Below are positions 1-64,000 of a stretch of DNA of 64,000 bases, one piece after another. Positions within the stretch are counted from its first letter, which is position 1; each line of letters begins with the position of its first letter. The notes beneath the pieces were generated by a model, which was not told the DNA's origin, did no database searches, and saw nothing but the letters and a program-made list of their open reading frames with translations. Source of the stretch: Cheiracanthium punctorium (taxonomy: Eukaryota; Arthropoda; Arachnida; Araneae; Cheiracanthiidae); NCBI GenBank assembly GCA_038373885.1, contig JAWZYV010013004.1, forward strand, positions 147,738-211,737, written 5' to 3'. Made by a program: the position numbers and the translations under genes.

Positions 1-106
1 CTATAGTAAAAAATATTTTCAAATAGGGGAAACTCTGAATGTTCTTGAAATTTTTGAGGGGGCAATTGCTCCTTTCTCTTAGTAAGTTACGCCTATGGAA
101 TGAAGG

Positions 107-350
107 ATGAGGAACTTCTATGACAGTGATAATCAGTGTCGTAACAATAGGGCGCCAGAACGTGCAAAAGCCGATATCCCTCGGCTGCAGGGGGAGCCCT
201 TCCCGAATAGAAAGTCCGAAAAAGAGAACTACAACGTGTTGGTTGAGCTTCTTTACATTGAGGAAGGACCCCATCCAATGAATTTGCCGTGGGTCTCAAG
301 GGTATAGCAACGCCACTGATGATAGTGTATGCTTTATGTTTATTTTCAAA
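107..350 (+). repeat. Dispersed repeat copy 1, with hAT-like short inverted ends
   Basis: This stretch matches 2587-2815 in the same orientation. The core 134-318 begins CAGTGTCGTAAC and ends in the near-complement ACGCCACTG. Flanking 8-mers GTGATAAT and ATGATAGT agree at 6 of 8 positions, as for an aged hAT-type MITE. Similarity extends about 25 bp upstream of the core in both copies, so the MITE may sit inside a larger repeat. The short open frames here are shared with the second copy and do not look like genes. Confidence 0.55.
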
Positions 351-836
351 TGTCCCTCCCCCCCCTCCCCTGGAGAAAATGTTCAATCCTCAGCCTGCTT
401 AATCGTACAGCAAATTAGGTGTCTATGTATATATAAATACGCTAAGGAAAACATTTGTGTCCCTAGCACATTGCGCGAACGGATGAGTGCGAAATTTGGC
501 ACAGTTAAAAATTGTATGGAGGTGGTTGTGCGAATGTTAAAATTTTTGTGTAATATGCAAATGCACTGTAAAAAATTAAAGAAGTAATATGGCGGTCTGT
601 ATTTTGCGCCAAGTCGAGCGATGGTTCCATTGTTGTGTCAATTTTGAAATAAAAACACTAAGCAGTACTCTAGGGTTGTACCATAAAACAAAATTCGCAA
701 AAACTGAAATTATTCCAAAGTTTGGTGAAACGGCAGTGACGAAAATGTGCTTTAGCCCTGTGCTTGGCGCCCTTTTTTAGACGGTCGATAAGTGCGCTAA
801 GTGTTGTAAATTCAAAGTGTTTTAAAGTAATATATA
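351..836. other. AT-rich flank, no gene recognised
   Basis: Short open frames of 60-80 codons occur, but none shows a domain or conserved motif that I recognise. This is the left flank of the hAT element that starts at 837. A C-rich tract lies near 356-370. Confidence 0.5.
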
Positions 837-974
837 CAGGCCCGTAGCTAGGGTTAGTTTAATAAGTGGGCCCGAAAATGCCCAGGGTGGGCACGTTATT
901 TGAATCTGCAAACTAAAACAAAACAAAACTATTTAACGGCTAAAACAATACTTCATTGCCAAAAATCTTTATAT

Positions 975-1945
975 TTAATTATCAAGGCAGCCTAAGGAAA
1001 GTAAACAGCAAATATTCGACTCTGATATTTTCTTTTGCAAGAAAGTTTGTGCCGTTGCTATTTCAACAGTTGTGCCATTCAAATCAATATAGCATAAATT
1101 TTCCTGACACCTGGGGTGCTGCATGTGGAACGAATTGCTGGTCATGGACGTGAGAGCTGTCATACTCTGTAACAATTGTGTCTTCTCTGGGCTGAAGCGT
1201 AAATTCAGTTCTGCTATTGTTCGGTCAAAGGCATCATGGTGCATTCCTAGTAGTTCTTGTAGCAACATTTCCTTGGATTCCTAGGAACGCGGTCGTCCTC
1301 CTACAGACTCAGTCATGATGAAATCTGTGAAATGAATCGGAACCACACATATATGTTTTGGAGCCGGAATCTCTTCAGCGTGCCCAGAAGATAGCATTGT
1401 CATAGCCGATATGTATAATGTGTAAAAATGTTTAATATTTCGATGCTTTTTAATTTCTTCTACAACATTAGCAACAATTTCTCTCGCTTGTAGCAAGTCC
1501 ATAGCTTTAGACTGCTGTGCATGGCTGGATCTAACAGGGATAGAAGGGAATGCCAAAGTGTTCTAAGAAATACAAACCGAGGAGTTTTAATTTGGGAGAG
1601 CAGCTCAGTTGCTTCCATTGAAATATCACTAGACTTTGAGTCAGCACACTTCTGAAGAACCTTGATAAGTCCTGAGTCATTATTTAGAATCGCTACGGTA
1701 CAGCGATAACGTCCGGACCATCATTGAGGCAATAGACGATTCCGTGCTTGCCCCTCATACACATTTGCAACGTGATGCTTTCTGGTGAATTTATAGAGTC
1801 CACAGCAGATATCGAAGAAAATGCACAAATCTTTGTCCCCTGAAATAGCACTTATAACCACTAAGTGCAATTTATGGTTGTAGCAATGAATGTAAGGAAA
1901 TTCTTTCTTGAATTGACCCTTGAGTTTAGCCTGCACACCACCGTA
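975..1945 (-). pseudogene. hAT-A transposase, C-terminal part (ZMYM1-like), broken
   Basis: Read on minus from 1945, the frame continues the block that ends at 6345 and contains YIHCYNHKLHLVV, the conserved His-bearing motif of ZMYM1-like hAT transposases (1721-1945). Two further open blocks, 1281-1556 and 975-1268, follow in other frames; the last contains ELNLRFSPEKTQLL, typical of the region before the C-terminal dimerisation domain. I did not find the dimerisation motif itself (ERSFS-like), so the C-terminus appears lost or unrecognisable. Frameshifts and stops separate the blocks, so it is not functional. The catalytic region cannot be fully judged because only parts remain. Confidence 0.75.
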
Positions 1946-1968
1946 AGCTCTAGCAGTGGCGCCGACTA

Positions 1969-2038
1969 CGTGGGTGCTCCGGGGCTCAAGCACCCACTGA
2001 AAAAATTCTGTGGGTGCTGAGCACCCACAGAAATTTTA
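1969..2038. repeat. Subterminal hairpins (GTGGGTGCT/AGCACCCAC) of hAT-B
   Basis: Alternating GTGGGTGCT and AGCACCCAC words form at least two hairpins; the second (CTGTGGGTGCT then AGCACCCACAG) is nearly perfect. The same word recurs near 2090, 2345, 2885 and 2905, and at the right end near 6300. Subterminal repeats of this kind are commonly transposase-binding sites in hAT elements; that role is inferred here. Confidence 0.6.
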
Positions 2039-2586
2039 GTGCCAAGTCATACTTTGAAGTTCGCAGAAAGGGCTAGGAAAAGACGTTTATGTGGGTGCTT
2101 CGGGCTTGTAAAAAAATTACGTTGGATGCTGAGCACCAGCAATCGTCTGATAACCCCTAACACAGTGATGTACACTCAAGGAGGGTTTAACCCCCCCCGC
2201 CCCAATTATGCCATTACGTAATATGAATATTTGTAAAGCATACTGAACTTTTTGCATTATTTCAGTACAAAAATGCTTTATTTGCTTATTAGTTGTGTGA
2301 TATTTTAAAAGTTTAAAAGAAAATCTTTAATGAGGCCAAATGTATGTGGGTGCTTCGGTATGGACGTCCATATGAGTACTTTAAGACGTGGAGGGAGGGG
2401 GGAGGGGTTATTTATTACATTTGTAAGGTCATCGGCAATCGCGCTTTCAAACATTTTAGTACTGAAATAGTGAAAAAAAGGTTAGCTAATATAAAAAGTT
2501 CACTATACCGACGGCTAGAGGGAGGGACCCGAGCCTCCACCTACTTCCTTATATGAGCACCATGTCCTTTATAATTCAGATGCGCA

Positions 2587-2815
2587 TGAGGAACTTCGAT
2601 GAGACAATCACTGGCGTAACTATAGGGCGGTAGAACGGGCAAAAGCCACTGTCCCCCGGCCGGAAGGGGAGCCTTTCCCAAATAGAAAGCTAGAAAAAGT
2701 GAACTGCAACATGTTGGTTGAGATTCTGTACAATGAGGAAGGACCCTTTCCAATGAATTTATTACGGGCCCTAACGGTATAGTCACGCCATTGATGACGA
2801 CGAGTGCTTTGCAAC
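2587..2815 (+). repeat. Dispersed repeat copy 2, inside hAT-B
   Basis: Same repeat as 107-350. The core 2609-2793 is 185 bp, equal in length to the first copy, starting CACTGGCGTAAC and ending GTCACGCCATTG. The flanking 8-mers do not match well, so insertion as a simple MITE is unproven for this copy. Confidence 0.55.
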
Positions 2816-3429
2816 TGCATAGTTCGAAAATAAAATTTTAGTGAGGGACGGTTGTTTTTTTTTATGTACTACGTCAGATCTCAAGCACCCACAGAAAAGT
2901 TTTCGTGGGTGCTAAATACTTGCATGTATTTAAAGGAAGTGCTTATTTGCATGGGAGCTCCGCTCCACTACTTTTTTCTCTGTGAAATTTACACTAAATT
3001 TAAAATTTTAATTACCATCGTAATTTTTTCTGTTGATATTAATTTTATTACATCGCAAACTAATACATAGGTAACAAAAATTCACTTAATACCTTAAATT
3101 AGGTAATTAATAAGTGGATTTTTGTTAATTGCAATACAAAAAAAAAAAAAAAAAAAAAAAAAAGGGCTCTCGCACTTCTTTGGATAGAAATTAAACCCTG
3201 TTTAAAGGCTACTTTCAGCTTATCGCTGTAGTTCGGAAAAAAAAAAACCCATGAAATTTTGGTATACAAATACAAAAAAATTAATTATGTCAAGTATTTC
3301 AAATTTTTAGGATGTATGTTTTAGAAACTCCACTATACACTGAAATAAACAATAAACCTGTATCATTTACGAAACTTTTAGAAAAAATTCTTTAAAATCG
3401 AAAATTTTAAAGAACGTGTTATTCTTTAT

Positions 3430-3555
3430 TTCGGTATGTAGTGCAGCTTATAAAGAATCATCCTAAATTTTTTCGAATCCTTGGTGCGATAGTTTACTTT
3501 AATTTGTGTACTAAGACCGTTATGCAGATTTTGTTTCTTCGGCATACACCCTTAT
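3430..3555 (+). repeat. Internal direct repeat of hAT-B, copy 1
   Basis: About 125 bp that recurs at 5756-5880 with only scattered differences (shared words include AAAGAATCATCCT and TTTTTTCGAATCCTTGGTG). It may mark an internal duplication of hAT-B or two copies of a shorter repeat. No coding potential was seen. Confidence 0.55.
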
Positions 3556-5755
3556 GTGCCTCGGAACTGGAGTAATTATAATAAAATTCCAATAAGTAGT
3601 AACTTAGCACATACTCTAAAATTTTAAAAAGTGCATGAAAAAAAAAGAAAAAGGAATCCAAACAGGTAATATTTTTGTCTACATAAAATAATAATTATAA
3701 TAGTTTCTCATATGAGGACTACTTTAGAGATGTATGGGGGTCATCTTAATTTTCAGACATTTTAGCACGAAAATAATACTTAGAAGTTCAGTATGCTGTA
3801 AAAATGCTTACTATACCGATGACTAGGCGGGCTCAAATCTCAATTCCCCACTGCCACTTGCCTTCCTATCTGGCACCCATGGAAACAATGTCTTTCTAAA
3901 ATTCAAAGCTTTTTCACAATGTGATGTGCGACTTCCCGCAGCCCCACAGGCAATGCCTTTGACCATTGCAGCCGAAGTCCTAAGTGCCCCCCCCCCTTTC
4001 TGATCCACAGACCTCATCCCAGAATCTTCGTCCTCCATGGGAAAATGTATGAATACAATGAGACTGTGTTAGCCCAAGAGTACCGAAAAACGGAGAATTT
4101 GAGACAAAGCCGCTGGCTACAATCAGAAGAAAGTTCACGCGGGAAAGATAACACAGGAGTTAGGTGAAAGACTCATTCCCATTATGGAAATGTTTTGAGA
4201 TAGTTCTAATAATATTACTGCAGTATTCCGAAGTGAGTAGGTTTAATTGTTTTTATTGTAAATAGAGAACATCAAGGTCTGTCTGTTTACAAGCACCTAA
4301 TATACAACACTTTGTATGTCTCTGGAACAAAAAAAAGATGCCCATTCATCAAAAAGTGTCGGTGCTTTGGTGTTAATTGAATGAGACCAAAGCGAGGCTT
4401 CTAAGGTATAAAGGTTTGTGTCACTTTCTTCTAAAGTCTCAATTTCCTTTTCTTATTTTTGAATGATTTTAGTGCTCATTTATTTATTGAAAAGGATGGA
4501 ACAGACTGTGGTCCACAACTAACATTTCGAGATGCCTTCAGTTTCATTTTCTGCGAATATTTTGTTCAGTTTTTGTTCTTGTTTGACAAGCGGAATTAGG
4601 TACTATTTGCTTTGATCTAGTCCAATGCTGTTTTTTAAAATTATACTGAAATCATGGGCGCATGAACACACATTACTGAAATGTATGTCTCTCGTAATTT
4701 TGCAAATTTGACCACTTAATGGTAGAGGGTAAAATATTTCTACTTCCGGAGGATACTCAAAATCATGCCTGGAGGTTATATGGCCAGCAATTCAAAATAT
4801 TTTTTGAATAATTATTAACTCTATGATAAACAACTTTTTTGTTCTACTTTATTTTTCTGTTTGCATTAAATAGTTACCAATCTTTTTTATGTGGTCCTAC
4901 ACACATTTCAACATAGAAAACGTTGCATTAATTCATTCTGAGAAAACTATCTAGTTTTATTTTAAAGGTATAATTTTTGTAACTTTTTTAATTTGTGGGG
5001 AAAAAAAAGAAAAGAAAATAGGCAAGGCTTAGCTGCAGCTGTTTATAGGGGCACAAAAATGTAAAAAAATAAATAAATAAATAATAATAATAATTAAAAA
5101 AAAACAGGAAATGAATGAGCTGAGAAACAATACTATGAATAACATATTTTGAAAAATGTATCAGGGATGAGATAGATTAAGTCTGAGGATTTCAGACAGG
5201 GATGAGATAGATTAAACAAGAATAAAATTGATCATGAATTGTTACATTCGAAAACTGAATCACTTTTTATACAAAATTTCCATTTACATGACAAGAAATG
5301 TGACTGATTGTGATAATATTGTTGCATGTTTTTTTTTTTTTTTTTTTTTTTTCCAATAAACGTAGTAATACACTTTTCTTTTGCTTTGAAATTTATAATG
5401 ATTAGTTAAAACCAATCAAAATTCTATTTCTAAAAGTAAAAAAAAAAAAAAAGTGAAATAGTGTAATACACCTCTTTCAGTTCTGATTTATTAGAAGGGC
5501 AAAGGGGGTGTGCGCCCAGGAATCCTCGAATTTTGACAGAGAATTCGCCTAAGGCAAACAAATTTAAGGTGACTCCAGCACAAGCAGATTTTTCTAAAAG
5601 AAGGGCATTTCATCAGAAATACTTCATTACTTTACTAGACACCGGAATAAACAAAAAATTTTGCAGAATGGCCACTCTTAGAAATACTTTGCTGAGCAGT
5701 TCCACGTTTAAGATTTTTTTCTGAAAGTTTCATGAAAGTTTTCGAATTTATTGCA

Positions 5756-5880
5756 GTGTGTAGTGCAGCTTGTAAAGAATCATCCTGAATTTTTTCGAAT
5801 CCTTGGTGCAGTTAGTTTATTTTAATTTGTGTACCAAACCCGTGAGGCAGATATAGTTTCTTCGATCCATACCCTCAGAT
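5756..5880 (+). repeat. Internal direct repeat of hAT-B, copy 2
   Basis: Second copy of the segment at 3430-3555, same orientation, about 2.3 kb away. Between the copies are homopolymer A and T tracts (around 5045-5105, 5331-5352 and 5439-5452) and AT-rich sequence without recognisable genes. Confidence 0.55.
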
Positions 5881-6344
5881 ATTGGATATTTTATGTGGAG
5901 CTAAAATGATTATTTGTATTACCCATTTCCCAGTGGTAAAAATGTGCACGCAAAGTCAAATGCTTGAGTAGTTACGAGCAAGGAAGCAAATAATAATAGG
6001 AAAAGATTGAAGGGTAGTTGGAAAAGATTCCATAAAGTTGGAAAGTGTATCGTTATTCATGAGTGTGCCGTATTTTTTTTCCTTGTTCCATAAAAACCCA
6101 TCTCCGGAATCAAAATCCATCTTAAAATCACCTACTAAAACTATTTTATAATCTTATAGCCAAGTACATTCCAACTATACTCCCCTTTAAAATAAATTGT
6201 CGCGTTTTGGCACCAAATTTAGCGATCCTTTATCAAAAATTACAAACCTTGTGCGACTTTCAACATTTTATTAACCCCCCCCCCCTCCACGGACTTTTAG
6301 GGCACCCACAGAAATTTTGTAAAGTCGGCGCCTCTGAGCTCTAG

Positions 6345-6882
6345 CCATGACGGCAGCACCATCGTAACATTGAGAGATGATGTGTTTTGGATCTAGTCCC
6401 AGTTTATTAAGCTCACCCAGAATTGTTGTATATGTACACACTGCAATCTGCATCCAGATAAACTTTAGTAGCAATGCTAACTAAATATTCAAATAGAATT
6501 CCTTCTTTTGCGGCACAGATGACGATAGACACATTTTTATTCCCATTCTTATCTTTTGTTCCACCACTTTGATAGTGAAGAATGGAACATCTGCTCCCTG
6601 AACTCTTCTCGCAATTTCTTCTTGAACCATTTTCACCAATATAGAAATAATTTCATTCTGCATTTCCGGAGATTTGTATGTAGCATTCTTTGGTATTCTA
6701 GTTATAATAACAGCTGGTTTGTTGTCCTTTCTAAATGTATATTCAAAAAGCTGCCTAAATAAACCTGAAGAAGAGTCATCAAATTCACCATATTCCTTAT
6801 CCCCTTGCAGTGGCATTCCATCAGTAACAAGGAATTTCACTATGTCCAACAGTGAAGAGATGTAATAACGGTAACCTAGCAA
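6345..6882 (-). pseudogene. hAT-A transposase, N-terminal/central part (ZMYM1-like), broken
   Basis: The minus-strand frame 6882-6481 contains LLDIVKFLVTDGMPLQGD, then ATYKSPEMQNEII, in the order found in ZMYM1-like/DUF4371 hAT transposases. The next open block holds HIISQCYDGAAVMARA, the conserved region around a catalytic Asp. A stop and frameshift near 6475-6481 separate the blocks. The frame is cut at 6344 by the hAT-B insertion and resumes at 1945. The upstream TTF-type zinc-finger domain that normally begins such proteins was not seen between 6882 and 7093, so the gene is truncated at the start as well. Confidence 0.75.
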
Positions 6883-7214
6883 CCAGTTAGCAAGTAACTT
6901 CAGCGTGACAATTAACGGTTATCACAATGTATTTCGAGACACACCTGATTTCGAACAACCAAAACAGTATTTATTTATGTTCCAATTCAGATAGACCATG
7001 ATACAGCCGCTTGTATAGCCCAGAAGCAGGGTGGGCACAGAATTTAGCAGGGTGGGCACGGCCCTCGTAGGCCCACCCGTAGCTACGGGCCTGAATACAT
7101 ATCATTTACCTTTTACAGACCAATGTTACCAATTGGGAACATCAAATTAAAAATTTATTGAAAAATTAAATTTTAACAATATTTGCTTAAAAAATTAGCA
7201 GATATAGTTAAAAG

Positions 7215-7490
7215 ATTACTTGAATTTTTAGAATAGAAGTTGCATTCTGTCATTAGCGGGGAAAATGCAATAAATTATAAAAATATCTATTTTTATAAAT
7301 TTTTACAGAGCTATATTGACACCCCCTTTCAAAACTTAATTTATATCTTACTTAAATTTAAAAATAATTTTTCATGAACTCTTACTATATATATTTGACT
7401 TATTATTTAAACTACCCAACACTACATTCCGTTTTTGAAACCAATGTAATACTATAGTCAAAAATGACCCATGCCCCCAATTTCGAATAC
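7215..7490 (+). repeat. AT-rich dispersed repeat, copy 1
   Basis: Matches 17874-18335 in the same orientation (shared words include ACTTGAATTTTT, AATAGAAGTTGC, ACAGAGCTAT and AAATGACCCATGC). The second copy carries a SINE piece and a partial internal duplication. No coding potential was seen. Confidence 0.55.
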
Positions 7491-7648
7491 AGTGAAAATT
7501 GTATACAATATTTCCCCCCATTTAAATGACTAGTGCACCTTAACTAACGCATTAGAAGACAAAGTATGTGGAAAAAACATTTTAAAATATGTCTGTATCT
7601 AAATTTGATTTGTAAAAGGTTAAGCCAATTTAAACGATGAAAAAAGAA

Positions 7649-8130
7649 GCTGGGAGTGGGATTCGAACCCACATATTCACGAACCTGAGAACCTCGCTTG
7701 GCGTAGTAACACGATAAATTCACCATGTATAAACATCCATTAACAATTTATTAGAATTTGAATTTTTCAACAGATACAAGTATATTCAATTTAGTTTTCT
7801 AGATTCGCGTACACACACATTCAGCTGACATATACACACATATGCGCATCAGGACGGGCCGTTTTACCGTACCAGCCTTCGGAATTTTTGTGTCTTTTCA
7901 TTAGTTTTATCTTTGGAGCGACATTCTTTACTTTTACATGCTAATTGTGTTATTGTTTTTCTAAAAGAGTTTCTATCACAAAATAATGGATATACTGAAT
8001 ACATAAAAATTAACATTTTAAACACATTATAGGTTATATAAACCAATAAAAAGATATTGTTATGCGCCTTTAGATGGAAAAGCGGTCCGTTTGTCAGAAT
8101 GATGAGCTTTCACACCGTCTACTGTGTTCT
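7649..8130 (-). repeat. Split tRNA-Ser-like module, copy A (5' half eroded)
   Basis: Read on minus, the tRNA-like 3' half lies at 7649-7672: a perfect T-arm (GTGGG, loop TTCGAAT, CCCAC) followed by TCCCAGC, the acceptor strand. The 200-bp insert follows at higher coordinates, but the 5' half expected near 7870-7890 is mostly deleted, leaving only the CCGTACCAGCC remnant. Beyond it, 7890-8130 matches the upstream flank of copies C and D (ATTAGTTTTATCTTTGGAGCG and onward), so flank and tRNA halves travel as one repeat. Confidence 0.65.
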
Positions 8131-8352
8131 ACGCCGTTTCCACACGTCCATAACGGGTCCAGAAAAAGAAATTGCTCTTAAAATTTATATTTTACAATGT
8201 AACAAATATGAATCGTATGTTCCGGCACAGCATAATTGTGACTAAAAACTTGTGTAAATTTTGTTTCTTTGAATTTGATGTATAAAACACTATAATATAC
8301 TTTTGGTAGACGCAATCATTGCTGGGAGAGGAAATCAATCCCCAATTGCGCA

Positions 8353-8585
8353 AATAAATGGACGATGAATATGATATCACTGCATTTTATTTTAAACATA
8401 GCTACAAACCTTACCTTAGAATAATTCATACACTAAAACAAATTAAACGAACAAAAATGAAACCGGGATTGGAACTCGAACCCTCAAGTACCGCGTTTAT
8501 GGACGTGAGACCCTCGCCGTAAAAGAAATGCCGCTCATTCACCAGGCTGAAGCATCCCGATGACTGATTTCATACAAGTTGGGAC
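8353..8585 (-). repeat. tRNA-like 3' half plus tail of the split module (left arm)
   Basis: On minus this reads as the 3' tRNA-like half, with GAGGGTTCGAGTTCC (B-box-like) near 8470-8490, followed by the ~100-bp tail that ends ATGATATCATATTCATCGTCC. The 5' half and insert are absent. The same truncated unit occurs inverted at 18600-18795. Confidence 0.6.
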
Positions 8586-8589
8586 CTTT

Positions 8590-8846
8590 TAGAATGAAAT
8601 AAATGGAGGGCACCCCCTACCTCGGCCTAGATCCCTCGTGACGATAATCGATCTTGATTGTCTGTTTGTGGGATTACGTCCGATCAGCTAGGCGTAGGCT
8701 CTAGACCGAGGAGTGGGGTGCCCCCGTGGGGTCTTTCTTAGGGGTCCTATCCCGAATTTACTCTAATTTCCGGAGGAAACCACGGAAAACTTCGAACGGT
8801 TAGGTCGGCGGACGCAACCTGGTTTTGAACCAGGCACCTTCCGTCT
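8590..8846 (-). repeat. SINE1 copy (tRNA-derived), minus strand
   Basis: On minus, the head reads CTGAACTGGGAGACGGAAGG then TGCCTGGTTCAAAACCAGG (B-box-like), followed by the body CCGAAC/TAACCGTTCGAAG..., CGTGGTTTCCTCCGGAAATT and GGGTGCCCCACTCC. Its first bases are duplicated on the far side of the SINE2 that interrupts it at 8859. Confidence 0.65.
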
Positions 8847-8858
8847 CCCAGTTCAGGA

Positions 8859-9090
8859 TTGATTTGTGTGAATGAGGCAACGCTACACTAGGACGATCTG
8901 CCAAGGATGTGGGGGGGGGCTTGGCATGAGGACTTTCTAAGGGGTTCTAACGCGTATTCACGTTACATCTGGAGGAAACTTACCGAAACTCCAGACCGTT
9001 AGACCGACAACCGCGCGATGGGAACCGAACCCGGGACCTTCACACTTCGGCTGTCTATCATTTTCAGTGGCATAACCACTGTGCCGAGGC
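8859..9090 (-). repeat. SINE2, complete copy with 12-bp target duplication
   Basis: Flanked by identical CCCAGTTCAGGA at 8847-8858 and 9091-9102, a classic retroposition signature. On minus it starts GCCTCGGCACAGTGGTTATG (A-box-like), has GGGTTCGGTTCC (B-box-like), a body with GTCTGGAGTTTCGGTAAG, TGTAACGTGAATACGCG and AACCCCTTAGAAAGTCC, and ends near TTGCCTCATTCACACAAATC. Length is 232 bp. It landed in the head of a SINE1 copy. Transcription by RNA polymerase III and mobilisation by a LINE partner are known for the class, not shown here. Confidence 0.8.
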
Positions 9091-9169
9091 CCCAGTTCAG
9101 GAGCGGTATGAGCTCGGATACTGGTCGGGATATCTTCCAGGTATTGGTCGGAGGAGTTATGAATTTTTC

Positions 9170-9345
9170 AATTTAAGATAGACGGCTGAAGTGTGAAGGT
9201 TCTGGGTTGGTCCCGTAGAGTGGCTGTAAATCTAATGGTCTGGAGTTTTTAAAGGTTTCTACAGATTTAATGTGAATATTCGTTAGAACCCCTTACAAAG
9301 TCCATGCGCCAAGGCACCCCCCCCCCATACTCGGCAAATCGCCCC
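9170..9345 (+). repeat. SINE2 fragment, plus strand
   Basis: Begins GACGGCTGAAGTGTGAAGGT and continues through GTCTGGAGTTT and TTCGTTAGAACCCCTTACAA to the C-rich tail (9318-9328). It lacks the A-box end. Its counterpart in the right arm lies on minus at 16735-16915. Confidence 0.55.
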
Positions 9346-9399
9346 AGCGTATCGTTTCCATAATCAAACGAAGAAAGCGACTCGAGGGTTATCTGCCTC

Positions 9400-9560
9400 T
9401 TCGGAGGAGAAATTTTTGAAGGGTTCTAAAGCGTAGTCACGTTACATCTGTAGAAAACTACCAAAAACTTCAGACTGTTACACCAACGCCACACGAAAGG
9501 CTCGAACACGGTACCTTCACACTTCAGAAATGTAGCACGTTCGATGGCTTTAACCACTTG
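9400..9560 (-). repeat. SINE2 fragment, minus strand
   Basis: On minus this reads CTGAAGTGTGAAGGTACCGT, GTTCGAGCCTTTCGTGTGGC, then AGTTTTTGGTAGTTTTCTAC and TGTAACGTGACTACGC. It corresponds to 16540-16690 in the right inverted arm. It lies tail to tail with the fragment at 9170-9345. Confidence 0.55.
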
Positions 9561-9717
9561 GCATTTTGTGGTGTCTCCATTTGTTTAAATGCTCGCAATA
9601 GGCGCCTAGAGCATTCATCAGTATGTTTTGTATTATAGCAAACCTACACGAGGGACATCTGCTTACAGGAATTGACATTCAAGTTACATCTGGAGAAAAC
9701 GGACCAAATGTTTAGAC

Positions 9718-9999
9718 CAGTGTTTCTCAACCTGTGTGCCGCGGCACACTGATGTGCCGTGAGATATAGTCTAATGTGCCGCCAGGGCTTTTGAAAAATT
9801 ATTAAAACTGCGTGGTGTCATATCAGCAATGTGACATTTTCTATTTATTATGTCCTGTCTTGTTCACTTTCAGTAAGCTATACACCAAGAAGAGCGAAAC
9901 TTTTATTTCATAGCATGGAAAACCGTTCTGCCAATTTTTGAAACAGCTGTTTGCAGCAAGACCCATGCAAAAACAGGCTGAACAGGATATACATTGAAT

Positions 10000-10034
<35 letters not shown>

Positions 10035-10176
10035 GGTAAAAAAAATTCTTTAAAGTTATTTATATTCATCAATTTTTTGTATCACATAACCTTTGCAATT
10101 TTTATGTTCAGGCGTGCCGGAAATATTTCTAGATATTTTCAATGTGCCGTCAGCCATTAAAGGTTGAGAAACACTG
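9718..10176. mobile_element. hAT (Charlie-like) MITE, 459 bp
   Basis: Begins CAGTGTTTCTCAACC and ends GGTTGAGAAACACTG, perfect 15-bp inverted ends, with identical 8-bp target duplications GTTTAGAC (9710-9717 and 10177-10184). The subterminal GTGCCGCGGCAC palindrome resembles Charlie-type hAT elements of many animals. The interior has an ATT microsatellite and no transposase. It is present only in the left arm of the inverted duplication. Confidence 0.88.
10001..10035. repeat. (ATT)n microsatellite
   Basis: About eleven uninterrupted ATT units inside the hAT MITE at 9718-10176. Confidence 0.9.
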
Positions 10177-10186
10177 GTTTAGACCG

Positions 10187-10245
10187 TTAGATCGACAGCC
10201 GCGCAGTAGGCCCGTGCGCCAGACCTTCACACTTCAGGCGTCTAT
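10187..10245 (-). repeat. SINE2 head fragment, minus strand
   Basis: On minus this reads GCCTGAAGTGTGAAGGTCTG and GCGCGGCTGTCGATCTAACG. It is the left-arm counterpart of 16215-16290. The MITE at 9718 split this SINE from its body at 9655-9709. Confidence 0.5.
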
Positions 10246-10777
10246 AATAATATTCTACGAATCCAACTATTTTGTTATCATAAAAATATAACATATTAAT
10301 TGTAGAAATTAATGAGCAGGTTTTAATTTATGAAAACAGTAACACAGCAATGATCATGAAAGTTAAATTGCAATTTTAATTCTTGCTTTCTCATAATAAA
10401 CATCAATAAGGAGGATTTTTTTATGACATTGCAAGCAGCATTATAAAACAAATAATCTACATAACATATTTAAACATGCGTGGTAAATCAGTAAAAGTAT
10501 AACTTAGGCCAAATATACGCAGTTATTTACCTGTATAAATGGAGTGTATTAATTCAGATATACAGATTTCGACGATTCACGCCTTCGGGTAAGAGCTTGG
10601 AGTTGTAAATGGCTTTACTGTACTTCATTATGACGGTTTTAGTAAAAATATTTCACTAACGGGTAAATCCGTTGCCCCCAAGGCATTTCTCCCTTTGGCA
10701 GATAACCCATAGCGTTCTTTGCCTAAACAAAACCAACGACATTTTTAATAGATTCTCAAATAGAGGTAAGGGAACAT

Positions 10778-11165
10778 GCCGGGATGGCCGAATGGTTAAG
10801 GCACCTGACTTGAAGGCCGGTACGGTAACACGGAACATAGAGCTGCGCTTGCATGTGTATGAATGTAGTATGTGTGTTTGTAGACTGAATATGGTGTGAA
10901 TGTTAATGTAGGAAATTAAATAAATGTACTTGTTGAAAGCTTCAAATTCTATGAAACTGTTAATGATGGATTTCGCCTGGTGAATTACCTGTGTTACTAA
11001 TCCGAGCGAGGGTCTCAGGTCCATGTGTATGGTACTTGATGGTTCGAATCCCACTCCCGGCTTCTTTTTTGTTCTGTTAGTAATACGTATTATTTTAAGG
11101 TGGAGTTTCTTCCTATGTTTTATATAATGTACTATGATATCATATTTATCGTTCATAAAGTTAAG
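10778..11165 (+). repeat. Split tRNA-Ser-like module, copy B (both halves present)
   Basis: 5' half 10778-10833: acceptor strand GCCGGGA, A-box TGGCCGAATGGTTAAGG, anticodon-loop-like CTTGAAG (TGA, serine), then GGTAACACGG. 3' half 10988-11061: CCTGTGTTAC, GAGGGTCTCAGG, T-loop TTCGAAT and TCCCGGC, which pairs perfectly with GCCGGGA. The halves are separated by about 155 bp and joined by the inverted repeat GTAACACGG/CCGTGTTAC with one change. A 100-bp tail to 11165 ends near GATATCATATTTATCGTTCAT. It resembles a tRNA-Ser with a huge insert in the variable arm, but stem mismatches mean a functional tRNA is unlikely. It could be a composite SINE. Confidence 0.7.
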
Positions 11166-11424
11166 CAGTTAGGGATCCCTTCTCCCAACAGTTATTACTT
11201 GTAACCGAAAATATTGTTTTTTCGTTGAAAGCAAACATAAAATTTCAACCACTTTTAGTTTGTTCGTTTTGTGTGTTTTTTGTGAGAGTTTATAGAATAT
11301 ATAATTTCAATGTGATAGGCCATGATCGCTATTGTTCCTCGTACATTTTTATTCTAAAGACAGTCGTTAACAATTACAGAATATTACCCAAGTTTTCACC
11401 ATCACGTTTTTAGTTTCAAAGGAG

Positions 11425-11665
11425 CTGTGTCAGCTCCACCACGGTACAGTGTCTAAGTCACTGAAAATGGCTGCAGTGTGAAGGTTACGTTTTCGGGTCC
11501 CATCCCGCGGCTGTCGGTCAAATGGTCTGAAGTTTTGACCGGTTTTCTCCAGATATAACGTGAATACGCGTTAGAACCCCTTAGAATGCCCTCCTAGCAA
11601 GACCCCCCACCCATCCTATGCAGATCGCCAGATCGCCCCAGTGTAGCATTGATCAAACCATCACA
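11425..11665 (+). repeat. SINE2 copy, plus strand
   Basis: Contains CACGGTACAGTGTCTAAGTC, TGCAGTGTGAAGGTTACG, TTCGGGTCCCATCCCGCGGC, GTCTGAAGTTTTGACC, GTGAATACGCGTTAGAACCC and the C-rich tail with GATCGCCCCAGTGTAGC. The A-box region is diverged. No clear target duplication was read. Confidence 0.6.
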
Positions 11666-11734
11666 CCAGCTGCGCCTGAACATAGGATTAACATTTGCAA
11701 TATTTTAATGTAAGAATTTTATAGATTTTGTTTT

Positions 11735-11890
11735 CTGGACCAGCCGTGGCCGAGTAGTTGAAACACTGACCATGGTAATCGACTGAAATGAGAAGGTTCA
11801 GTGTTCCGGTTTACGCCTCGGCTGTCGATCTAATAAATTTTGGTCTATTTTCTCCAGACGCCTATCTAGCCTTATGGTCCTATCTAGCAT
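11735..11890 (+). repeat. SINE2-like head, plus strand
   Basis: CCAGCCGTGGCCGAGTAGTT (A-box-like) and GGTTCAGTGTTCCGG (B-box-like) precede CGGCTGTCGATCTAATAAAT and TTTTCTCCAGACG, after which similarity stops. Truncated copy. Confidence 0.5.
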
Positions 11891-11965
11891 CTCAGAGCCA
11901 TGTCTGAAATGTGAAGGTCCCGAGTTCCGGCCTACCATTTACTAACGACATTTTCATTAGACGGA

Positions 11966-12045
11966 GTTAAATGTGACGAGGTGGACGAATGGTTAAGGCG
12001 CTAGACTTGAAGACCAGAAAGGTAACACGGAACGTTACGGTTGCG
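11966..12045 (+). repeat. Split tRNA-Ser-like module, isolated 5' half
   Basis: GGTGGACGAATGGTTAAGGC, GACTTGAAGACCAG and GGTAACACGG follow the order of the 5' half at 10778-10833. The 3' half is missing nearby; a 3'-half-like fragment begins at 12690. Confidence 0.5.
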
Positions 12046-12224
12046 CATGCTTGTGTGCGTGACATAATGATAATAAACAAGGGAAATCATAAATGTATGC
12101 AATGTTGTAATGTATTCTAATCTTTAAAAGCATTCTCTAACAAAAGCAGGGTACTTTTGAAAGTGAACCAAAAGCTGAAATTTTGCTCTTGACCTTGGAC
12201 GATTTCATTTTCTATCACCGATGT

Positions 12225-12440
12225 AATATCACAGGTTGGCCGAAGTGTGAAGGTCTCGGGTTCGGGTCCCATTGCGCGGCTGTCGATCTAAAGATCTGGA
12301 GTTTGTAGGTTTTCTTCGCATGTAACGGGTGAATAAGCGTTAGAACCCTTTAGAAAGTTCTCCTACCAAGGCACGCCCATCCTTGGCGGATCGTCCTACC
12401 TTAGCGTTGCCGCTATCATACAAACGCAGTAATATCACAG
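12225..12440 (+). repeat. SINE2 copy, plus strand
   Basis: GGCCGAAGTGTGAAGGTCTC, GGGTTCGGGTCCCATTGCGC, CGGCTGTCGATCTAAAGATC, TGTAACGGGTGAATAAGCGT, TTAGAACCCTTTAGAAAGTT and GGCGGATCGTCCTACCTTAG. The short repeats AATATCACAGGTT (12226-12238 and about 12431-12443) flank it and may be the target duplication. Confidence 0.65.
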
Positions 12441-12689
12441 GTTAAAAGCGACAACACCTTTTGCCAACTGAATGGAATGCACATTCATTTCATAAATGGA
12501 ATTTATTATGTTTACTTTACTTAATAAATATTTCTTTAACCATAAATGCGATCAGTTATTTTTGATTTACTTAATAAACTTCAGCATGGGTATAAAATAT
12601 TAGTTTCCTGTTTTGCCTTAAGATTTATTGTTCTACATAAAGAAAAATCGGATATAGTGAACGAAATTTGCCCGTCCCCAGAGAATAAC

Positions 12690-12830
12690 CGGAATTGACG
12701 GTATATGTATCTGTTGAAAGCTCCAAATTCTATGAAATTGTTAAGTTGGGCGATGCTACTGGAGAATTAGCCACGTTACCATGCTAAGCGAGGGTCTCAG
12801 GTCTGTGCCTGAGAGCTGTGCCTGAACATA
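12690..12830 (+). repeat. Split tRNA module, insert and 3'-half fragment
   Basis: GTTGAAAGCTCCAAATTCTA, CCACGTTACCATGCTAAGCG and GAGGGTCTCAGGTCTGTG match the insert and the start of the 3' half of copy B. The T-arm and acceptor strand are missing. Confidence 0.5.
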
Positions 12831-13009
12831 CGATTCATATTTGTTACATTTTAAAGCAAGAATTTTATGATTCATTTCTTTTTCAGGGGCCACAATGGAC
12901 GAATGGAAAAGGCGAAGAGCATAGTAGACGGCTGAAGTGTGTTGTTATTGTTGTGAACATGCATGTCGGATTTGTGTGCTTGGCTCGAAGTCCACTTATA
13001 AATCCTCGA

Positions 13010-13180
13010 CAAAAGGACAACACAAGGGGGGGTGCCCGTCTTGGCGGTCTTTCTAAGGGGTCCTAACCCGTAGTTACGCTATTTCGGAGAAAACCACGGA
13101 AAACTCCGAACGGTTATCTCGACGGACGCGCGATGGGACACGAACACGGGACCTTCACACTTCGCCCATCTACTATTTCC
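13010..13180 (-). repeat. SINE1/SINE2 chimaera, minus strand
   Basis: On minus, a SINE2-type head (GAAGTGTGAAGGTCCCGTG, TTCGTGTCCCATCGCGCG) is joined to a SINE1-type body (AACCGTTCGGAGTTTTCCGT, CTACGGGTTAGGACCCCTTA, GAAAGACCGCC). This shows that the two families share interchangeable bodies. Confidence 0.55.
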
Positions 13181-13194
13181 AGGGAGCTGAAGTG

Positions 13195-13655
13195 TGAAAG
13201 CGCATCGTTCTGGCAAACGGCGCGATTGTCCATCTAATGGTACATAGCAATATTTTTTTATTGGTTTACACAATCTATGATTGGTTTAAAACATGAATTT
13301 TTATGTATTCAGTGTATCCATTATGATAGAAAGTCTTTGAGAAAAACAATAACCCGATTAGGATATGAAAGAAAAGAATGTCGCTCTGTAGATAAAACTA
13401 ATGAAAACCGAACTATTCTTACGCTCAAGGTGTGCCGGGACGGCCGAATGGTTAAGGCACCTGACTTGAAGGCCGGAACAGTAACACGGCCCCGTGCAGT
13501 TGTGTGTGTGTATGTGAATGTAGAAGACTAAAATGAATATACTTGTAGCTGTTGCAAACTTGAAATTCTATTAAATTGTGAACGGAATGTATTTGCCGTG
13601 TTACCTCACCGAGCGAGGTTTTCAGGTCTGTGTATACGTGCGTGAGATTAAAGAG
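13195..13655 (+). repeat. Split tRNA-Ser-like module, copy D with upstream flank
   Basis: Upstream flank 13195-13433 matches 15920-16130 and 7890-8130 inverted. 5' half 13434-13489: GCCGGGA, CGGCCGAATGGTTAAGGC, GACTTGAAGG and GTAACACGG. About 106 bp later CCGTGTTAC (13596-13604) closes the inverted repeat, followed by GAGCGAGGTTTTCAGG. The T-arm and acceptor strand are missing, so the copy is 3'-truncated. The open frame that crosses the module looks accidental. Confidence 0.65.
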
Positions 13656-14017
13656 TGAAGAAAATACCTTTTGTATGAAAAAAATTCTTCGTGGGGGTTG
13701 GGGGAGGCTTCCCCCCGTGGTTACGCCACTGATAGAGATGATAGGTCTATCACATTGCAGTTATGTATCTTGATTGGACAATGTAAAGACACAGTTTTTC
13801 GAGATGTTTGGCTATTTTATGGCCTTCATCTCAGTTTTTTCCAAGTTCAAGATCATCTCCCTTTACCACCAACTACAAATTACAACACATGGACAGACAA
13901 GTTTACGTACACGCCAAAAGCCGGCCAGCTTGGCCCAAACTCGATCTCGATGAACTCTCGCAAACACACTTAACGAACAAAATAAAAGGTGTTTGAAATT
14001 TTATATGTTTGAATTTA

Positions 14018-15504
14018 CCCAGACAGCACATAAGCTTAAATCAAGCTTGACATTTCTTTGAATTTGACGCATTAATGCAAGCTTGACAGTTCAACTCATT
14101 CTAAGCTGGCAGCAAGCTTGCAGGAGTCAAGTTGAATTGTCAAGCTTAAATACAGCTTGATTTAAGCTTGGCAATTGATACTCGGTTGATTTTTCCTTTT
14201 TAAAGGAGCGTTGATGGCGCCATCTGTGAAAGAGAATGGACATTAATTGTCTAGCGTCCGCAAATTTGCTGAAAGTTCGTAAAAGATGTGTATTTTATTA
14301 CCAGTGCAATATTACCGGCAAAGCAAACGGGGCAACTACCCAGGGCCTACAGACTTTAGGGCCCAAAAATCTTACATCTTACACTTTTGTAGTTTTAAAA
14401 TAAAATTACAAAGGATAAAAAAAAAATTCAGAAGTTAAATAATTTTTTTAATTATAAAGTATGAACAATGAAAATAATTCAAATTTACATTTGTATAAAT
14501 TAATTTAAACTTATTTTTAATTCTTCGAAATGCTCTATATCGATATAGCATACCAATATGTAGGAAAATAACTAACCACATTTGTAAAGAGAATTTTTAG
14601 CGTTAAAAAATAGCAAAATTTTTCAATTATTTGTTATTATAAGAAATATTTACAAAAATGACTAAAGTGTTTGTATTCCATACATGTTAGCAACTGTGAT
14701 ATAGATATAGCATTTCGAAGTAACGTTTAACTATCTGTTTCTTAACGTTTAACTATCTGTTTCTTAACACAAGATTTGTGTTAAGTAAGTAAACCCATTC
14801 TGTATTTCCAAATATGGAAATTCTTCAAAATAAAATACAATTATAGTACGAATTTGATTTCAAAATCAGTCGTTTGTCTCGATTTTGGCCAGCAGTATTG
14901 CTCACGAGTGTTGCGAAAGTTTTAAAACGTGTACTGCTGTTAAGTTTATATTATGTTTATTTTCCTATTAGTAGAATCGCTAAATCACACATAACATTAT
15001 TTTAATTTTGATGCATCCCATGGAAAAATAAAAAAAACAAATAACATATCGCCCACTTATCAATCTGGCCAGAAAACCGCTTGATAATTCACTTCAAACT
15101 TTAGTCATAGCTCCATCGAAGCTTGGTAGCTGAATGGATAACGCGCTCGCCTACGAACCGAGAGGTCCCGGGTTCTATTCTAGCCACGGACACTCGATGG
15201 AAACAGATTAAATTAAATTGAAATTTCAGCGTAGAGGGGAAAATGCGTGGCAAAGTTATATATTTGGGGCGAGTTCGGCGCCCCGTGTATTTAGGAATTT
15301 TTTTGGGGGGGAAATTTTTTTAAGTTTGAAATGTCAAGCTTGAAATCTCAAGCTTAATGCAAGCTGGGCAAGTGTAAACTAGAACACTTGATTCAAGCTT
15401 CCATCAAGCTTACACGCTTGGAATTTTCAAGCTTAATTCAAGCTTATTGACTTGATAAATCAAGCTTGCTGCAAGTTTGATGCAAGTTTGCTGTGCTGTC
15501 TGGG
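14018..15504 (+). mobile_element. AAGCTT-rich DNA element, copy 1 (1.49 kb)
   Basis: Starts CCCAGACAGCACA and ends TGTGCTGTCTGGG, perfect 13-bp inverted ends. The outer ~170 bp at each end hold repeated TCAAGCTTGA-like palindromes, at least six AAGCTT at the left and seven at the right. An inverted second copy lies at 30103-31567. The interior is AT-rich, carries a GGGCCC-flanked block near 14300-14370 and an arginine-tRNA-like segment (15121-15190), and has no recognisable transposase. The flanks TACC and TAAT do not give a clear duplication here; copy 2 suggests 4 bp. The superfamily is unknown to me. Confidence 0.75.
15121..15190 (+). other. tRNA-Arg-like segment inside the AAGCTT-rich element
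   Basis: TAGCTGAATGGATAACGCG matches an arginine-tRNA D-arm/A-box, CTACGAA is an ACG anticodon-type loop with partial stem CTCG/CGAG, and GGTCCCGGGTTCTATTC resembles the variable region and T-arm/B-box. The acceptor strands do not pair well, so a working tRNA is unlikely. It may give the element a polymerase III promoter (inference). The same segment is present inverted in copy 2. Confidence 0.6.
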
Positions 15505-15574
15505 TAATGAAAGAAACGACAATACTTTTGTATTAATTTAATAACTGTTGCTAGAAGCAATCCCTAATAGCTCA

Positions 15575-16150
15575 ACTTTATGGAAGATGAATATGGTATC
15601 ACTATATTTTATTTAAATATACCAGCAAACTTTACTCTAAAATATATTATTAAGCCAATTTAAATGAAAAAAGAAGTTGGGAGTAGGGTTCAAACTCACA
15701 GTTGTACATGAACGGACCAGAGAACCTCTCTCGGTGATGTAACATGGGAAATACATTCCGTTAACAATTTAATAGAATTTGAAGTTTTCAACAAATACAA
15801 GTATATTCATTTTAGCCGCCTACATTCACATACACACACACAACTGCACGGACCCATGTTACTGTTCCGGTCTTCAAGTCAGGTGCCTTAATTATTCGGC
15901 CGTCCCGGCACACCTTGAGTGCAAGAATTGTTCCGTTTTCATTAGTTTTATCTTTTGAGCGACATTCTTTTATTTCATATCCTAATCGGGTTATTGTTTT
16001 TCCCAAAGAATTTCTATCACAATGGATACACTAAATACATAAAAATTGTTGTTTAAAACACATCATAGATTGTGCAAACTAATAAAAAAATATTGTTATA
16101 TACCGTTAGATGGACAAGCGCGTCGTTTGCCTAAACGATGAGCTTTCACC
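15575..16150 (-). repeat. Split tRNA-Ser-like module, copy C with flank
   Basis: On minus, the 5' half starts at 15909 (GCCGGGA, CGGCCGAATAATTAAGGC, GACTTGAAGACCGG, AGTAACATGG) and the 3' half ends at 15676 with the T-arm-like GTTTGAACCCTAC and TCCCAAC. The insert is about 110 bp and is bounded by GTAACATGG/CCATGTTAC. The tail 15575-15675 and the flank 15920-16150 match those of the other copies. The acceptor stem now has mismatches, as expected of decay. Confidence 0.65.
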
Positions 16151-16214
16151 CTTCAGCGCACTGTACGTTTCTATATGTTTTATTCTTATGATAACAACAT
16201 ATTTGGATTCGTAG

Positions 16215-16410
16215 AATATTATTATAGATGGCTGAAGTGTGAAGGTCTGGCGCCCGGGTCTACTGCGTGGCTTTCGATCTAACGGTCTAAACTTTTGGTA
16301 CGTTTTCTACAGATGTAACTTGAATACTCGGTGTAACTCCAGAAGTAACTTGAATACTCGGTGTAACTCCAGAAGTAACTTGAATACTCGCTGTACTCGC
16401 ACTCCAAGTA
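16215..16410 (+). repeat. SINE2 head with tandem 26-bp repeats
   Basis: GGCTGAAGTGTGAAGGTCTG and GTTTTCTACAGATGTAAC are followed by about three units of a 26-bp repeat containing AGTAACTTGAATACTCG (16313-16395). The left-arm counterpart has a single unit, so the expansion is specific to this arm. Confidence 0.6.
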
Positions 16411-16539
16411 AGTCAACTCCCGTAGGCAGATGTCCCTCGTTCAGGTTTGCTATAATACAAAACATACTGATGAATGCTCTAGGCGTCTATAGCGAGCATT
16501 TAAAAAAATGGGGACGCCACACAATTCCAAGTGGTTAAA

Positions 16540-16690
16540 GACATCGAACGTGGTAAATGGCTGAAGTGTGAAGGTACCGTGTTCGAGCCTTTCGCGTGGC
16601 GTTAGTGTAACAGTCCGAAGTTTTTGATGGTTTTCTACAGATGTAACGTGAATTCGCTTTAGTACCCTTCAAAATTTCTCCTCCGAAGCG
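16540..16690 (+). repeat. SINE2 fragment, plus strand
   Basis: GGCTGAAGTGTGAAGGTACC, GTTCGAGCCTTTCGCGTGGC, GTTTTCTACAGATGTAACG and TTAGTACCCTTCAAAATTTC. Inverted counterpart of 9400-9560. Confidence 0.55.
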
Positions 16691-16734
16691 GCAGATAACC
16701 CTCGAGACTCTTTTTTTGTTTGATTATGGCAACG

Positions 16735-16915
16735 ATACGCTGGGGCGATCTGCCAAGTATGGGGGTGCATTGGTAGAAGGACTTTCCCAGGGGTTCTAAT
16801 GCATATTCACGTTAAACCTGGAGAAAGCCTACCAAAACTCCAGACCATTAGATCTACAGCCAAGCTATGGGACCAACTCAGAACCTTCACACTTCAGCCG
16901 TCTATCGCAAATTGA
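16735..16915 (-). repeat. SINE2 fragment, minus strand
   Basis: On minus: ACGGCTGAAGTGTGAAGGTT, GGTCCCATAGCTTGGCTGTA, GGTCTGGAGTTTTGGTAGGC and CACGT/TGAATATGCATTAGAACC. Counterpart of 9170-9345. Confidence 0.55.
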
Positions 16916-16964
16916 AAAAATCATAACTCCTCCAACCAAGGCAATCCACATCCCTGGAAGATAG

Positions 16965-17190
16965 CCCGGCCAATATCCGAACTGATAGCGCTCCTGAACT
17001 GGGAGACGGAAGGTGCCTGGTTCAAAACCAGGTCGGTTCCGCCGACTTAACCGTTCGGAGTTTTCCGTGGTTCCTCCGAAACTTCACTTTAATACGGGTT
17101 AGGATCCCTTAGAAAGTCCCCCACGTACAGCAATCCCCCTCCCTAGATCCCTTGCGCAGATAATTGGTCATAACACCACATTACATTACA
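16965..17190 (+). repeat. SINE1 copy, plus strand
   Basis: CTGAACTGGGAGACGGAAGG, GCCTGGTTCAAAACCAGGTC, AACCGTTCGGAGTTTTCCGT, GTTAGGATCCCTTAGAAAGT and the tail CCCTAGATCCCTTGCGCAG. The head is truncated or diverged before 16985. Confidence 0.65.
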
Positions 17191-17443
17191 TTTCAAACAA
17201 AAACGAACTGCTCTGATCTACGCATCCTGTTTAATGTTTTCTATCTTCTTGTACAACCTGTTTTTCCATTGTACATTGTTAAATAAAATATCTACTGCAC
17301 TGACATTAAAAAATAATGGATATGGCTTAGAGAATGGATAATGTAGATCTTCGAATTCAGTTATTTTTTCATCATGATTGCATTTAAATGCATTTAAGAA
17401 GCTTTGAAGTTTGGAAATTTTTGCTGCATAAGATATTTAAAAG

Positions 17444-17500
<57 letters not shown>
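17444..17500. repeat. (TA)n microsatellite
   Basis: About 28 uninterrupted TA units. The surrounding 17205-17580 is AT-rich, with no gene or repeat that I recognise. Confidence 0.95.
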
Positions 17501-17503
<3 letters not shown>

Positions 17504-17659
17504 TTAAAGTAATTAAACACTTTACTAAACATTTAAAATACCTGTAATAAATCAATTCTATTAGCTCTTAATCTAAACAAACGTAAGGATCCCTTAGAAA
17601 GTCCTCCGACCAAGGCATTTCATATCCTAAGCAGATTAGCCCATGCGTAACCTTGCCAT

Positions 17660-17880
17660 AACACAAAGAGCCCCACCAGTGGCACAGCGCATAGAGCTCT
17701 GAACTGGGAGACGGTAGGTGCCTCGTTCGAAACCATGCCGCGTACGCCGGACTAACCGTTCGGAGTTTCCGTGGTTTCCTCCGAAACTTAGCGTAAATAC
17801 GGGTTAGGACTCCTTAGGACCCCTTCCACACGGAGGGCACCCCACCCATCGGCCTAGATCCCACGTGTACCACTTGAATT
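17660..17880 (+). repeat. SINE1 copy, plus strand
   Basis: CCCCACCAGTGGCACAGCGC (A-box region), CTGAACTGGGAGACGGTAGG, TGCCTCGTTCGAAACCATG, CCGTTCGGAGTTTCCGTGG, CGTAAATACGGGTTAGGACT and GGAGGGCACCCCACCC. One of the more complete copies. Confidence 0.7.
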
Positions 17881-18335
17881 TTTGAAATAGAAGTTGCTTT
17901 TTTATCATTAGTAGGAAACTGGACAAAGAAGTATGAAAATAGCCATTTTCATAAATTTGAACAGAGCTATCTTGATGCACAAACACCCCGTAATCTTGAA
18001 TCATATATTTATTGTACCTAAATTTTAAAAATGAACATTTTATTAATTCTTAATATTTCATTTATTATTTAAACTAGCCATCAATAGGTCGCGTCCGTCG
18101 ACCTAACCGTTCGAAGTTTTCCGTGGTTTCCTCCGAAAATTAGCGTGAATTCGGGTATCTTGATACACCTCCACTCCTTAATCGTAATTCATATATTTAT
18201 TTTAGCGAAATTTTAAAAAAATAAATCTTTTATTAATTCTTAATATTTCATTTATTATTTAAACTAGCCATCAATACATTCTGTTTTTGAAATTAATGTA
18301 AAAGTATAGTATGAAATGACCCATGCTCCCTAACA
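17874..18335 (+). repeat. AT-rich dispersed repeat, copy 2, split by SINE1 fragment
   Basis: Same repeat as 7215-7490. A SINE1 body fragment (about 18085-18155) sits in the middle, and the segment from CTTGAT to ACTAGCCATCAATA is present on both sides of it, so part of the host repeat was duplicated or rearranged around the SINE. Confidence 0.55.
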
Positions 18336-18339
18336 CATC

Positions 18340-18560
18340 GCTTACGCCGACCTAACCGTTCGGAGTTTCTCGTGGTTTCCTCCGAAAATTAGCGTTAAAT
18401 GCGGATGAGGACCCCTTAGAAAGACCCCCACGGACGGCACCCCACCACTCGGCCTAGAGCCACGCGTAGCTCATCGTCCGTAATCCCACAAATAAAGAAT
18501 CAAGACCGTTTATCTGCACGAGGGATCTAGGCCGAGGTGAGGGGTGCCCTCCATTTGGGT
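18340..18560 (+). repeat. SINE1 body fragment followed by an inverted tail piece
   Basis: GCCGACCTAACCGTTCGGAG, GGTTTCCTCCGAAAATTAGC, GACCCCTTAGAAAGACCCCC and GGCACCCCACCACTCGGCC, then after about 60 bp the same tail inverted (GCCGAGGTGAGGGGTGCCC, 18531-18549). The left arm has the same arrangement at 8590-8760. Confidence 0.55.
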
Positions 18561-18599
18561 CTTTCTAAACGGTCCCAACTTGTATGAAATCAGTCAAGG

Positions 18600-18795
18600 G
18601 GATGCTTTAACCTGGTGAATGAACGGCATTTCTTTCACGTCCCACGGTCTCACGTCCATAAACGTGGTACTTGAGGGTTCGAGTTCCACTCCCGGCTTCA
18701 TTTTTGTTCGTTTAACTTGTTTTCGTGTATGCATTATTTTCAGTTTGTAGCTATGTTTAAAATAAAATACAGTGATATCATATTCATCGTCCATT
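18600..18795 (+). repeat. tRNA-like 3' half plus tail of the split module (right arm)
   Basis: GAGGGTTCGAGTTCCACTCC then CGGCTTC gives a T-arm/B-box and acceptor strand; the tail reads to AGTGATATCATATTCATCGT. This is the inverted counterpart of 8353-8585. Confidence 0.6.
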
Positions 18796-18800
18796 TATTT

Positions 18801-19788
18801 GTTTTCGTTTTTCGCGCCGATCCGGACCCTATTCATCATAGGGCGCCCTCTATAGGCTTTCAAATTTAGATGCCAAAATTGTGGCTTTCGACCACGGAAG
18901 CTTCCCCTCCACAGAATATACCTCTGTGTACTAAACACATGACTAACACCAAGGGGAAAATGAGGGATTAACAGTGAAGCTAGTACACCAATCAGAGCGC
19001 TTATTCCAGGCGTACGTTTGTTCAGTCGGTGATTTAGCAGCTTGTTTGGTCACGTGATTTTAGCAGCTTGTTTTGGTCACCTGTTTAGTATCCCCGCCTC
19101 CAAATTCCATCTGAATCCACCTTACTAAATTTAGCAACTAAACAATAGGTTTAGTAGCTACTAAATCTACCTGAATAAGGGCCTATATTCCCAATAGCTT
19201 TTTTTACATTTTGGGAACAAATTGGGAAACAAAAACAGAAATTAGGGACTGTCCTCGAAAATTGAGGACGATTATTAAAGTGAATTTTTTAATTTTATTA
19301 ATTAAGAATGATCTAATTTTCTACACAATAAGCAGTGGGGTTTTCAAAAAATAGTATGCCGTTTTTCCAGTAGCTTCAGCTTTGGCCCTTTCTAAAGGGG
19401 GGAGGGATGTAGAGGCCCTTGACATTTGCAAAATTCTATTAAACCTGGCAAAATTTGATATCTATATGGCAAACTTGGTAAGAAAATGTTAACAAAAACT
19501 ATAATTTACTTCCTGTATCTGGTACTCTTGGCAAAATTACACAAACCCAGTTTGAAAAAGGAAAAAGCTGGTAATTTAGTTGATAAAAAAATAAATAAGT
19601 TGGTAAAAATCGATATTTGACTTGGCAGTTTATCTACCTCTGCCTCCCCCCTAAAAAAAGTCTTCGCAGTGGCTCGGATAGAGCTATCATACAGTGACGA
19701 TGGACGATGTCTTTTCACAACTTTTTTTTTTTTAAATAGTTTTAACGAATGAAAATTAGCGTTTGTTTTAACATATAAATACTGTTAA
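18801..19788. other. No gene recognised; short duplications
   Basis: The segment TTTAGCAGCTTGTTTGGTCAC is nearly duplicated at 19030-19085. At 19246-19270 the hairpin GTCCTCGAAAATTGAGGAC resembles the terminal motif of the element at 20213. No open frame of interest was found. Confidence 0.4.
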
Positions 19789-20063
19789 CTATTTATGCCT
19801 AGTGTCCCTTTTTTGGGACGGCATTTTCGCTATTAGTCGAAAACGTTATTTATTTTTCCTAGCCTTTATTCATGAGTATTGAGCCTCAACTCTACAAAAT
19901 ATTTTAACATGACCCAGTAGGATGTTGATATTTCGATTTTTATGCATAATGATTTTAAAAGAAATCATCCTTTGTTCAAGAAATTGACATCAGAAATATA
20001 TCTATTATTTCTGTTATCAGTAAAAATCGAAGAAAGTCGCAAAAATATCGAGGCACAAATGGG
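19789..20063 (-). mobile_element. piggyBac-type MITE, copy A
   Basis: 275 bp flanked by TTAA on both sides (19785-19788 and 20064-20067). On minus the ends read CCCATTTGTGCCT and AGGCATAAAT, inverted copies of each other. TTAA targets and CCC-starting ends are the hallmark of piggyBac. The interior is non-coding and closely matches copies B and C. Confidence 0.85.
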
Positions 20064-21873
20064 TTAAGCGCAATGCGCATAGAAAACATGGAGGCAATGC
20101 AAAACGCTACGCGTGCGTTTGTTTCTGTCATGAAACTCTCAGAACATATATCAGCGTACTTTCAAATCGGACTAACTTACGTAATAACCAATGTATAGCA
20201 CAGTGGTTAAAGTAAGGTGAGCATAAGTCCTCGAAATTCGAGGACAGTCCTCAAATATAGATCTTTTTTTTATTTTGTCCCCAAAAATACTTTGTCCCCA
20301 AATGTCCCTGAAAGTTTCTGTTTAGTTTATTTGTTTCAGAAAAACTGAAGAAATAAGAAAAATAAACCAACTAAAAGCGTCATCTACTCTGAGAAACAAT
20401 GAAATTCTGAAAACGTTTGTTTTCATTGTGTGTGTAGCGTGTACAGACATTCAATAAAGTATCCGACTATGAGCCAAATTTCCCATTTCAGTTTTGTTAA
20501 TGATTAATCACTTTTCATGAAGAACCATGCTTGAAATTGACGTACGAAAATTTTCTTGCACTTTTTTTAGAGCCAGTGGCGTGCCAAGGGGGGGGGCGGG
20601 GGAGGCGGTCCGCCCCGGTTACCAGAGCAAAGGGGGTGTCATTTTCGTACATTTGTACAAATAGTAAAGTATTTTGATTTGCCAATTATTTTTCTTTTCA
20701 CGTGACATGGACAAGGGTGCTGCAAGTGCGTGCACTTACACCCCCCCCCCCGCTTGGGTTTTGAAAAACAGATAATGAAAGCGGAAATAGAACTAAATTC
20801 ATTAAAAAATGTCTTTATTTGAACTTAAGTTCCTTTTTTTACCCCCTTCCACCGAATGAAACCCTGCCGGTGCCCTTAGACATGGATACACCAGTGTCCC
20901 AGGGAAAGCGGGGGGGGGGGGGCAGGAAGGTGATAAGGTGCTGTCACATCATACTTATAAACACATCTTACTTCCACTTCGCTCGCTTCACTCAAATAAT
21001 AAAATGATGAATATACTGATGCTAGGAGAAAAAAGGCGTTTCTACGAATTATGTAATAAATAATTTAAACTATGTAACCGATGTAAATCGGCAGTCTATT
21101 ATTATTAACTTGAAGAAGAGGGTGCTGACAGACTGCGCAACGAAATAACTTCGGGGTTGCAATAAAAATTACACAAACTGTACAGTTTGTATGTTCTTGT
21201 GAGCTTTCTGTTGTAGTAGTGTAGTAGTGTTATAGTATATCTGAAGGGGTGTCAAAGTGGAATAAATATCTCACAAATCCTCCCAGGCGACGGTACTCAT
21301 CAAAAGGTCAGATGACCTCTACCAATTTAATTTGGCATCAGAATGATTTACTTGAGCCTTTAAAGAGCTTTTAAAGGTATGCTTTAGTGTGTGTAAGTGC
21401 CAACGGCGTTGCTAAAATCTTAGGCAAGGAAGCAAAAAGGGGTGCGTGGCCAAAATTGAGAGCAGTAAAATAATACACGTCATTTTGTATACTATTTACG
21501 TTAGTACACACTAGTTGTCATTATAGGAAAAATCACAAAATTGACGATTACTCAAAGTTAATAATGAAAAGTTAATAATGTAGAATTTAATGAAACTGAC
21601 CCACAGTGTACAATAGATAGTATGCATTAAAATAACACGAAAAGAAATTGCCACGCACTTATGGTGTTACAAATTTTAGCACATGAATAAAATCAACAAA
21701 TTGGACATGTCAGTTTGGTTTAGGAAAAGTAACTTCAATATAGACTATGATCCCCTCTAGAAGCAATACAGCATTTACAGTGATGCGTGATGCTGTCAAT
21801 TATGCGATCTATCAGTATCGTTGGAAGGGAGAGCCATTTGCTCTTGCAAAGCAGTGGCAAGCGTGGAAAGGGA

Positions 21874-22981
21874 CTACAGAGGAGGATTGAGAGCGGCTAT
21901 GCGTCTTCCTGAAACATCCCAGACATGCTCAATTGGAGTTAGATCAGGTGATCGAGTTGGCCACACCATGTGCTGAATTGTTTGCTGCTGAAGATAATCT
22001 ACGGTGCGAGTCATGCGCGGTTTAGCATTGTCATCCTGAAGCAGGAAATGATCCGGCAGAAGGACACACATAAACATTAAGGATGCCAACTTTATTAGTC
22101 TGAGAATTCATGGTTACACCTGGAAAAAGATGGAGGTCTGTGCGTCCACCCAAAGAGATCCCACTCCAAACACAGACACTGCCTTCTGCACATGCATCTC
22201 TTTCACAAATGACTGATGGATGATAACGGGTACCAGGTTCTCTCCAAATCAAACAACGCCTACTATAGCTTTGGGTCTCCACGGTGGCCCAGTCGGTTTA
22301 AGCTCGGTACCCATCAGAACACCGAAAGTGAAGTAGCACCCACTCCGGTCGGTTCTTGGGAGGGTGATGACCTGTCTCGCCTGAACTGCTGTTAGGTCCG
22401 TGTACACTAATGGGAGCTGGTACACGTAAAATCCGTTCGTGGCTCCAAAGTCTCCTATGTTCTCGATTATACCTCTGGGGGTGTTAATCCGGTTGTACGC
22501 CCCTCATCCGGAATTTGGTTCAAAATTAGGGAGGTGTCTCCTCGGGTAGGGTGCATAGCCGTAAACCCGAAATGGGTCGGCTGCCTGCTGTGTGTAACAA
22601 ACAAACAAGCTAACTATCGCTTTGGAGACTAAACTTGGAATCATCCGTAAAGAGAACAGCCCGCCATTGATTAGCCGTCCAATGGACATGTTGTGCGCCC
22701 ACTTCAAATGATCCCTTCTGTGGCGTGATGTGAGTGGCACGCAAATGTCTGGTCACCTCGCGTACAGACTACCTTCGTGAAGTCTTCTACGCACGGTTGA
22801 CGTTGACAGTAACCTTATGACGGCTGCAACAAAGGAGGATCTGAGTTAAATAGGAGTTGCGTTCGATTCCTTCGTGTACATAATGACAAATATCGATCGC
22901 GGCGCTGGTCGTAACAGTTGGCCGCCCTTGACTGAACTTTCTAGATGCCTGAGGTGTAGTTAGAAATTGGTGCCTAATCAA
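21874..22981 (-). pseudogene. Tc1-like transposase, broken
   Basis: Minus-strand pieces follow Tc1 order: an N-terminal piece with RKFSQGRPTVTT (22787-22981), CHSRHRRDHLKWAHN-like (22680-22745), the block SYSRRCLIWREPGTRYHPS and VWSGISLGGRTDLH (22031-22270), and LLQDDNAKPRMTRTVDYLQQQ then WPTRSPDLTPIEHVWD (21874-22050). The QDDNA and SPDLTPIEHVWD motifs contain the second Asp and the region of the third catalytic acidic residue (DDE). Frameshifts lie between the blocks and a SINE splits the gene at 22281-22613. Such DDE enzymes cut and paste at TA; this copy is dead. I could not place its inverted ends. Confidence 0.85.
22281..22613 (+). repeat. SINE3, tRNA-derived, inserted in Tc1 transposase
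   Basis: Begins ACGGTGGCCCAGTCGGTTTA (A-box-like), has CTCCGGTCGGTTCTTGGG (possible B-box) and ends in a simple tail TGTAACAAACAAACAA. Near-identical words flank it: CTATAGCTTTGGGTCTCC to the left and CTATCGCTTTGGAGACT to the right, consistent with a diverged target duplication within the transposase frame. It differs from SINE1 and SINE2. Confidence 0.65.
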
Positions 22982-23557
22982 TAAACCACTGAATAACTGA
23001 CATTTAGCCTTCTAGCTGCTTCCGTCTTATTTTGTCTTGCTTCCAGTTCTAGACTCCCAAAAGCTCTTCATTGCAGTTCTTCAGGCTAATGATGTCAGGA
23101 AAGCATTGTTACGAATTCGCCCACCTCCGATTTCTTGCCTTACAGTCGCAGCAAAAATCGCAGGCTTGATCTCAAACATGAGGTGTTTTGTTCCTAGTAA
23201 ATTAATTCTTCCCTAATTTGCATATTGCAGCCATACTCTTTTTCAGCAGCAACTTGACAACCTATTTCTATTTCATACAGATTGGTTTATTTTTGAGCGA
23301 GTTATCGCTATTTTTTTTTCCTTGTATTTGGAAACTAGTGTATTTAAAACGCATTACTTCCATTTTCAATGTTTAATTTTATGCATCTTCCATACCGAGC
23401 CATGATACCAAACTGAGCTCAAGTTTAGTAACAACCTAGCATCCTTTCATTTAATTAAGTCCAGCCGTGAAAGTGTGATAAACAAATGAAATTTTTAAAA
23501 ATGATAACCTATAGCTCAAAATAAGTAACTATTTATGATCCTCAAACGTTTTATTAA

Positions 23558-23833
23558 CCCATTTGTGCCTGGACATTTTTGCGACTTTCTTCGATTTTTA
23601 CTGATAACAGAAATAATAGAAATATTTCTGATGTCCACTTCTTGAACAAGGGATGATTTCTTTTAAAATCATTATGCATAAAAATCGAAATATCAACATC
23701 CTACTTGGTCATGTTAAAATATTTTGTAGAGTTGAGGCTCAGTACTCATGAATAAAGGCTAGGAAAAATAAGTAACGTTTTCGACTAATAGCGAAAATGC
23801 CGTCCCAAAAAAGGGACGCTAGGCATAAATGGG
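23558..23833 (+). mobile_element. piggyBac-type MITE, copy B (276 bp)
   Basis: TTAA at 23554-23557 and 23834-23837. Ends CCCATTTGTGCCT and AGGCATAAATGGG are inverted copies. The interior includes CATCCTACTTGGTCATG, ACTCATGAATAAAGGCTAGG and CCGTCCCAAAAAAGGGACG. It inserted in hAT-D. Confidence 0.88.
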
Positions 23834-24007
23834 TTAAATTCGACCCAGCATTTTATGCGTGATGCGCGAACAAAAATAGCTTCACAGACAGAGAGATAAT
23901 TGTCGTTAAGGCTCCCTTAGAGCATGAAATGGGTAGATACTAAAAATTTTTCATTTCTAAGAAGACGAAAAGTCCTATTCCATGTAGATAGATTATTGTT
24001 TAAAGTC

Positions 24008-24008
<1 letters not shown>

Positions 24009-24056
<48 letters not shown>
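24009..24056. repeat. Poly-T tract
   Basis: About 48 consecutive T residues, possibly the inverted poly-A tail of a retroposon. No parent element was identified next to it. Confidence 0.9.
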
Positions 24057-24059
<3 letters not shown>

Positions 24060-24232
24060 AATTTGTACAATGACACCTTTGTAAGTTAGACACTTGTGGT
24101 TTTCTTGAAAAGTGTTCAACTTACGGATTTACCCACAAACGTGGATTTATTTTGTTTGTTATATCATAATAATAAGATGAATTATTATTATTATTATGAC
24201 ATAACAATTAGAATCAATAAATATTGATTCTA

Positions 24233-24430
24233 AAACTAAACTCAGTGGCACAACAGGCCTAGTGGGCCAATGCCTGCGATAACCAACCATGCCTTCGAGA
24301 CCATGGGGTTTGGCATGCAGTAGCACATCCCCCGGTCAGATAGTCAGCCTGACGCGGGGCCCCCAGTGTTGTGTTTCCCAAGAAAGCTTGATCCTCATTT
24401 TATCGACTCACTTAAGGGATGAAAGGCTGA
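24233..24430 (+). repeat. Short retroposon-like insertion with 12-bp target duplication
   Basis: Flanked by ATATTGATTCTA (24221-24232) and ATATTGATTCTA with one end difference (24431-24442). The body starts AAACTAAACTCAGTGGCACA and contains GGCCTAGTGGGCCAATGCC and CCCCGGTCAGATAGTC. It resembles a SINE but the polymerase III boxes are weak. Confidence 0.55.
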
Positions 24431-25930
24431 ATATTGATTCTATTAGTATGTAATTGATAAAAGTAAATTATAATTTTTATTACTTTTTAATACAAATTGT
24501 GCAAATGTATTCTTTAAAAAAAGGGGGGGAAGATCACAATAATAATTAATAAAAAGAACATACCTATTTTTTTTGCGATTAAAAATAATTCGTAATTTCC
24601 ATTTATTTTAATCTTTAATTTTTTACTTTATCGCTCGTAATTTTCGTTTCCAATTTATAAATATCACTTACGTTAATGTATTCGTATTCCTAGTACACGC
24701 ATATACTTTTTTAGGCAGTCCAGGGCATTTATATCGTTATTCCTTTTAGGTATAGCATTTACGTCTGGTCCTAATAAGAGGTTCGAATTTTTAAGTTTTA
24801 ATAGAAATTCAAATTCCGAGGAGTGGGGTATATCCTAAATACTATAGAACTGTTGAACAGAGGCTGGATCCCTACATATTCGTATCATTAATATTGCCAT
24901 CTACTTTAGTAACTTCAAGAAATCTGTGTGTGAGTGGACAATGTCTAGACTATTTGAAGCTTCCTAGATGGCTAGTTTATTCTATATAAAACCACCGTCA
25001 TTTTTTTCTTGATTTACGTTTCCTTTTCCTTTGATTTTTGAAGTTATGGCTTTAAACTGTATGACATGGGAGGTTGAGAAAATTATTTCATCGTTAAAAG
25101 AAAAAACAATGTCGAGAATACAGTTGACATTGTACCTATAGTAAGCCGGTTTTTGCTTTTTGAGTAACTGGAAAAGGTTGTCGGTTTTCTTTGTAAAATT
25201 TGGTGCATTTTGTTTGATTTTCAACTTAAGTCGGCTTATGGGTGCCCAACATCCGAGACAAGGAGATGTCCAAAGTATGGAGGTTGGATGCAATGTAAAT
25301 ATTATGGTCACGTTTCGTTCTTCTGAAAAGTGTCGAAATGATGGGGGTGTCCAATTCGGGAGGTTTCTGTACTTGTTATAGTACTTTAATTTTAGTAGGG
25401 AAAAAAACGAATTTTAACTGCTCGTGGGAGGGGAGAGGTTACAAAATGAATGTCCGCCCCGGGTGCCAAAAGCCCTTGCTTGGCACGCCACTGTTTAGAG
25501 GGTGTACAACGTTTCATGAAAAATTATCACAAAATGATCCAATGTAAAAAGCAATGTCTTCTGAAAAATACAAATACTATACCAAGAGTTAAATTTTGAA
25601 TAAATTGCAATATTTGAACATGATGTTCCTTTCATACTTCTGGTTTAAATAAATATTTATGAATGGATGAAATACTTTACTACATTAATTTATTAGAAAT
25701 AAGAATACACAATTGATATAAAGAGCTATTAGAGTTCATTTTTAAGTATCAAAGTCAGTCAAGATTTAAAGTATGGGTACACTGGAACTGGTATATATGA
25801 CAATATGTTGTGTCCCCGAATATGTCCCCAAAAATATGTTCTGGTGTCCTCAAATTTTCCTTGGATTCGAGGACAATGCTTGATGTGTCCCCAAAAGACT
25901 GTTTAGAAATATGGTCGCCTTAGGTTAAAG

Positions 25931-26268
25931 CGGGGCCTTCGCAATTAGTAACGGGCCTGCGCGTGTATTTTGATGAGCCATCCAAAGAGACCTACCGATG
26001 CTCGAGTCTTCACGTATACATCAGGCATTTCTTAAGCTTTCCATTGCTTTCAAACGTTATTTAATGTAGTTTTAAGTAGCAATTGTGTTACTAATTCAAG
26101 TACGAACTCATGATTAATTTGTTTGCTATGATAGATATTGACATTAAGAAAATAGATGCATATAATTTGAAGGAAAAACAAAGTAGCGCTTACTCTCATG
26201 ATTCACGATTGCTTATTTTAGTTTCACAAGTGGATATTTAACATTGCTGCATCCACTACTCATGTAGC
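25931..26268. other. Spacer, nothing recognised
   Basis: Flank between element C and Gypsy-1. The words CACAGTGGTTAAAG (split by element C) and GGGGCCTTCGCAATTAG suggest that element C landed in a SINE-like or tRNA-like sequence. No gene was seen. Confidence 0.35.
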
Positions 26269-26474
26269 TGTATTCCTCTCTGCTACAAAACGACTTCAAC
26301 TTCAACTTCCGACTGCAACCGTGCCGGAGAAAAACCATGTGCGCAGTTGTAGCGTGAATGTAATGCTTGGTATTACAATGTAAGTGTGTGTTATACTTAA
26401 TAAAGTTCACTGTTAAGTTTTAGTGATGTCAATGATGAATAATCATATACAACATATACCGAAGATATATTAAC
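26269..26474 (+). repeat. Gypsy-1 5' LTR
   Basis: Shares CTCTCTGCTACAAAACGACT through CCGAAGATATATTAA with the 3' LTR. It has a 6-bp duplication (CAACTT) absent from the 3' copy and a diverged start (TGTATTCCTC against TGTTGCTC). A polyadenylation signal AATAAA lies at 26399-26404. The exact 5' edge may be 26263. Confidence 0.8.
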
Positions 26475-26508
26475 TGGCGACGAGTACAGAAAAAGGAGAG
26501 TAAAAGAG

Positions 26509-26621
26509 ATGGCTTCGTTCGGACGAATTTCAAACTTCGACGCGTCAGTCGAATCGTGGGCGCAATATGTGGAGCTCGACTTTGAAGCTAACGATGTCGC
26601 GGACGATAAAAAGAAGCCGAT
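26509..26621 (+). pseudogene. gag: Gypsy-1 gag remnant
   Basis: An ATG 34 bp after the primer-binding region opens a frame with MASFGRISNFDASVESWAQY and FEANDVADDKKKP, the typical start of Gag in K02A2.6-like elements. Only about 38 residues remain before the sequence turns into MITE copy C. The rest of the capsid, the zinc knuckle and the protease Asp are absent. Confidence 0.75.
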
Positions 26622-26897
26622 CTTTTTGACACCTGGATATTTTTGCGACTTTCTTCGATTTTTACTGAAAACAGAAATAATAGATATATTTCTGATGTCA
26701 ATTTCTTGAACAAAGGATGATTTCTTTTAAAATCATTATGCATAAAAATCGAAATATCAACATCCTACTGGGTCATGTTAAAATATTTTGTAGAGTTGAG
26801 GCTCAATACTCATGAATAAAGGCTAGGAAAAATAAATAACGTTTTCGACTAATAGCGGAAATGCCGTCCCAAAAAAGGGACACTAGGCATAAATGGG
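26622..26897 (+). mobile_element. piggyBac-type MITE, copy C, inside Gypsy-1
   Basis: Matches copy B from CACCTGGATATTTTTGCGAC to AGGCATAAATGGG, and TTAA follows at 26898-26901. The left end is degraded: the CCCATTTGTG end and the left TTAA are not visible. The flanking Gypsy protein jumps from early gag to post-protease sequence, so a deletion accompanied or followed the insertion. Confidence 0.8.
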
Positions 26898-26901
26898 TTA
26901 A

Positions 26902-28490
26902 GACATACAACGGATTGGGCTGTCCTGCTCTACAGCCAGCGGATAAAGCTTTGTCCACTTCCACTGGTCAAGCCATCCCAGTGTTGGGAAGTTTTGTGTG
27001 TAAAATTAGATACAAAAATAAAACACAGAAGCTACCGCTGCTGGTTGTGGAGGGCAAGGACCCAAATTTGTGTGGTCGAAATTTAATTGAAATGTTTAAT
27101 ATCTTGCCATTGAATTTTTGCTTAAATGTGTCTAATATTACTATGCAAAATGTGTTAAATGATTTCACTGATGTATTTTCTAATGATTTAGGTCTTTTTA
27201 AAGATTATCAAATTGGGTTAATTATTAAACAGGATGTAAAATCTGCTTTCTACAAAGCTAGAACCTTACCTTTTGCCGTGAGAGATAAAGTTAAAAATGA
27301 ACTTAATAGATTACAAGAGGCTAGTATATTGAAACCGATTCGTCATTCCGAATGGGCTGCCCCTATTGTACCAGTTTTAAAAGGGGATAAAACGTCAATT
27401 CGAATTTGTGGGGATTATAAGTTAACTGCAAATTTGGCCATTGACCCTGATAAATACCCCTTACCCAAAGCAGATGATATTTTCGCCAGTCTAGCTGGGG
27501 GTACCCAGTTTAGTAAAATAGACTTGAAGGATGCGTATAATCAAGTAGAGTTAGATGAGATATCTAGGAAACTCACTGTAATTAATACACATATAGGATT
27601 ATTCGAATATGTTATATTGCCCTTTGGAGTTTCGTCAGCTCCTGCAATCTGCCAAAGAGTAATTGAAACCTTACTGGCGGGGATTCCTAATACAGCAGTC
27701 TATTTGGATGACATTATTTTTACGGGGCACTCAGCTGAGCAACATTTGTGCAATCTCAGGGAGGTGCTTAGTAGGTTAAAGAGGTCAGGATTAAAATTAA
27801 AAAGGGAAAAGTGTAGTTTCCTTTGTGATTCATTAATTTTCTTGGGTCACACCATCGATAAAGATGGTATCCGACCTGTAGATGAAAAAGTCAATGCAAT
27901 CAAAGAAACTCCAACACCTAGAAATGTCAGTGAGTTAAGATCCTTCCTAGGACTGATTACGTTTTATTCTAAATTTCTGCAAGATATGAGTACTAAATTA
28001 GCCCCATTATACAACCTTTTGCAAAAATCAGTCCCGTGGCAATGGTCTAGGAAAGAAGAAGTTACATTTAAAGCAGCAAAGGATGCTATTTGTAATTCAG
28101 GATTGCTGGTTCACTATGATCCTGAAAAGGAATTGACCTTGGCATGTGATGCTTCTCCTTATGGCATTGGTGCTGTCCTTTCCCACACCATTGGTGGGAA
28201 GGATCGTCCAATTGATTTTGCATCTAGAACTCTCTCATCAGCAGAGAAGAATTATGCACAGTTAGAAAAAGAGGCGCTGTCCCTTGTGTTTGGGGTGACA
28301 CGCTTTAGAGAGTACCTTTTAGGTCGGCCATTTGTCCTTTATACGGATCATCGCCCCCTGGTTTCTCTTCTTTCAGAACGTAAGCATATCCCAGCCATGG
28401 CGAATGACCGCATTCAACGCTGGGCTTTAACACTATCAGCATATTCCTATACTGTGCGCTACCGACCTGGGTGCAAAATAGTAATGCGGA
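26902..28490 (+). pseudogene. pol: Gypsy-1 pol: reverse transcriptase and RNase H
   Basis: Starts after the MITE with GLGCPALQPADK and a protease-tail/linker region (LVVEGKDPNLCGRNL). The reverse transcriptase follows: YPLPKADDIFASLAGG, FSKIDLKDAYNQVEL and VYLDDIIF, with the two catalytic Asp intact. RNase H follows: ACDASPYGIGAVLSH, EKEALSLVFGV and YTDHRPL. The long frame runs to 28564, but the last conserved sequence ends near 28470, where a frameshift moves it by one frame. The ATG at 26861 lies in the MITE and is not a real start. The enzyme would copy RNA into DNA in the element particle; this copy lacks gag and protease. Confidence 0.85.
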
Positions 28491-29899
28491 TGCATGTAGC
28501 AGATTACCCTTGCCAAGTAACTCCACTATTGATCCACTATTACCAATGGAAACGGTATTACTAATAGAGAGAATTGAGCTTGGTCCAGTATCAGTGGCAG
28601 ATATTGGTGATGCTACATTAAGGGACCCTATTTTAGATAAGGTGTCTAAATTAATTTTGAATGGGTGGCCTGAAGCATTAATGCTTTCTCAGGTAATCTA
28701 GAGAATGAAAGCCTGTTACCTTATTTTAGGAAACGTTTTGAGTCGCCGTTGAAGGGGAACATTATACTTTGGGGCAATAGGGTAGTTATCCCTAAAAATT
28801 TGTATAAAAGGATCCTACAAGAGTTGCACAGTGCCCACCAGGGTATAACAGGTATGAAGAGCATTGCCCGATCCTTGTTGTGGTGCCCCAATATAGATAG
28901 TGATATTGAGAAGTGGGTGGGTAGTTGCAAGATTTGTGTAGAAAATTCTACTATGCCTAGTAAAAGTTTGCAGCCATGGCCAGCAGCAACTCGGCCTTGG
29001 TCACGAATACACATAGATTATGCAGGGCCTATAGACAATCAGATGATATTGGTTGTCCAGGATGCACATTCTAAGTGGATTGAGGCCATGGCAGTTAAAA
29101 AAGCTACTACCTCTATAACCTTAGAAAAGCTTTATGAAATCTTTGCAAGATTTGGGTTTCCAGAAACAATAGTTAGTGACAATGGTCCAAATTTCAGATC
29201 GGGGGAATTCGAAGCTTTTGTTAATAGGAATGGAATCAAGCACTTATTTACAGCACCTTATCAACCTTCTTCGAACGGTCAGGCAGAGAGGACTGTGCAG
29301 TTCTTTAAGAATAGACTTAAAAAGGTTCAAGGTGAGTCAGTGAGCATTAGGCTATCCATGATTTTAATGAACTTTAGGAGGACTCCCCAACCCTGCATGT
29401 TGTGTCGCCTGCAGAAATTCTGTTGGGGAGACAGATACGTTGTCGGCTAGATCTTGTGCATGCTCCAGTCAAACTAACCCCAACCTCCAGTAGAAGTTTT
29501 GAGATTGGGCAGAACATATACTGTAGGAATTATGGAAAGGGGGAAAAGTGGATTCCAGGAGTAATCAGAAGTGATATGGGAGAAAAGATGCATGCAATTG
29601 AACTTCCTAATGGTTCTATGGCAGAGAGGCATGTTGATCAGTTACGCTCCAGACAGGATCCTCCTGTTGGCAAAAGTAGTGATGATATACAAAGTCCAGG
29701 GTGGGAAGTAACTGGACAGGAAAGCGATAACGTGCCCCCAGTACTTGACCCACAAGCAAGTGTGGCCAACTCCCCTAATGATCAACCAAATTCAGCACCA
29801 ACAGCTTCGGAGTGTTTACAGGGTGGAAAAACTATCCCGCCAGGATACCCTAGTCGTCCTTCACGTACGATAAGGTTACCGGCAAGGTATAGGGACTAG
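28471..29899 (+). pseudogene. pol: Gypsy-1 pol: integrase, frameshifted
   Basis: Three frames in turn. 28471-28690 holds the RNase H-integrase linker (NADACSRLPLP). About 28690-29390 holds the zinc-binding domain (ELHSAHQGITGMKS, CKICVEN) and the core with HIDYAGP, FPETIVSDNGPNF and NGQAERT, showing the D, D and E residues. About 29400-29899 holds the C-terminal part (SPAEILLGRQIR, KWIPGVI) and a proline-rich tail ending in PSRPSRTIRLPARYRD. Frameshifts lie near 28470, 28690 and 29390, so integrase cannot be made from this copy. Confidence 0.85.
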
Positions 29900-29917
29900 A
29901 GCTAAGTGGGAAGGAGG

Positions 29918-30102
29918 TGTTGCTCTCTGCTACAAAACGACTTCAACTTCCGACTGCAACCGTGCCGGAGAAAAACCATGTGCGCAGTTGTAGCGTGAAT
30001 GTAATGCTTGGTATTACGATGTAACTGTGTGTTATACTTAATAAAGTTCACAGTTAAGTTTTAGTGATGTCAATGATTAATAATCATATACAACATATAC
30101 CG
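29918..30102 (+). repeat. Gypsy-1 3' LTR, first part
   Basis: Preceded by the purine tract AAGTGGGAAGGAGG. Runs from TGTTGCTCTCTGCTAC to CAACATATACCG, then is interrupted by the AAGCTT-rich element. The remainder, CCGAAGATATATTAA, is at 31569-31581. Confidence 0.82.
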
Positions 30103-31567
30103 CAGACAGCACAGCAAACTTGCAGCAAGCTTGATTTATCAAGTCAATAAGCTTGAATTAAGCTTGAAAATTCCAGGCGTGTAAGCTTGATGCAAGCTTG
30201 AATCAAGTGTTCTAGTTTACACTTGCCCAGCTTGCATTAAGCTTGACACATCAAGCTTGACATTTCAAGCTTTAAAAAATTTCCAAAAAATTTTTTTCTA
30301 AATACACGGGGCGCCCGCTGGCGAACGCGCCCCACATACTTTATTTTTCCGCGCATTTTCCCCCTCTATGCTGTAATTTTAAGTTATTTTAATCTGTTTC
30401 CATCGAGTGTCCGTGGCTAGAATAGAACCCGGGACCTTTCGATTCGTAGCCGAGCGCGTTATCCATTCAGCCACCGGAGCCTTGTGCAACTATGACTAAA
30501 GTTTGAAGTGAATTATTAAGCGGTTTTCTGGACAGATTGATTAGAGGGCGATATGTTATTTATTTTTCCATGGGATGCATCAAAATTAAAATAATTTTAC
30601 GTGTGATTTAGAGACTCTATAATAGGGAAATAAACATAATATAAACTTAAGAGCAACACATGTTTTAAAACTTTTGCAACACTCATGAGCAATACTGCCG
30701 CTGGCCAAAATCGAGACAAACGACTGATTTTGAAATCAATTTCGTAGTATAATTGTATTTTTTTTTGAAGAATTTTCATATTTGGAAATATAGAATGGGT
30801 TTACTTATTTAACACAAATTTTGTGTTAAGTAATCTGAAATCAAAGAAACAGATAGTTAAACGTTACTTCGAAATGCTATATCACAGTTGCTAACATAAC
30901 ATGTATTGAATACAAACACTTTAGTCATTTTTGTAAATATTTCTTATAATAACAAATAATTGAAAAATTTTGCTATTTTTTAACGCTAAAAATTCTCTTT
31001 ACAAATGTGGTTAGTTATTTTCCTACATATTGGTATGCTATATCGATATAGAGCATTTCGAAGAATTAAAAATAAGTTTAAATTAATTTATACAAATGTA
31101 AATTTGAATTATTTTCATTGTTCATACTTTATAATTAAAAAAATTATTTAACTTCTGAATTTTTTTTTATCCTTTGTAATTTTATTTTAAAACTACAAAA
31201 GTGTAAGATGTAAGATTTTTGGGCCCTAAAATCTGTAGGCCCTGGGCAGTTGCCCCGTTTGCCTTGCCGGTAATATGGCACTGGTAATAAAATAAACACT
31301 TCTTTTACGAACTTTCAGGAAATTTGAGGACGCTAGACAATTAATGTCCATTCTCTTTCACAGATGGCGCCATCAATTCCTTTAAAAAGGAAAAATCAGG
31401 CGTGTAGCAATTGCCAAGCTTAAATCAAGCTGTATTTAAGCTTGACAATTCTACTTGACTCCTGCAAGCTTGCTGCCAGCTTAGAATGAGTTGAACTGTC
31501 AAGCTTGCATTAATGCGTCAAATTCAAAGAAATGTCAAGCTTGATTTAAGCTTATGTGCTGTCTGGG
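30103..31567 (-). mobile_element. AAGCTT-rich DNA element, copy 2, inserted in Gypsy-1 3' LTR
   Basis: Reverse-complement match of 14018-15504, with the same AAGCTT-rich ends. It begins CAGACAGCACAG and ends TGTGCTGTCTGGG. The 5' LTR of Gypsy-1 gives the empty site, and ACCG is present on both sides (30099-30102 and 31568-31571), suggesting a 4-bp target duplication. The interior includes the arginine-tRNA-like segment on minus and the GGGCCC block. No transposase was recognised. Confidence 0.8.
30411..30481 (-). other. tRNA-Arg-like segment, copy 2
   Basis: On minus: GGTGGCTGAATGGATAACGC, GCTCGGCTACGAATCGAAAG and GTCCCGGGTTCTATTC. It has the same ACG-type loop as copy 1 and keeps A- and B-box-like words in both copies. 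Confidence 0.6.
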
Positions 31568-31581
31568 ACCGAAGATATATT

Positions 31582-32560
31582 AAACATACTTTAAAATAAC
31601 TAAATACACAAATGAGAAAGACATTTTTATAATGAATATTTCATGAACGTAGTCGTATTTCCTACGTTATTTTAAACAATTCAAGATTAATCTTTAACAA
31701 ATGATGTATTAAAGCGCATTTCAGTGTTTTCGGCATACGCTCTATAGCGCGAACCCTAAATTAATTATTCTTTAATAAAGACATTTCATGTAGTATATAT
31801 TATTCTTTTGTCGCTTTCTCAATCGAACTTAGGAATTGAGCAAGCATAATGAACGCTTGTACAAAATATTAACTACATTTGAAGTTTCTGTATAAACGGG
31901 CAAAAATCAATAATTTATAATTTACTGTATTTCTGCACTGTACCAGATGTAAGTCGTAATCACATAATCAAGGCATATATAACTGATAAATAACATTTTC
32001 AACTGGCAAAATTAAATTGTCTAAATAGTATCACAATGTCATGCTTATTTACAAGAATAAAAACTACTCAAGTAATGCGATTTCTGATTAAAATAATTTA
32101 TTTATAAATAACACATGAGTAATTATTCACTAAACATGATTTACATATATATTTTTAGAATTTCTAAATACATTATAAGCGTTCACTTACCTTTACATTC
32201 AGAGCAAAATGTTCGAATTTTATGATAAATTTTCATGAAAGAAAATGGCGCAAGATTCACAAAACGATTACTTACATCCAAAGTTCTTTAGTACGACAAA
32301 AGTATAAAAAAATTGTTTTAAAATAATAAAATAATATAACATTTATAATACTTATAATAATAAAATAGAATACTGTGACGGGGGAAAACAGGCCTCAATG
32401 ATAAACTCATTTTTAGCGATGGCAACTCATAAGCAGGCCCGTTGCTTAGCGAAGGCCCCGGTTAAAGCCACTGACATTGGTAGATGGCTCAAGTGGGAGC
32501 AGGGTTCTGCCACTCCAGTTCAACTTAACCTGACAGTGCGTGGAAAGGTACCAGGGTTCC
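31582..32560. other. AT-rich spacer, no gene recognised
   Basis: Right flank of Gypsy-1. Low-complexity AT sequence to about 32390, then 32395-32560 with higher GC. A 92-codon open frame at 32398-32676 runs into the long inverted repeat and shows no recognisable domain. Confidence 0.4.
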
Positions 32561-34374
32561 ATGCTCGTAGCGTACGTGCTCATAGCGTACACCCCATCAA
32601 GCGTGCTTGTAGCGTACATGTGGTGCTCGTAGCGTACTTCTTCGCCGCCACCTGTTTTCACCACAGTAATAATTAAAAAGAAGAAATAAAAAGGCAAATC
32701 CAGCTAAATATAGATCTACTTTAGTAGCGGCCATTTTAGTCCACAAAATTGTAGATTTCACTACTACTATTTATTTTGAACAAATAAGGTGAAGTTTAAA
32801 TCAAGTCAAGAAAAAGTCATTGTATTTTTTTTTTTTTTTAAGGAACTGTTTTACGGCCGATTCGGAATTATAATGAAGTGTTTAAAATAAAAAAATGTAT
32901 CAAGCGGTGTATATTTCAGAATGTCTTTTAGCATGTTCGAATACTGGATAGAGCTTCAAATATCAAAAACAGTGCTGGCTATAAAACATTAAAGTAAAAC
33001 AAAAGGTATCTCAGACGCAAAAAGAGGCATTTTTCTGTTTAGTAATATTTTTATTATAGTAATATTTTTTTATAGACATAAATGTCGAATACGTGACTGC
33101 GGCTTTTCTAGAGGAAAAATATTTTTAGAAATTTTGTCTGCTTCAAAACGGGGGTGAAACTATTATGCGAGGGCGACTATTACGCAAGTAAACACGTTAT
33201 GTTTAATTATAAAAAATAAATAAATAAATAATAACGAAATAATTTTGTTTTCTTTCTTTCATTTATTCTGAAATATCGTTAAAAGATCCGCTAAAAAAAT
33301 GCGGATCCGGATATTTTTTTTCCATCCCTGGATACGGATACGGATATCCGGAACACCTGTAAAAATAATCATATATCGATGTCTTTCAGTGTCCAGAATC
33401 CCCCTCCTCCCCCCCCCAAACCTACTGAATTGCTAGGTTACTGTGCTCGATCGGATTGAGGGAGACCTAGCGTTGAGCTATGGATTATTATTACTGGTTT
33501 TCTTTTTATAAGTGCAAGAGTTTATTCTGATTCATGGTAATTTTTCTTGTTAGCTCTTTGTTTTTAAATAATAAATTTTAAAATAAGGAAGATTTATAAG
33601 TATATATATTTATATAATATTTTTATTTCTGAAAATAATCAATTTAAACATTGGTACTCTTATTTTAAAGATGCCTTTTTAAAAATTAAGTTATGGTATT
33701 AATAAGTCAAAAACAACTCTTAAAAAATCTTTTTTAAATTAAATGTTAGTGTAATTGAAATGTTTTTAGACAACTTTTTAAATGCTGAAAAAAAAAACAG
33801 CAAGACTTTTTGAAGGAAACTGGCTTAAAATGATTTAAAATTCATTTCTTAAAATGTAAAATATTGGGTATATATAACTGTGATTAAAATTAATAGTTAA
33901 TTAGCTTTGTTTGAATAGTTTTAATAATTATATGTTTACTATTTTTGATATCGAAAAGCTTATTGCACCTCACAGACTTTGATCGAACATCTGTAAGCCT
34001 TCTGATGAGAAAGCTTAAACTTTCTACATCACCTCATTAATGCTAGGGAGTATATTTTATTTATTGGGAATTTGTGTAAGAGGGCTGTATAAAAAGTAAA
34101 AGTTTGTATTTACTTACATTTAATTTCCTGAAAATTTTATTCGACACCATAAAGTAACTTTGTAATTAATTATATATGTCTAAGATCAATATTTAAAGAA
34201 GAAAACCCTAGGTCTGTGCTTGTAAGACACCCTCTCTAATAGGGTATAGGGCTGGAAGAAATAATGATTTTTATTTAATATTAAAACTATAAAACTTTTT
34301 ACTTTCAGTGTAAGTTATCATGTGAGTTATTTTGATTTTGTGTTTAAGGCAGATCTACATGAGGGCTGCCTGCT

Positions 34375-34505
34375 TAAGGCATGCCTTGAGCGGAGAACTT
34401 TTTGAGGGGTTCTAGCGCTTATTCAGGTTACAACTACTGAAAACAGTCGCGCTGTAGGCCAGAACCCTAGATCTACATACTTCAGCTCTTTACCAAATTG
34501 CCATT
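34375..34505 (-). repeat. SINE2 fragment, minus strand
   Basis: On minus: GAGCTGAAGTATGTAGATCT, AGGGTTCTGGCCTACAGCGC, GTTGTAACCTGAATAAGCGC and TAGAACCCCTCAAAAAGTTC. Strongly diverged. Confidence 0.5.
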
Positions 34506-34691
34506 AAATTAGTAAAAAGTATTCATATTATAATGTAAAAAGTTAAAAATATTTTTTTTAAGCTTTATAAGATAAATTTAAGATCTTATACAATATACAA
34601 TCATATGCATTTTTGTTTGGCGTCCAATTATTTCTAGGAATACTACGCATTAATTCCGCCCTTCTTTGTTCATCTTGCGGGAACCTGTATA

Positions 34692-35126
34692 CAAGGGCGG
34701 TTCTACAGTTGCAGTCTGGGAGGGAGTTTATAATTTTATATAACCCCCCCCCATTTATTTTATAATTTATATAAACTCAGTGCCTCAGAGAAGGAGTGAC
34801 TACCGGGGGACATAGAGAGGAAAAGGGTCACCTTTGACTGCACAATACACTTCATATATGTGAATAAAATGTTTAATCAATCATCAAATGTGAAATAAGT
34901 GTTTAATTAATCATATAATTGATGAAGTATGTAAATCCCAAAAATAATAACCATGCATCTTCGACCCCATCGATCAAAATTGTTTCCCCCCCCCCTACTA
35001 AAATGAGACGGGCTCGGGCGCTGTAATTCGCGATTGTGAATTTCCTATGCAGAATTATTTTTTTCACTTTCGTTTTCAAAATCCTGGGAGGGGTAATTAC
35101 CCCCCCCCCCGTAAAACCGCCTAATG
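34692..35126. mobile_element. hAT-like MITE, intact copy (435 bp)
   Basis: Left end CAAGGGCGGTTCTA and right end TAAAACCGCCTAATG, with flanking 8-mers CCTGTATA (34684-34691) and CCTGTACA (35127-35134), 7 of 8. The interior matches the two ends of the interrupted copy at 49743-52351. C-runs lie at 34745-34753, 34988-34995 and 35100-35110. Confidence 0.78.
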
Positions 35127-35585
35127 CCTGTACACTTTTACATTTTCTTCTTTCTGATAGCTTGATTTTCAGCCGGGAACGCAGCAAGAAGGCATTTATT
35201 TATACAGATAGAAAAATTAATAGTTTAAATAGCAATATATTTTTAAATGATGGTTTTTTATCATTTTAAGAAGTTTCTAGTATAATATATTATATACACA
35301 GATTGCTTGCACACCTTTAAACAAGAGAACAGCAATAGGATGGCCAGCAACTCAATTTTCTTGCAAGAAGGTGGTTTTTCCCCCATATTTTATTGTTTTC
35401 TAAACTACGATTTTGTGGACCAAAATGGCCGCTACTAAAGTAGGTCTACATTTAGTCGGATTTGCTGTGGTGAGAACGGAAACAAGTGGAGGGGGAGATG
35501 TACGCTACGAGCACCACATGTACGCTACAAGCACCCTTGATGGGGTGTACGCTATGAGCACGTACGCTACGAGCACGGCACCGGT

Positions 35586-36285
35586 ACGAGTGCCTTATTG
35601 CGCCGTTTGTCAAGTATTCGTGCGCCCTTTCTGGTCTTCCTCCCTTGTACTCTTTGACTAATTGCCCTATTTGGCGATCTATCGCCCGTCCTTCGTACTA
35701 ATGCTGCTCTAGTACGTACACGTGTGGGAGTATTTACTCTCTAGGGGTGATAAGAAAGGAACGGCATTGCTTCAACCACCCCTTCTTGACCTTCCCCGTG
35801 AAAGGTACGAGGAGGCCAGAATTGTTCTGAGAAATGTCTCTCCTTTTTGAAAGCAAAAATGTGACTGGGACGCGTGTTCTTACGGGTTAATATGCATATT
35901 CTTTTTTAAATATAAAATAGTTTAAACAATTGCTATTTTTTTCGGCGTTTTCTATTGCAGTGCAAGTCCAGTCAAAAAAGAAAATGAGAAAGAAAAACAA
36001 AGAACGTAAGAAAATCCTCTAATTTAAATGACTGGACTGTGAAACTCGGAATGCTTTTTCCTTTCTTTCCCCGGAATGTGGCAATATTGAAACAGGCATC
36101 TTTTGCATCGATGTGCCAGTAAAATATGCTTCTCGAGACAAATAAGGCGTCTAAAGCACTGCATTGTGCTGAGAAAAGAAAAATTAAAAGGAATTGAGAA
36201 TGGTCGACCCTGCCCCTATCTCACTAGCATGAAAAGGCAGTGTTCTGGTAACTAAATTACGTGCATCATAAATTAGACTTTAAAA
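35586..36285. other. Spacer, no gene recognised
   Basis: Higher-GC stretch to about 35870, then AT-rich. No domain was seen in the short open frames. Confidence 0.35.
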
Positions 36286-36464
36286 CACATATGGGCAACC
36301 TCCGGCCCGCGGGCGGAAGGGGCGGACTTTTGATCCGGCCAGCGGAACATATCAGAACGCTTATAAACCATTGAAAATCTCATATAACTCACAATTATAC
36401 GGCCCGCGACTTCGCTAACACCCTAAAATCTGGCCCGAAACTTACCAAAGATTGCCCATACCTG
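36286..36464. mobile_element. hAT MITE (179 bp)
   Basis: Ends CACATATGGGCAACC and ATTGCCCATACCTG are near-inverted copies. The GGCCCGCGGGC block and CGGCCCGCGACTTC are typical of a widespread hAT-type MITE. Flanking 8-mers CTTTAAAA and GTTAAAAA agree at 6 of 8. Confidence 0.6.
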
Positions 36465-36825
36465 GTTAAAAATTTAAAAGGAGTTTATCTAATTTTCTAG
36501 GGCATTATTTTTCACATTATTAAAATACTATTAAACGCGTGCTCAGGATTTTCATAGGTGCTAGTCATTCTTTTTAAATTTTGAAACCCAGTCGAACTTG
36601 CTCGCTCTCATCGTTATAAAAACACAACGGTATTTTTTTTTATTCTTTGCCAGTGTTGTTTCTCAAAACAGATGTTCACATACCAACTGACTGCATTCAA
36701 AGACAGCAGGACGAGAAATAACGCTAGGCACTGAAGAGAATCTTCATCGTAGTATCTTTGCAAACGATGGGAGTGAACAGGTTAATCCTAATATCCCCTT
36801 CTCATCGTTTTACATACACAACTCA

Positions 36826-37432
36826 GGGGCCGATCCAGATATTTTTTGTAGGGTCCCATTTTTGTGAATTTTCATGCCAATTTTTAATAAGTCAGTTTTT
36901 TTATTAAAATAATTGATAAAACAGATTAAAATACAGGGTAAAATGCGAATGAAGGGCCGTTTCAATTGATTGTGTTGTGAAAGGGCCGCAAAACGGACCC
37001 AGTTTTCTTCTGCACCGACCCCTACACTGCTTGAACTTTTTTGTTCCTTTCAAAGATGGTCATAGGGCTCTTACATTTTTCAACGCCCCGAGTTTAAAGT
37101 TACGCCCGAAGTTAAAACTAACCCCGAGTAGACGTCACTGCCGCCAACGAGGGAGGGAAGTCACGGAACGATGACTATTTTAAAAGAAGAATTATCTTCT
37201 GTAAAATGACTACGAAGGATGGGTGGGGAGGGGTAAAGGAAATGGCCTGATTAACGCACGGGACAACTGGGCCACGGCCCAGGGCCGTTTTGTTTTTTTG
37301 TTTTAATGTTTTAATTAAAAAATTTACAAATATTTCATAAAATATTATTTCATGAAAATTCAGTTTAGTTTTTTGTCTTATAAACATAGTAAAACAACAA
37401 TGAATGTGTTTTAGTCCTGATTTATATGTTTA
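36826..37432. other. Possible old MITE end and AT-rich spacer
   Basis: CAGGGGCCGATCCAGAT at 36826 and TCTGCACCGACCCCTA near 37008-37023 could be the inverted ends of a 0.2-kb hAT-type MITE; no matching duplication was found. The rest is spacer with no recognisable gene. Confidence 0.35.
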
Positions 37433-37942
37433 CTAGCTGTATGCCCCATTCTTCGCACGGGAATGAATGGATTCTTTTTTTATATTACGGTTTGTTTTAA
37501 TTACTATTGATTATAATGAATAGATATAGCGAAATTTCTATCGCATAAATATTATTTGCGTTCAATAATTATGCATAAAGAATTTCATGGCGACCGTTTG
37601 AACGGTCAAGAAGATGATTAGGCGCATCGCCATCAACTGTCGAAGTGTTTGCAAAATGGATAGCATCAAAATATTTTCATGTTCAAATATCTATGTGTAA
37701 GAATTTTCATAGCAAACAGTTTAACGCTCAAGATACGCTGCAGCGCTATCTAGTGGCGAATTAAAGTAATAATACGCTACAGCGCCATCAACGGGCGAGT
37801 TAAGCGAAAGGGATAACGCGAAAATATTCTCCGTGTTCAAATGTGTATGAATACCAATTTTCAGAGAGGTTAGTTGAACGATCAAGATGTTGATTGCTCA
37901 AGTGCTATCTAGTGGCGAGTTAAAATAATAAAGTGCTGCAGT

Positions 37943-38098
37943 CAGGGGCAGATTTGCCGAGTTGGGGGCCCTGGGCAAAAGCTTAATTAGGGGACCCTCT
38001 TTCGAAAGCTTTTCAAAATTTACAAATTTTTAAAGTTAAAGAACAGTTTGGGGGCCAGTGCGCTTCCCCCCGAATGCCCTCCCGTAAATCAGGCCCTG
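37943..38098. mobile_element. hAT-type MITE inside the Helitron-like array
   Basis: 156 bp, starting CAGGGGCAGATTT and ending AAATCAGGCCCTG, with identical 8-bp GCTGCAGT on both sides (37935-37942 and 38099-38106). The target is the GCTGCAGTG word of an array unit. Confidence 0.85.
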
Positions 38099-38737
38099 GC
38101 TGCAGTGCCATTAAGTGGTGAGTACATCCAAATGAATACTAAAAAAATATTCTCTCTGCTCAAATGTGTATGTATACCAATTTTTTAAGGTGATCGGACG
38201 AACGGCTTTGAAGTTGGTGCGCTGTATCAGCATCTAGAGGCAAGTCATAGCAAAATAGATAGCGTAAAAGTGTTCTCCGTGCTCAAATATCTGTGTGTAC
38301 CAATTTGAACGGTACAGGAGGCGAGTTATACCTAAACGGATGCGGCAAAAATGTTCCTTTCGTTCAAACATCTATATTTACTAATTTTCTTGGGAGCAGT
38401 TGAACAGTCCTGAAGTTATTAGTTTGAAGTGACATCTAGTGGCAGGTTATAGCAAAATGGATAACGCCAAAATATTCTCCGTGTTCGAATATCTATCTAT
38501 ACCAGTTTTCATAGCTATCAGTTGAACAGTCTTTATATGCTGCAGCGCCATCAAGCGACGAATTAAAGTAAGAAGTTGGTGCGTTGCATTGCCATCTAAT
38601 GGCGAGTTGAAGTATTAATGCGCTGCAGTGTCATCTAGTAGTGAGTAACAGCTAAATGAATAGTTAGAATATATTCTCCGTGCTCAAATGTGTAAGCATC
38701 AACATTTTTATGGCGATTGGTTGAAGGAAGTTGATGC

Positions 38738-39800
38738 GCTGCAGCGCCATCTTGCGCCCAGTTATAGAAAAACAGATAGCGTAAAAATATTCTCCATGTT
38801 TATATATCCATGTGTACCAATTGTCATCAAACTTGGTTGACCGGTATTTTCACAGAAAACGCTTAAACGAAATAGAATTCGGCGTTCTGCAGCACCACCT
38901 AGCAGCAAGTTACTGCAAAATGGAAAGTGTAAAAATATTCTGCTTCTTCAAATATTCGTGTGTACCAATTTTCATCAAAATTAGTTGAACGGTACTTCCA
39001 TAGGAAGCGGTCGAACGGAATAGAATTCGATGTACTGCAGCGCAATCTCGCAGCAAGTCGTGGCAAAACAGACAGTGCAAAAATATTCTCCGTGTTCAAA
39101 TATCCATATGTACCAATTTTCGTCAAAATAAGTTAAACGGTACTTGCATAGGAAGCGGTCGAACTGAATAGAATTCGATGTACTGCAGCGACGTCTAGCG
39201 GCAAGTCATGGCAAAATGGATAGTGTAAAAATATTCTCCGTGTCCAAATATCCATACGTGCCAATTTTCATAAAAATCGGTTGAATGGTATTTTCATAGC
39301 ACGCGGTCGAACGGAATAGAAATCGACGTTCTGCAGCGTCATCTAGCGTCAAGTTACAGCAAAATGGATAAAGAAAAAATATTCTACGTCTTCAAATATC
39401 CGTCCGCCCAATTCTCATCAAAATCAGTTGAACGGTACTTGCATAGCAAGCGGTCGAACGGAATAGAATTCGACGTTCTGCAGCGACACCTAGCGGCAAG
39501 CTAGAGGAAAATAAATAGCATAAAAACCTTCTCCGTGTTCAAATATCCATAAATAGCAATTTTCATGAGAATTGGTTGAATGGTATTTTCATACCAAGCG
39601 GTCCAACGGAATAGAATTCGACCCTCTGCAGCGCCACCTAGCGGCAAGTTATATCAAAATGAATTGCGTAAAAATATTCTCTGTGTTCAAATATTCATAC
39701 GTACCAATTTTCGTCAAGATAGGTCAAACGGTATTTTCATAATAAGCGGTTGAATAGAATTCGACGTTCTGTAGCGCCACCTAGCGGCGAGCTAAAGTAA
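38738..39800. repeat. Tandem array of ~148-bp units with CTCF-like motif
   Basis: The word CTGCAGCGCCACCTAGCGGC, with variants, begins at about 38738, 38889, 39035, 39183, 39332, 39478, 39627 and 39768, spacing 141-151 bp. Each unit also has ATATTCTCCGTGTTCAAATA, TGTACCAATTTTCATCAAAA and GCGGTCGAACGGAATAGAA. More diverged units extend left to about 37740. On minus the motif reads GCCGCTAGGTGGCGC, close to the CTCF core consensus. Binding is not shown. Confidence 0.75.
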
Positions 39801-39949
39801 AATGGATATCATAAAACTTTTCTCTGTGACAAAAGACTTATGTGTACCAAATTTCATGGTGGCCGGTCCAACGGTTTTGGAGTTTTTTTCAACGTCATAC
39901 ATACATACACACACACATACCCACAAACTTTCATTTATATATATATAGA

Positions 39950-40944
39950 TAACACATTGCTAGTTTTAGCATCGAAATTGCTAGTACCAGAACACTCTAG
40001 AATATTCAAATAATTTGTTCTTTTTCACTTGTTAAAATAACTTGAATTTGTTTCAGGTAAAATGGTTCGCAGACGATAATTGCTCGAGATTCAGTTTTCC
40101 TGCTGATATGGCAACAGACGATAAACATTAAATTTTAATAGAGTTGAAATTCAGAAGTTCTCATTAGTTAGTAAAGGACAGATATATATTTTTTCACATT
40201 TTCGCCACCCACAACCACCCACCGCGACCAAACTCCCTTAATTTCACCGTGAGAGCAAGGGGTATTTACCACCGCAACGGGAAGATAATTCGAGTTGGTG
40301 GTGATAGAGAAAACCCTGTCTTTACAAACGAACATTAGCATTATATATATATATTAAGATGTAATATAATGTAAGGCATCAAAATTTAAAAAAAGATTGT
40401 AATAATTAAAAGAAAGGGATATGGCCCGAATGCAGAGCCTTATTATAGCATGGGCAAATCGGGACTTTGCTAAGGGCCCCCGGTTTGAAAGGGACCCAAA
40501 TTTCAAATGTTCCTTACGTAACTTGCAGAAAACATTCATGACAATAACCTTAGCGGAACTTCTAAGCGGTTTTCCAGCCTTATGCGGTTGGAACGTAATA
40601 TAATCATCCGATACAAGGGCAGTAGCCATTATTACGGACGTACGAAAGCGGAGATAAGGAAGAAAAGAAGTAAAGAACGGAGAATGTAATGGATTTTCTC
40701 GTTCTGGCGTGGGGGAGGGTTGCTACGATCTTCGCTCCTTAAAAAATTCCACCAAAACTTGCTTTGACGCTATTGGATAGCAAAGCGTTGATACAATAAA
40801 CACATTTTCATTTAAATATAGGCGAAATATTAAATTATTGAGCACGCTTTCATTATATAAACATGTTTTTTTCCCCTTTACCGACGAATTTAACATAAAT
40901 AGTAGTACATATACAGACGAACTATATTGTAAGGTCGTAAGGAC
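39950..40944. other. Spacer, no gene recognised
   Basis: A short-ORF region. 40430-40630 contains GCAAATCGGGACTTTGC and GGGCCCCCGGTTTG, reminiscent of MITE ends but without a partner. No domain is recognisable in its open frames. Confidence 0.35.
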
Positions 40945-40949
40945 ACAAG

Positions 40950-41110
40950 GCATAGCCTTCCCCGTACTGTCAGGTTAAGCTGAACTGGAGTATAGCGGTC
41001 TGGAGTTTTGGGTGGTTTTCCCCATATGTAACGTGAATACGTGCTAGATACCCAGAAAAGTCTTCCCCCAAGGCATTTGCCCCCCCTCCGTTGTGTTTGT
41101 CCTTTCTTTT
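40950..41110 (+). repeat. SINE2-like fragment
   Basis: GCGGTCTGGAGTTTTGGGTG, GTTTTCCCCATATGTAACGT and GAATACGTGCTAGATACCC match the SINE2 body. The head is lost. Confidence 0.5.
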
Positions 41111-41386
41111 AAGTGGATTTATAAGCGGTCCCTGGTGTCAAGCACACAAATCCGAATACATGTTCCAACAACAACTTACGTAATATGACTAGCAGGGTTG
41201 CCAACTTAGGGGTTTTCTCCCTAATTTTAGGGGTTAAAAGAGTCGAATGGGATTTTTTTAGGGGTATTATTTTTTTAGGGGTGTTATATTTTTAGGGGTA
41301 TTTTCAGGGTTTTTTTTAACTTTGAATATTCATTTTTTTTTTAACCTAAAAATATGAAGATGTGATTTTATAGGATCGGAAATTTC

Positions 41387-41741
41387 GGGTGCGTTCAGAC
41401 TGCCACTTTCGGGTAAAACTCGAGTAAAACACGAACTGCTCGAGTTTTACTCGGGGAGATTGACATCGTGAACGGTTTTGGGTATTTAATAGGGAAAAAA
41501 GGGGCGGCACGTATTTACTAACCAGTAGAGCCAATGGGAGCGAACAATAACAATAAACAAAGGTCACATGATCTATCTCCCCAACTTCCCAAGGAAAATC
41601 CTTGGGGAGTTGGGAAAAACTCGAGCTACTCAGCTTGGCAGCCTGAACGCTTTGTTTATCTCCTCGAAAAGCTCAAATCGGGCATCCTGAACTTCTTGGG
41701 TTTTTCTCGAGTTACTCAAAAGTGGCAGTCTGAACGCGCCC
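41387..41741. mobile_element. GGG-ended MITE, 355 bp
   Basis: Inverted ends of 23 bp differ at one base; they start GGGTGCGTTCAGACTGCC and GGGCGCGTTCAGACTGCC. Flanking 8-mers GAAATTTC and GAAATCTA agree at 6 of 8. Subterminal CTCGAG words repeat at both ends. The superfamily is unclear; Merlin and other 8-9-bp-duplicating groups have GG ends. Confidence 0.7.
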
Positions 41742-41883
41742 GAAATCTAGCCAATCACATTCATTTCTGACATAGTGGCTTAGTGACATCTAGTACGGTT
41801 GCTTGTTACTAGAGTGCAGAGTTGAATAAAACGCGAATGTCACAATGGTGTTCACCTGTGTTAACCACGAATCTAAACATACC

Positions 41884-42216
41884 TGAAAACGCCCAACTGG
41901 CATTTGAATTTTACTCAGTTCAAAGTGGGAGAGCAAATAAATCATCCATTCGTTCTAAAACAAACCATTTAATTCAATAACTGACAAGTACAAAGTTTTA
42001 TCCTTTCACAAGAGCCAGGTATCATCACATCTTATATCAAATTCAAATTCACGCATCAAATTCGACCGAAGCACAAGCGGTCACCTCGTAAGCTATACTG
42101 AAAGAAAAAGTGATCATTAATCGTACGCCAAAGCGGCAATCTCGCCAACAGAGCCAAGGGCGATATCTAGCCAAGCCGCTGGCGTGTACCTGTGTTATTC
42201 AGCGAAGGACGGAACA
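41884..42216 (-). repeat. BEL-1 3' LTR
   Basis: 333 bp. On minus starts TGTTCCGTCCTTCGCTGAA and ends GGGCGTTTTCA. Differs from the 5' LTR at about three bases. The polypurine tract CATGGCGGGGGAGGA lies just upstream on minus (42217-42231). Confidence 0.93.
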
Positions 42217-42401
42217 TCCTCCCCCGCCATGGACAAATGGTTCATGAAAACTGAAAAATACAAAAGAATTATTAATACATTAATTAACAATCAATAAAAC
42301 ATAACATTCATCTTAACTCAAAGTTAGTTTAAAACACAGCAATTAAAAGGCAACTTTAAAATTTTAAAATTTTATAAAAATCTAAAACTTCAGTTCAAAG
42401 C

Positions 42402-43235
42402 TCAAACTGAGTTCAGTATAGGGAGCTTGGAAAGTTTTGTAATTGGACGTGTTAGTTCACCAGAAGTTGTTTTAAGTCTCACAACGCGAACTCTATTGTC
42501 CGATCCAGGGAAAACCTCAAGCACACGACCAAGCTTCCATTTAGTTGGAGGTAAATTATCCTCTTTAATCAAACATAAATCTTCAACTGCAATATCCACT
42601 TGAGGAGTCTTCCACTTAGTTCTTTGCTGAAGTTGAGACAAATAATCAGATGACCAACGCTTCCAAAATCCTTGAAGCATTTGCTGAACGAGCTTCCATC
42701 GTCTTAATATTGGTATTTTCTCTTCGGTCAAATTCTGTTCGGGTACAGATGTCAAAGGGGCTCCAATGATGAAGTGCCCGAGTGTAAGTGCACTCAAATC
42801 CGACGGATCAGCTGTTACCGGTCTTAGAGGTCGGGAATTTAAACAAGCTTCAACCTGATGAAGAAGCGTCAGGAACTCCTCGTAGGTAAGAACTTGTGCA
42901 CCCTCCACCCTATTAAGGTGGTGCTTCATCGACTTTACGGCAGCTTCCCCGAGTCCACCGTGATGTGGAGCAGAGGGAGGATTGAAACTCCATTTTATAC
43001 CCTCATCAGCGAGATAGTCGTGAAATTTTTTTCCTTCTCGAATGATGAGATCAAGTTTCTTTAACTCTTTGCTAGCGCCCACAAAATTAGTTCCACAATC
43101 GCTAAAGATGTCTTGTGGTTTCCCTCTTCTCGCTGCGAATCTTCTTAATGATGCAATAAAAGCATCTGATGTCAAATCGCCTACCATTTCAAGATGGACT
43201 GCTTTCGTAGTAAAACATACATATAAGCAAACATA
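42402..43235 (-). pseudogene. pol: BEL-1 integrase catalytic core and C-terminal domain
   Basis: Same frame as the preceding pol block, separated by a TGA near 43234. It contains the integrase core with a metal-binding Asp in DIFSDCGTNFVG and a Glu in GGLGEAAVKSMKHH, then the DUF5641-type C-terminal domain of BEL/Pao integrases (VEDLCLIKEDNLPPTKWKLG). Only the one stop separates it from the upstream frame, so the damage here is small. The first Asp of the triad lies just upstream (VGVDFAGPF). Confidence 0.88.
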
Positions 43236-44762
43236 TCACTTTACAGGACGAAGGCCTCTTCCTCTTCTAATTTGAAAGGGGCCTGCAAAATCCACACCAA
43301 CCTTCAAGAATGTTCTAGAAGGTACTACTCTTGATCGAGGAAGGTCCCCCATTAACTGAGTGGCCATATTCGCTCGATACCTACTACATTTGACACAGCT
43401 CCAAATACATTTTCGAACAACATCTCTAGCATTAATGATCCAATACATTTGCCGACTTGCAGAAAGTAACAATTGTGTTCCGCCGTGTAAATGATTTTCA
43501 TGATAATATCTTACAATTAAGCTTGTAACGTAATGATTTTTCGGTACGATAATCGGATGTTTTTGATTTTCCAAAAATTTAGAGTTCTTTAGCCGCCCTC
43601 CTACCCTCAGTATTCCATTATCGTCCAAAAATGGATTCAATGATATGATTTTGCTGTTTCTACTTATGGGCTTTCTTGAGACCAAGCACTGGATTTCTTC
43701 AGAGAAGTGTTGGCGCTGAACGGCTTTTAATATTACATTAGTTGCATTATCTAATTCATTCGTTGTTAAAAATTTAGCATGAACAGTAGAAGGTTTTCTT
43801 AGAAATCGCAGACACCAAGCGGTTACCCGTTGTAGTTTGTTCCATGAAGAAAACTTCCTCGTAAAATCTTCGATGTTTGATTCTTGCACTACATTCACCA
43901 CAGCATCATTCTGAACCCTTTTTTCGGGAACCAAAACAGAACTGTCAAGCTTAACTTCTGGTGTGAAATTACTCCAACCATTGGAAGGCTGACATAGCCA
44001 ATGCGGACCTCTCCAATATACCTCATCAATTCTTAAAGATTGTGGGCTCATTCCTCTCGTCAATTTATCTGCTCGATTATCTGCACTTTTACAAAAATTC
44101 CAGTTTTCTGGAAGAGTCTTTTCCTGAATTTCAGTGACGCGATTAGAAACAAATGGCTTCCACAGTTTTGCGGTATTCTTGATCCAGTGAAGGCAAATCT
44201 GCGAATTCGACCATAAAAACACGTCGATAGATTTCAGTCCAAAAACATTTCTCAAGTACTTGGCAATTCTGGCTGCGATTACAGCCGCCATGAGCTCAAG
44301 TCGAGGTAGAGTAAGCCTTTTCAAACCAAGATCGTTTAGCCAAATAAATCTCAGAAAATCTCTGTCCTCTTTAGCTATCTGTATTTGGAGAAAAGCCTTT
44401 TCTATGTCACTAACGAAAGCAATTTTATAAAAATGGAACTTTAAAATTATGTCTAATATATTGGGGTTTAGGTTTGGACCCGACAGTAAACATTCATTCA
44501 ACGATTTAGCATCTTTACTTTTCGATGATGCATCAAACACAATTCTAACCTTAGTCGTAAACTTGTCCGCCCTCACCACTAGTCGATGAGGCATGTAGTA
44601 CGTATTTACTTCATTTTCACTGTATTCACATTCCTCAATTATACCCAAATTCAATTGTCCATCCAATATTTCTTTATATTCATTCAGTAGCATAACATCT
44701 TTCATTAGTTTCGATCTTAAACCAAAAAGTCTGTGCCTAGCTTCATCAAAATTGGATTGCAA
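43236..44762 (-). pseudogene. pol: BEL-1 pol: reverse transcriptase with internal deletion, RNase H-like, integrase zinc domain
   Basis: Begins in the N-terminal RT region (ARHRLFGLRSKL, YYMPHRLVVR) and continues through RIVFDASSKS and FVSDIEKAFLQIQI to RDFLRFIWLND. It then jumps to LTLPRLELMAAVIAARIA, which belongs downstream of RNase H in this family. The palm region with the catalytic YVDD and the whole RNase H core are missing, so the enzyme cannot work even if the frame is open. The rest has the integrase zinc-binding region (HENHLHGGTQ, CIWSCVKCSRYRAN) and VGVDFAGPF, and ends at a TGA in the integrase core. Confidence 0.88.
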
Positions 44763-44779
44763 TTCATTTTTTTTTCTCC

Positions 44780-46348
44780 TTACAGCAATCTTGTTTCATA
44801 CCTTCCATTCACAAACTTCAAGTTATTATTAAAGGAAGCAATAACATCTAAATCACTTTGCGAAAATGATTCATTTTTATCGTCGGAAATTCCCAAAGTT
44901 TCTAATTTCCAAAAGCGTTCCAAATTAAAGTTTTCTCCCTCACCCCCACATGATACAAAATGTGAATTAATGATTTTACTATTTTCAGAATTTGTTTTTC
45001 CGACAATCGTATATCCAAAAACTGTATTAGCAACATACAATTTGTCATTAATTTCTTCGACTATGCCTCTTTGAACAGTCCAGAAATAATCTACACCAAG
45101 CAAAATGCTGATTTCTGATTCATGCGGGGAGGGGTCTGCCAGCGTCCAGTCTTTCTTTTCTATATATTTCTTAATCGCTTGATCGCATCTAGGAGCTCTT
45201 AAGGCTGTGGCACTAATCAAATCGGTACCTAGTACTTCAACAAAAATATAGCGACGAGGATTCAGATTGCTTCGCAGTTTAACTCTAAAAACATCGTATT
45301 CCTCTTCACGTCCTTGACTGATACCAAAAGCGAAGATTGTTAAATGTGCTCTTCTCAAAACAGGTAGTCTCAATTCACGTGCTAAATCCCTCGTTATAAA
45401 ACTCTTCTCACTTCCCGAATCAAGTAATAACCTTACACATTTTGCTACTGAATTGGACTGTGCAGTGACACTACAAGTTTGCAGTAAAACAGCATGTTTA
45501 GCATCCATCAAGTCGCAATGTGAATTAGAAACAATAGTTTGACTATCCGTTACCTCAGCCTTTACGGGGGTTTTAGAACAAAATAATTTATTATGGTCAG
45601 TACCTCCACATTTTCCACAGGTTTGTAGCTTGCTCAAACATGCAGAAGATAAGTGAGATCTTAAGAAGCATTTATAACACCTTCCTTCCCTTTTTAATTT
45701 CTGTCTCTTCTTTTCATCACTAAAATTAGCACACTCATTAGAAGAATGTTGATTATTTTTACAAAAGACGCAATAAGATTTAAAATTAGCATTTAAAGTG
45801 TTTGCGTAACTTGGTTTATTCAAATATTTTCGATTACGATTTTCTGCTTGACCACTAAACCCAGTTGATGAATTTCTGCTGTTATCAGCATTAGTTATCG
45901 ACAAAGTTCTTTCTCTGCATTCTATTTCACATTTGATAAAATAAATCAATGCAGTTACATCGGAATCCTCCTTTGAATTCCGCTTCCTATAGTATTCAAG
46001 AACTAAATCATGTGGTAACAATTTCAACAAAATAGGATTCAATAAATGACTGTAAGAGCCCGAAGTTACTCCTAAATTACTTAAACTACGAATGTTAACC
46101 TCAACTAAATCATACAAGTTCTTCAAAGCGCACAAGTTTGAAGAGCTTTTAACTGGATGAATGCTTAAAAGCTTGTTCATATGGTCATTAATGATTATGT
46201 CAGTTTTGCCAAATCTTTCCTCTAAAAGCTTCATACATGTGTCATAATTTTCCTCTGTCAGTGGAAAACCCTCAACAATTTTGTATGCCGGTCCCGTCAA
46301 AAGCGATTCCAAATACGCAAATTTCTCAATTTTTGATAATGATATATT
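44780..46348 (-). pseudogene. gag-pro: BEL-1 gag C-terminal part and protease
   Basis: Starts within gag after the 8-bp duplication of the inserted element. It contains the DUF1759 capsid-like region (LLTGPAYKIVEGFPLT), zinc-knuckle motifs (CVFCKNNQHSSNEC, CYKCFLRSHLSSAC, CGKCGGTDHNKLFC) and the aspartic protease with LLLDSGSEKSFI (DSG active site, DUF1758). The frame ends at 44780 and RT resumes in another frame after an A-run near 44766-44774, a frameshift in a homopolymer. The protease would mature the Gag-Pol chain in a capsid; here the chain is cut upstream by the insertion. Confidence 0.87.
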
Positions 46349-47640
46349 GGGAGTAATTCAGTTACCGGGTGTCGCCTATTTTTGCGACTTTTTTTTCTCG
46401 CCAACACCCGCTACTTGGCGCTTTTTTTTTTCGCCAAATTTTTCACGTGTGAAACACCATTTTAGAATACGATAAAATAATACAACATGTTGAGCACCGT
46501 CAAGAAATACAAATTACTTTAACACATTAAAATTCCACAGATATTCCACTTAAAAAAAACAATAAAACAAAATACACCATCCATACTTAACACTAAAAAT
46601 TGTCAGCAAATTCAGTAACAGGCAATTCAAAATGAGCAAACAGTAAACCACTTTTAACTAAAAAAATTTCAGAATATTAAGCAATCTAGTTCTACAGCTA
46701 TGTAAACTATGCAACCAGTGGACCGTTTTTAACTAAAAAAACCTCAGTGGATTCAGCAACCTAGTTGTACAGCTATGTAAACTATGCAACCAGTGGACCG
46801 TTTTTAACTAAAAAAACCTCAGTGGATTCAGCAACCTAGTTGTACAGCTATGTAAACTCGGCAACCAGTGGTCCGTTTTTAACTAAAAAAACCTCAGTGG
46901 ATTCAGCAACCTAGTTGTACAGCTATGTAAACTCGGCAACCAGTGGTCCGTTTTTAACTAAAAAAACCTCAGTGGATTCACCAACCTAGTTGTACAGCTA
47001 TGTAAACTAGGCAACCAGTAAACCGTTTTTAACTAAAAGAACAACAGTGAATTAAGCAACCTAGTCATACAGCTAATGTAAACTGGGCAAACACAGGCCC
47101 GTTTTCAACTCAAAACAACATCGGTGGATTAAATAACCTACTTATACACATTTACAATTCACATTGAAAACCTTAAACAATTGCAAAAATTCTTTAAAAA
47201 AAACACTTACCTTTATCTAAAGAAACTCCTGAAAAATATCCAAAACGCACAACAGCTAATAACATAACACGAAAACGCTTTCTTTTACTAACTAACCACA
47301 AAACCAACATATACTAACCACATACCAAACACCAATAACACAAAACAAGAACTGACTCACCGATTTCAAATTTCCTCGTTTTAAAATCTCGGTTTACCGA
47401 TTACAGTTAAATTGCCTTAACCAATCACAAAATCCCTTTACCAAACATCCTGGTATCGTTTAATGAACCCACCGAGCGTTTTTTCATCAAACTACAGCAT
47501 CATCCAACACCTCAACTCAATCTACACAGGTTACAACAGACATCTGACTCTAAGGCTAAAGTAAACAAACTTTCGACCAAACTCCAAGCTTGGCGACACA
47601 TCGGCGCTTGGCGAGGACACCCGGTAACTGAATTTCCCCC
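46349..47640. mobile_element. GGG-ended DNA element in BEL-1 gag, 1.29 kb
   Basis: Identical 8-bp GATATATT flanks it (46341-46348 and 47641-47648). The ends are 25-bp inverted repeats with two mismatches, starting GGGAGTAATTCAGTTACC and GGGGGAAATTCAGTTACC. It has no transposase. The interior holds GCGACTTTTTTTTCTCGCC-type hairpins and a 75-bp tandem array. It interrupts the BEL gag frame, and removing it with one 8-mer restores continuity. Superfamily uncertain. Confidence 0.85.
46647..47115. repeat. Tandem array of 75-bp units
   Basis: Six to seven units with starts near 46647, 46721, 46796, 46870, 46945, 47020 and 47096, each containing CCGTTTTTAACTAAAAAAAC, AGCAACCTAGTTGTACAGCT and ATGTAAACT. 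The central four units are almost identical; the outer ones are diverged, as expected of unequal crossing-over. Confidence 0.85.
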
Positions 47641-47648
47641 GATATATT

Positions 47649-48140
47649 TTTATGAATAGACGTATCAAAGCAGTTATAAAACTCAAGCCAGTTTTCTACG
47701 TTACCAGAAAATTTCGGAATGTTCAGCTTCGGCAGTTTCATTGATGAACAAGAATTTACCTCTACATTGCCGGCAAAGCATTTAACATTACCTACACTCG
47801 TAGCTGAACCAGTTTTCAGATCAATCAGACCATCTGCATTACACTTACGTAGCCTTAACTTTATTTTGTACTTAGCAGATAATATTTTTTCATTATAACT
47901 ATCAGTGGACAAAATGTCCTTCTCAAATTCCTTTTCATCAGTTAACTGAGCTTCAATTTCAGAATTTAAATGCTTCAAAGCACCCTCTCTCACAATAATT
48001 CCTTCATTTATTTCTAATAATTCATCAATTTTAGTATTTTCAATTTCCTCAGATAGAAGACCTTCTAATTTATTTATTAACTTCGTAAGAGCAGTTCGCT
48101 TCACAGTACGTTTAGCTTTAAGCTTCTCAACTGTTTCCAT
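47649..48140 (-). pseudogene. gag: BEL-1 gag N-terminal part
   Basis: Starts with METVEKLKAKRTVKRTALTK, a coiled-coil-like Lys/Glu-rich N-terminus common in BEL/Pao gag, and continues to KLPKLNIPKFSGNVENWLEF, the conserved start of the capsid region. The frame then enters the inserted GGG-ended element; the last real gag residues are at IHKNI. The ATG lies about 100 bp downstream of the primer-binding site. Confidence 0.85.
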
Positions 48141-48238
48141 ATTATACCGAAAGTCAATTCAAATTCAAATGAAGTTATAAAAGTTCAGCTCACCTTTTTC
48201 ATGTAGGCAAAAGGAATTTCAAGGTTTCAAGTACACAC

Positions 48239-48260
48239 TATATCCCGGGTTTCGGCACCA
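48239..48260 (-). other. BEL-1 primer-binding site
   Basis: On minus, TGGTGCCGAAACCCGGGATA directly follows the 5' LTR. It matches the TGGTGCCGAAAC-type primer site used by many BEL/Pao elements; the exact tRNA primer is not determined. Confidence 0.8.
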
Positions 48261-48593
48261 TGAAAACGCCCAACTGGCATTTGAATTTTACTCAGTTCAA
48301 AGTGGGAGAGCAAATAAATCATCCATTCATTCTAAAACAAACCATTTAATTCAATAACTGACAAGTACAAAGTTTTATCCTTTCACAAGAGCCAGGTATC
48401 ATCACATCTTATATTAAATTCAAATTCACGCATCAAATTCGACCGAAGCACAAGCGGTCACCTCGTAAGCTATACTGAAAGAAAAAGTGATCATTAATCG
48501 TACGCCAAAGCGGCAATCTCGCCAACAGAGCCAAGGGCGATATCTAGCCAAGCCACTGGCGTGTACCTGTGTTATTCAGCGAAGGACGGAACA
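48261..48593 (-). repeat. BEL-1 5' LTR
   Basis: Nearly identical to 41884-42216, 333 bp. It should contain the promoter and polyadenylation signals, which I did not define. Next to it, ATACC overlaps the Gypsy-2 target duplication (48597-48601). Confidence 0.93.
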
Positions 48594-48601
48594 ATACCTG
48601 T

Positions 48602-48755
48602 TGTAATAATATTAGAATTAACTGTGATACTAACTGTACCTAAGATTAACTGTAACCCACCGTTTAACTGTACAATAATAATATCTGTTTGTTTACTCTC
48701 GTATATTTTGCTCACTGTGCATTTCTGGCTTAACGACATTATAATTAATGTTATA
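48602..48755 (+). repeat. Gypsy-2 5' LTR
   Basis: Starts TGTAATAATATTAGAATT and ends TTAATGTTATA, immediately before the primer-binding site. 13 bp shorter than the 3' LTR (missing GTCCGTGATTTTG or equivalent), plus about five substitutions, so it is older than BEL-1. Confidence 0.9.
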
Positions 48756-48772
48756 TGGTGCCGAAACTATTT
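48756..48772 (+). other. Gypsy-2 primer-binding site
   Basis: TGGTGCCGAAAC right after the LTR. The same 12-mer begins the BEL-1 site, but Gypsy-2 diverges after it (TATTTTATTCTG), so pairing to the primer tRNA is shorter. Confidence 0.65.
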
Positions 48773-48806
48773 TATTCTGAAACTTAACATTAAGTATTAA
48801 AAGAAA

Positions 48807-49742
48807 ATGCCAGTAGACCACAGAGCAAATAGCACCGCGATAAACACGAGAGCACCGAATCCGCTAAGCTTAAACGGCGGTAGCGAACCATCCAAAGCAT
48901 GGAAGGATTGGTACCAACAATTTCTTTGGTACGCCACTGTAATCGACTTGGAAAACAAAGATGAAAAAGTGAAGATTACTGTCTTTATGTTCTCTTTGGG
49001 TTCCGATGCAATCAGTATATACAACACGTTCGGTGAAGAAAAGAAAACTACGTTGAAGCTCCTGACAGAGACATTCGAAAATTACTTTACTCCGAAAGTC
49101 AACGTAACGTACGAGAGATTCGTTTTTAACAAGGTGGTGCAAGGCGAACACGTTAAATTCGAAAAATTTTTTACGGAACTACTAAATAAAAGTAAGTCAT
49201 GTGACTTTGGAAGTCTACGCGATAGTTTAGTGACTGATCGAATAGTGATCGGCGTTCATAACGATATGGATCGCGAAAAGCTTCTGGCAGAAGATGACTT
49301 AAACCTGGATAAAGCCGTAAAAATCTGCAGGGCTGGTGAATTAGCAAGATCACAGATGACTGTCATCAAAGAACAACCGCTGAAAATCGAATCTGTTAAG
49401 AAGACGCTAAATCGAAACGCGAACCAAAACTATCGAAAGAGTAAACAAGAAGTAAACAACGGAAAATCGTGTACAAGGTGTGGAACGGTGCACAAGAAAG
49501 CAGAGTGTTTGGCATACAATAAAGAGTGTCACAAATGTCATTTAAAGGGTCATTTTGCTAAATTCTGTAAATCCAAGCGTGTGGTAGCTACAGTTACTAA
49601 TCAAGATGAATCAAGTGGAAACCAAAACACTTTCGTAATCAGCAGCATTACAGATGAACCTAGTATACTGACAGATTGGTTCGAAAGTGTCGAATTCGAG
49701 AACAAGTTTAAAGGTACATTTAAATTAGATACAGGTGCCCAG
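48807..49742 (+). pseudogene. gag: Gypsy-2 gag and start of protease
   Basis: The ATG follows the primer site by about 40 bp. The capsid-like region contains WYQQFLWYATVIDLENKDEK and ERFVFNKVVQGEHVKFEKFF. Two CCHC-type knuckles follow (CTRCGTVHKKAEC and CHKCHLKGHFAKFC), then the protease active site LDTGAQ at the insertion point. The frame is open to the point where the MITE begins. Gag would form the particle that packages the RNA and the pol enzymes. Confidence 0.87.
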
Positions 49743-50262
49743 CAAGGGCGGTTCTAGAGTTGCAGTTTGGGAGGGGTAATGATATTTTATAATTTTAAAT
49801 AAACTCAGTGCCTCGGAGAAGGATTGTCTACTGAGGGGGGGGGGCGCACAATAGAAAGGGGACCCTTCTGACTGCACAATACACTTCATATATGTAAACT
49901 AGCTGAAGCAGCCGTTCTTCGCACGGAATGAATATTGTCAAAACCAACAAATACAAATGAAAATAAGTAAATAAATATCAAACAAATTTTGGTTATATAT
50001 TTAATCGCCTACAAAAATTGTTTTAGAATATTCTTCAGGCATAGTCTAACTATACTTGATTTTTTTTTAAATTCTGTTTGGAATGTGCATCATATTCCCC
50101 GCGTATTTGTCCTTTTGTTCTTCAAAACTGAAATCTATGTTAAAAGCGCCTAATCCCCGCCAGGCATATTCTAACTATACTTCACCTTTATTTACTCGAA
50201 TACAGACACCAATATCCCAATTAAATAAACAATAGGGTTAGGCAATCTTTCGACAAAGATGG

Positions 50263-50495
50263 TTGTGTTTTGTTGTATTGTGGATTACCGCCGATTAACA
50301 CGTGGGCTCTAGGCCGAGTGATAAGGTGCTCTCCGTGGGGGTCTTTCTAAGGGGTCCTAACCTGTATTTACGCTAAGTTCCAGAGGAAACCATGGAAAAT
50401 TCCGAACGGTTAAGTCGGCGGACGTGACCTGGTTTTGATCAGGCATCTTCCGTCTCCCAGCGCAGCGTGTTATGCGCTTGGCCACTGGTGGGGCA
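50263..50495 (-). repeat. SINE1 inside Helitron-like element 2, with target duplication
   Basis: Flanked by TCGACAAAGATGG (50250-50262) and CTCGACAAAGATCG (50496-50509). On minus it starts GCCCCACCAGTGGCCAAGCG, with CTGGGAGACGGAAGATGCC, TAACCGTTCGGAA and GTTAGGACCCCTTAGAAAGA, and ends in ACAACAAAACACAA. The same insertion, with the same duplication, is in Helitron-like element 3, so it preceded the spread of the element. Confidence 0.8.
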
Positions 50496-50739
50496 CTCGA
50501 CAAAGATCGAAGATATCGCTTCGGGGACTTATTTCTTTTATGCCAATTTCTTGATACATCAAAACTGGCAAACCTTGAGGTTTTTTCTTGTTTGATCTGG
50601 CAACCCTTGAAACTTGATTCGCCCTTTCGGTAGACAAAAATCTTTGTCCTGGAATTAACAGCACTCAAAAGCTAAATATTCCGTAAAAAAACACCTTTTT
50701 TGTCAACTTACCCTTTATAATAGTCGATTTTTTTTTTAA

Positions 50740-51960
50740 TTGAAAAAGATTTTCATGAATTTGTGTTCGTTACATTTTAATGCAAGATTTTTATGGCTAT
50801 CTCCATTTTCCTTCGATATATGAAGACAATGAAAATAACGCTTTAGCTCCTCACAACAGTTTGAACTCTAAAAAACTCTCAAAATGACTGTTATGCATTC
50901 GTGTTAGCTACATTTTAAAGCAAGAATTTTGTGGTTATCTCTTTTTGCCTTTGAGATATGATGGAAAATTTGTAAACAACATTTTGACCCCCCTTATCCC
51001 CGTTATGATGCGAATTCTAAAAAAACCTGAAAATGATTTCAAGGCATTTGTGTTCACTCTATTTTTAAGCAAGAATTTTAGGCTATCTCTTCTTCCTCTG
51101 ACATATGAAGGGAAATGTGAAAAGAATGTCAGAGAGCGTTTTGGCCCCTTACACCCGTTTGGGTGCGAATTCTAAAACACCCTGAAACTGATTTTTAGGC
51201 ATCCCTGTTCGCTACATTCTAAAGGAAGAAGTTTATGACTATCTCTATTTCCCTTTGAGATATGATGGCAAATTCGAAAATAACGTTTTGCTCCCTTATC
51301 CCCCTTTTCATGCGCATTCGAAAGAACCCAGAAAACGAATTTTAAGTATTTGTATTCCCTATACCTTTAAGCAAGAATTTTAAAGCTATCCCTTTTTTCC
51401 TCTCACATATCGAGAGAAATGTGAAAAGAATGTTTTGGACCCTTACCCCAGTTTGGATACGAATTTTAAAACCCTGAGAGTAATTTTGGGTGTTGCTGTT
51501 AGTTGCATTTTAAAACAAGAATTTTACGGCCATCTCTTTTTTCCTCTGAGATATGAAAGGAAATGTAAAATAACGTTTCGGCCCCTTACGCCTGTTTGGG
51601 TGAGAATTCTAAAAAACCCTGAAAACGACTTTTAGGTATCTGTGTTAGTTATATTTTAAAGCAAGAATTTTACGGTTGTCTCCTTTTTCCTCTGAGATAT
51701 GAAGAGAAACGTGAAAAGTAAGGGCGTAAGGGGCCGAAATGTTAAAGAACGTTTCGGCCCGTTTGGGTGCGAATTCTAAAAAACCCTGAAAATAACTTTT
51801 AGGTATTTGTGTTGTTACATTTTAAAGCAAGAATTGTACGGCTATCTCTTTTTAACCCTGAGTTATGAAGGGAAGCGTGAAAAGAACGTTTTGGGCCGCC
51901 ATCCCCGTCTGGGTTCGATTTTTTAAAAATCGCTTCTTAAATGATGCCGAGCACAAAAGC
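50740..51960. repeat. Tandem units (~170-210 bp) in Helitron-like element 2
   Basis: Recurring words: ACATTTTAAAGCAAGAATTT, GGCTATCTCTTTTTCCTCTG, GAGATATGAAGGGAAA and GGGTGCGAATTCTAAAAAAC, repeated about seven times with drift. Open frames across them are by-products of the repeats. The array is also in element 3, inverted. Confidence 0.75.
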
Positions 51961-52351
51961 TATAAGCTCCTAAAATTTCATGTCTGTAGTTCCAGCAGAT
52001 TTGGCTGGGCGATGATCGTCAGTCAGTCAGTCAGTCAGGACATCTTCCTTTATATATAGATATAGAATGTTTAATTAATCATCAAATGTGAAAGAAATGT
52101 TTAATTAATCACATAATTAATGAAGTATGTAAATACCGAAAATAATAACCTTGCATCTTTACCCCCCGACGATCAAACTTATTGCTATATTTGAAGAGTT
52201 GGAATCCTATGTTTGCCAGTAGATAGTGTTATTTGTTTATTTCACAACAGCGAATTCAACATGCAGAATTATTTTTCACTTTCGTTTTCAAAATCCTGGG
52301 AGGGGTAATTACCCCCATTACCCCCCCCGTCCCCCCGTAAAACCGTCAATG

Positions 52352-55065
52352 GTGCAATGTACTTTCCTTAACCATTGCTAAAAAAGCAAATTTAAGAATT
52401 AATAACTCTAAAATTACGAAACTAGTTTCATTCACTGGCCATAAAATGCAAGTAATTGGTGAAGCAGATGCTAATATTAAGGTAAAAGGGAAAAATTACA
52501 CTGTAAAATTTACTGTGATAAAAGATGGCCTTCAGCCAATATTGGGTAAGAACTCCTGTGTAGAAATGAACTTGATTAAGAGAATAAACTCAGTAAGTTT
52601 ATCAGATAATTTAACTAACAGTGGAACTTTCAGTGAAGAAATTGGATGTTTGAAAAATTTTGAATATGAGCTTGACCTGATAGAAGATGCACACCTAGAG
52701 ATTTTTCCAGCAAGAAGAGTGCCACATTCTATGCGAGAGAAAGTGAAAAAAGAGCTGGATAGAATGCAAAAGATGGGGATCATCAAGCCCGTAACTGACC
52801 CAACACCAGCAGTTTCGCCCATGGTGGTAGTTTGTCGGAATGGAAAAATAAGAGTGTGCATGAATCCGTCAAGTTTAAATAAGAATATTAAGAGAAGACA
52901 GTATCCGTTAAACACTTTAGAAGAAATTGCTTCTAGACTCAACAATTCAAAGTGGTTCACTGTATTGGACTGTAATAAAGGGTTTTGGCAGGTCAAGGTA
53001 ACTGAGCGTACCAGTAAATATCTCACAATGGCAACTCCTTGGGGAAGATTCTCGTATCTCAGAATGCCCATGGGAATATCTTCTGCCCCTGAGGTGTTTC
53101 AACAAATAATGGAACATTTACTTGGGAATATAGAAGGAGTAGAATGTGCCATGGATGACGTATTAATTCATGCTGAAACAGTGCAAAAATTAAAAGCTCT
53201 GACATCAAAGGTAACAAAAATCCTTTATGATGCTGGTCTAACACTCAATACAAGCAAGTGTGTGTACACACAGCAAACTGTGAAGTTTTTAGGTCGCATT
53301 GTCACAGCTGATGGACTGAAAGCTGATCCAGAAAAAGTAGAAGCAATCAATTCTTTGAAAATACCTAATAGTGTGACAAGCTTACAACGGTTTCTCGGCA
53401 TGGTCACGTATTTGGCTAAGTTTGTGCCAAATCTGTCAGAAATTACTAGACCACTCAGACAGCTGTGCAAGAGAGACGTCGAATGGCTGTGGACACCAGA
53501 ACACCAAGCAGCTTTTAAAAAGCTACAAGACACACTGAAAGATCTTCCAACGCTGAAATATTTCAATGTGAACTCTCCAATTGTCTTATCAGTGGATTCC
53601 AGCAAGCATTCAGTAGGAGCAGTAATTATGCAAGAAGGCAGACCCGTAGCTTATGCAACAAAGGCACTTGATCAGACGCAACAAAATTATTCACAGATTG
53701 AGAAGGAGGCCTTTGCAATCAAGTTTGGTTGTCTACGTTTTCATCAGTATATCTGGGGTTGTCGCAAGCTAGTCATTGAAACTGACCACAAGCCACTTGT
53801 GTCAATTGCTAAGAAGCCTCTTCACTCTGCCCCACCTCGTTTACAGCGTATAATGTTTGACATAATCCCATACCGTCCAGAAATTGTGTATAAGAAAGGG
53901 ACCGAGATGTTCATTGCTGATACCCTGAGCAGAGACTGTACACCATCTATAGACAATGACACTCCTGAACTACACATGGAAATCCATATCGTAGTTCCTA
54001 TGACAGAAGCAAGGACAAGTGAGTTACTTGAAGCTCTTCAGGTGGATCCTGAACTGTCCATTCTAATGAATGCAGTTCTTGAAGGTTGGCCAGAAGATGT
54101 CAAAAATGTCCCAGAATGCATAAAAAAGTACTGGACATTTCGAGATGAGTTTGCCGTGCATAAAGGCATTCTCTTCAGAAGTGATAGGATAGTGATACCT
54201 GACAAACTGAAGGAAGCAACGCTGAAAACAATTCATCTTGGACATCTAGAAATCCAACGTTCGCTGAATAGAGCAAGAGAAAATGTCTATTGGTACGGGA
54301 TGAACAATGATGTGACCACTTACGTCAAGAAGTGCAAGATATGTCAACAGCGTCAAAGGGACGAGCCTGAAGAACCCTTGATGCTAAACCCAATACCTGA
54401 AAGGCCATGGCAAATTTGTGCGATCGATATCTTTCATCTGGCTAGAAAAAATTATTTAGTGATAGCAGATAGTTATTCTGGCTATTTTGATTTCAGCATC
54501 CTGCGAGATTTATCTTCAACCACCGTGATCAAGGCCTTGAAAAATTAGTTTGCCACACACGGAGTTCCAGAGACTCTATGCTGTGACGCAGGAACTCAAC
54601 TGATCTCGAGAGAATTATACACGTTTGCCGCAAACTACAACTTCAGCATACAAGTTTCAAGCCCTGAACACAAACGCTCAAATGGTCTGGCTGAACGCTA
54701 TGTTCAAGAAGCAAAAGCCCTAATATCAAAATGTGTTGCAGATGAATCTGATATCTATTTAGCTCTACTAAATAGTAGAAACACGCCAAGAGCAAATCTA
54801 GGATCACCTACGCAGCGACTCATGGGTAGAAGAACGAAAGGAACATTGCCCGTCTGCTCCAAACTCCTTGAGCCGAGACTAATTAAGAATGTTTCGTCCA
54901 AACTTGGAATACTGAGACAGGTATCGAAAGCTTACAGCGATAGAGGATCGAGACCAAAGCAACTAATGGCGGTAGGACAGAAGGTATTGTTCCGTAGAGG
55001 ACACAGAAAATGGAGCCCAGCTGAAGTAATTGCCCCGGCTCAAAGTCCCAGGTCATACATCAACC
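52352..55065 (+). pseudogene. pol: Gypsy-2 pol: protease end, RT, RNase H, integrase
   Basis: Continues the gag frame after the MITE (CNVLSLTIAKKANLRINN). RT: YPLNTLEEIASRLNNSKW, FTVLDCNKGFWQVKV, LRMPMGISSAPEVFQQ and AMDDVLIH, with both catalytic Asp. RNase H: LSVDSSKHSVGAVIMQ, EKEAFAIKFGCLRFHQYIW and ETDHKPL. Integrase zinc domain: HLGHLEIQRSLNRA and CKICQQRQ. Core: IDIFHLA, a TAG stop at 54546-54548, then LCCDAGTQLIS and NGLAERYVQEAK with the D and E residues in the same frame. The frame reaches the hAT-E boundary at 55065. Apart from the one stop and the insertions it is well preserved. Confidence 0.9.
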
Positions 55066-55388
55066 CAGGGCCGGCCTAAGGCGTGTGCGACCGCACACGT
55101 TTTCTTTCTTCGAGAGGGGCGCCGAAATGAGAAAAATGTTTAAAAAATAAGTGGTAAAATTTAAATATTTATGTATCTTATGTATGTTTGAATGCAAATC
55201 ACCATTTGAATGAGATTTTAGTTCAACAAATAAATTTTACTTGAAGGTTCAGTAAAGAGACTAGCTTCAAGAAGCGTTTCGCTCCATTGTTTTGACTGAA
55301 CTGAACAACAAGATGTAGATAACCGAGTCTTCTATCACGCGTTTAGTCTGTCTGTCGCGTCGGCTTACAATGGCGACTGCCTTGAAGG

Positions 55389-55623
55389 CAGTAGCGGACT
55401 CAGGGGAGGGGCTAGGGGGCTTCAGTCCCCCCCAAAAGAGATTGCTAAAGGGTAACATTCTGCTTCATTATGCACTTTGAACATGCAAAGTGACTTAGCC
55501 CCTCCCTAAAGTTTTTACATTGGTTTAGACGAAAAGTTTGCTTTATTGTATATTTTGTTTGGGTGAAATAAGCTTTTTTAAAATTTAGCCCCTCCCAAAA
55601 GAGAATTTCTGGATCCGCCATTG
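55389..55623. mobile_element. hAT MITE inside hAT-E transposase
   Basis: 235 bp. Starts CAGTAGCGGACTCAGG, ends TTCTGGATCCGCCATTG; flanking 8-mers CTTGAAGG and CCTGAAGG match at 7 of 8. G/C-rich AGCCCC-type repeats inside. It interrupts the 5' part of the hAT-E gene. Confidence 0.8.
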
Positions 55624-55631
55624 CCTGAAGG

Positions 55632-57846
55632 CAGACCTTAGGTTACGTGAAGAGTTAAGAGGCGTTGGCTATTGTATTTTCGACAAAACAATAATGTTTA
55701 CTGTTTCTGTTGTAAGATATTTAGTGCTGCAAGTTCCAATAAAACTTTATCATATCAAAGTGGCAACTGTGATTGGAGGCACATTGGAACTATACAGAAT
55801 CATCATGAAACTTCTTCTACTCACCTAAAATGCTATGAAAATTGGATAGAGGCGGAAAAGTGACTGAGCACAGGTAAAACAATCGATGATGAAAACCAGA
55901 AAAAAATTGCCCTAGAAAAAGAACGATGGCAGAATGTACTTAAACAACTTCTTGCCATAACACAATTTCTCGCCCAGAACCAAATGGCTTTCCGAGGGAC
56001 AAATGAGACTTTGTACCACAAAGAAAAAAACAAAACAAAACAATGAGCAATGGAAATTATTTAGGACTTGTTGAACTAATTGCTCAATTTGATTCTGAAA
56101 TGAAAGAACATGTGTCTAGAGTATTGGGAAATGAAAAACAAGGGTGTCTGTCATACTTAGGAAAAATCATGCAAAACGAATTATTGACTTTGATGGGAGA
56201 TAAAGAAAAAAGAAGAAATAGTTAGTAGAATTAAAACAGCCAAATACTACGCATTAATTCTGGACTGCACTCGCGGTTTAAGTAGGAAAGAACAGCTTTC
56301 TGTTGTTTTGAGGTATGTTTATGAAACAAAAGAGCAAAAAGTTGAAATTTGCGAAAGTTTCCTATATTTCATTGAAATAACAGATACTTCAGGTAAAGAC
56401 ATGCCGGAAACAGTCTTAAAAAACTACGGGAGTACGACTTGGATATTTCTAATTGCAGAGCCCAAGGGTATGATAATCGGGCAAATAGGTAAGGCAAAAC
56501 ACTCCGGACTGAAAAAAAAAATAGAAAAAAAATTAGAAAAAAGTAAGAGAGCCTTTTTTGTACCATGCTTTTGTGTCATAGACTAAACTTGGCACTGAAC
56601 GATGCCGCAAAATCCTCGGTATTAACAGTTACTCTTTTTGGAACAATTCCGCGATTGTTTGTTTTTTTTTATCTCATCGGCAAAACGTTGGAGAAAATTG
56701 TTAGAGAGACTTTCGCAGTCAGATGTGGGATCATCATTATTTGGGCCTTCTCTTACATTAAAAGAACTTTGTGCAACTCACTGGGAAGCACGAACTGAAT
56801 CGCTGAAAGCTATAAGATATCAGATTGTGCAAATACGACGGGCACTTTGGGACCTGCATTACGAGGATGCATCATTTGAATATGAAGTTAGAAGTGAGGC
56901 AAATTCCTTATCCGAAGCTATAGAAGATTTTGTCTTCTTAGTGTCACTGATTGCATGGTATGGTATCCATTTTGAAATAAACATCGCTTGCAAAATATGA
57001 CAATCAAAGAACGTGAATTTAATCCAATCTGTGTCTATTTTGAAGTCCGTTGGAGACTTTTTGGCGAATTTCCGCGAAACAGGATAATTTAGTTGTTTAG
57101 CGAAAGTGAAAGAGTTGGCTGAAGATTTAGAAGTGGAAGGAAAATTCAAAACACCGCGGGTTAGAAGGAAGAAGAAACAGTTTGATTATGAGGCCGATGG
57201 AGAAGCACCGGTTGATCCCCAAGAGCGTTTCAGAGTTGATTTTTTTTTACCACTTGTTGAAACAGCTCAAATGGTTGTTCAAGAGAGATTCGAACAACTC
57301 AAGGACAAGATGTCAAATTTTAGTTTTCTTTTTAAACTTGATGTATTATCCAATAGAGATGACTTGTTAGTAAAATTCAAAGACTTTGTAGATCTCCTTT
57401 CGGATGGGGATGACAGTGACATCAAAGGAGTTGAGTTATGGGAAGAGCTGATCTCTATCAAGAACCTCGTCCGAAATAAAGATATGTAACACTTTTACAT
57501 TTTAGGTATTCAGATTTTACCAACTTGATTTAATATTCAGTTAGTTAATTCATAATGGTTTATTTTTAATTTTTCTTTGTTTGATTTTGGGCGAGAAAAC
57601 GCCTCTGGACGTCCTGAACATTTTGTTGGAAACTGGATCTGAGACGCTTGTGTAAACGGGTTGCTTTTACGAAAACTTCTGACAATGCCGTTGTTGGTAA
57701 CGTCGGCTGAGCGAAGTTTTTCTAAATTAAGAATAATAAAAACTTATCTAAGGTCTACTCTTTCTGAGGAAAGACTGAACAATCTTCCAATTTTGTCCAT
57801 TGAAAACGATATTTCATCGTCATTTGATTATCATCTATATACATAA
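55632..57846 (+). pseudogene. hAT-E transposase (TTF-type zinc finger, ZMYM1-like), broken
   Basis: Blocks in order: TTF-type zinc finger with VYCFCCKIFSAAS, GNCDWRHIG and ETSSTHLKCYENWIEAE (55672-55860); a coiled region and LAQNQMAFRGTNE (55865-56040); FDSEMKEHVSRVLGNEKQG (56043-56225); YYALILDCTRGLSRKEQLSV and the catalytic-Asp region (56240-56400); DLHYEDASFEYEVRSEANSL (56840-56990); an acidic region (57106-57489); and the hAT dimerisation domain with LLVTSAERSFSKLRIIKTYL (57661-57846). At least four frameshifts or stops separate the blocks. The protein would bind the element's ends and cut it out; this copy cannot. Confidence 0.87.
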
Positions 57847-58728
57847 AACAAAGTGGGGTTTGTTCCAACACTTATAACTCAAGAATGGCTGGACCGATTT
57901 TAGTGATCTCTGATTCGTTGGATTCGTCTTCGCCCCAAATAGCATAATAACTATTAAAAATTTCGAAATTCCAATTAGAAATTTTTCTAATTTTATGCGA
58001 TTTTTTGAATTTTTCCTCACCTAATTCGAAATAACGGCGGTAATTACGTTTGCAGCAAAACGGCATTTACATTATCGGATAGAGGAGAAAATTTTCTTTA
58101 AAAAATTTTTTTTCTGAATATTTAGCATAATTTGCAGATTTTTAGGAATTTTTTTACTAAAAATGAGTTTGGTGTATCTTTTACGGCAGTTAAACCTTGA
58201 CGTCATAAATTAAAAAATGGGTGAAATTTGTATACTCTGCAATACTAGCGTCCTATTCGCAATTAAAGCGATTCTAAACAGTTCTTCAAGATTACACAGC
58301 TTGATGTTTACACGAGATAGAACCATGGAGGATTTGCAAAGTATCGCTATATTGGATACATGGAAATTAAAATTGGTACAGCTTGGATATTAAATAGTTC
58401 TAACATTTTTTAAATAGTTAAAAATTAGTGTGGCAAATGAAAATAAACATTTATGTTATACTAACTAACCCAGCGAATTTTGTACTGACTAACAGTCAAT
58501 GAATGTAGTGATAACTTTTAACTAAACTTATGATTTTAAGTAACGTCCCTCCACTCTCGCCAACCTAAAAATCGCCACACTTTGGCGAGCCTGGCAGTCA
58601 TGAGTCTCTAGGAGTTATGCACACGTTTTAACGAAAGTGAACAAATTAGCGATAAACGCACTATTTAAGTGATTTGAAGTCGCGTAATTATTAAAACTAT
58701 ATTAATTGGCAACCTAAACGTTTTATAA
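57847..58728. other. hAT-E interior, possible Helitron-like start
   Basis: The words CTATATACATAAAACAAAG, AACTCAAGAATGGCTGGACC and GATTTTAGTGATC (57836-57905) resemble starts of Helitron-like repeats in other arthropods. No end was found; the remainder is AT-rich and non-coding. Confidence 0.4.
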
Positions 58729-58899
58729 TCTCTATATATAAAGGAATATATCCTGACTGACTGATGATCATCACCCAGCTAAATTTACCGCAGATACAGA
58801 CATGAAATTTTAGGAGCTCATAGCTTTTGTGCCCAAAGCGTCATTTAAGAAACGATTTTTGAATATTCGAACGCAGACGGCGATGGCGACCCAAAACGT

Positions 58900-60020
58900 T
58901 CTTTTGACGTTTCCCTTCATATCTCGGGGGGTAAAAGAGATAGTCATATTTTAAAGCAATAATTTCACGGCTAACAGAAATACCTAAAAGTCATTTTCAG
59001 GATTTTTTTAGAATTCGCACCCAAACGAACGAAAAGGACAAAAACGTTCTTTTCAAATTTCCCTTCATACCTCAGAGGAAAAAAGAGACAGCCATATAAT
59101 TATTCCTTTAAAATATAACTAACACAAATATCTAAAAATTAATTTCAGGGTTTTTTTTTAGAATTTGCACCCTAACGGGCCAAAACGTTCTTTCCACATT
59201 TTTCTTCATATCTCGGAGGAAAAAAGAGACAGCCATAAAATTCTTGCTTTAAAATGCAACTAACAGCAATACCTAAATATAATTTTCATGGTTTTTTAAA
59301 ATTCGTACCCAAAGGGTACGAATTTTAAAAAACCATGAACGTTCGTTTCACAACGTTTTAGCGATAAGGGTGCGAAACGTTCTTTTCACATTTCCCTTCA
59401 TATCTCAGACGAAAAAAGAGATAGCCTTAAAATTCCGGCTTAAAAGTATAGTGAACACAAATGCTTAAAATTCATTTTCAGGGTTCTTTAGAATGCGCAT
59501 CAAAACGGGGACAAGGGGCCAAAACGTTATTTTCGAATTTGCCATCATATCTCAAAGAGAACTGGAGATAGCCATAAAACTTTTGCTTTAGAATGTAGCA
59601 AACACGAATGCCTAACAATAATTTTCAGAGTGTTATAGAATTCACACCGAAGCAGGTGTAAGGGGCAGAAACGTTTTTTGACGTTCTTTTCACCTTTCCC
59701 TTCATGTATCAGAGGAAGACTTAAGCTTAAAATTCTTGCTAAAAAATATAGTGAACACAAAAGCCTTAAAATCATTTCCAGGATTTTCTAGAATTCACAT
59801 CAAAATGGGGATAAGGATCTAAACGTTGTTTCCAAATTTGCCATCATATCTAAAAGGGAAATAGATAGCCATAAAATTCTTGCTTTAAAATACAGCGCAC
59901 ACGAATGCATAACAGTCATTTTCAGAGTTTTTTTAATTTCGTGTCCAAACTGGTGTGAGGGGCCAAAAAGTTACTTTCATATTTGTCTACATACATCGAA
60001 GGGAAATGAACATAGCCATA
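58900..60020. repeat. Tandem units in Helitron-like element 3
   Basis: Reverse-complement versions of the units at 50740-51960: AAAATTCTTGCTTTAAAAT, CAAAACGTTCTTTTCACATT and TCCCTTCATATCTCAGAGGA recur about seven times. A short inverted repeat around 59305-59340 (TCGTACCCAAAGGGTACGA) suggests a local rearrangement. Confidence 0.7.
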
Positions 60021-60316
60021 AAAATCTTGCACTAAAATGAAATGAACACTAATATATAAAAATCTTTTTCAAGGTTTTTTTAAAAATCGACCTTAATAAA
60101 GGATAGTTGACAAAAAAGGTGTTTTTTACGTATTTTTTTAGCTCTTGAGTGCTGTTAATTCCAGACAAAGGTTTTTGTCTACCTGGTGAAAGAGCGAATC
60201 ATGTTTCAAGGGTTGCTAGATTAAATGTCTCCAAAGTTTGCCATTTTTGCGATTTATCGCGAAGTTTGGCATAAAAGAAATGAGTCCTCGAAACGATATG
60301 TTCCATCTTTGTCGAG

Positions 60317-60525
60317 TGCTCCACCAGTGGCCGAGCACTTAGCACGCTGAACTGGGAGACGGAAGGTGCCTGGTCAAAACAAAATCGCGTCCGCCGACCT
60401 AACCGTTCGGAGTATCCGTGGTTTCCTCCAAAACTTATCGTAATTGCGGGTTAGGACCCCTTAGAAAGACTCCCACCCCCCAGCAGAGCCAACGTTTAGC
60501 TAATTGGCCATAACCCAAAACACAA
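60317..60525 (+). repeat. SINE1 inside Helitron-like element 3, 14-bp target duplication
   Basis: Identical CCATCTTTGTCGAG flanks it (60303-60316 and 60526-60539). Starts TGCTCCACCAGTGGCCGAGC (A-box-like), then CTGAACTGGGAGACGGAAGG, TGCCTGGTCAAAAC (B-box damaged), AACCGTTCGGAGTATCCGTG and GTTAGGACCCCTTAGAAAGA, and ends TAACCCAAAACACAA. It defines SINE1 length (209 bp here). Confidence 0.88.
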
Positions 60526-61384
60526 CCATCTTTGTCGAGAAATTGCCTAACACTAATGTTTATTTAATTGGAAATTGGTGTCTATATTCGTGTAAATAAA
60601 AGTGAAGTATAGTTAGAATATTTCTGACGGGAATTTTAAAACAGTTTTAATAGGCGATTTTAACGTAGATTTCAGTTTTGAAGAACAAGACAAATACGCT
60701 GAGAATATGATGCACATCCCAAACAGTATTTAAAAAAATCAAGAATAGCTAGAATATCGCTGACGAATACTGTAAAACAGATTTTGTAGCGATAAAATAT
60801 ATAACCAAAGTATGTTTAATATATATTTATTTATTTTCCATTTGTAATTGTTGGTTTATCAATATCCATTCCGGTCGAAGAACGGGTGCTTCAGCTAGTA
60901 CTTTAATAAAAACATTTTCGGCTGCTAAAACTAGGAAGGTTCATTGCTAAGAGTATAATAGATTATTTTAACCAATTTTAATTGTACTCTCTTTTTCTGA
61001 TTTTTCACACTACTACCACATTTATAGTTATATTGATGTATCTTTGCTAGAAAAGTGAAAGCTAAAGTTTATATATCTGTACATTTTCGTAATTTCTTTA
61101 ATGTGCTGACTGTATTAAATCAAATAAAACTTTTGCTATAGTTAAAAATGTGTCTGTCATTTTCTACCACACAAAACAATACGAGTAAAGTGAAAAGTAT
61201 TTATTAGGCGTTTGCCCGTTACACAAGTACAGTACAACACGCTAACTGAAGTTTGAAAAAGTGAGTAAAATACATAATATTAGAAGAAGTTGCTAAAAAA
61301 ATAAAAATGAATTAATGGAAAGATACTAAGTACTTCACTTTAACATGTACTATTTAGTAATGGAGGATATCGCCTCCTTGGGTT

Positions 61385-61425
61385 CGAGGCTATAAAAGTC
61401 ACGTGACGGTGGAAAACAAACAACC
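61385..61425 (+). promoter_or_regulatory. Possible TATA promoter upstream of the THAP-like fragment
   Basis: GGCTATAAAAGTCACGTGAC contains a canonical TATA box (61391-61397) followed by a CACGTG E-box, about 100 bp before the ATG at 61492. TGACGTCA/CACGTG words recur near 61700-61730. No transcription start can be proved from sequence. Confidence 0.45.
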
Positions 61426-61491
61426 ATTTCTCCATAGGCTTATGTGCTGGACTCCTGGTAATAAGCGCAAAATCAAAAAAAAATAATAATT

Positions 61492-61713
61492 ATGCCTCTG
61501 TATTGTGCTGCCTACGAATGTTTCGATAACTCTCTGGAACCTGTACATGACTGCAAAAAGATATCTCTCCAAAGATTCCCATTAAAAAGTGCTAACATAT
61601 TAAAACTTATACTGAGACGAGGCTATTTCAGCCACCTGTTGATGGAAAATATACACTTCAGCCAATCAGATTACAGGGTTACTCATCAACACAGCCGAAA
61701 GGTCACGTGTTGA
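61492..61713 (+). pseudogene. THAP-like zinc-finger fragment
   Basis: 73-codon frame starting MPLYCAAYECFDNS, followed by KISLQRFPLKSANILKLIL. This matches the start of THAP domains: M-P-x-Y-C-A-A-x-x-C, then a H/Q-R-F-P block. The downstream Cys and His that complete the zinc site, and the AVPTIF box, are not seen, so it is a fragment. THAP domains occur in P-element transposases and in host DNA-binding proteins. Position near the 3' end of hAT-E suggests a captured or inserted piece of another element. Sequence upstream looks promoter-like. Confidence 0.6.
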
Positions 61714-61928
61714 TGGAAAAATGACGTCACACCGATAAACTTCATTCCTATTCGTTTTAGCTTTTGATTTTTAGTCCATTCAAAATTTCATTTTTAGGTA
61801 TTACGTTCCGACTAATTTCAGTTATAGAGCACATATACTTCTTACTGGGTTTCTTGTATCAATTTTACTGTAAGGGGCGCCAAAACTCATTCTTGCACAC
61901 ACAGAATTTTGCCCTTAGGCCGGCCCTG

Positions 61929-62132
61929 CATAATCCAGAAGGTGCCACCTATCGAAGAAATTCGTGGTTTCTTCGGCCAGACTCCTCCAAACAAGAAGCT
62001 CCTCAACAATTCGTTGATGACTCTCCAACCCTGGCAGCACCACCGCAGGAAGAACAACGAGGTAGTGATTTAGAGCCTTCGCTGCCAACACCACCAGAGC
62101 CAGTTCCTGAGAGACCAAAGTCAACTGTGTAA
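61929..62132 (+). pseudogene. pol: Gypsy-2 integrase C-terminus
   Basis: Continuation of pol beyond hAT-E: GATYRRNSWFLRPD is the typical C-terminal motif of K02A2.6-like integrases. A Pro/Glu-rich tail (SLPTPPEPVPERPKSTV) and a TAA close the protein at 62132. The polypurine tract follows within 10 bp. Confidence 0.85.
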
Positions 62133-62159
62133 ATCTTAAAAAAAAAAAAGGGGGGAATA

Positions 62160-62326
62160 TGTAATAATATTAGAATTAACTGTGATACTAACTGTATCTA
62201 AGATTAACTGTAACCCACCGTTTAACTGTAGAATAATAATATCTGTTTGTTTACTCTCGTATATTTTGGTCCGTGATTTTGCTTACTGTGTATTTCTGGC
62301 TTAACGACATTAAAATTAATGTTACA
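62160..62326 (+). repeat. Gypsy-2 3' LTR
   Basis: 167 bp, TGTAATAATATTAGAATT to TTAATGTTACA, a proper TG...CA end. Preceded by a tract of ten or more A and six G (62139-62155). Followed by the CCTGT duplication. Confidence 0.9.
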
Positions 62327-62331
62327 CCTGT

Positions 62332-62790
62332 GAGTGGTTATACTGTGGTTATGTTTACTAAAATGCTTACGTTTTGTTCCATGTTTACTAACAAATACCT
62401 CAGTGACGTCACGTAGAGTAACTCTATTGGTTACTTATGCATACCAGTCGTCCCATAGAATAAGTGTGACGTCACGTGGAACAAGTCTATAGACTGGTGG
62501 GTGCTCTACAGCCTTTCTTCAACCATCCACGAAAATGTTAAAATTATTCAGTGTAAACGTGTATGACTAAAAAAACAGAAACTGAAGATAGTGATGCTAT
62601 ACTTGAAGTATTAGATAATATGGTATATTAAAAAATGTTGCTAATTGACATTTATTATTTATTTATAATTTTATAAATTTGATGACATTTGATTAGGGTT
62701 AGGTGGGGTAAAATGAACAGTCTACAAAAAGCAGACAATAAATGCCAAATGCATTGGTTTATTGGCCTACTGATTTTTGTTTAGCTCATT
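62332..62790. other. Right flank of Gypsy-2, paired CRE-like palindromes
   Basis: GTGACGTCACGT occurs at about 62403 and 62467 in a duplicated context (AGTAACTCTATTGG and AACAAGTCTATAGA nearby). TGACGTCA is the CREB/ATF consensus; function unproved. No gene was recognised. Confidence 0.4.
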
Positions 62791-62814
62791 TATATCAGGG
62801 ATCACTCTAGAGCG

Positions 62815-62945
62815 TTTCAGGGGGGCGGCCCGCCCTGGTGCCCTTTTTCCGGTAAAATGCCGCCCTCCTTGCCCTTTTTCTTGATAAAATTCCGCCCTCC
62901 TTGCCCTTTTTCTTGATAAAATTCCGCCCTCTTTGTTTTAGTTTT
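62815..62945. repeat. Short tandem array (CCGCCCTCCTTGCCC units)
   Basis: About four units of a ~37-bp repeat containing CTTGCCCTTTTTCTTGATAAA and ATTCCGCCCTCCT, next to GGGGGGCGGCCCGCCC. It may be the end of a hAT-type element; no partner end was found. Confidence 0.65.
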
Positions 62946-63567
62946 TTTTTTTTTTTTCCAATCAAAATGCCGCTCTCCTTTTCTCCACCGCTCCTTGTTT
63001 CCTCTTCTCTTTGATTCTTGTTACCATTGCTGGCGCTCGGCTAAACCCCAAAAAAGCCTCTCTCCAACAACAACAACAAGGAAGTTGATTTGTTTATTCT
63101 CTTATCAATGATGTGTGGAGGGGGGGGGGCATCTGCTCAGTCGCCGCTCTTCTCCCTCCCAACCTGAGGAGAGGGTTAAAACCATTCGCTGTAGCTTGAG
63201 GTCATAAAATATCTCATTAGAGAAACAATCTGTCATCCAGAAGAGTAGTCATAACAATGAATTATTTCCTACTGTAAATGGCGCTTTACCATGTTTTATA
63301 AATGCTGTAAGTAATTAATAAACGCCACTTGGTTATTGTTTATTTTTTCAGATTTTCAAAACACATTCGTCCAAACTTACAAAGTTCAAGACAAGGGCAA
63401 TTTCGGAAGTCTGGGTAACACCCCCACCCCACACACACACACACACCTCCCCGTCAATGTACTAAAAAGAATAGGGAAAAATTGATTCATTGACAGGGTG
63501 TGCAGCAGTCAGGAAATACTACTTTAAAATATCGAATTTCCGGTCAGCAGAGGGGCCAAATTGATGA

Positions 63568-63957
63568 TTATTCTATAGGGCCATGGGCTCCGGCAGCATA
63601 GGGCAAGGGGGGGGGCAATGCCCCCCCTGGATTTTTGTATGCAGTGTTTTCCCTTGCTTTTTTGTTCTTTCCAACATGATAACCATATGTTAAAGTAGTC
63701 TTTGCCCCCCCCCCCTGGAAAATATTCTGCTGGTGCCCATGTATAGAGGGTCCAAATTGATGACCAATTGATGATTATTCTATAGGGCCATGGGCGCCGG
63801 CATAATAAGGCAAGGGGGGGCAATGCCACCCCTGGATTTTTGTATGCAGTGTTTTCCCTTGCTTTTTTGCTCTTTCCAACATGGTAACCATATGTTAAAG
63901 TAGTCTTTGCCCCCCCCCCTGGAAAATATTCTGCCGGCGCCCATGTATAGGGCTATT
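63568..63957. repeat. Tandem duplication (207-bp period) of a GC-ended MITE-like unit
   Basis: TTGATGATTATTCTATAGGG starts units at 63561 and 63768. In each, CCATGGGC(G/T)CCGGCA at the left mirrors TGC(C/T)GG(C/T)GCCCATG at the right, so the unit has inverted ends, with GCAAGGGGGGG and CCCCCCCTGG inside. The second unit is closer to a perfect inverted repeat. Confidence 0.7.
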
Positions 63958-64000
63958 TTAGGTGGAGATAGGGGTGGGAACTGTCAATACAAAATTTTGT
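63958..64000. other. Right edge of the window
   Basis: GGTGGAGATAGGGGTGGGAA and AT-rich flank, with no feature recognised. Confidence 0.3.

Follow-up and report, generated by a model that had tools for sequence, protein, structure and literature searches.

The tRNA-like feature at position 10778 of the window (the whole 64-kb stretch of Cheiracanthium punctorium DNA analysed here) is probably an old and decayed member of a clustered, class-II, tRNA-Leu-like multigene family that carries a long intron at position 37/38 and has grown by tandem duplication at the DNA level. On the best reading of the sequences, the family is mostly pseudogenic. Its members fall into two groups, family A, with which the window copy is counted, and family B, which has the same tRNA halves and a different insert. 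The original prediction had offered several readings of the feature, among them an insert-bearing tRNA gene, and this one has held up: the intron lies at 37/38, the acceptor, D and anticodon stems are complete, and 18 array copies in other parts of the genome have the same layout of two halves plus insert.

A tRNA body with an insert in the anticodon loop

In the feature (10778–11062), the 5' half comprises the acceptor strand GCCGGGA, a D arm (GCC/GGC) and a loop containing TGA; the T arm and the acceptor strand TCCCGGC belong to the 3' half. Exact acceptor pairing had been predicted, and it is found at 7/7 positions. The distance between the halves, however, is 199 nt rather than the 106–155 bp first given, and the insert lies in the anticodon loop after A37 and not at the site of the variable arm (CCATGTGTATGG), which comes after it. 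Because the anticodon stem closes beyond the insert (CCTGA pairs with TCAGG, 5/5, in the ARAGORN structure) and the variable arm comes later, the insert is an intron at 37/38, the canonical tRNA intron site according to the available part of PMC4090602. Were the insert in the variable arm, CCTGA would have to close a stem with GCCGG on the near side of it, and by inspection this forms 3/5 pairs in the window copy, against 5/5 across the insert; the 11975 fragment keeps the same three near-side positions (CTAGA/ACCAG), one of them through a C-G to T-A change. The complementary blocks GTAACACGG and C(C/T)GTGTTAC (CCGTGTTAC, CTGTGTTAC), once thought to bound the insert, form an intronic stem 10 nt from the 5' splice site. 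The T arm of the window copy has two mismatches. We take TGGCCGAATGG to be an A box-like element of a Pol III promoter, and GGTTCGAATCC is presumably B box-like.

The 10778 feature is real and more than a chance match. ARAGORN without introns found no tRNA gene in the 64-kb window. With introns of 0–3000 nt it returned two genes there, the 10778 gene and an implausible tRNA-Val with a 1596-nt intron, and with introns of up to 400 nt the 10778 gene alone; 40 first-order Markov windows of 64 kb gave 1 match at that setting. The fixed-37/38 intron option yielded no gene in the window at the default score, though the free-position structure prints the intron at 37-38. (Lowered score thresholds were not used because of the flood of matches, 155 at 80%.) Rfam had no tRNA match in the window at the gathering score, nor over 7000–19000 at E≤5, where the low-threshold matches belonged to five families and were all at chance level. 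The A-type loci L003 and L021 were likewise not recognised as tRNA by Rfam. Family B, with its insert in the anticodon loop, exceeded the Rfam tRNA threshold in 8 matches (best 42.8 bits), all of them in the 2 B-holding loci among the 4 loci searched.

Folding of the RNA had been proposed as a check, and single-sequence minimum-energy folds give no cloverleaf (z -1.55 and -0.15). As in eukaryotic intron-containing nuclear tRNA genes, the cloverleaf is restored in ARAGORN once the insert is removed, and the intron, its position left free, falls at 37/38. In alignment A2 (8 rows from the family together with Leu and Ser tRNAs of the same genome), the exon stems with the insert removed are 95% paired, against 25–49% when slid.

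Table 1. Features of the window copy, its flanks and the other copies in the window
Feature	Position	Strand	Basis
Exon 1: 5' strands of acceptor and anticodon stems, D arm, anticodon loop as far as A37 (TGA at 34-36)	10778..10814	+	ARAGORN with introns; 35/37 identical to array unit
A box-like TGGCCGAATGG	10785..10795	+	sequence; also in most copies shown of both families
199-nt intron, canonical position 37/38	10815..11013	+	ARAGORN; array-A intron only between tRNA halves, 20/20 places
Intron stem, 5' strand GTAACACG	10825..10832	+	pairs with 10990-10997; two pairs with double-sided change in family
Intron stem, 3' strand TGTGTTAC	10990..10997	+	pairs with 10825-10832; family alignment
Exon 2: base 38, 3' strands of anticodon and acceptor stems, variable arm, T arm with two mismatches, U73	11014..11062	+	ARAGORN; 43/47 aligned positions identical to array unit
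B box-like GGTTCGAATCC	11041..11051	+	sequence
T6 run, Pol III terminator-like, directly behind tRNA end	11065..11070	+	sequence; also in array-A copies shown
Upstream flank, 75% homologous to spacer of 1788-bp tandem unit	10250..10744	+	alignment to array unit
Downstream flank common to 15909 and 8463 copies; the second tRNA-like stretch in array unit A matches 10979-11296 as well	11063..11296	+	
Second copy, with exon 1, the whole intron and the beginning of exon 2; homology stops in variable arm	13434..13635	+	
Third copy, full length, decayed (acceptor and anticodon-stem mismatches)	15676..15909	-	
Fourth copy, retaining intron and exon 2, with a degenerate exon 1	7649..7880	-	
Fragment: exon 1 and start of intron	11975..12056	+	
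Fragment with the 3' part of the intron and the beginning of exon 2	12693..12807	+	
Fragment: intron end and exon 2; downstream tail runs on to about 8240	8463..8547	-	
Fragment with the 3' part of the intron and exon 2, mirroring the 8463 fragment in the inverted arms	18576..18696	+	

The further copies and parts that had been predicted in the window were recovered (Table 1), some of them only as fragments. An upstream flank of ~240–250 bp, also predicted, is common to the copies at 13434, 15909 and 7880 and differs from that of 10778. The 10778 and 11975 copies have in common a 21-nt upstream stretch, identical at 18/21 positions (0/500 shuffles as high).

Two long imperfect inverted arms, 8351–10296 and 16173–18801 (pieces 86–93% identical, interrupted), enclose most of the tRNA-like copies. 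The left arm is interrupted at 9718–10176 by what appears by eye to be a MITE-like insertion with inverted ends CAGTGTTTCTCAACC / GGTTGAGAAACACTG. A ~1.49-kb element with inverted CCCAGACAGC ends (14018–15503) splits the downstream tail of the 15909 copy; it has a second copy at 30112–31567 (91.5%) and contains a tRNA-like stretch, seen by eye, near 15119–15190. A dispersed SINE-like repeat, with box-like cores by eye, occurs at 8726–8856, 50278–50460, 60347–60476 and other places, and a second repeat family at 8863–9067, 11439–11629, 12237–12424 and 16689–16906. Further off, a BEL/Pao retrotransposon broken into several frames (DUF1759, Peptidase_A17 and DUF5641 in Pfam) occupies 42402–46357 on the minus strand, and tandem repeats lie at 38739–39808 (period 148 bp), 46652–47148 (75 bp) and 50863–51894 (304/147 bp). 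BEL/Pao elements being metazoan, the Pfam domains mark the window as animal DNA. A protein search with the ORF at 6481–6918 gave no match.

Tandem arrays and the mode of copying

The 2.53-Gb assembly of 15171 contigs, in which the window lies at C7957:147738-211737, was searched with the full 10778 query, which matched at least 48 places on 7 contigs (best 40 of 49 candidates), and with a family B query, which matched at least 49 places (best 40 of 44 candidates) and added C14204, together with C362, where just the 3' half matched, and C13945, where just a piece of the insert did. Together, the two queries matched on ten of the 15171 contigs, among the matches listed. Family A forms 13 tandem copies on C9847, with a period near 1788 bp (~1.79 kb), and 5 copies of the same unit on C2493. 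Family B is found on C5197 and C13181, at spacings of 1934–1948 bp (one pair is 596 bp apart), and also on C10609. Since copies lie near a contig end on C9847, C2493, C5197, C13181, C10609, C14917, C14204 and C362, the arrays may represent one or a few clusters broken by the assembly. In the array copies both halves still surround the insert, as the split-tRNA reading requires, and do not stand in unrelated contexts; nor is the acceptor pairing lost, being 7/7 in the array-A unit (one G-U) as in the window copy.

Introns measure 169–199 nt in 20 family A copies, 210 nt in one more, and 74–80 nt in family B. (For these lengths, and for the anticodon and C32–G counts below, copies were chosen by hand: 20 of family A, namely 18 array copies, C13181:28779 and the window copy, and 11 of family B. 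Left out of the A count despite having both halves were C13181:24505, C13181:899, C14917:6003 and the window copies at 13434 and 15909, which are rows of alignment A1, and left out of the B count were C5197:10664, C10609:112688 and C10609:114653; C14204 and fragments with one half or a large insert also lie outside.) The length quoted for most eukaryotic tRNA genes in the part of PMC4090602 available is 6–133 nt, a descriptive range and not a definition; the B introns fall within it, and the A introns, as animal tRNA-type introns of 169–210 nt, lie above it.

How did the family multiply? The regular spacing and the common spacers point to growth by tandem duplication, in units of ~1.79 and ~1.94 kb, and the copies in the window have been further scrambled and inverted. 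Spacer positions 1281–1755 of unit A align with window positions 10250–10744 at 75%, and further stretches reach 11296. Because the flanks of the window copy match the array spacer, copying is read as having occurred at the DNA level, by tandem duplication and not by retroposition. A joined-exon query gave no spliced retrocopy among at least 60 matches (best 40 of 44 candidates); what it found were family copies, matched exon by exon, and six contiguous matches at 78–79% that resemble ordinary tRNAs. Local multiplication of tRNA genes and pseudogenes is also described for tRNA gene clusters and tandem repeats in the accessible portion of PMC2888827, from which the present family differs in its unit of 1.8–1.9 kb, its one main long-intron gene and its differing anticodons.

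A tRNA-derived SINE, with a tRNA head, its insert and a tail all spread by retroposition, is very unlikely. It would account for the internal A and B boxes, for the downstream tail of up to about 235 bp common to three window copies, and for the way in which the 10778 flank departs from that of the 13434 group right from the tRNA 5' end (by eye, the sole consistent element end); the region is also crowded with other SINE-like repeats. However, a T5–T6 run stands behind the tRNA end, so that a SINE tail would not be transcribed, and ~500 bp of upstream flank are common to the window copy and the array unit. The matches listed are largely tandem and confined to ten of 15171 contigs, the rest of the window has no match to a tRNA half or the insert at E≤0.01, and no spliced copy was found among the joined-exon matches listed. 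Instead of dispersed copies with a tRNA head, a tail and independent flanks, there are clustered tandem copies with common flanks, and the earlier suggestion of a mobile element or composite SINE finds no support.

It is also very improbable that the copies are Helenus-type TRIMs, short LTR retrotransposons with tRNA-like sequence in their LTRs. Such an element has a PBS and a PPT between two near-identical LTRs and, in animals, a 4-bp TSD. Helenus families, as far as the available text of PMC10886601 describes them, also carry tRNA-like sequence with mismatched isotypes and have multiplied in genomes, and array unit A does have two tRNA-like stretches. These stretches, however, are only 66% alike, unlike LTR pairs, and no near-identical LTR pair was seen; the tandem unit of 1.8–1.9 kb compares with 1263 bp for the longest Helenus reported in that text, and the copies are clustered and tandem, with the long intron kept. 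In unit A of locus L003, a hAT-like piece ending in TTGGGGACCACTG lies ~330–720 past the tRNA start, between the main tRNA-like gene and the second, degenerate one, and this ending is also found ahead of a degenerate copy at C13181:28062.

The insert alone might also be a mobile element that had landed in a tRNA gene, and the short inverted blocks GTAACACGG/CCGTGTTAC could be taken as its ends. This, too, we regard as highly improbable. A 161-bp query from the A intron gave 20 candidates, all scored, and 20/20 lie between tRNA halves (the window's own, more diverged intron is absent from these matches, so distant copies can be missed). The A and B inserts do not align, yet they occupy the same 37/38 site, and the blocks belong to a stem inside the intron rather than to its borders. 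The restriction to ten of 15171 contigs among the matches listed, and of the A intron to places between the halves, likewise leaves a new kind of element exploiting tRNA folding without support.

Conservation of the tRNA body and the splice sites

Which parts of these tandemly duplicated, intron-bearing tRNA genes have been kept? Between the window copy and the array, the exons are identical at 78/84 positions, and the intron and flanks at 545/735 (Fisher p = 4e-5). Units A and B align to each other solely in the two tRNA exons (BLAST E≤1e-3). Since the exons are closer than the intron and flanks, and are all that A and B have in common by alignment, the tRNA body appears to have been constrained for a long time. 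At present, variability within array A is no lower in exon 1 than elsewhere in the unit, and somewhat lower in exon 2: pi is 0.0275 in exon 1, 0.0099 in exon 2, 0.0250 in the intron, 0.0204 in the 5' flank and 0.0184 in the spacer (16 units, from 16 of the 18 array copies, the last copy on each contig being cut by the contig end).

At its two ends, adjoining the splice sites, the intron is conserved to about the same degree as the exons. One could imagine the arrays as intron-RNA factories, in which the tRNA body and splice geometry were kept in order to release the long intron as a stable circular intronic RNA, the anticodon being free to drift since decoding was not the product. We consider this unlikely: identity to the array is 128/176 in the intron of the window copy and 382/507 in its upstream flank. 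Taken as a whole, the intron has been preserved no more closely than the flank, which is evidence against a conserved intron product.

The splice sites have the geometry of eukaryotic intron-containing nuclear tRNA genes, in which a proximal C–G pair accompanies a 3-nt bulge at the 3' splice site. In 20/20 A and 10/11 B copies, a G stands opposite C32, with three bases between this G and the anticodon stem, the array copies being near-identical and not independent; in alignment A1 (ten distinct A-type rows, chosen by hand), the pair is C–G in 7 rows and U–G in 1, while one row is unpaired here and in one the pair is missing. The six nucleotides from the proximal pair to the exon end read C-T-T-N-N-A in all 31 counted copies. 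In Drosophila pre-tRNAs, according to the available part of PMC6614914, all 16 intronic tRNAs have a C–G proximal pair, the 3-nt bulge is invariant, and the distance between the pair and the end of the exon is 6 nt. All 5 anticodon-stem pairs are kept in only 5/11 B copies, and at least one pair is lost in 6/11.

Taken as a whole, the structure has 91% of its cells paired in the ten A-type rows, against 29–46% when slid. Covariation in the A-type alignment was not above chance for the plain cloverleaf plus intron stem, the double changes being reached in 70/500 shuffles; with two short helices near the splice sites added, helices that were picked after seeing the alignment, they were reached in 8/500. 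We also considered whether the anticodon loop pairs with CTTCAAATTC, a conserved mid-intron sequence; by inspection, this helix has 6 pairs in the window copy and is broken in array A.

An intact copy may be transcribed and spliced as follows. Pol III would start from the internal A and B boxes and stop at the T run, giving a pre-tRNA of about 170–290 nt. The tRNA body would fold, with the intron stem beside a short anticodon–intron helix and three bulged nucleotides at the 3' splice site, and the intron would then be excised by the tRNA splicing endonuclease.

Isotype, parentage and decoding

A functional tRNA-Ser(UGA) has a constant UGA anticodon and G73. In the present family, the anticodons by position are TGT (18) and TGA (2) in the 20 A copies, and TGC (7), TAC (2), TGA (1) and TCC (1) in the 11 B copies, and the discriminator is U73 in family A and the window copy and G73 in family B. 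It is improbable that the family provides a functional tRNA-Ser(UGA), or a functional set of intron-bearing isoacceptors, for translation. The TGA anticodon of the window copy, the pairing of stems in the A and B exons and the G73 of family B would all fit such a role, but the anticodon varies between copies, U73 is out of place, the B copies shown have a T-stem mismatch, and the genome has ordinary intronless tRNA-Ser(UGA) genes (2 read, L054 and L055; 40 query matches). No single aminoacyl identity appears to fit families A and B, and, since the anticodons differ, most copies probably no longer decode.

The proposed tRNA-Ser identity rested on the TGA triplet, and the exons appear nearer to tRNA-Leu than to tRNA-Ser. 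Array A exons score 38.0 against Leu(UAA), 34.5 against Leu(CAA), 28.0 against Ser(GCT) and 24.0 against Ser(UGA); family B scores 36.0, 27.0 and 18.5 against Leu(UAA), Leu(CAA) and Ser(UGA); and the window copy scores 32.5 against Leu(CAA), 31.0 against Leu(UAA), 28.0 against Ser(GCT) and 24.0 against Ser(UGA). (The Leu and Ser(GCT) references were human sequences, and Ser(UGA) was the genome's own.) Because tRNA-Leu(CAA) already has an intron, a parent of this type is favoured, with Leu(UAA) as the alternative.

The kinds of gene involved are known ones, intron-bearing tRNA genes and tandem tRNA arrays, with a family A intron longer than quoted, and not a new mobile element. No description of this family was found in the literature searched, which is not proof of absence. 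Long introns have been kept through tandem amplification, with the sequence geometry of the splice sites intact and the anticodons differing, and the family may offer a natural test of what is selected in a pre-tRNA once decoding is relaxed. It is also a warning for tRNA annotation: ARAGORN is blind here without introns, and with introns it assigns different isotypes to near-identical copies.

Animal intron-containing tRNA-Leu(CAA) resembles the family in its class-II body and in having its intron directly 3' of the anticodon; that intron, however, is about 30 nt long, against 74–80 or 169–199 nt (one 210) in the family. The genome's own Leu(CAA) genes have the same T arm as array A (GTGGGTTCGAATCCCAC) and also stand in tandem arrays. 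The search for intron-bearing Leu(CAA)-like genes gave at least 23 full-length matches of 114–117 bp (best 40 of 91 candidates). The one gene read (L058), called Met by ARAGORN through a shifted splice site, aligns with the exons of the window copy in 30/39 and 34/49 columns and has, by inspection, the C–G proximal pair with a 3-nt bulge; it differs in its CAA anticodon and A73, against the differing anticodons and U73 or G73 of the family. Six Leu(CAA)-like genes lie in tandem on C7444, four of their five spacings being 1091 bp. On C3937, nine matches to the Leu 5' half recur about every 426 bp, with two more further off.
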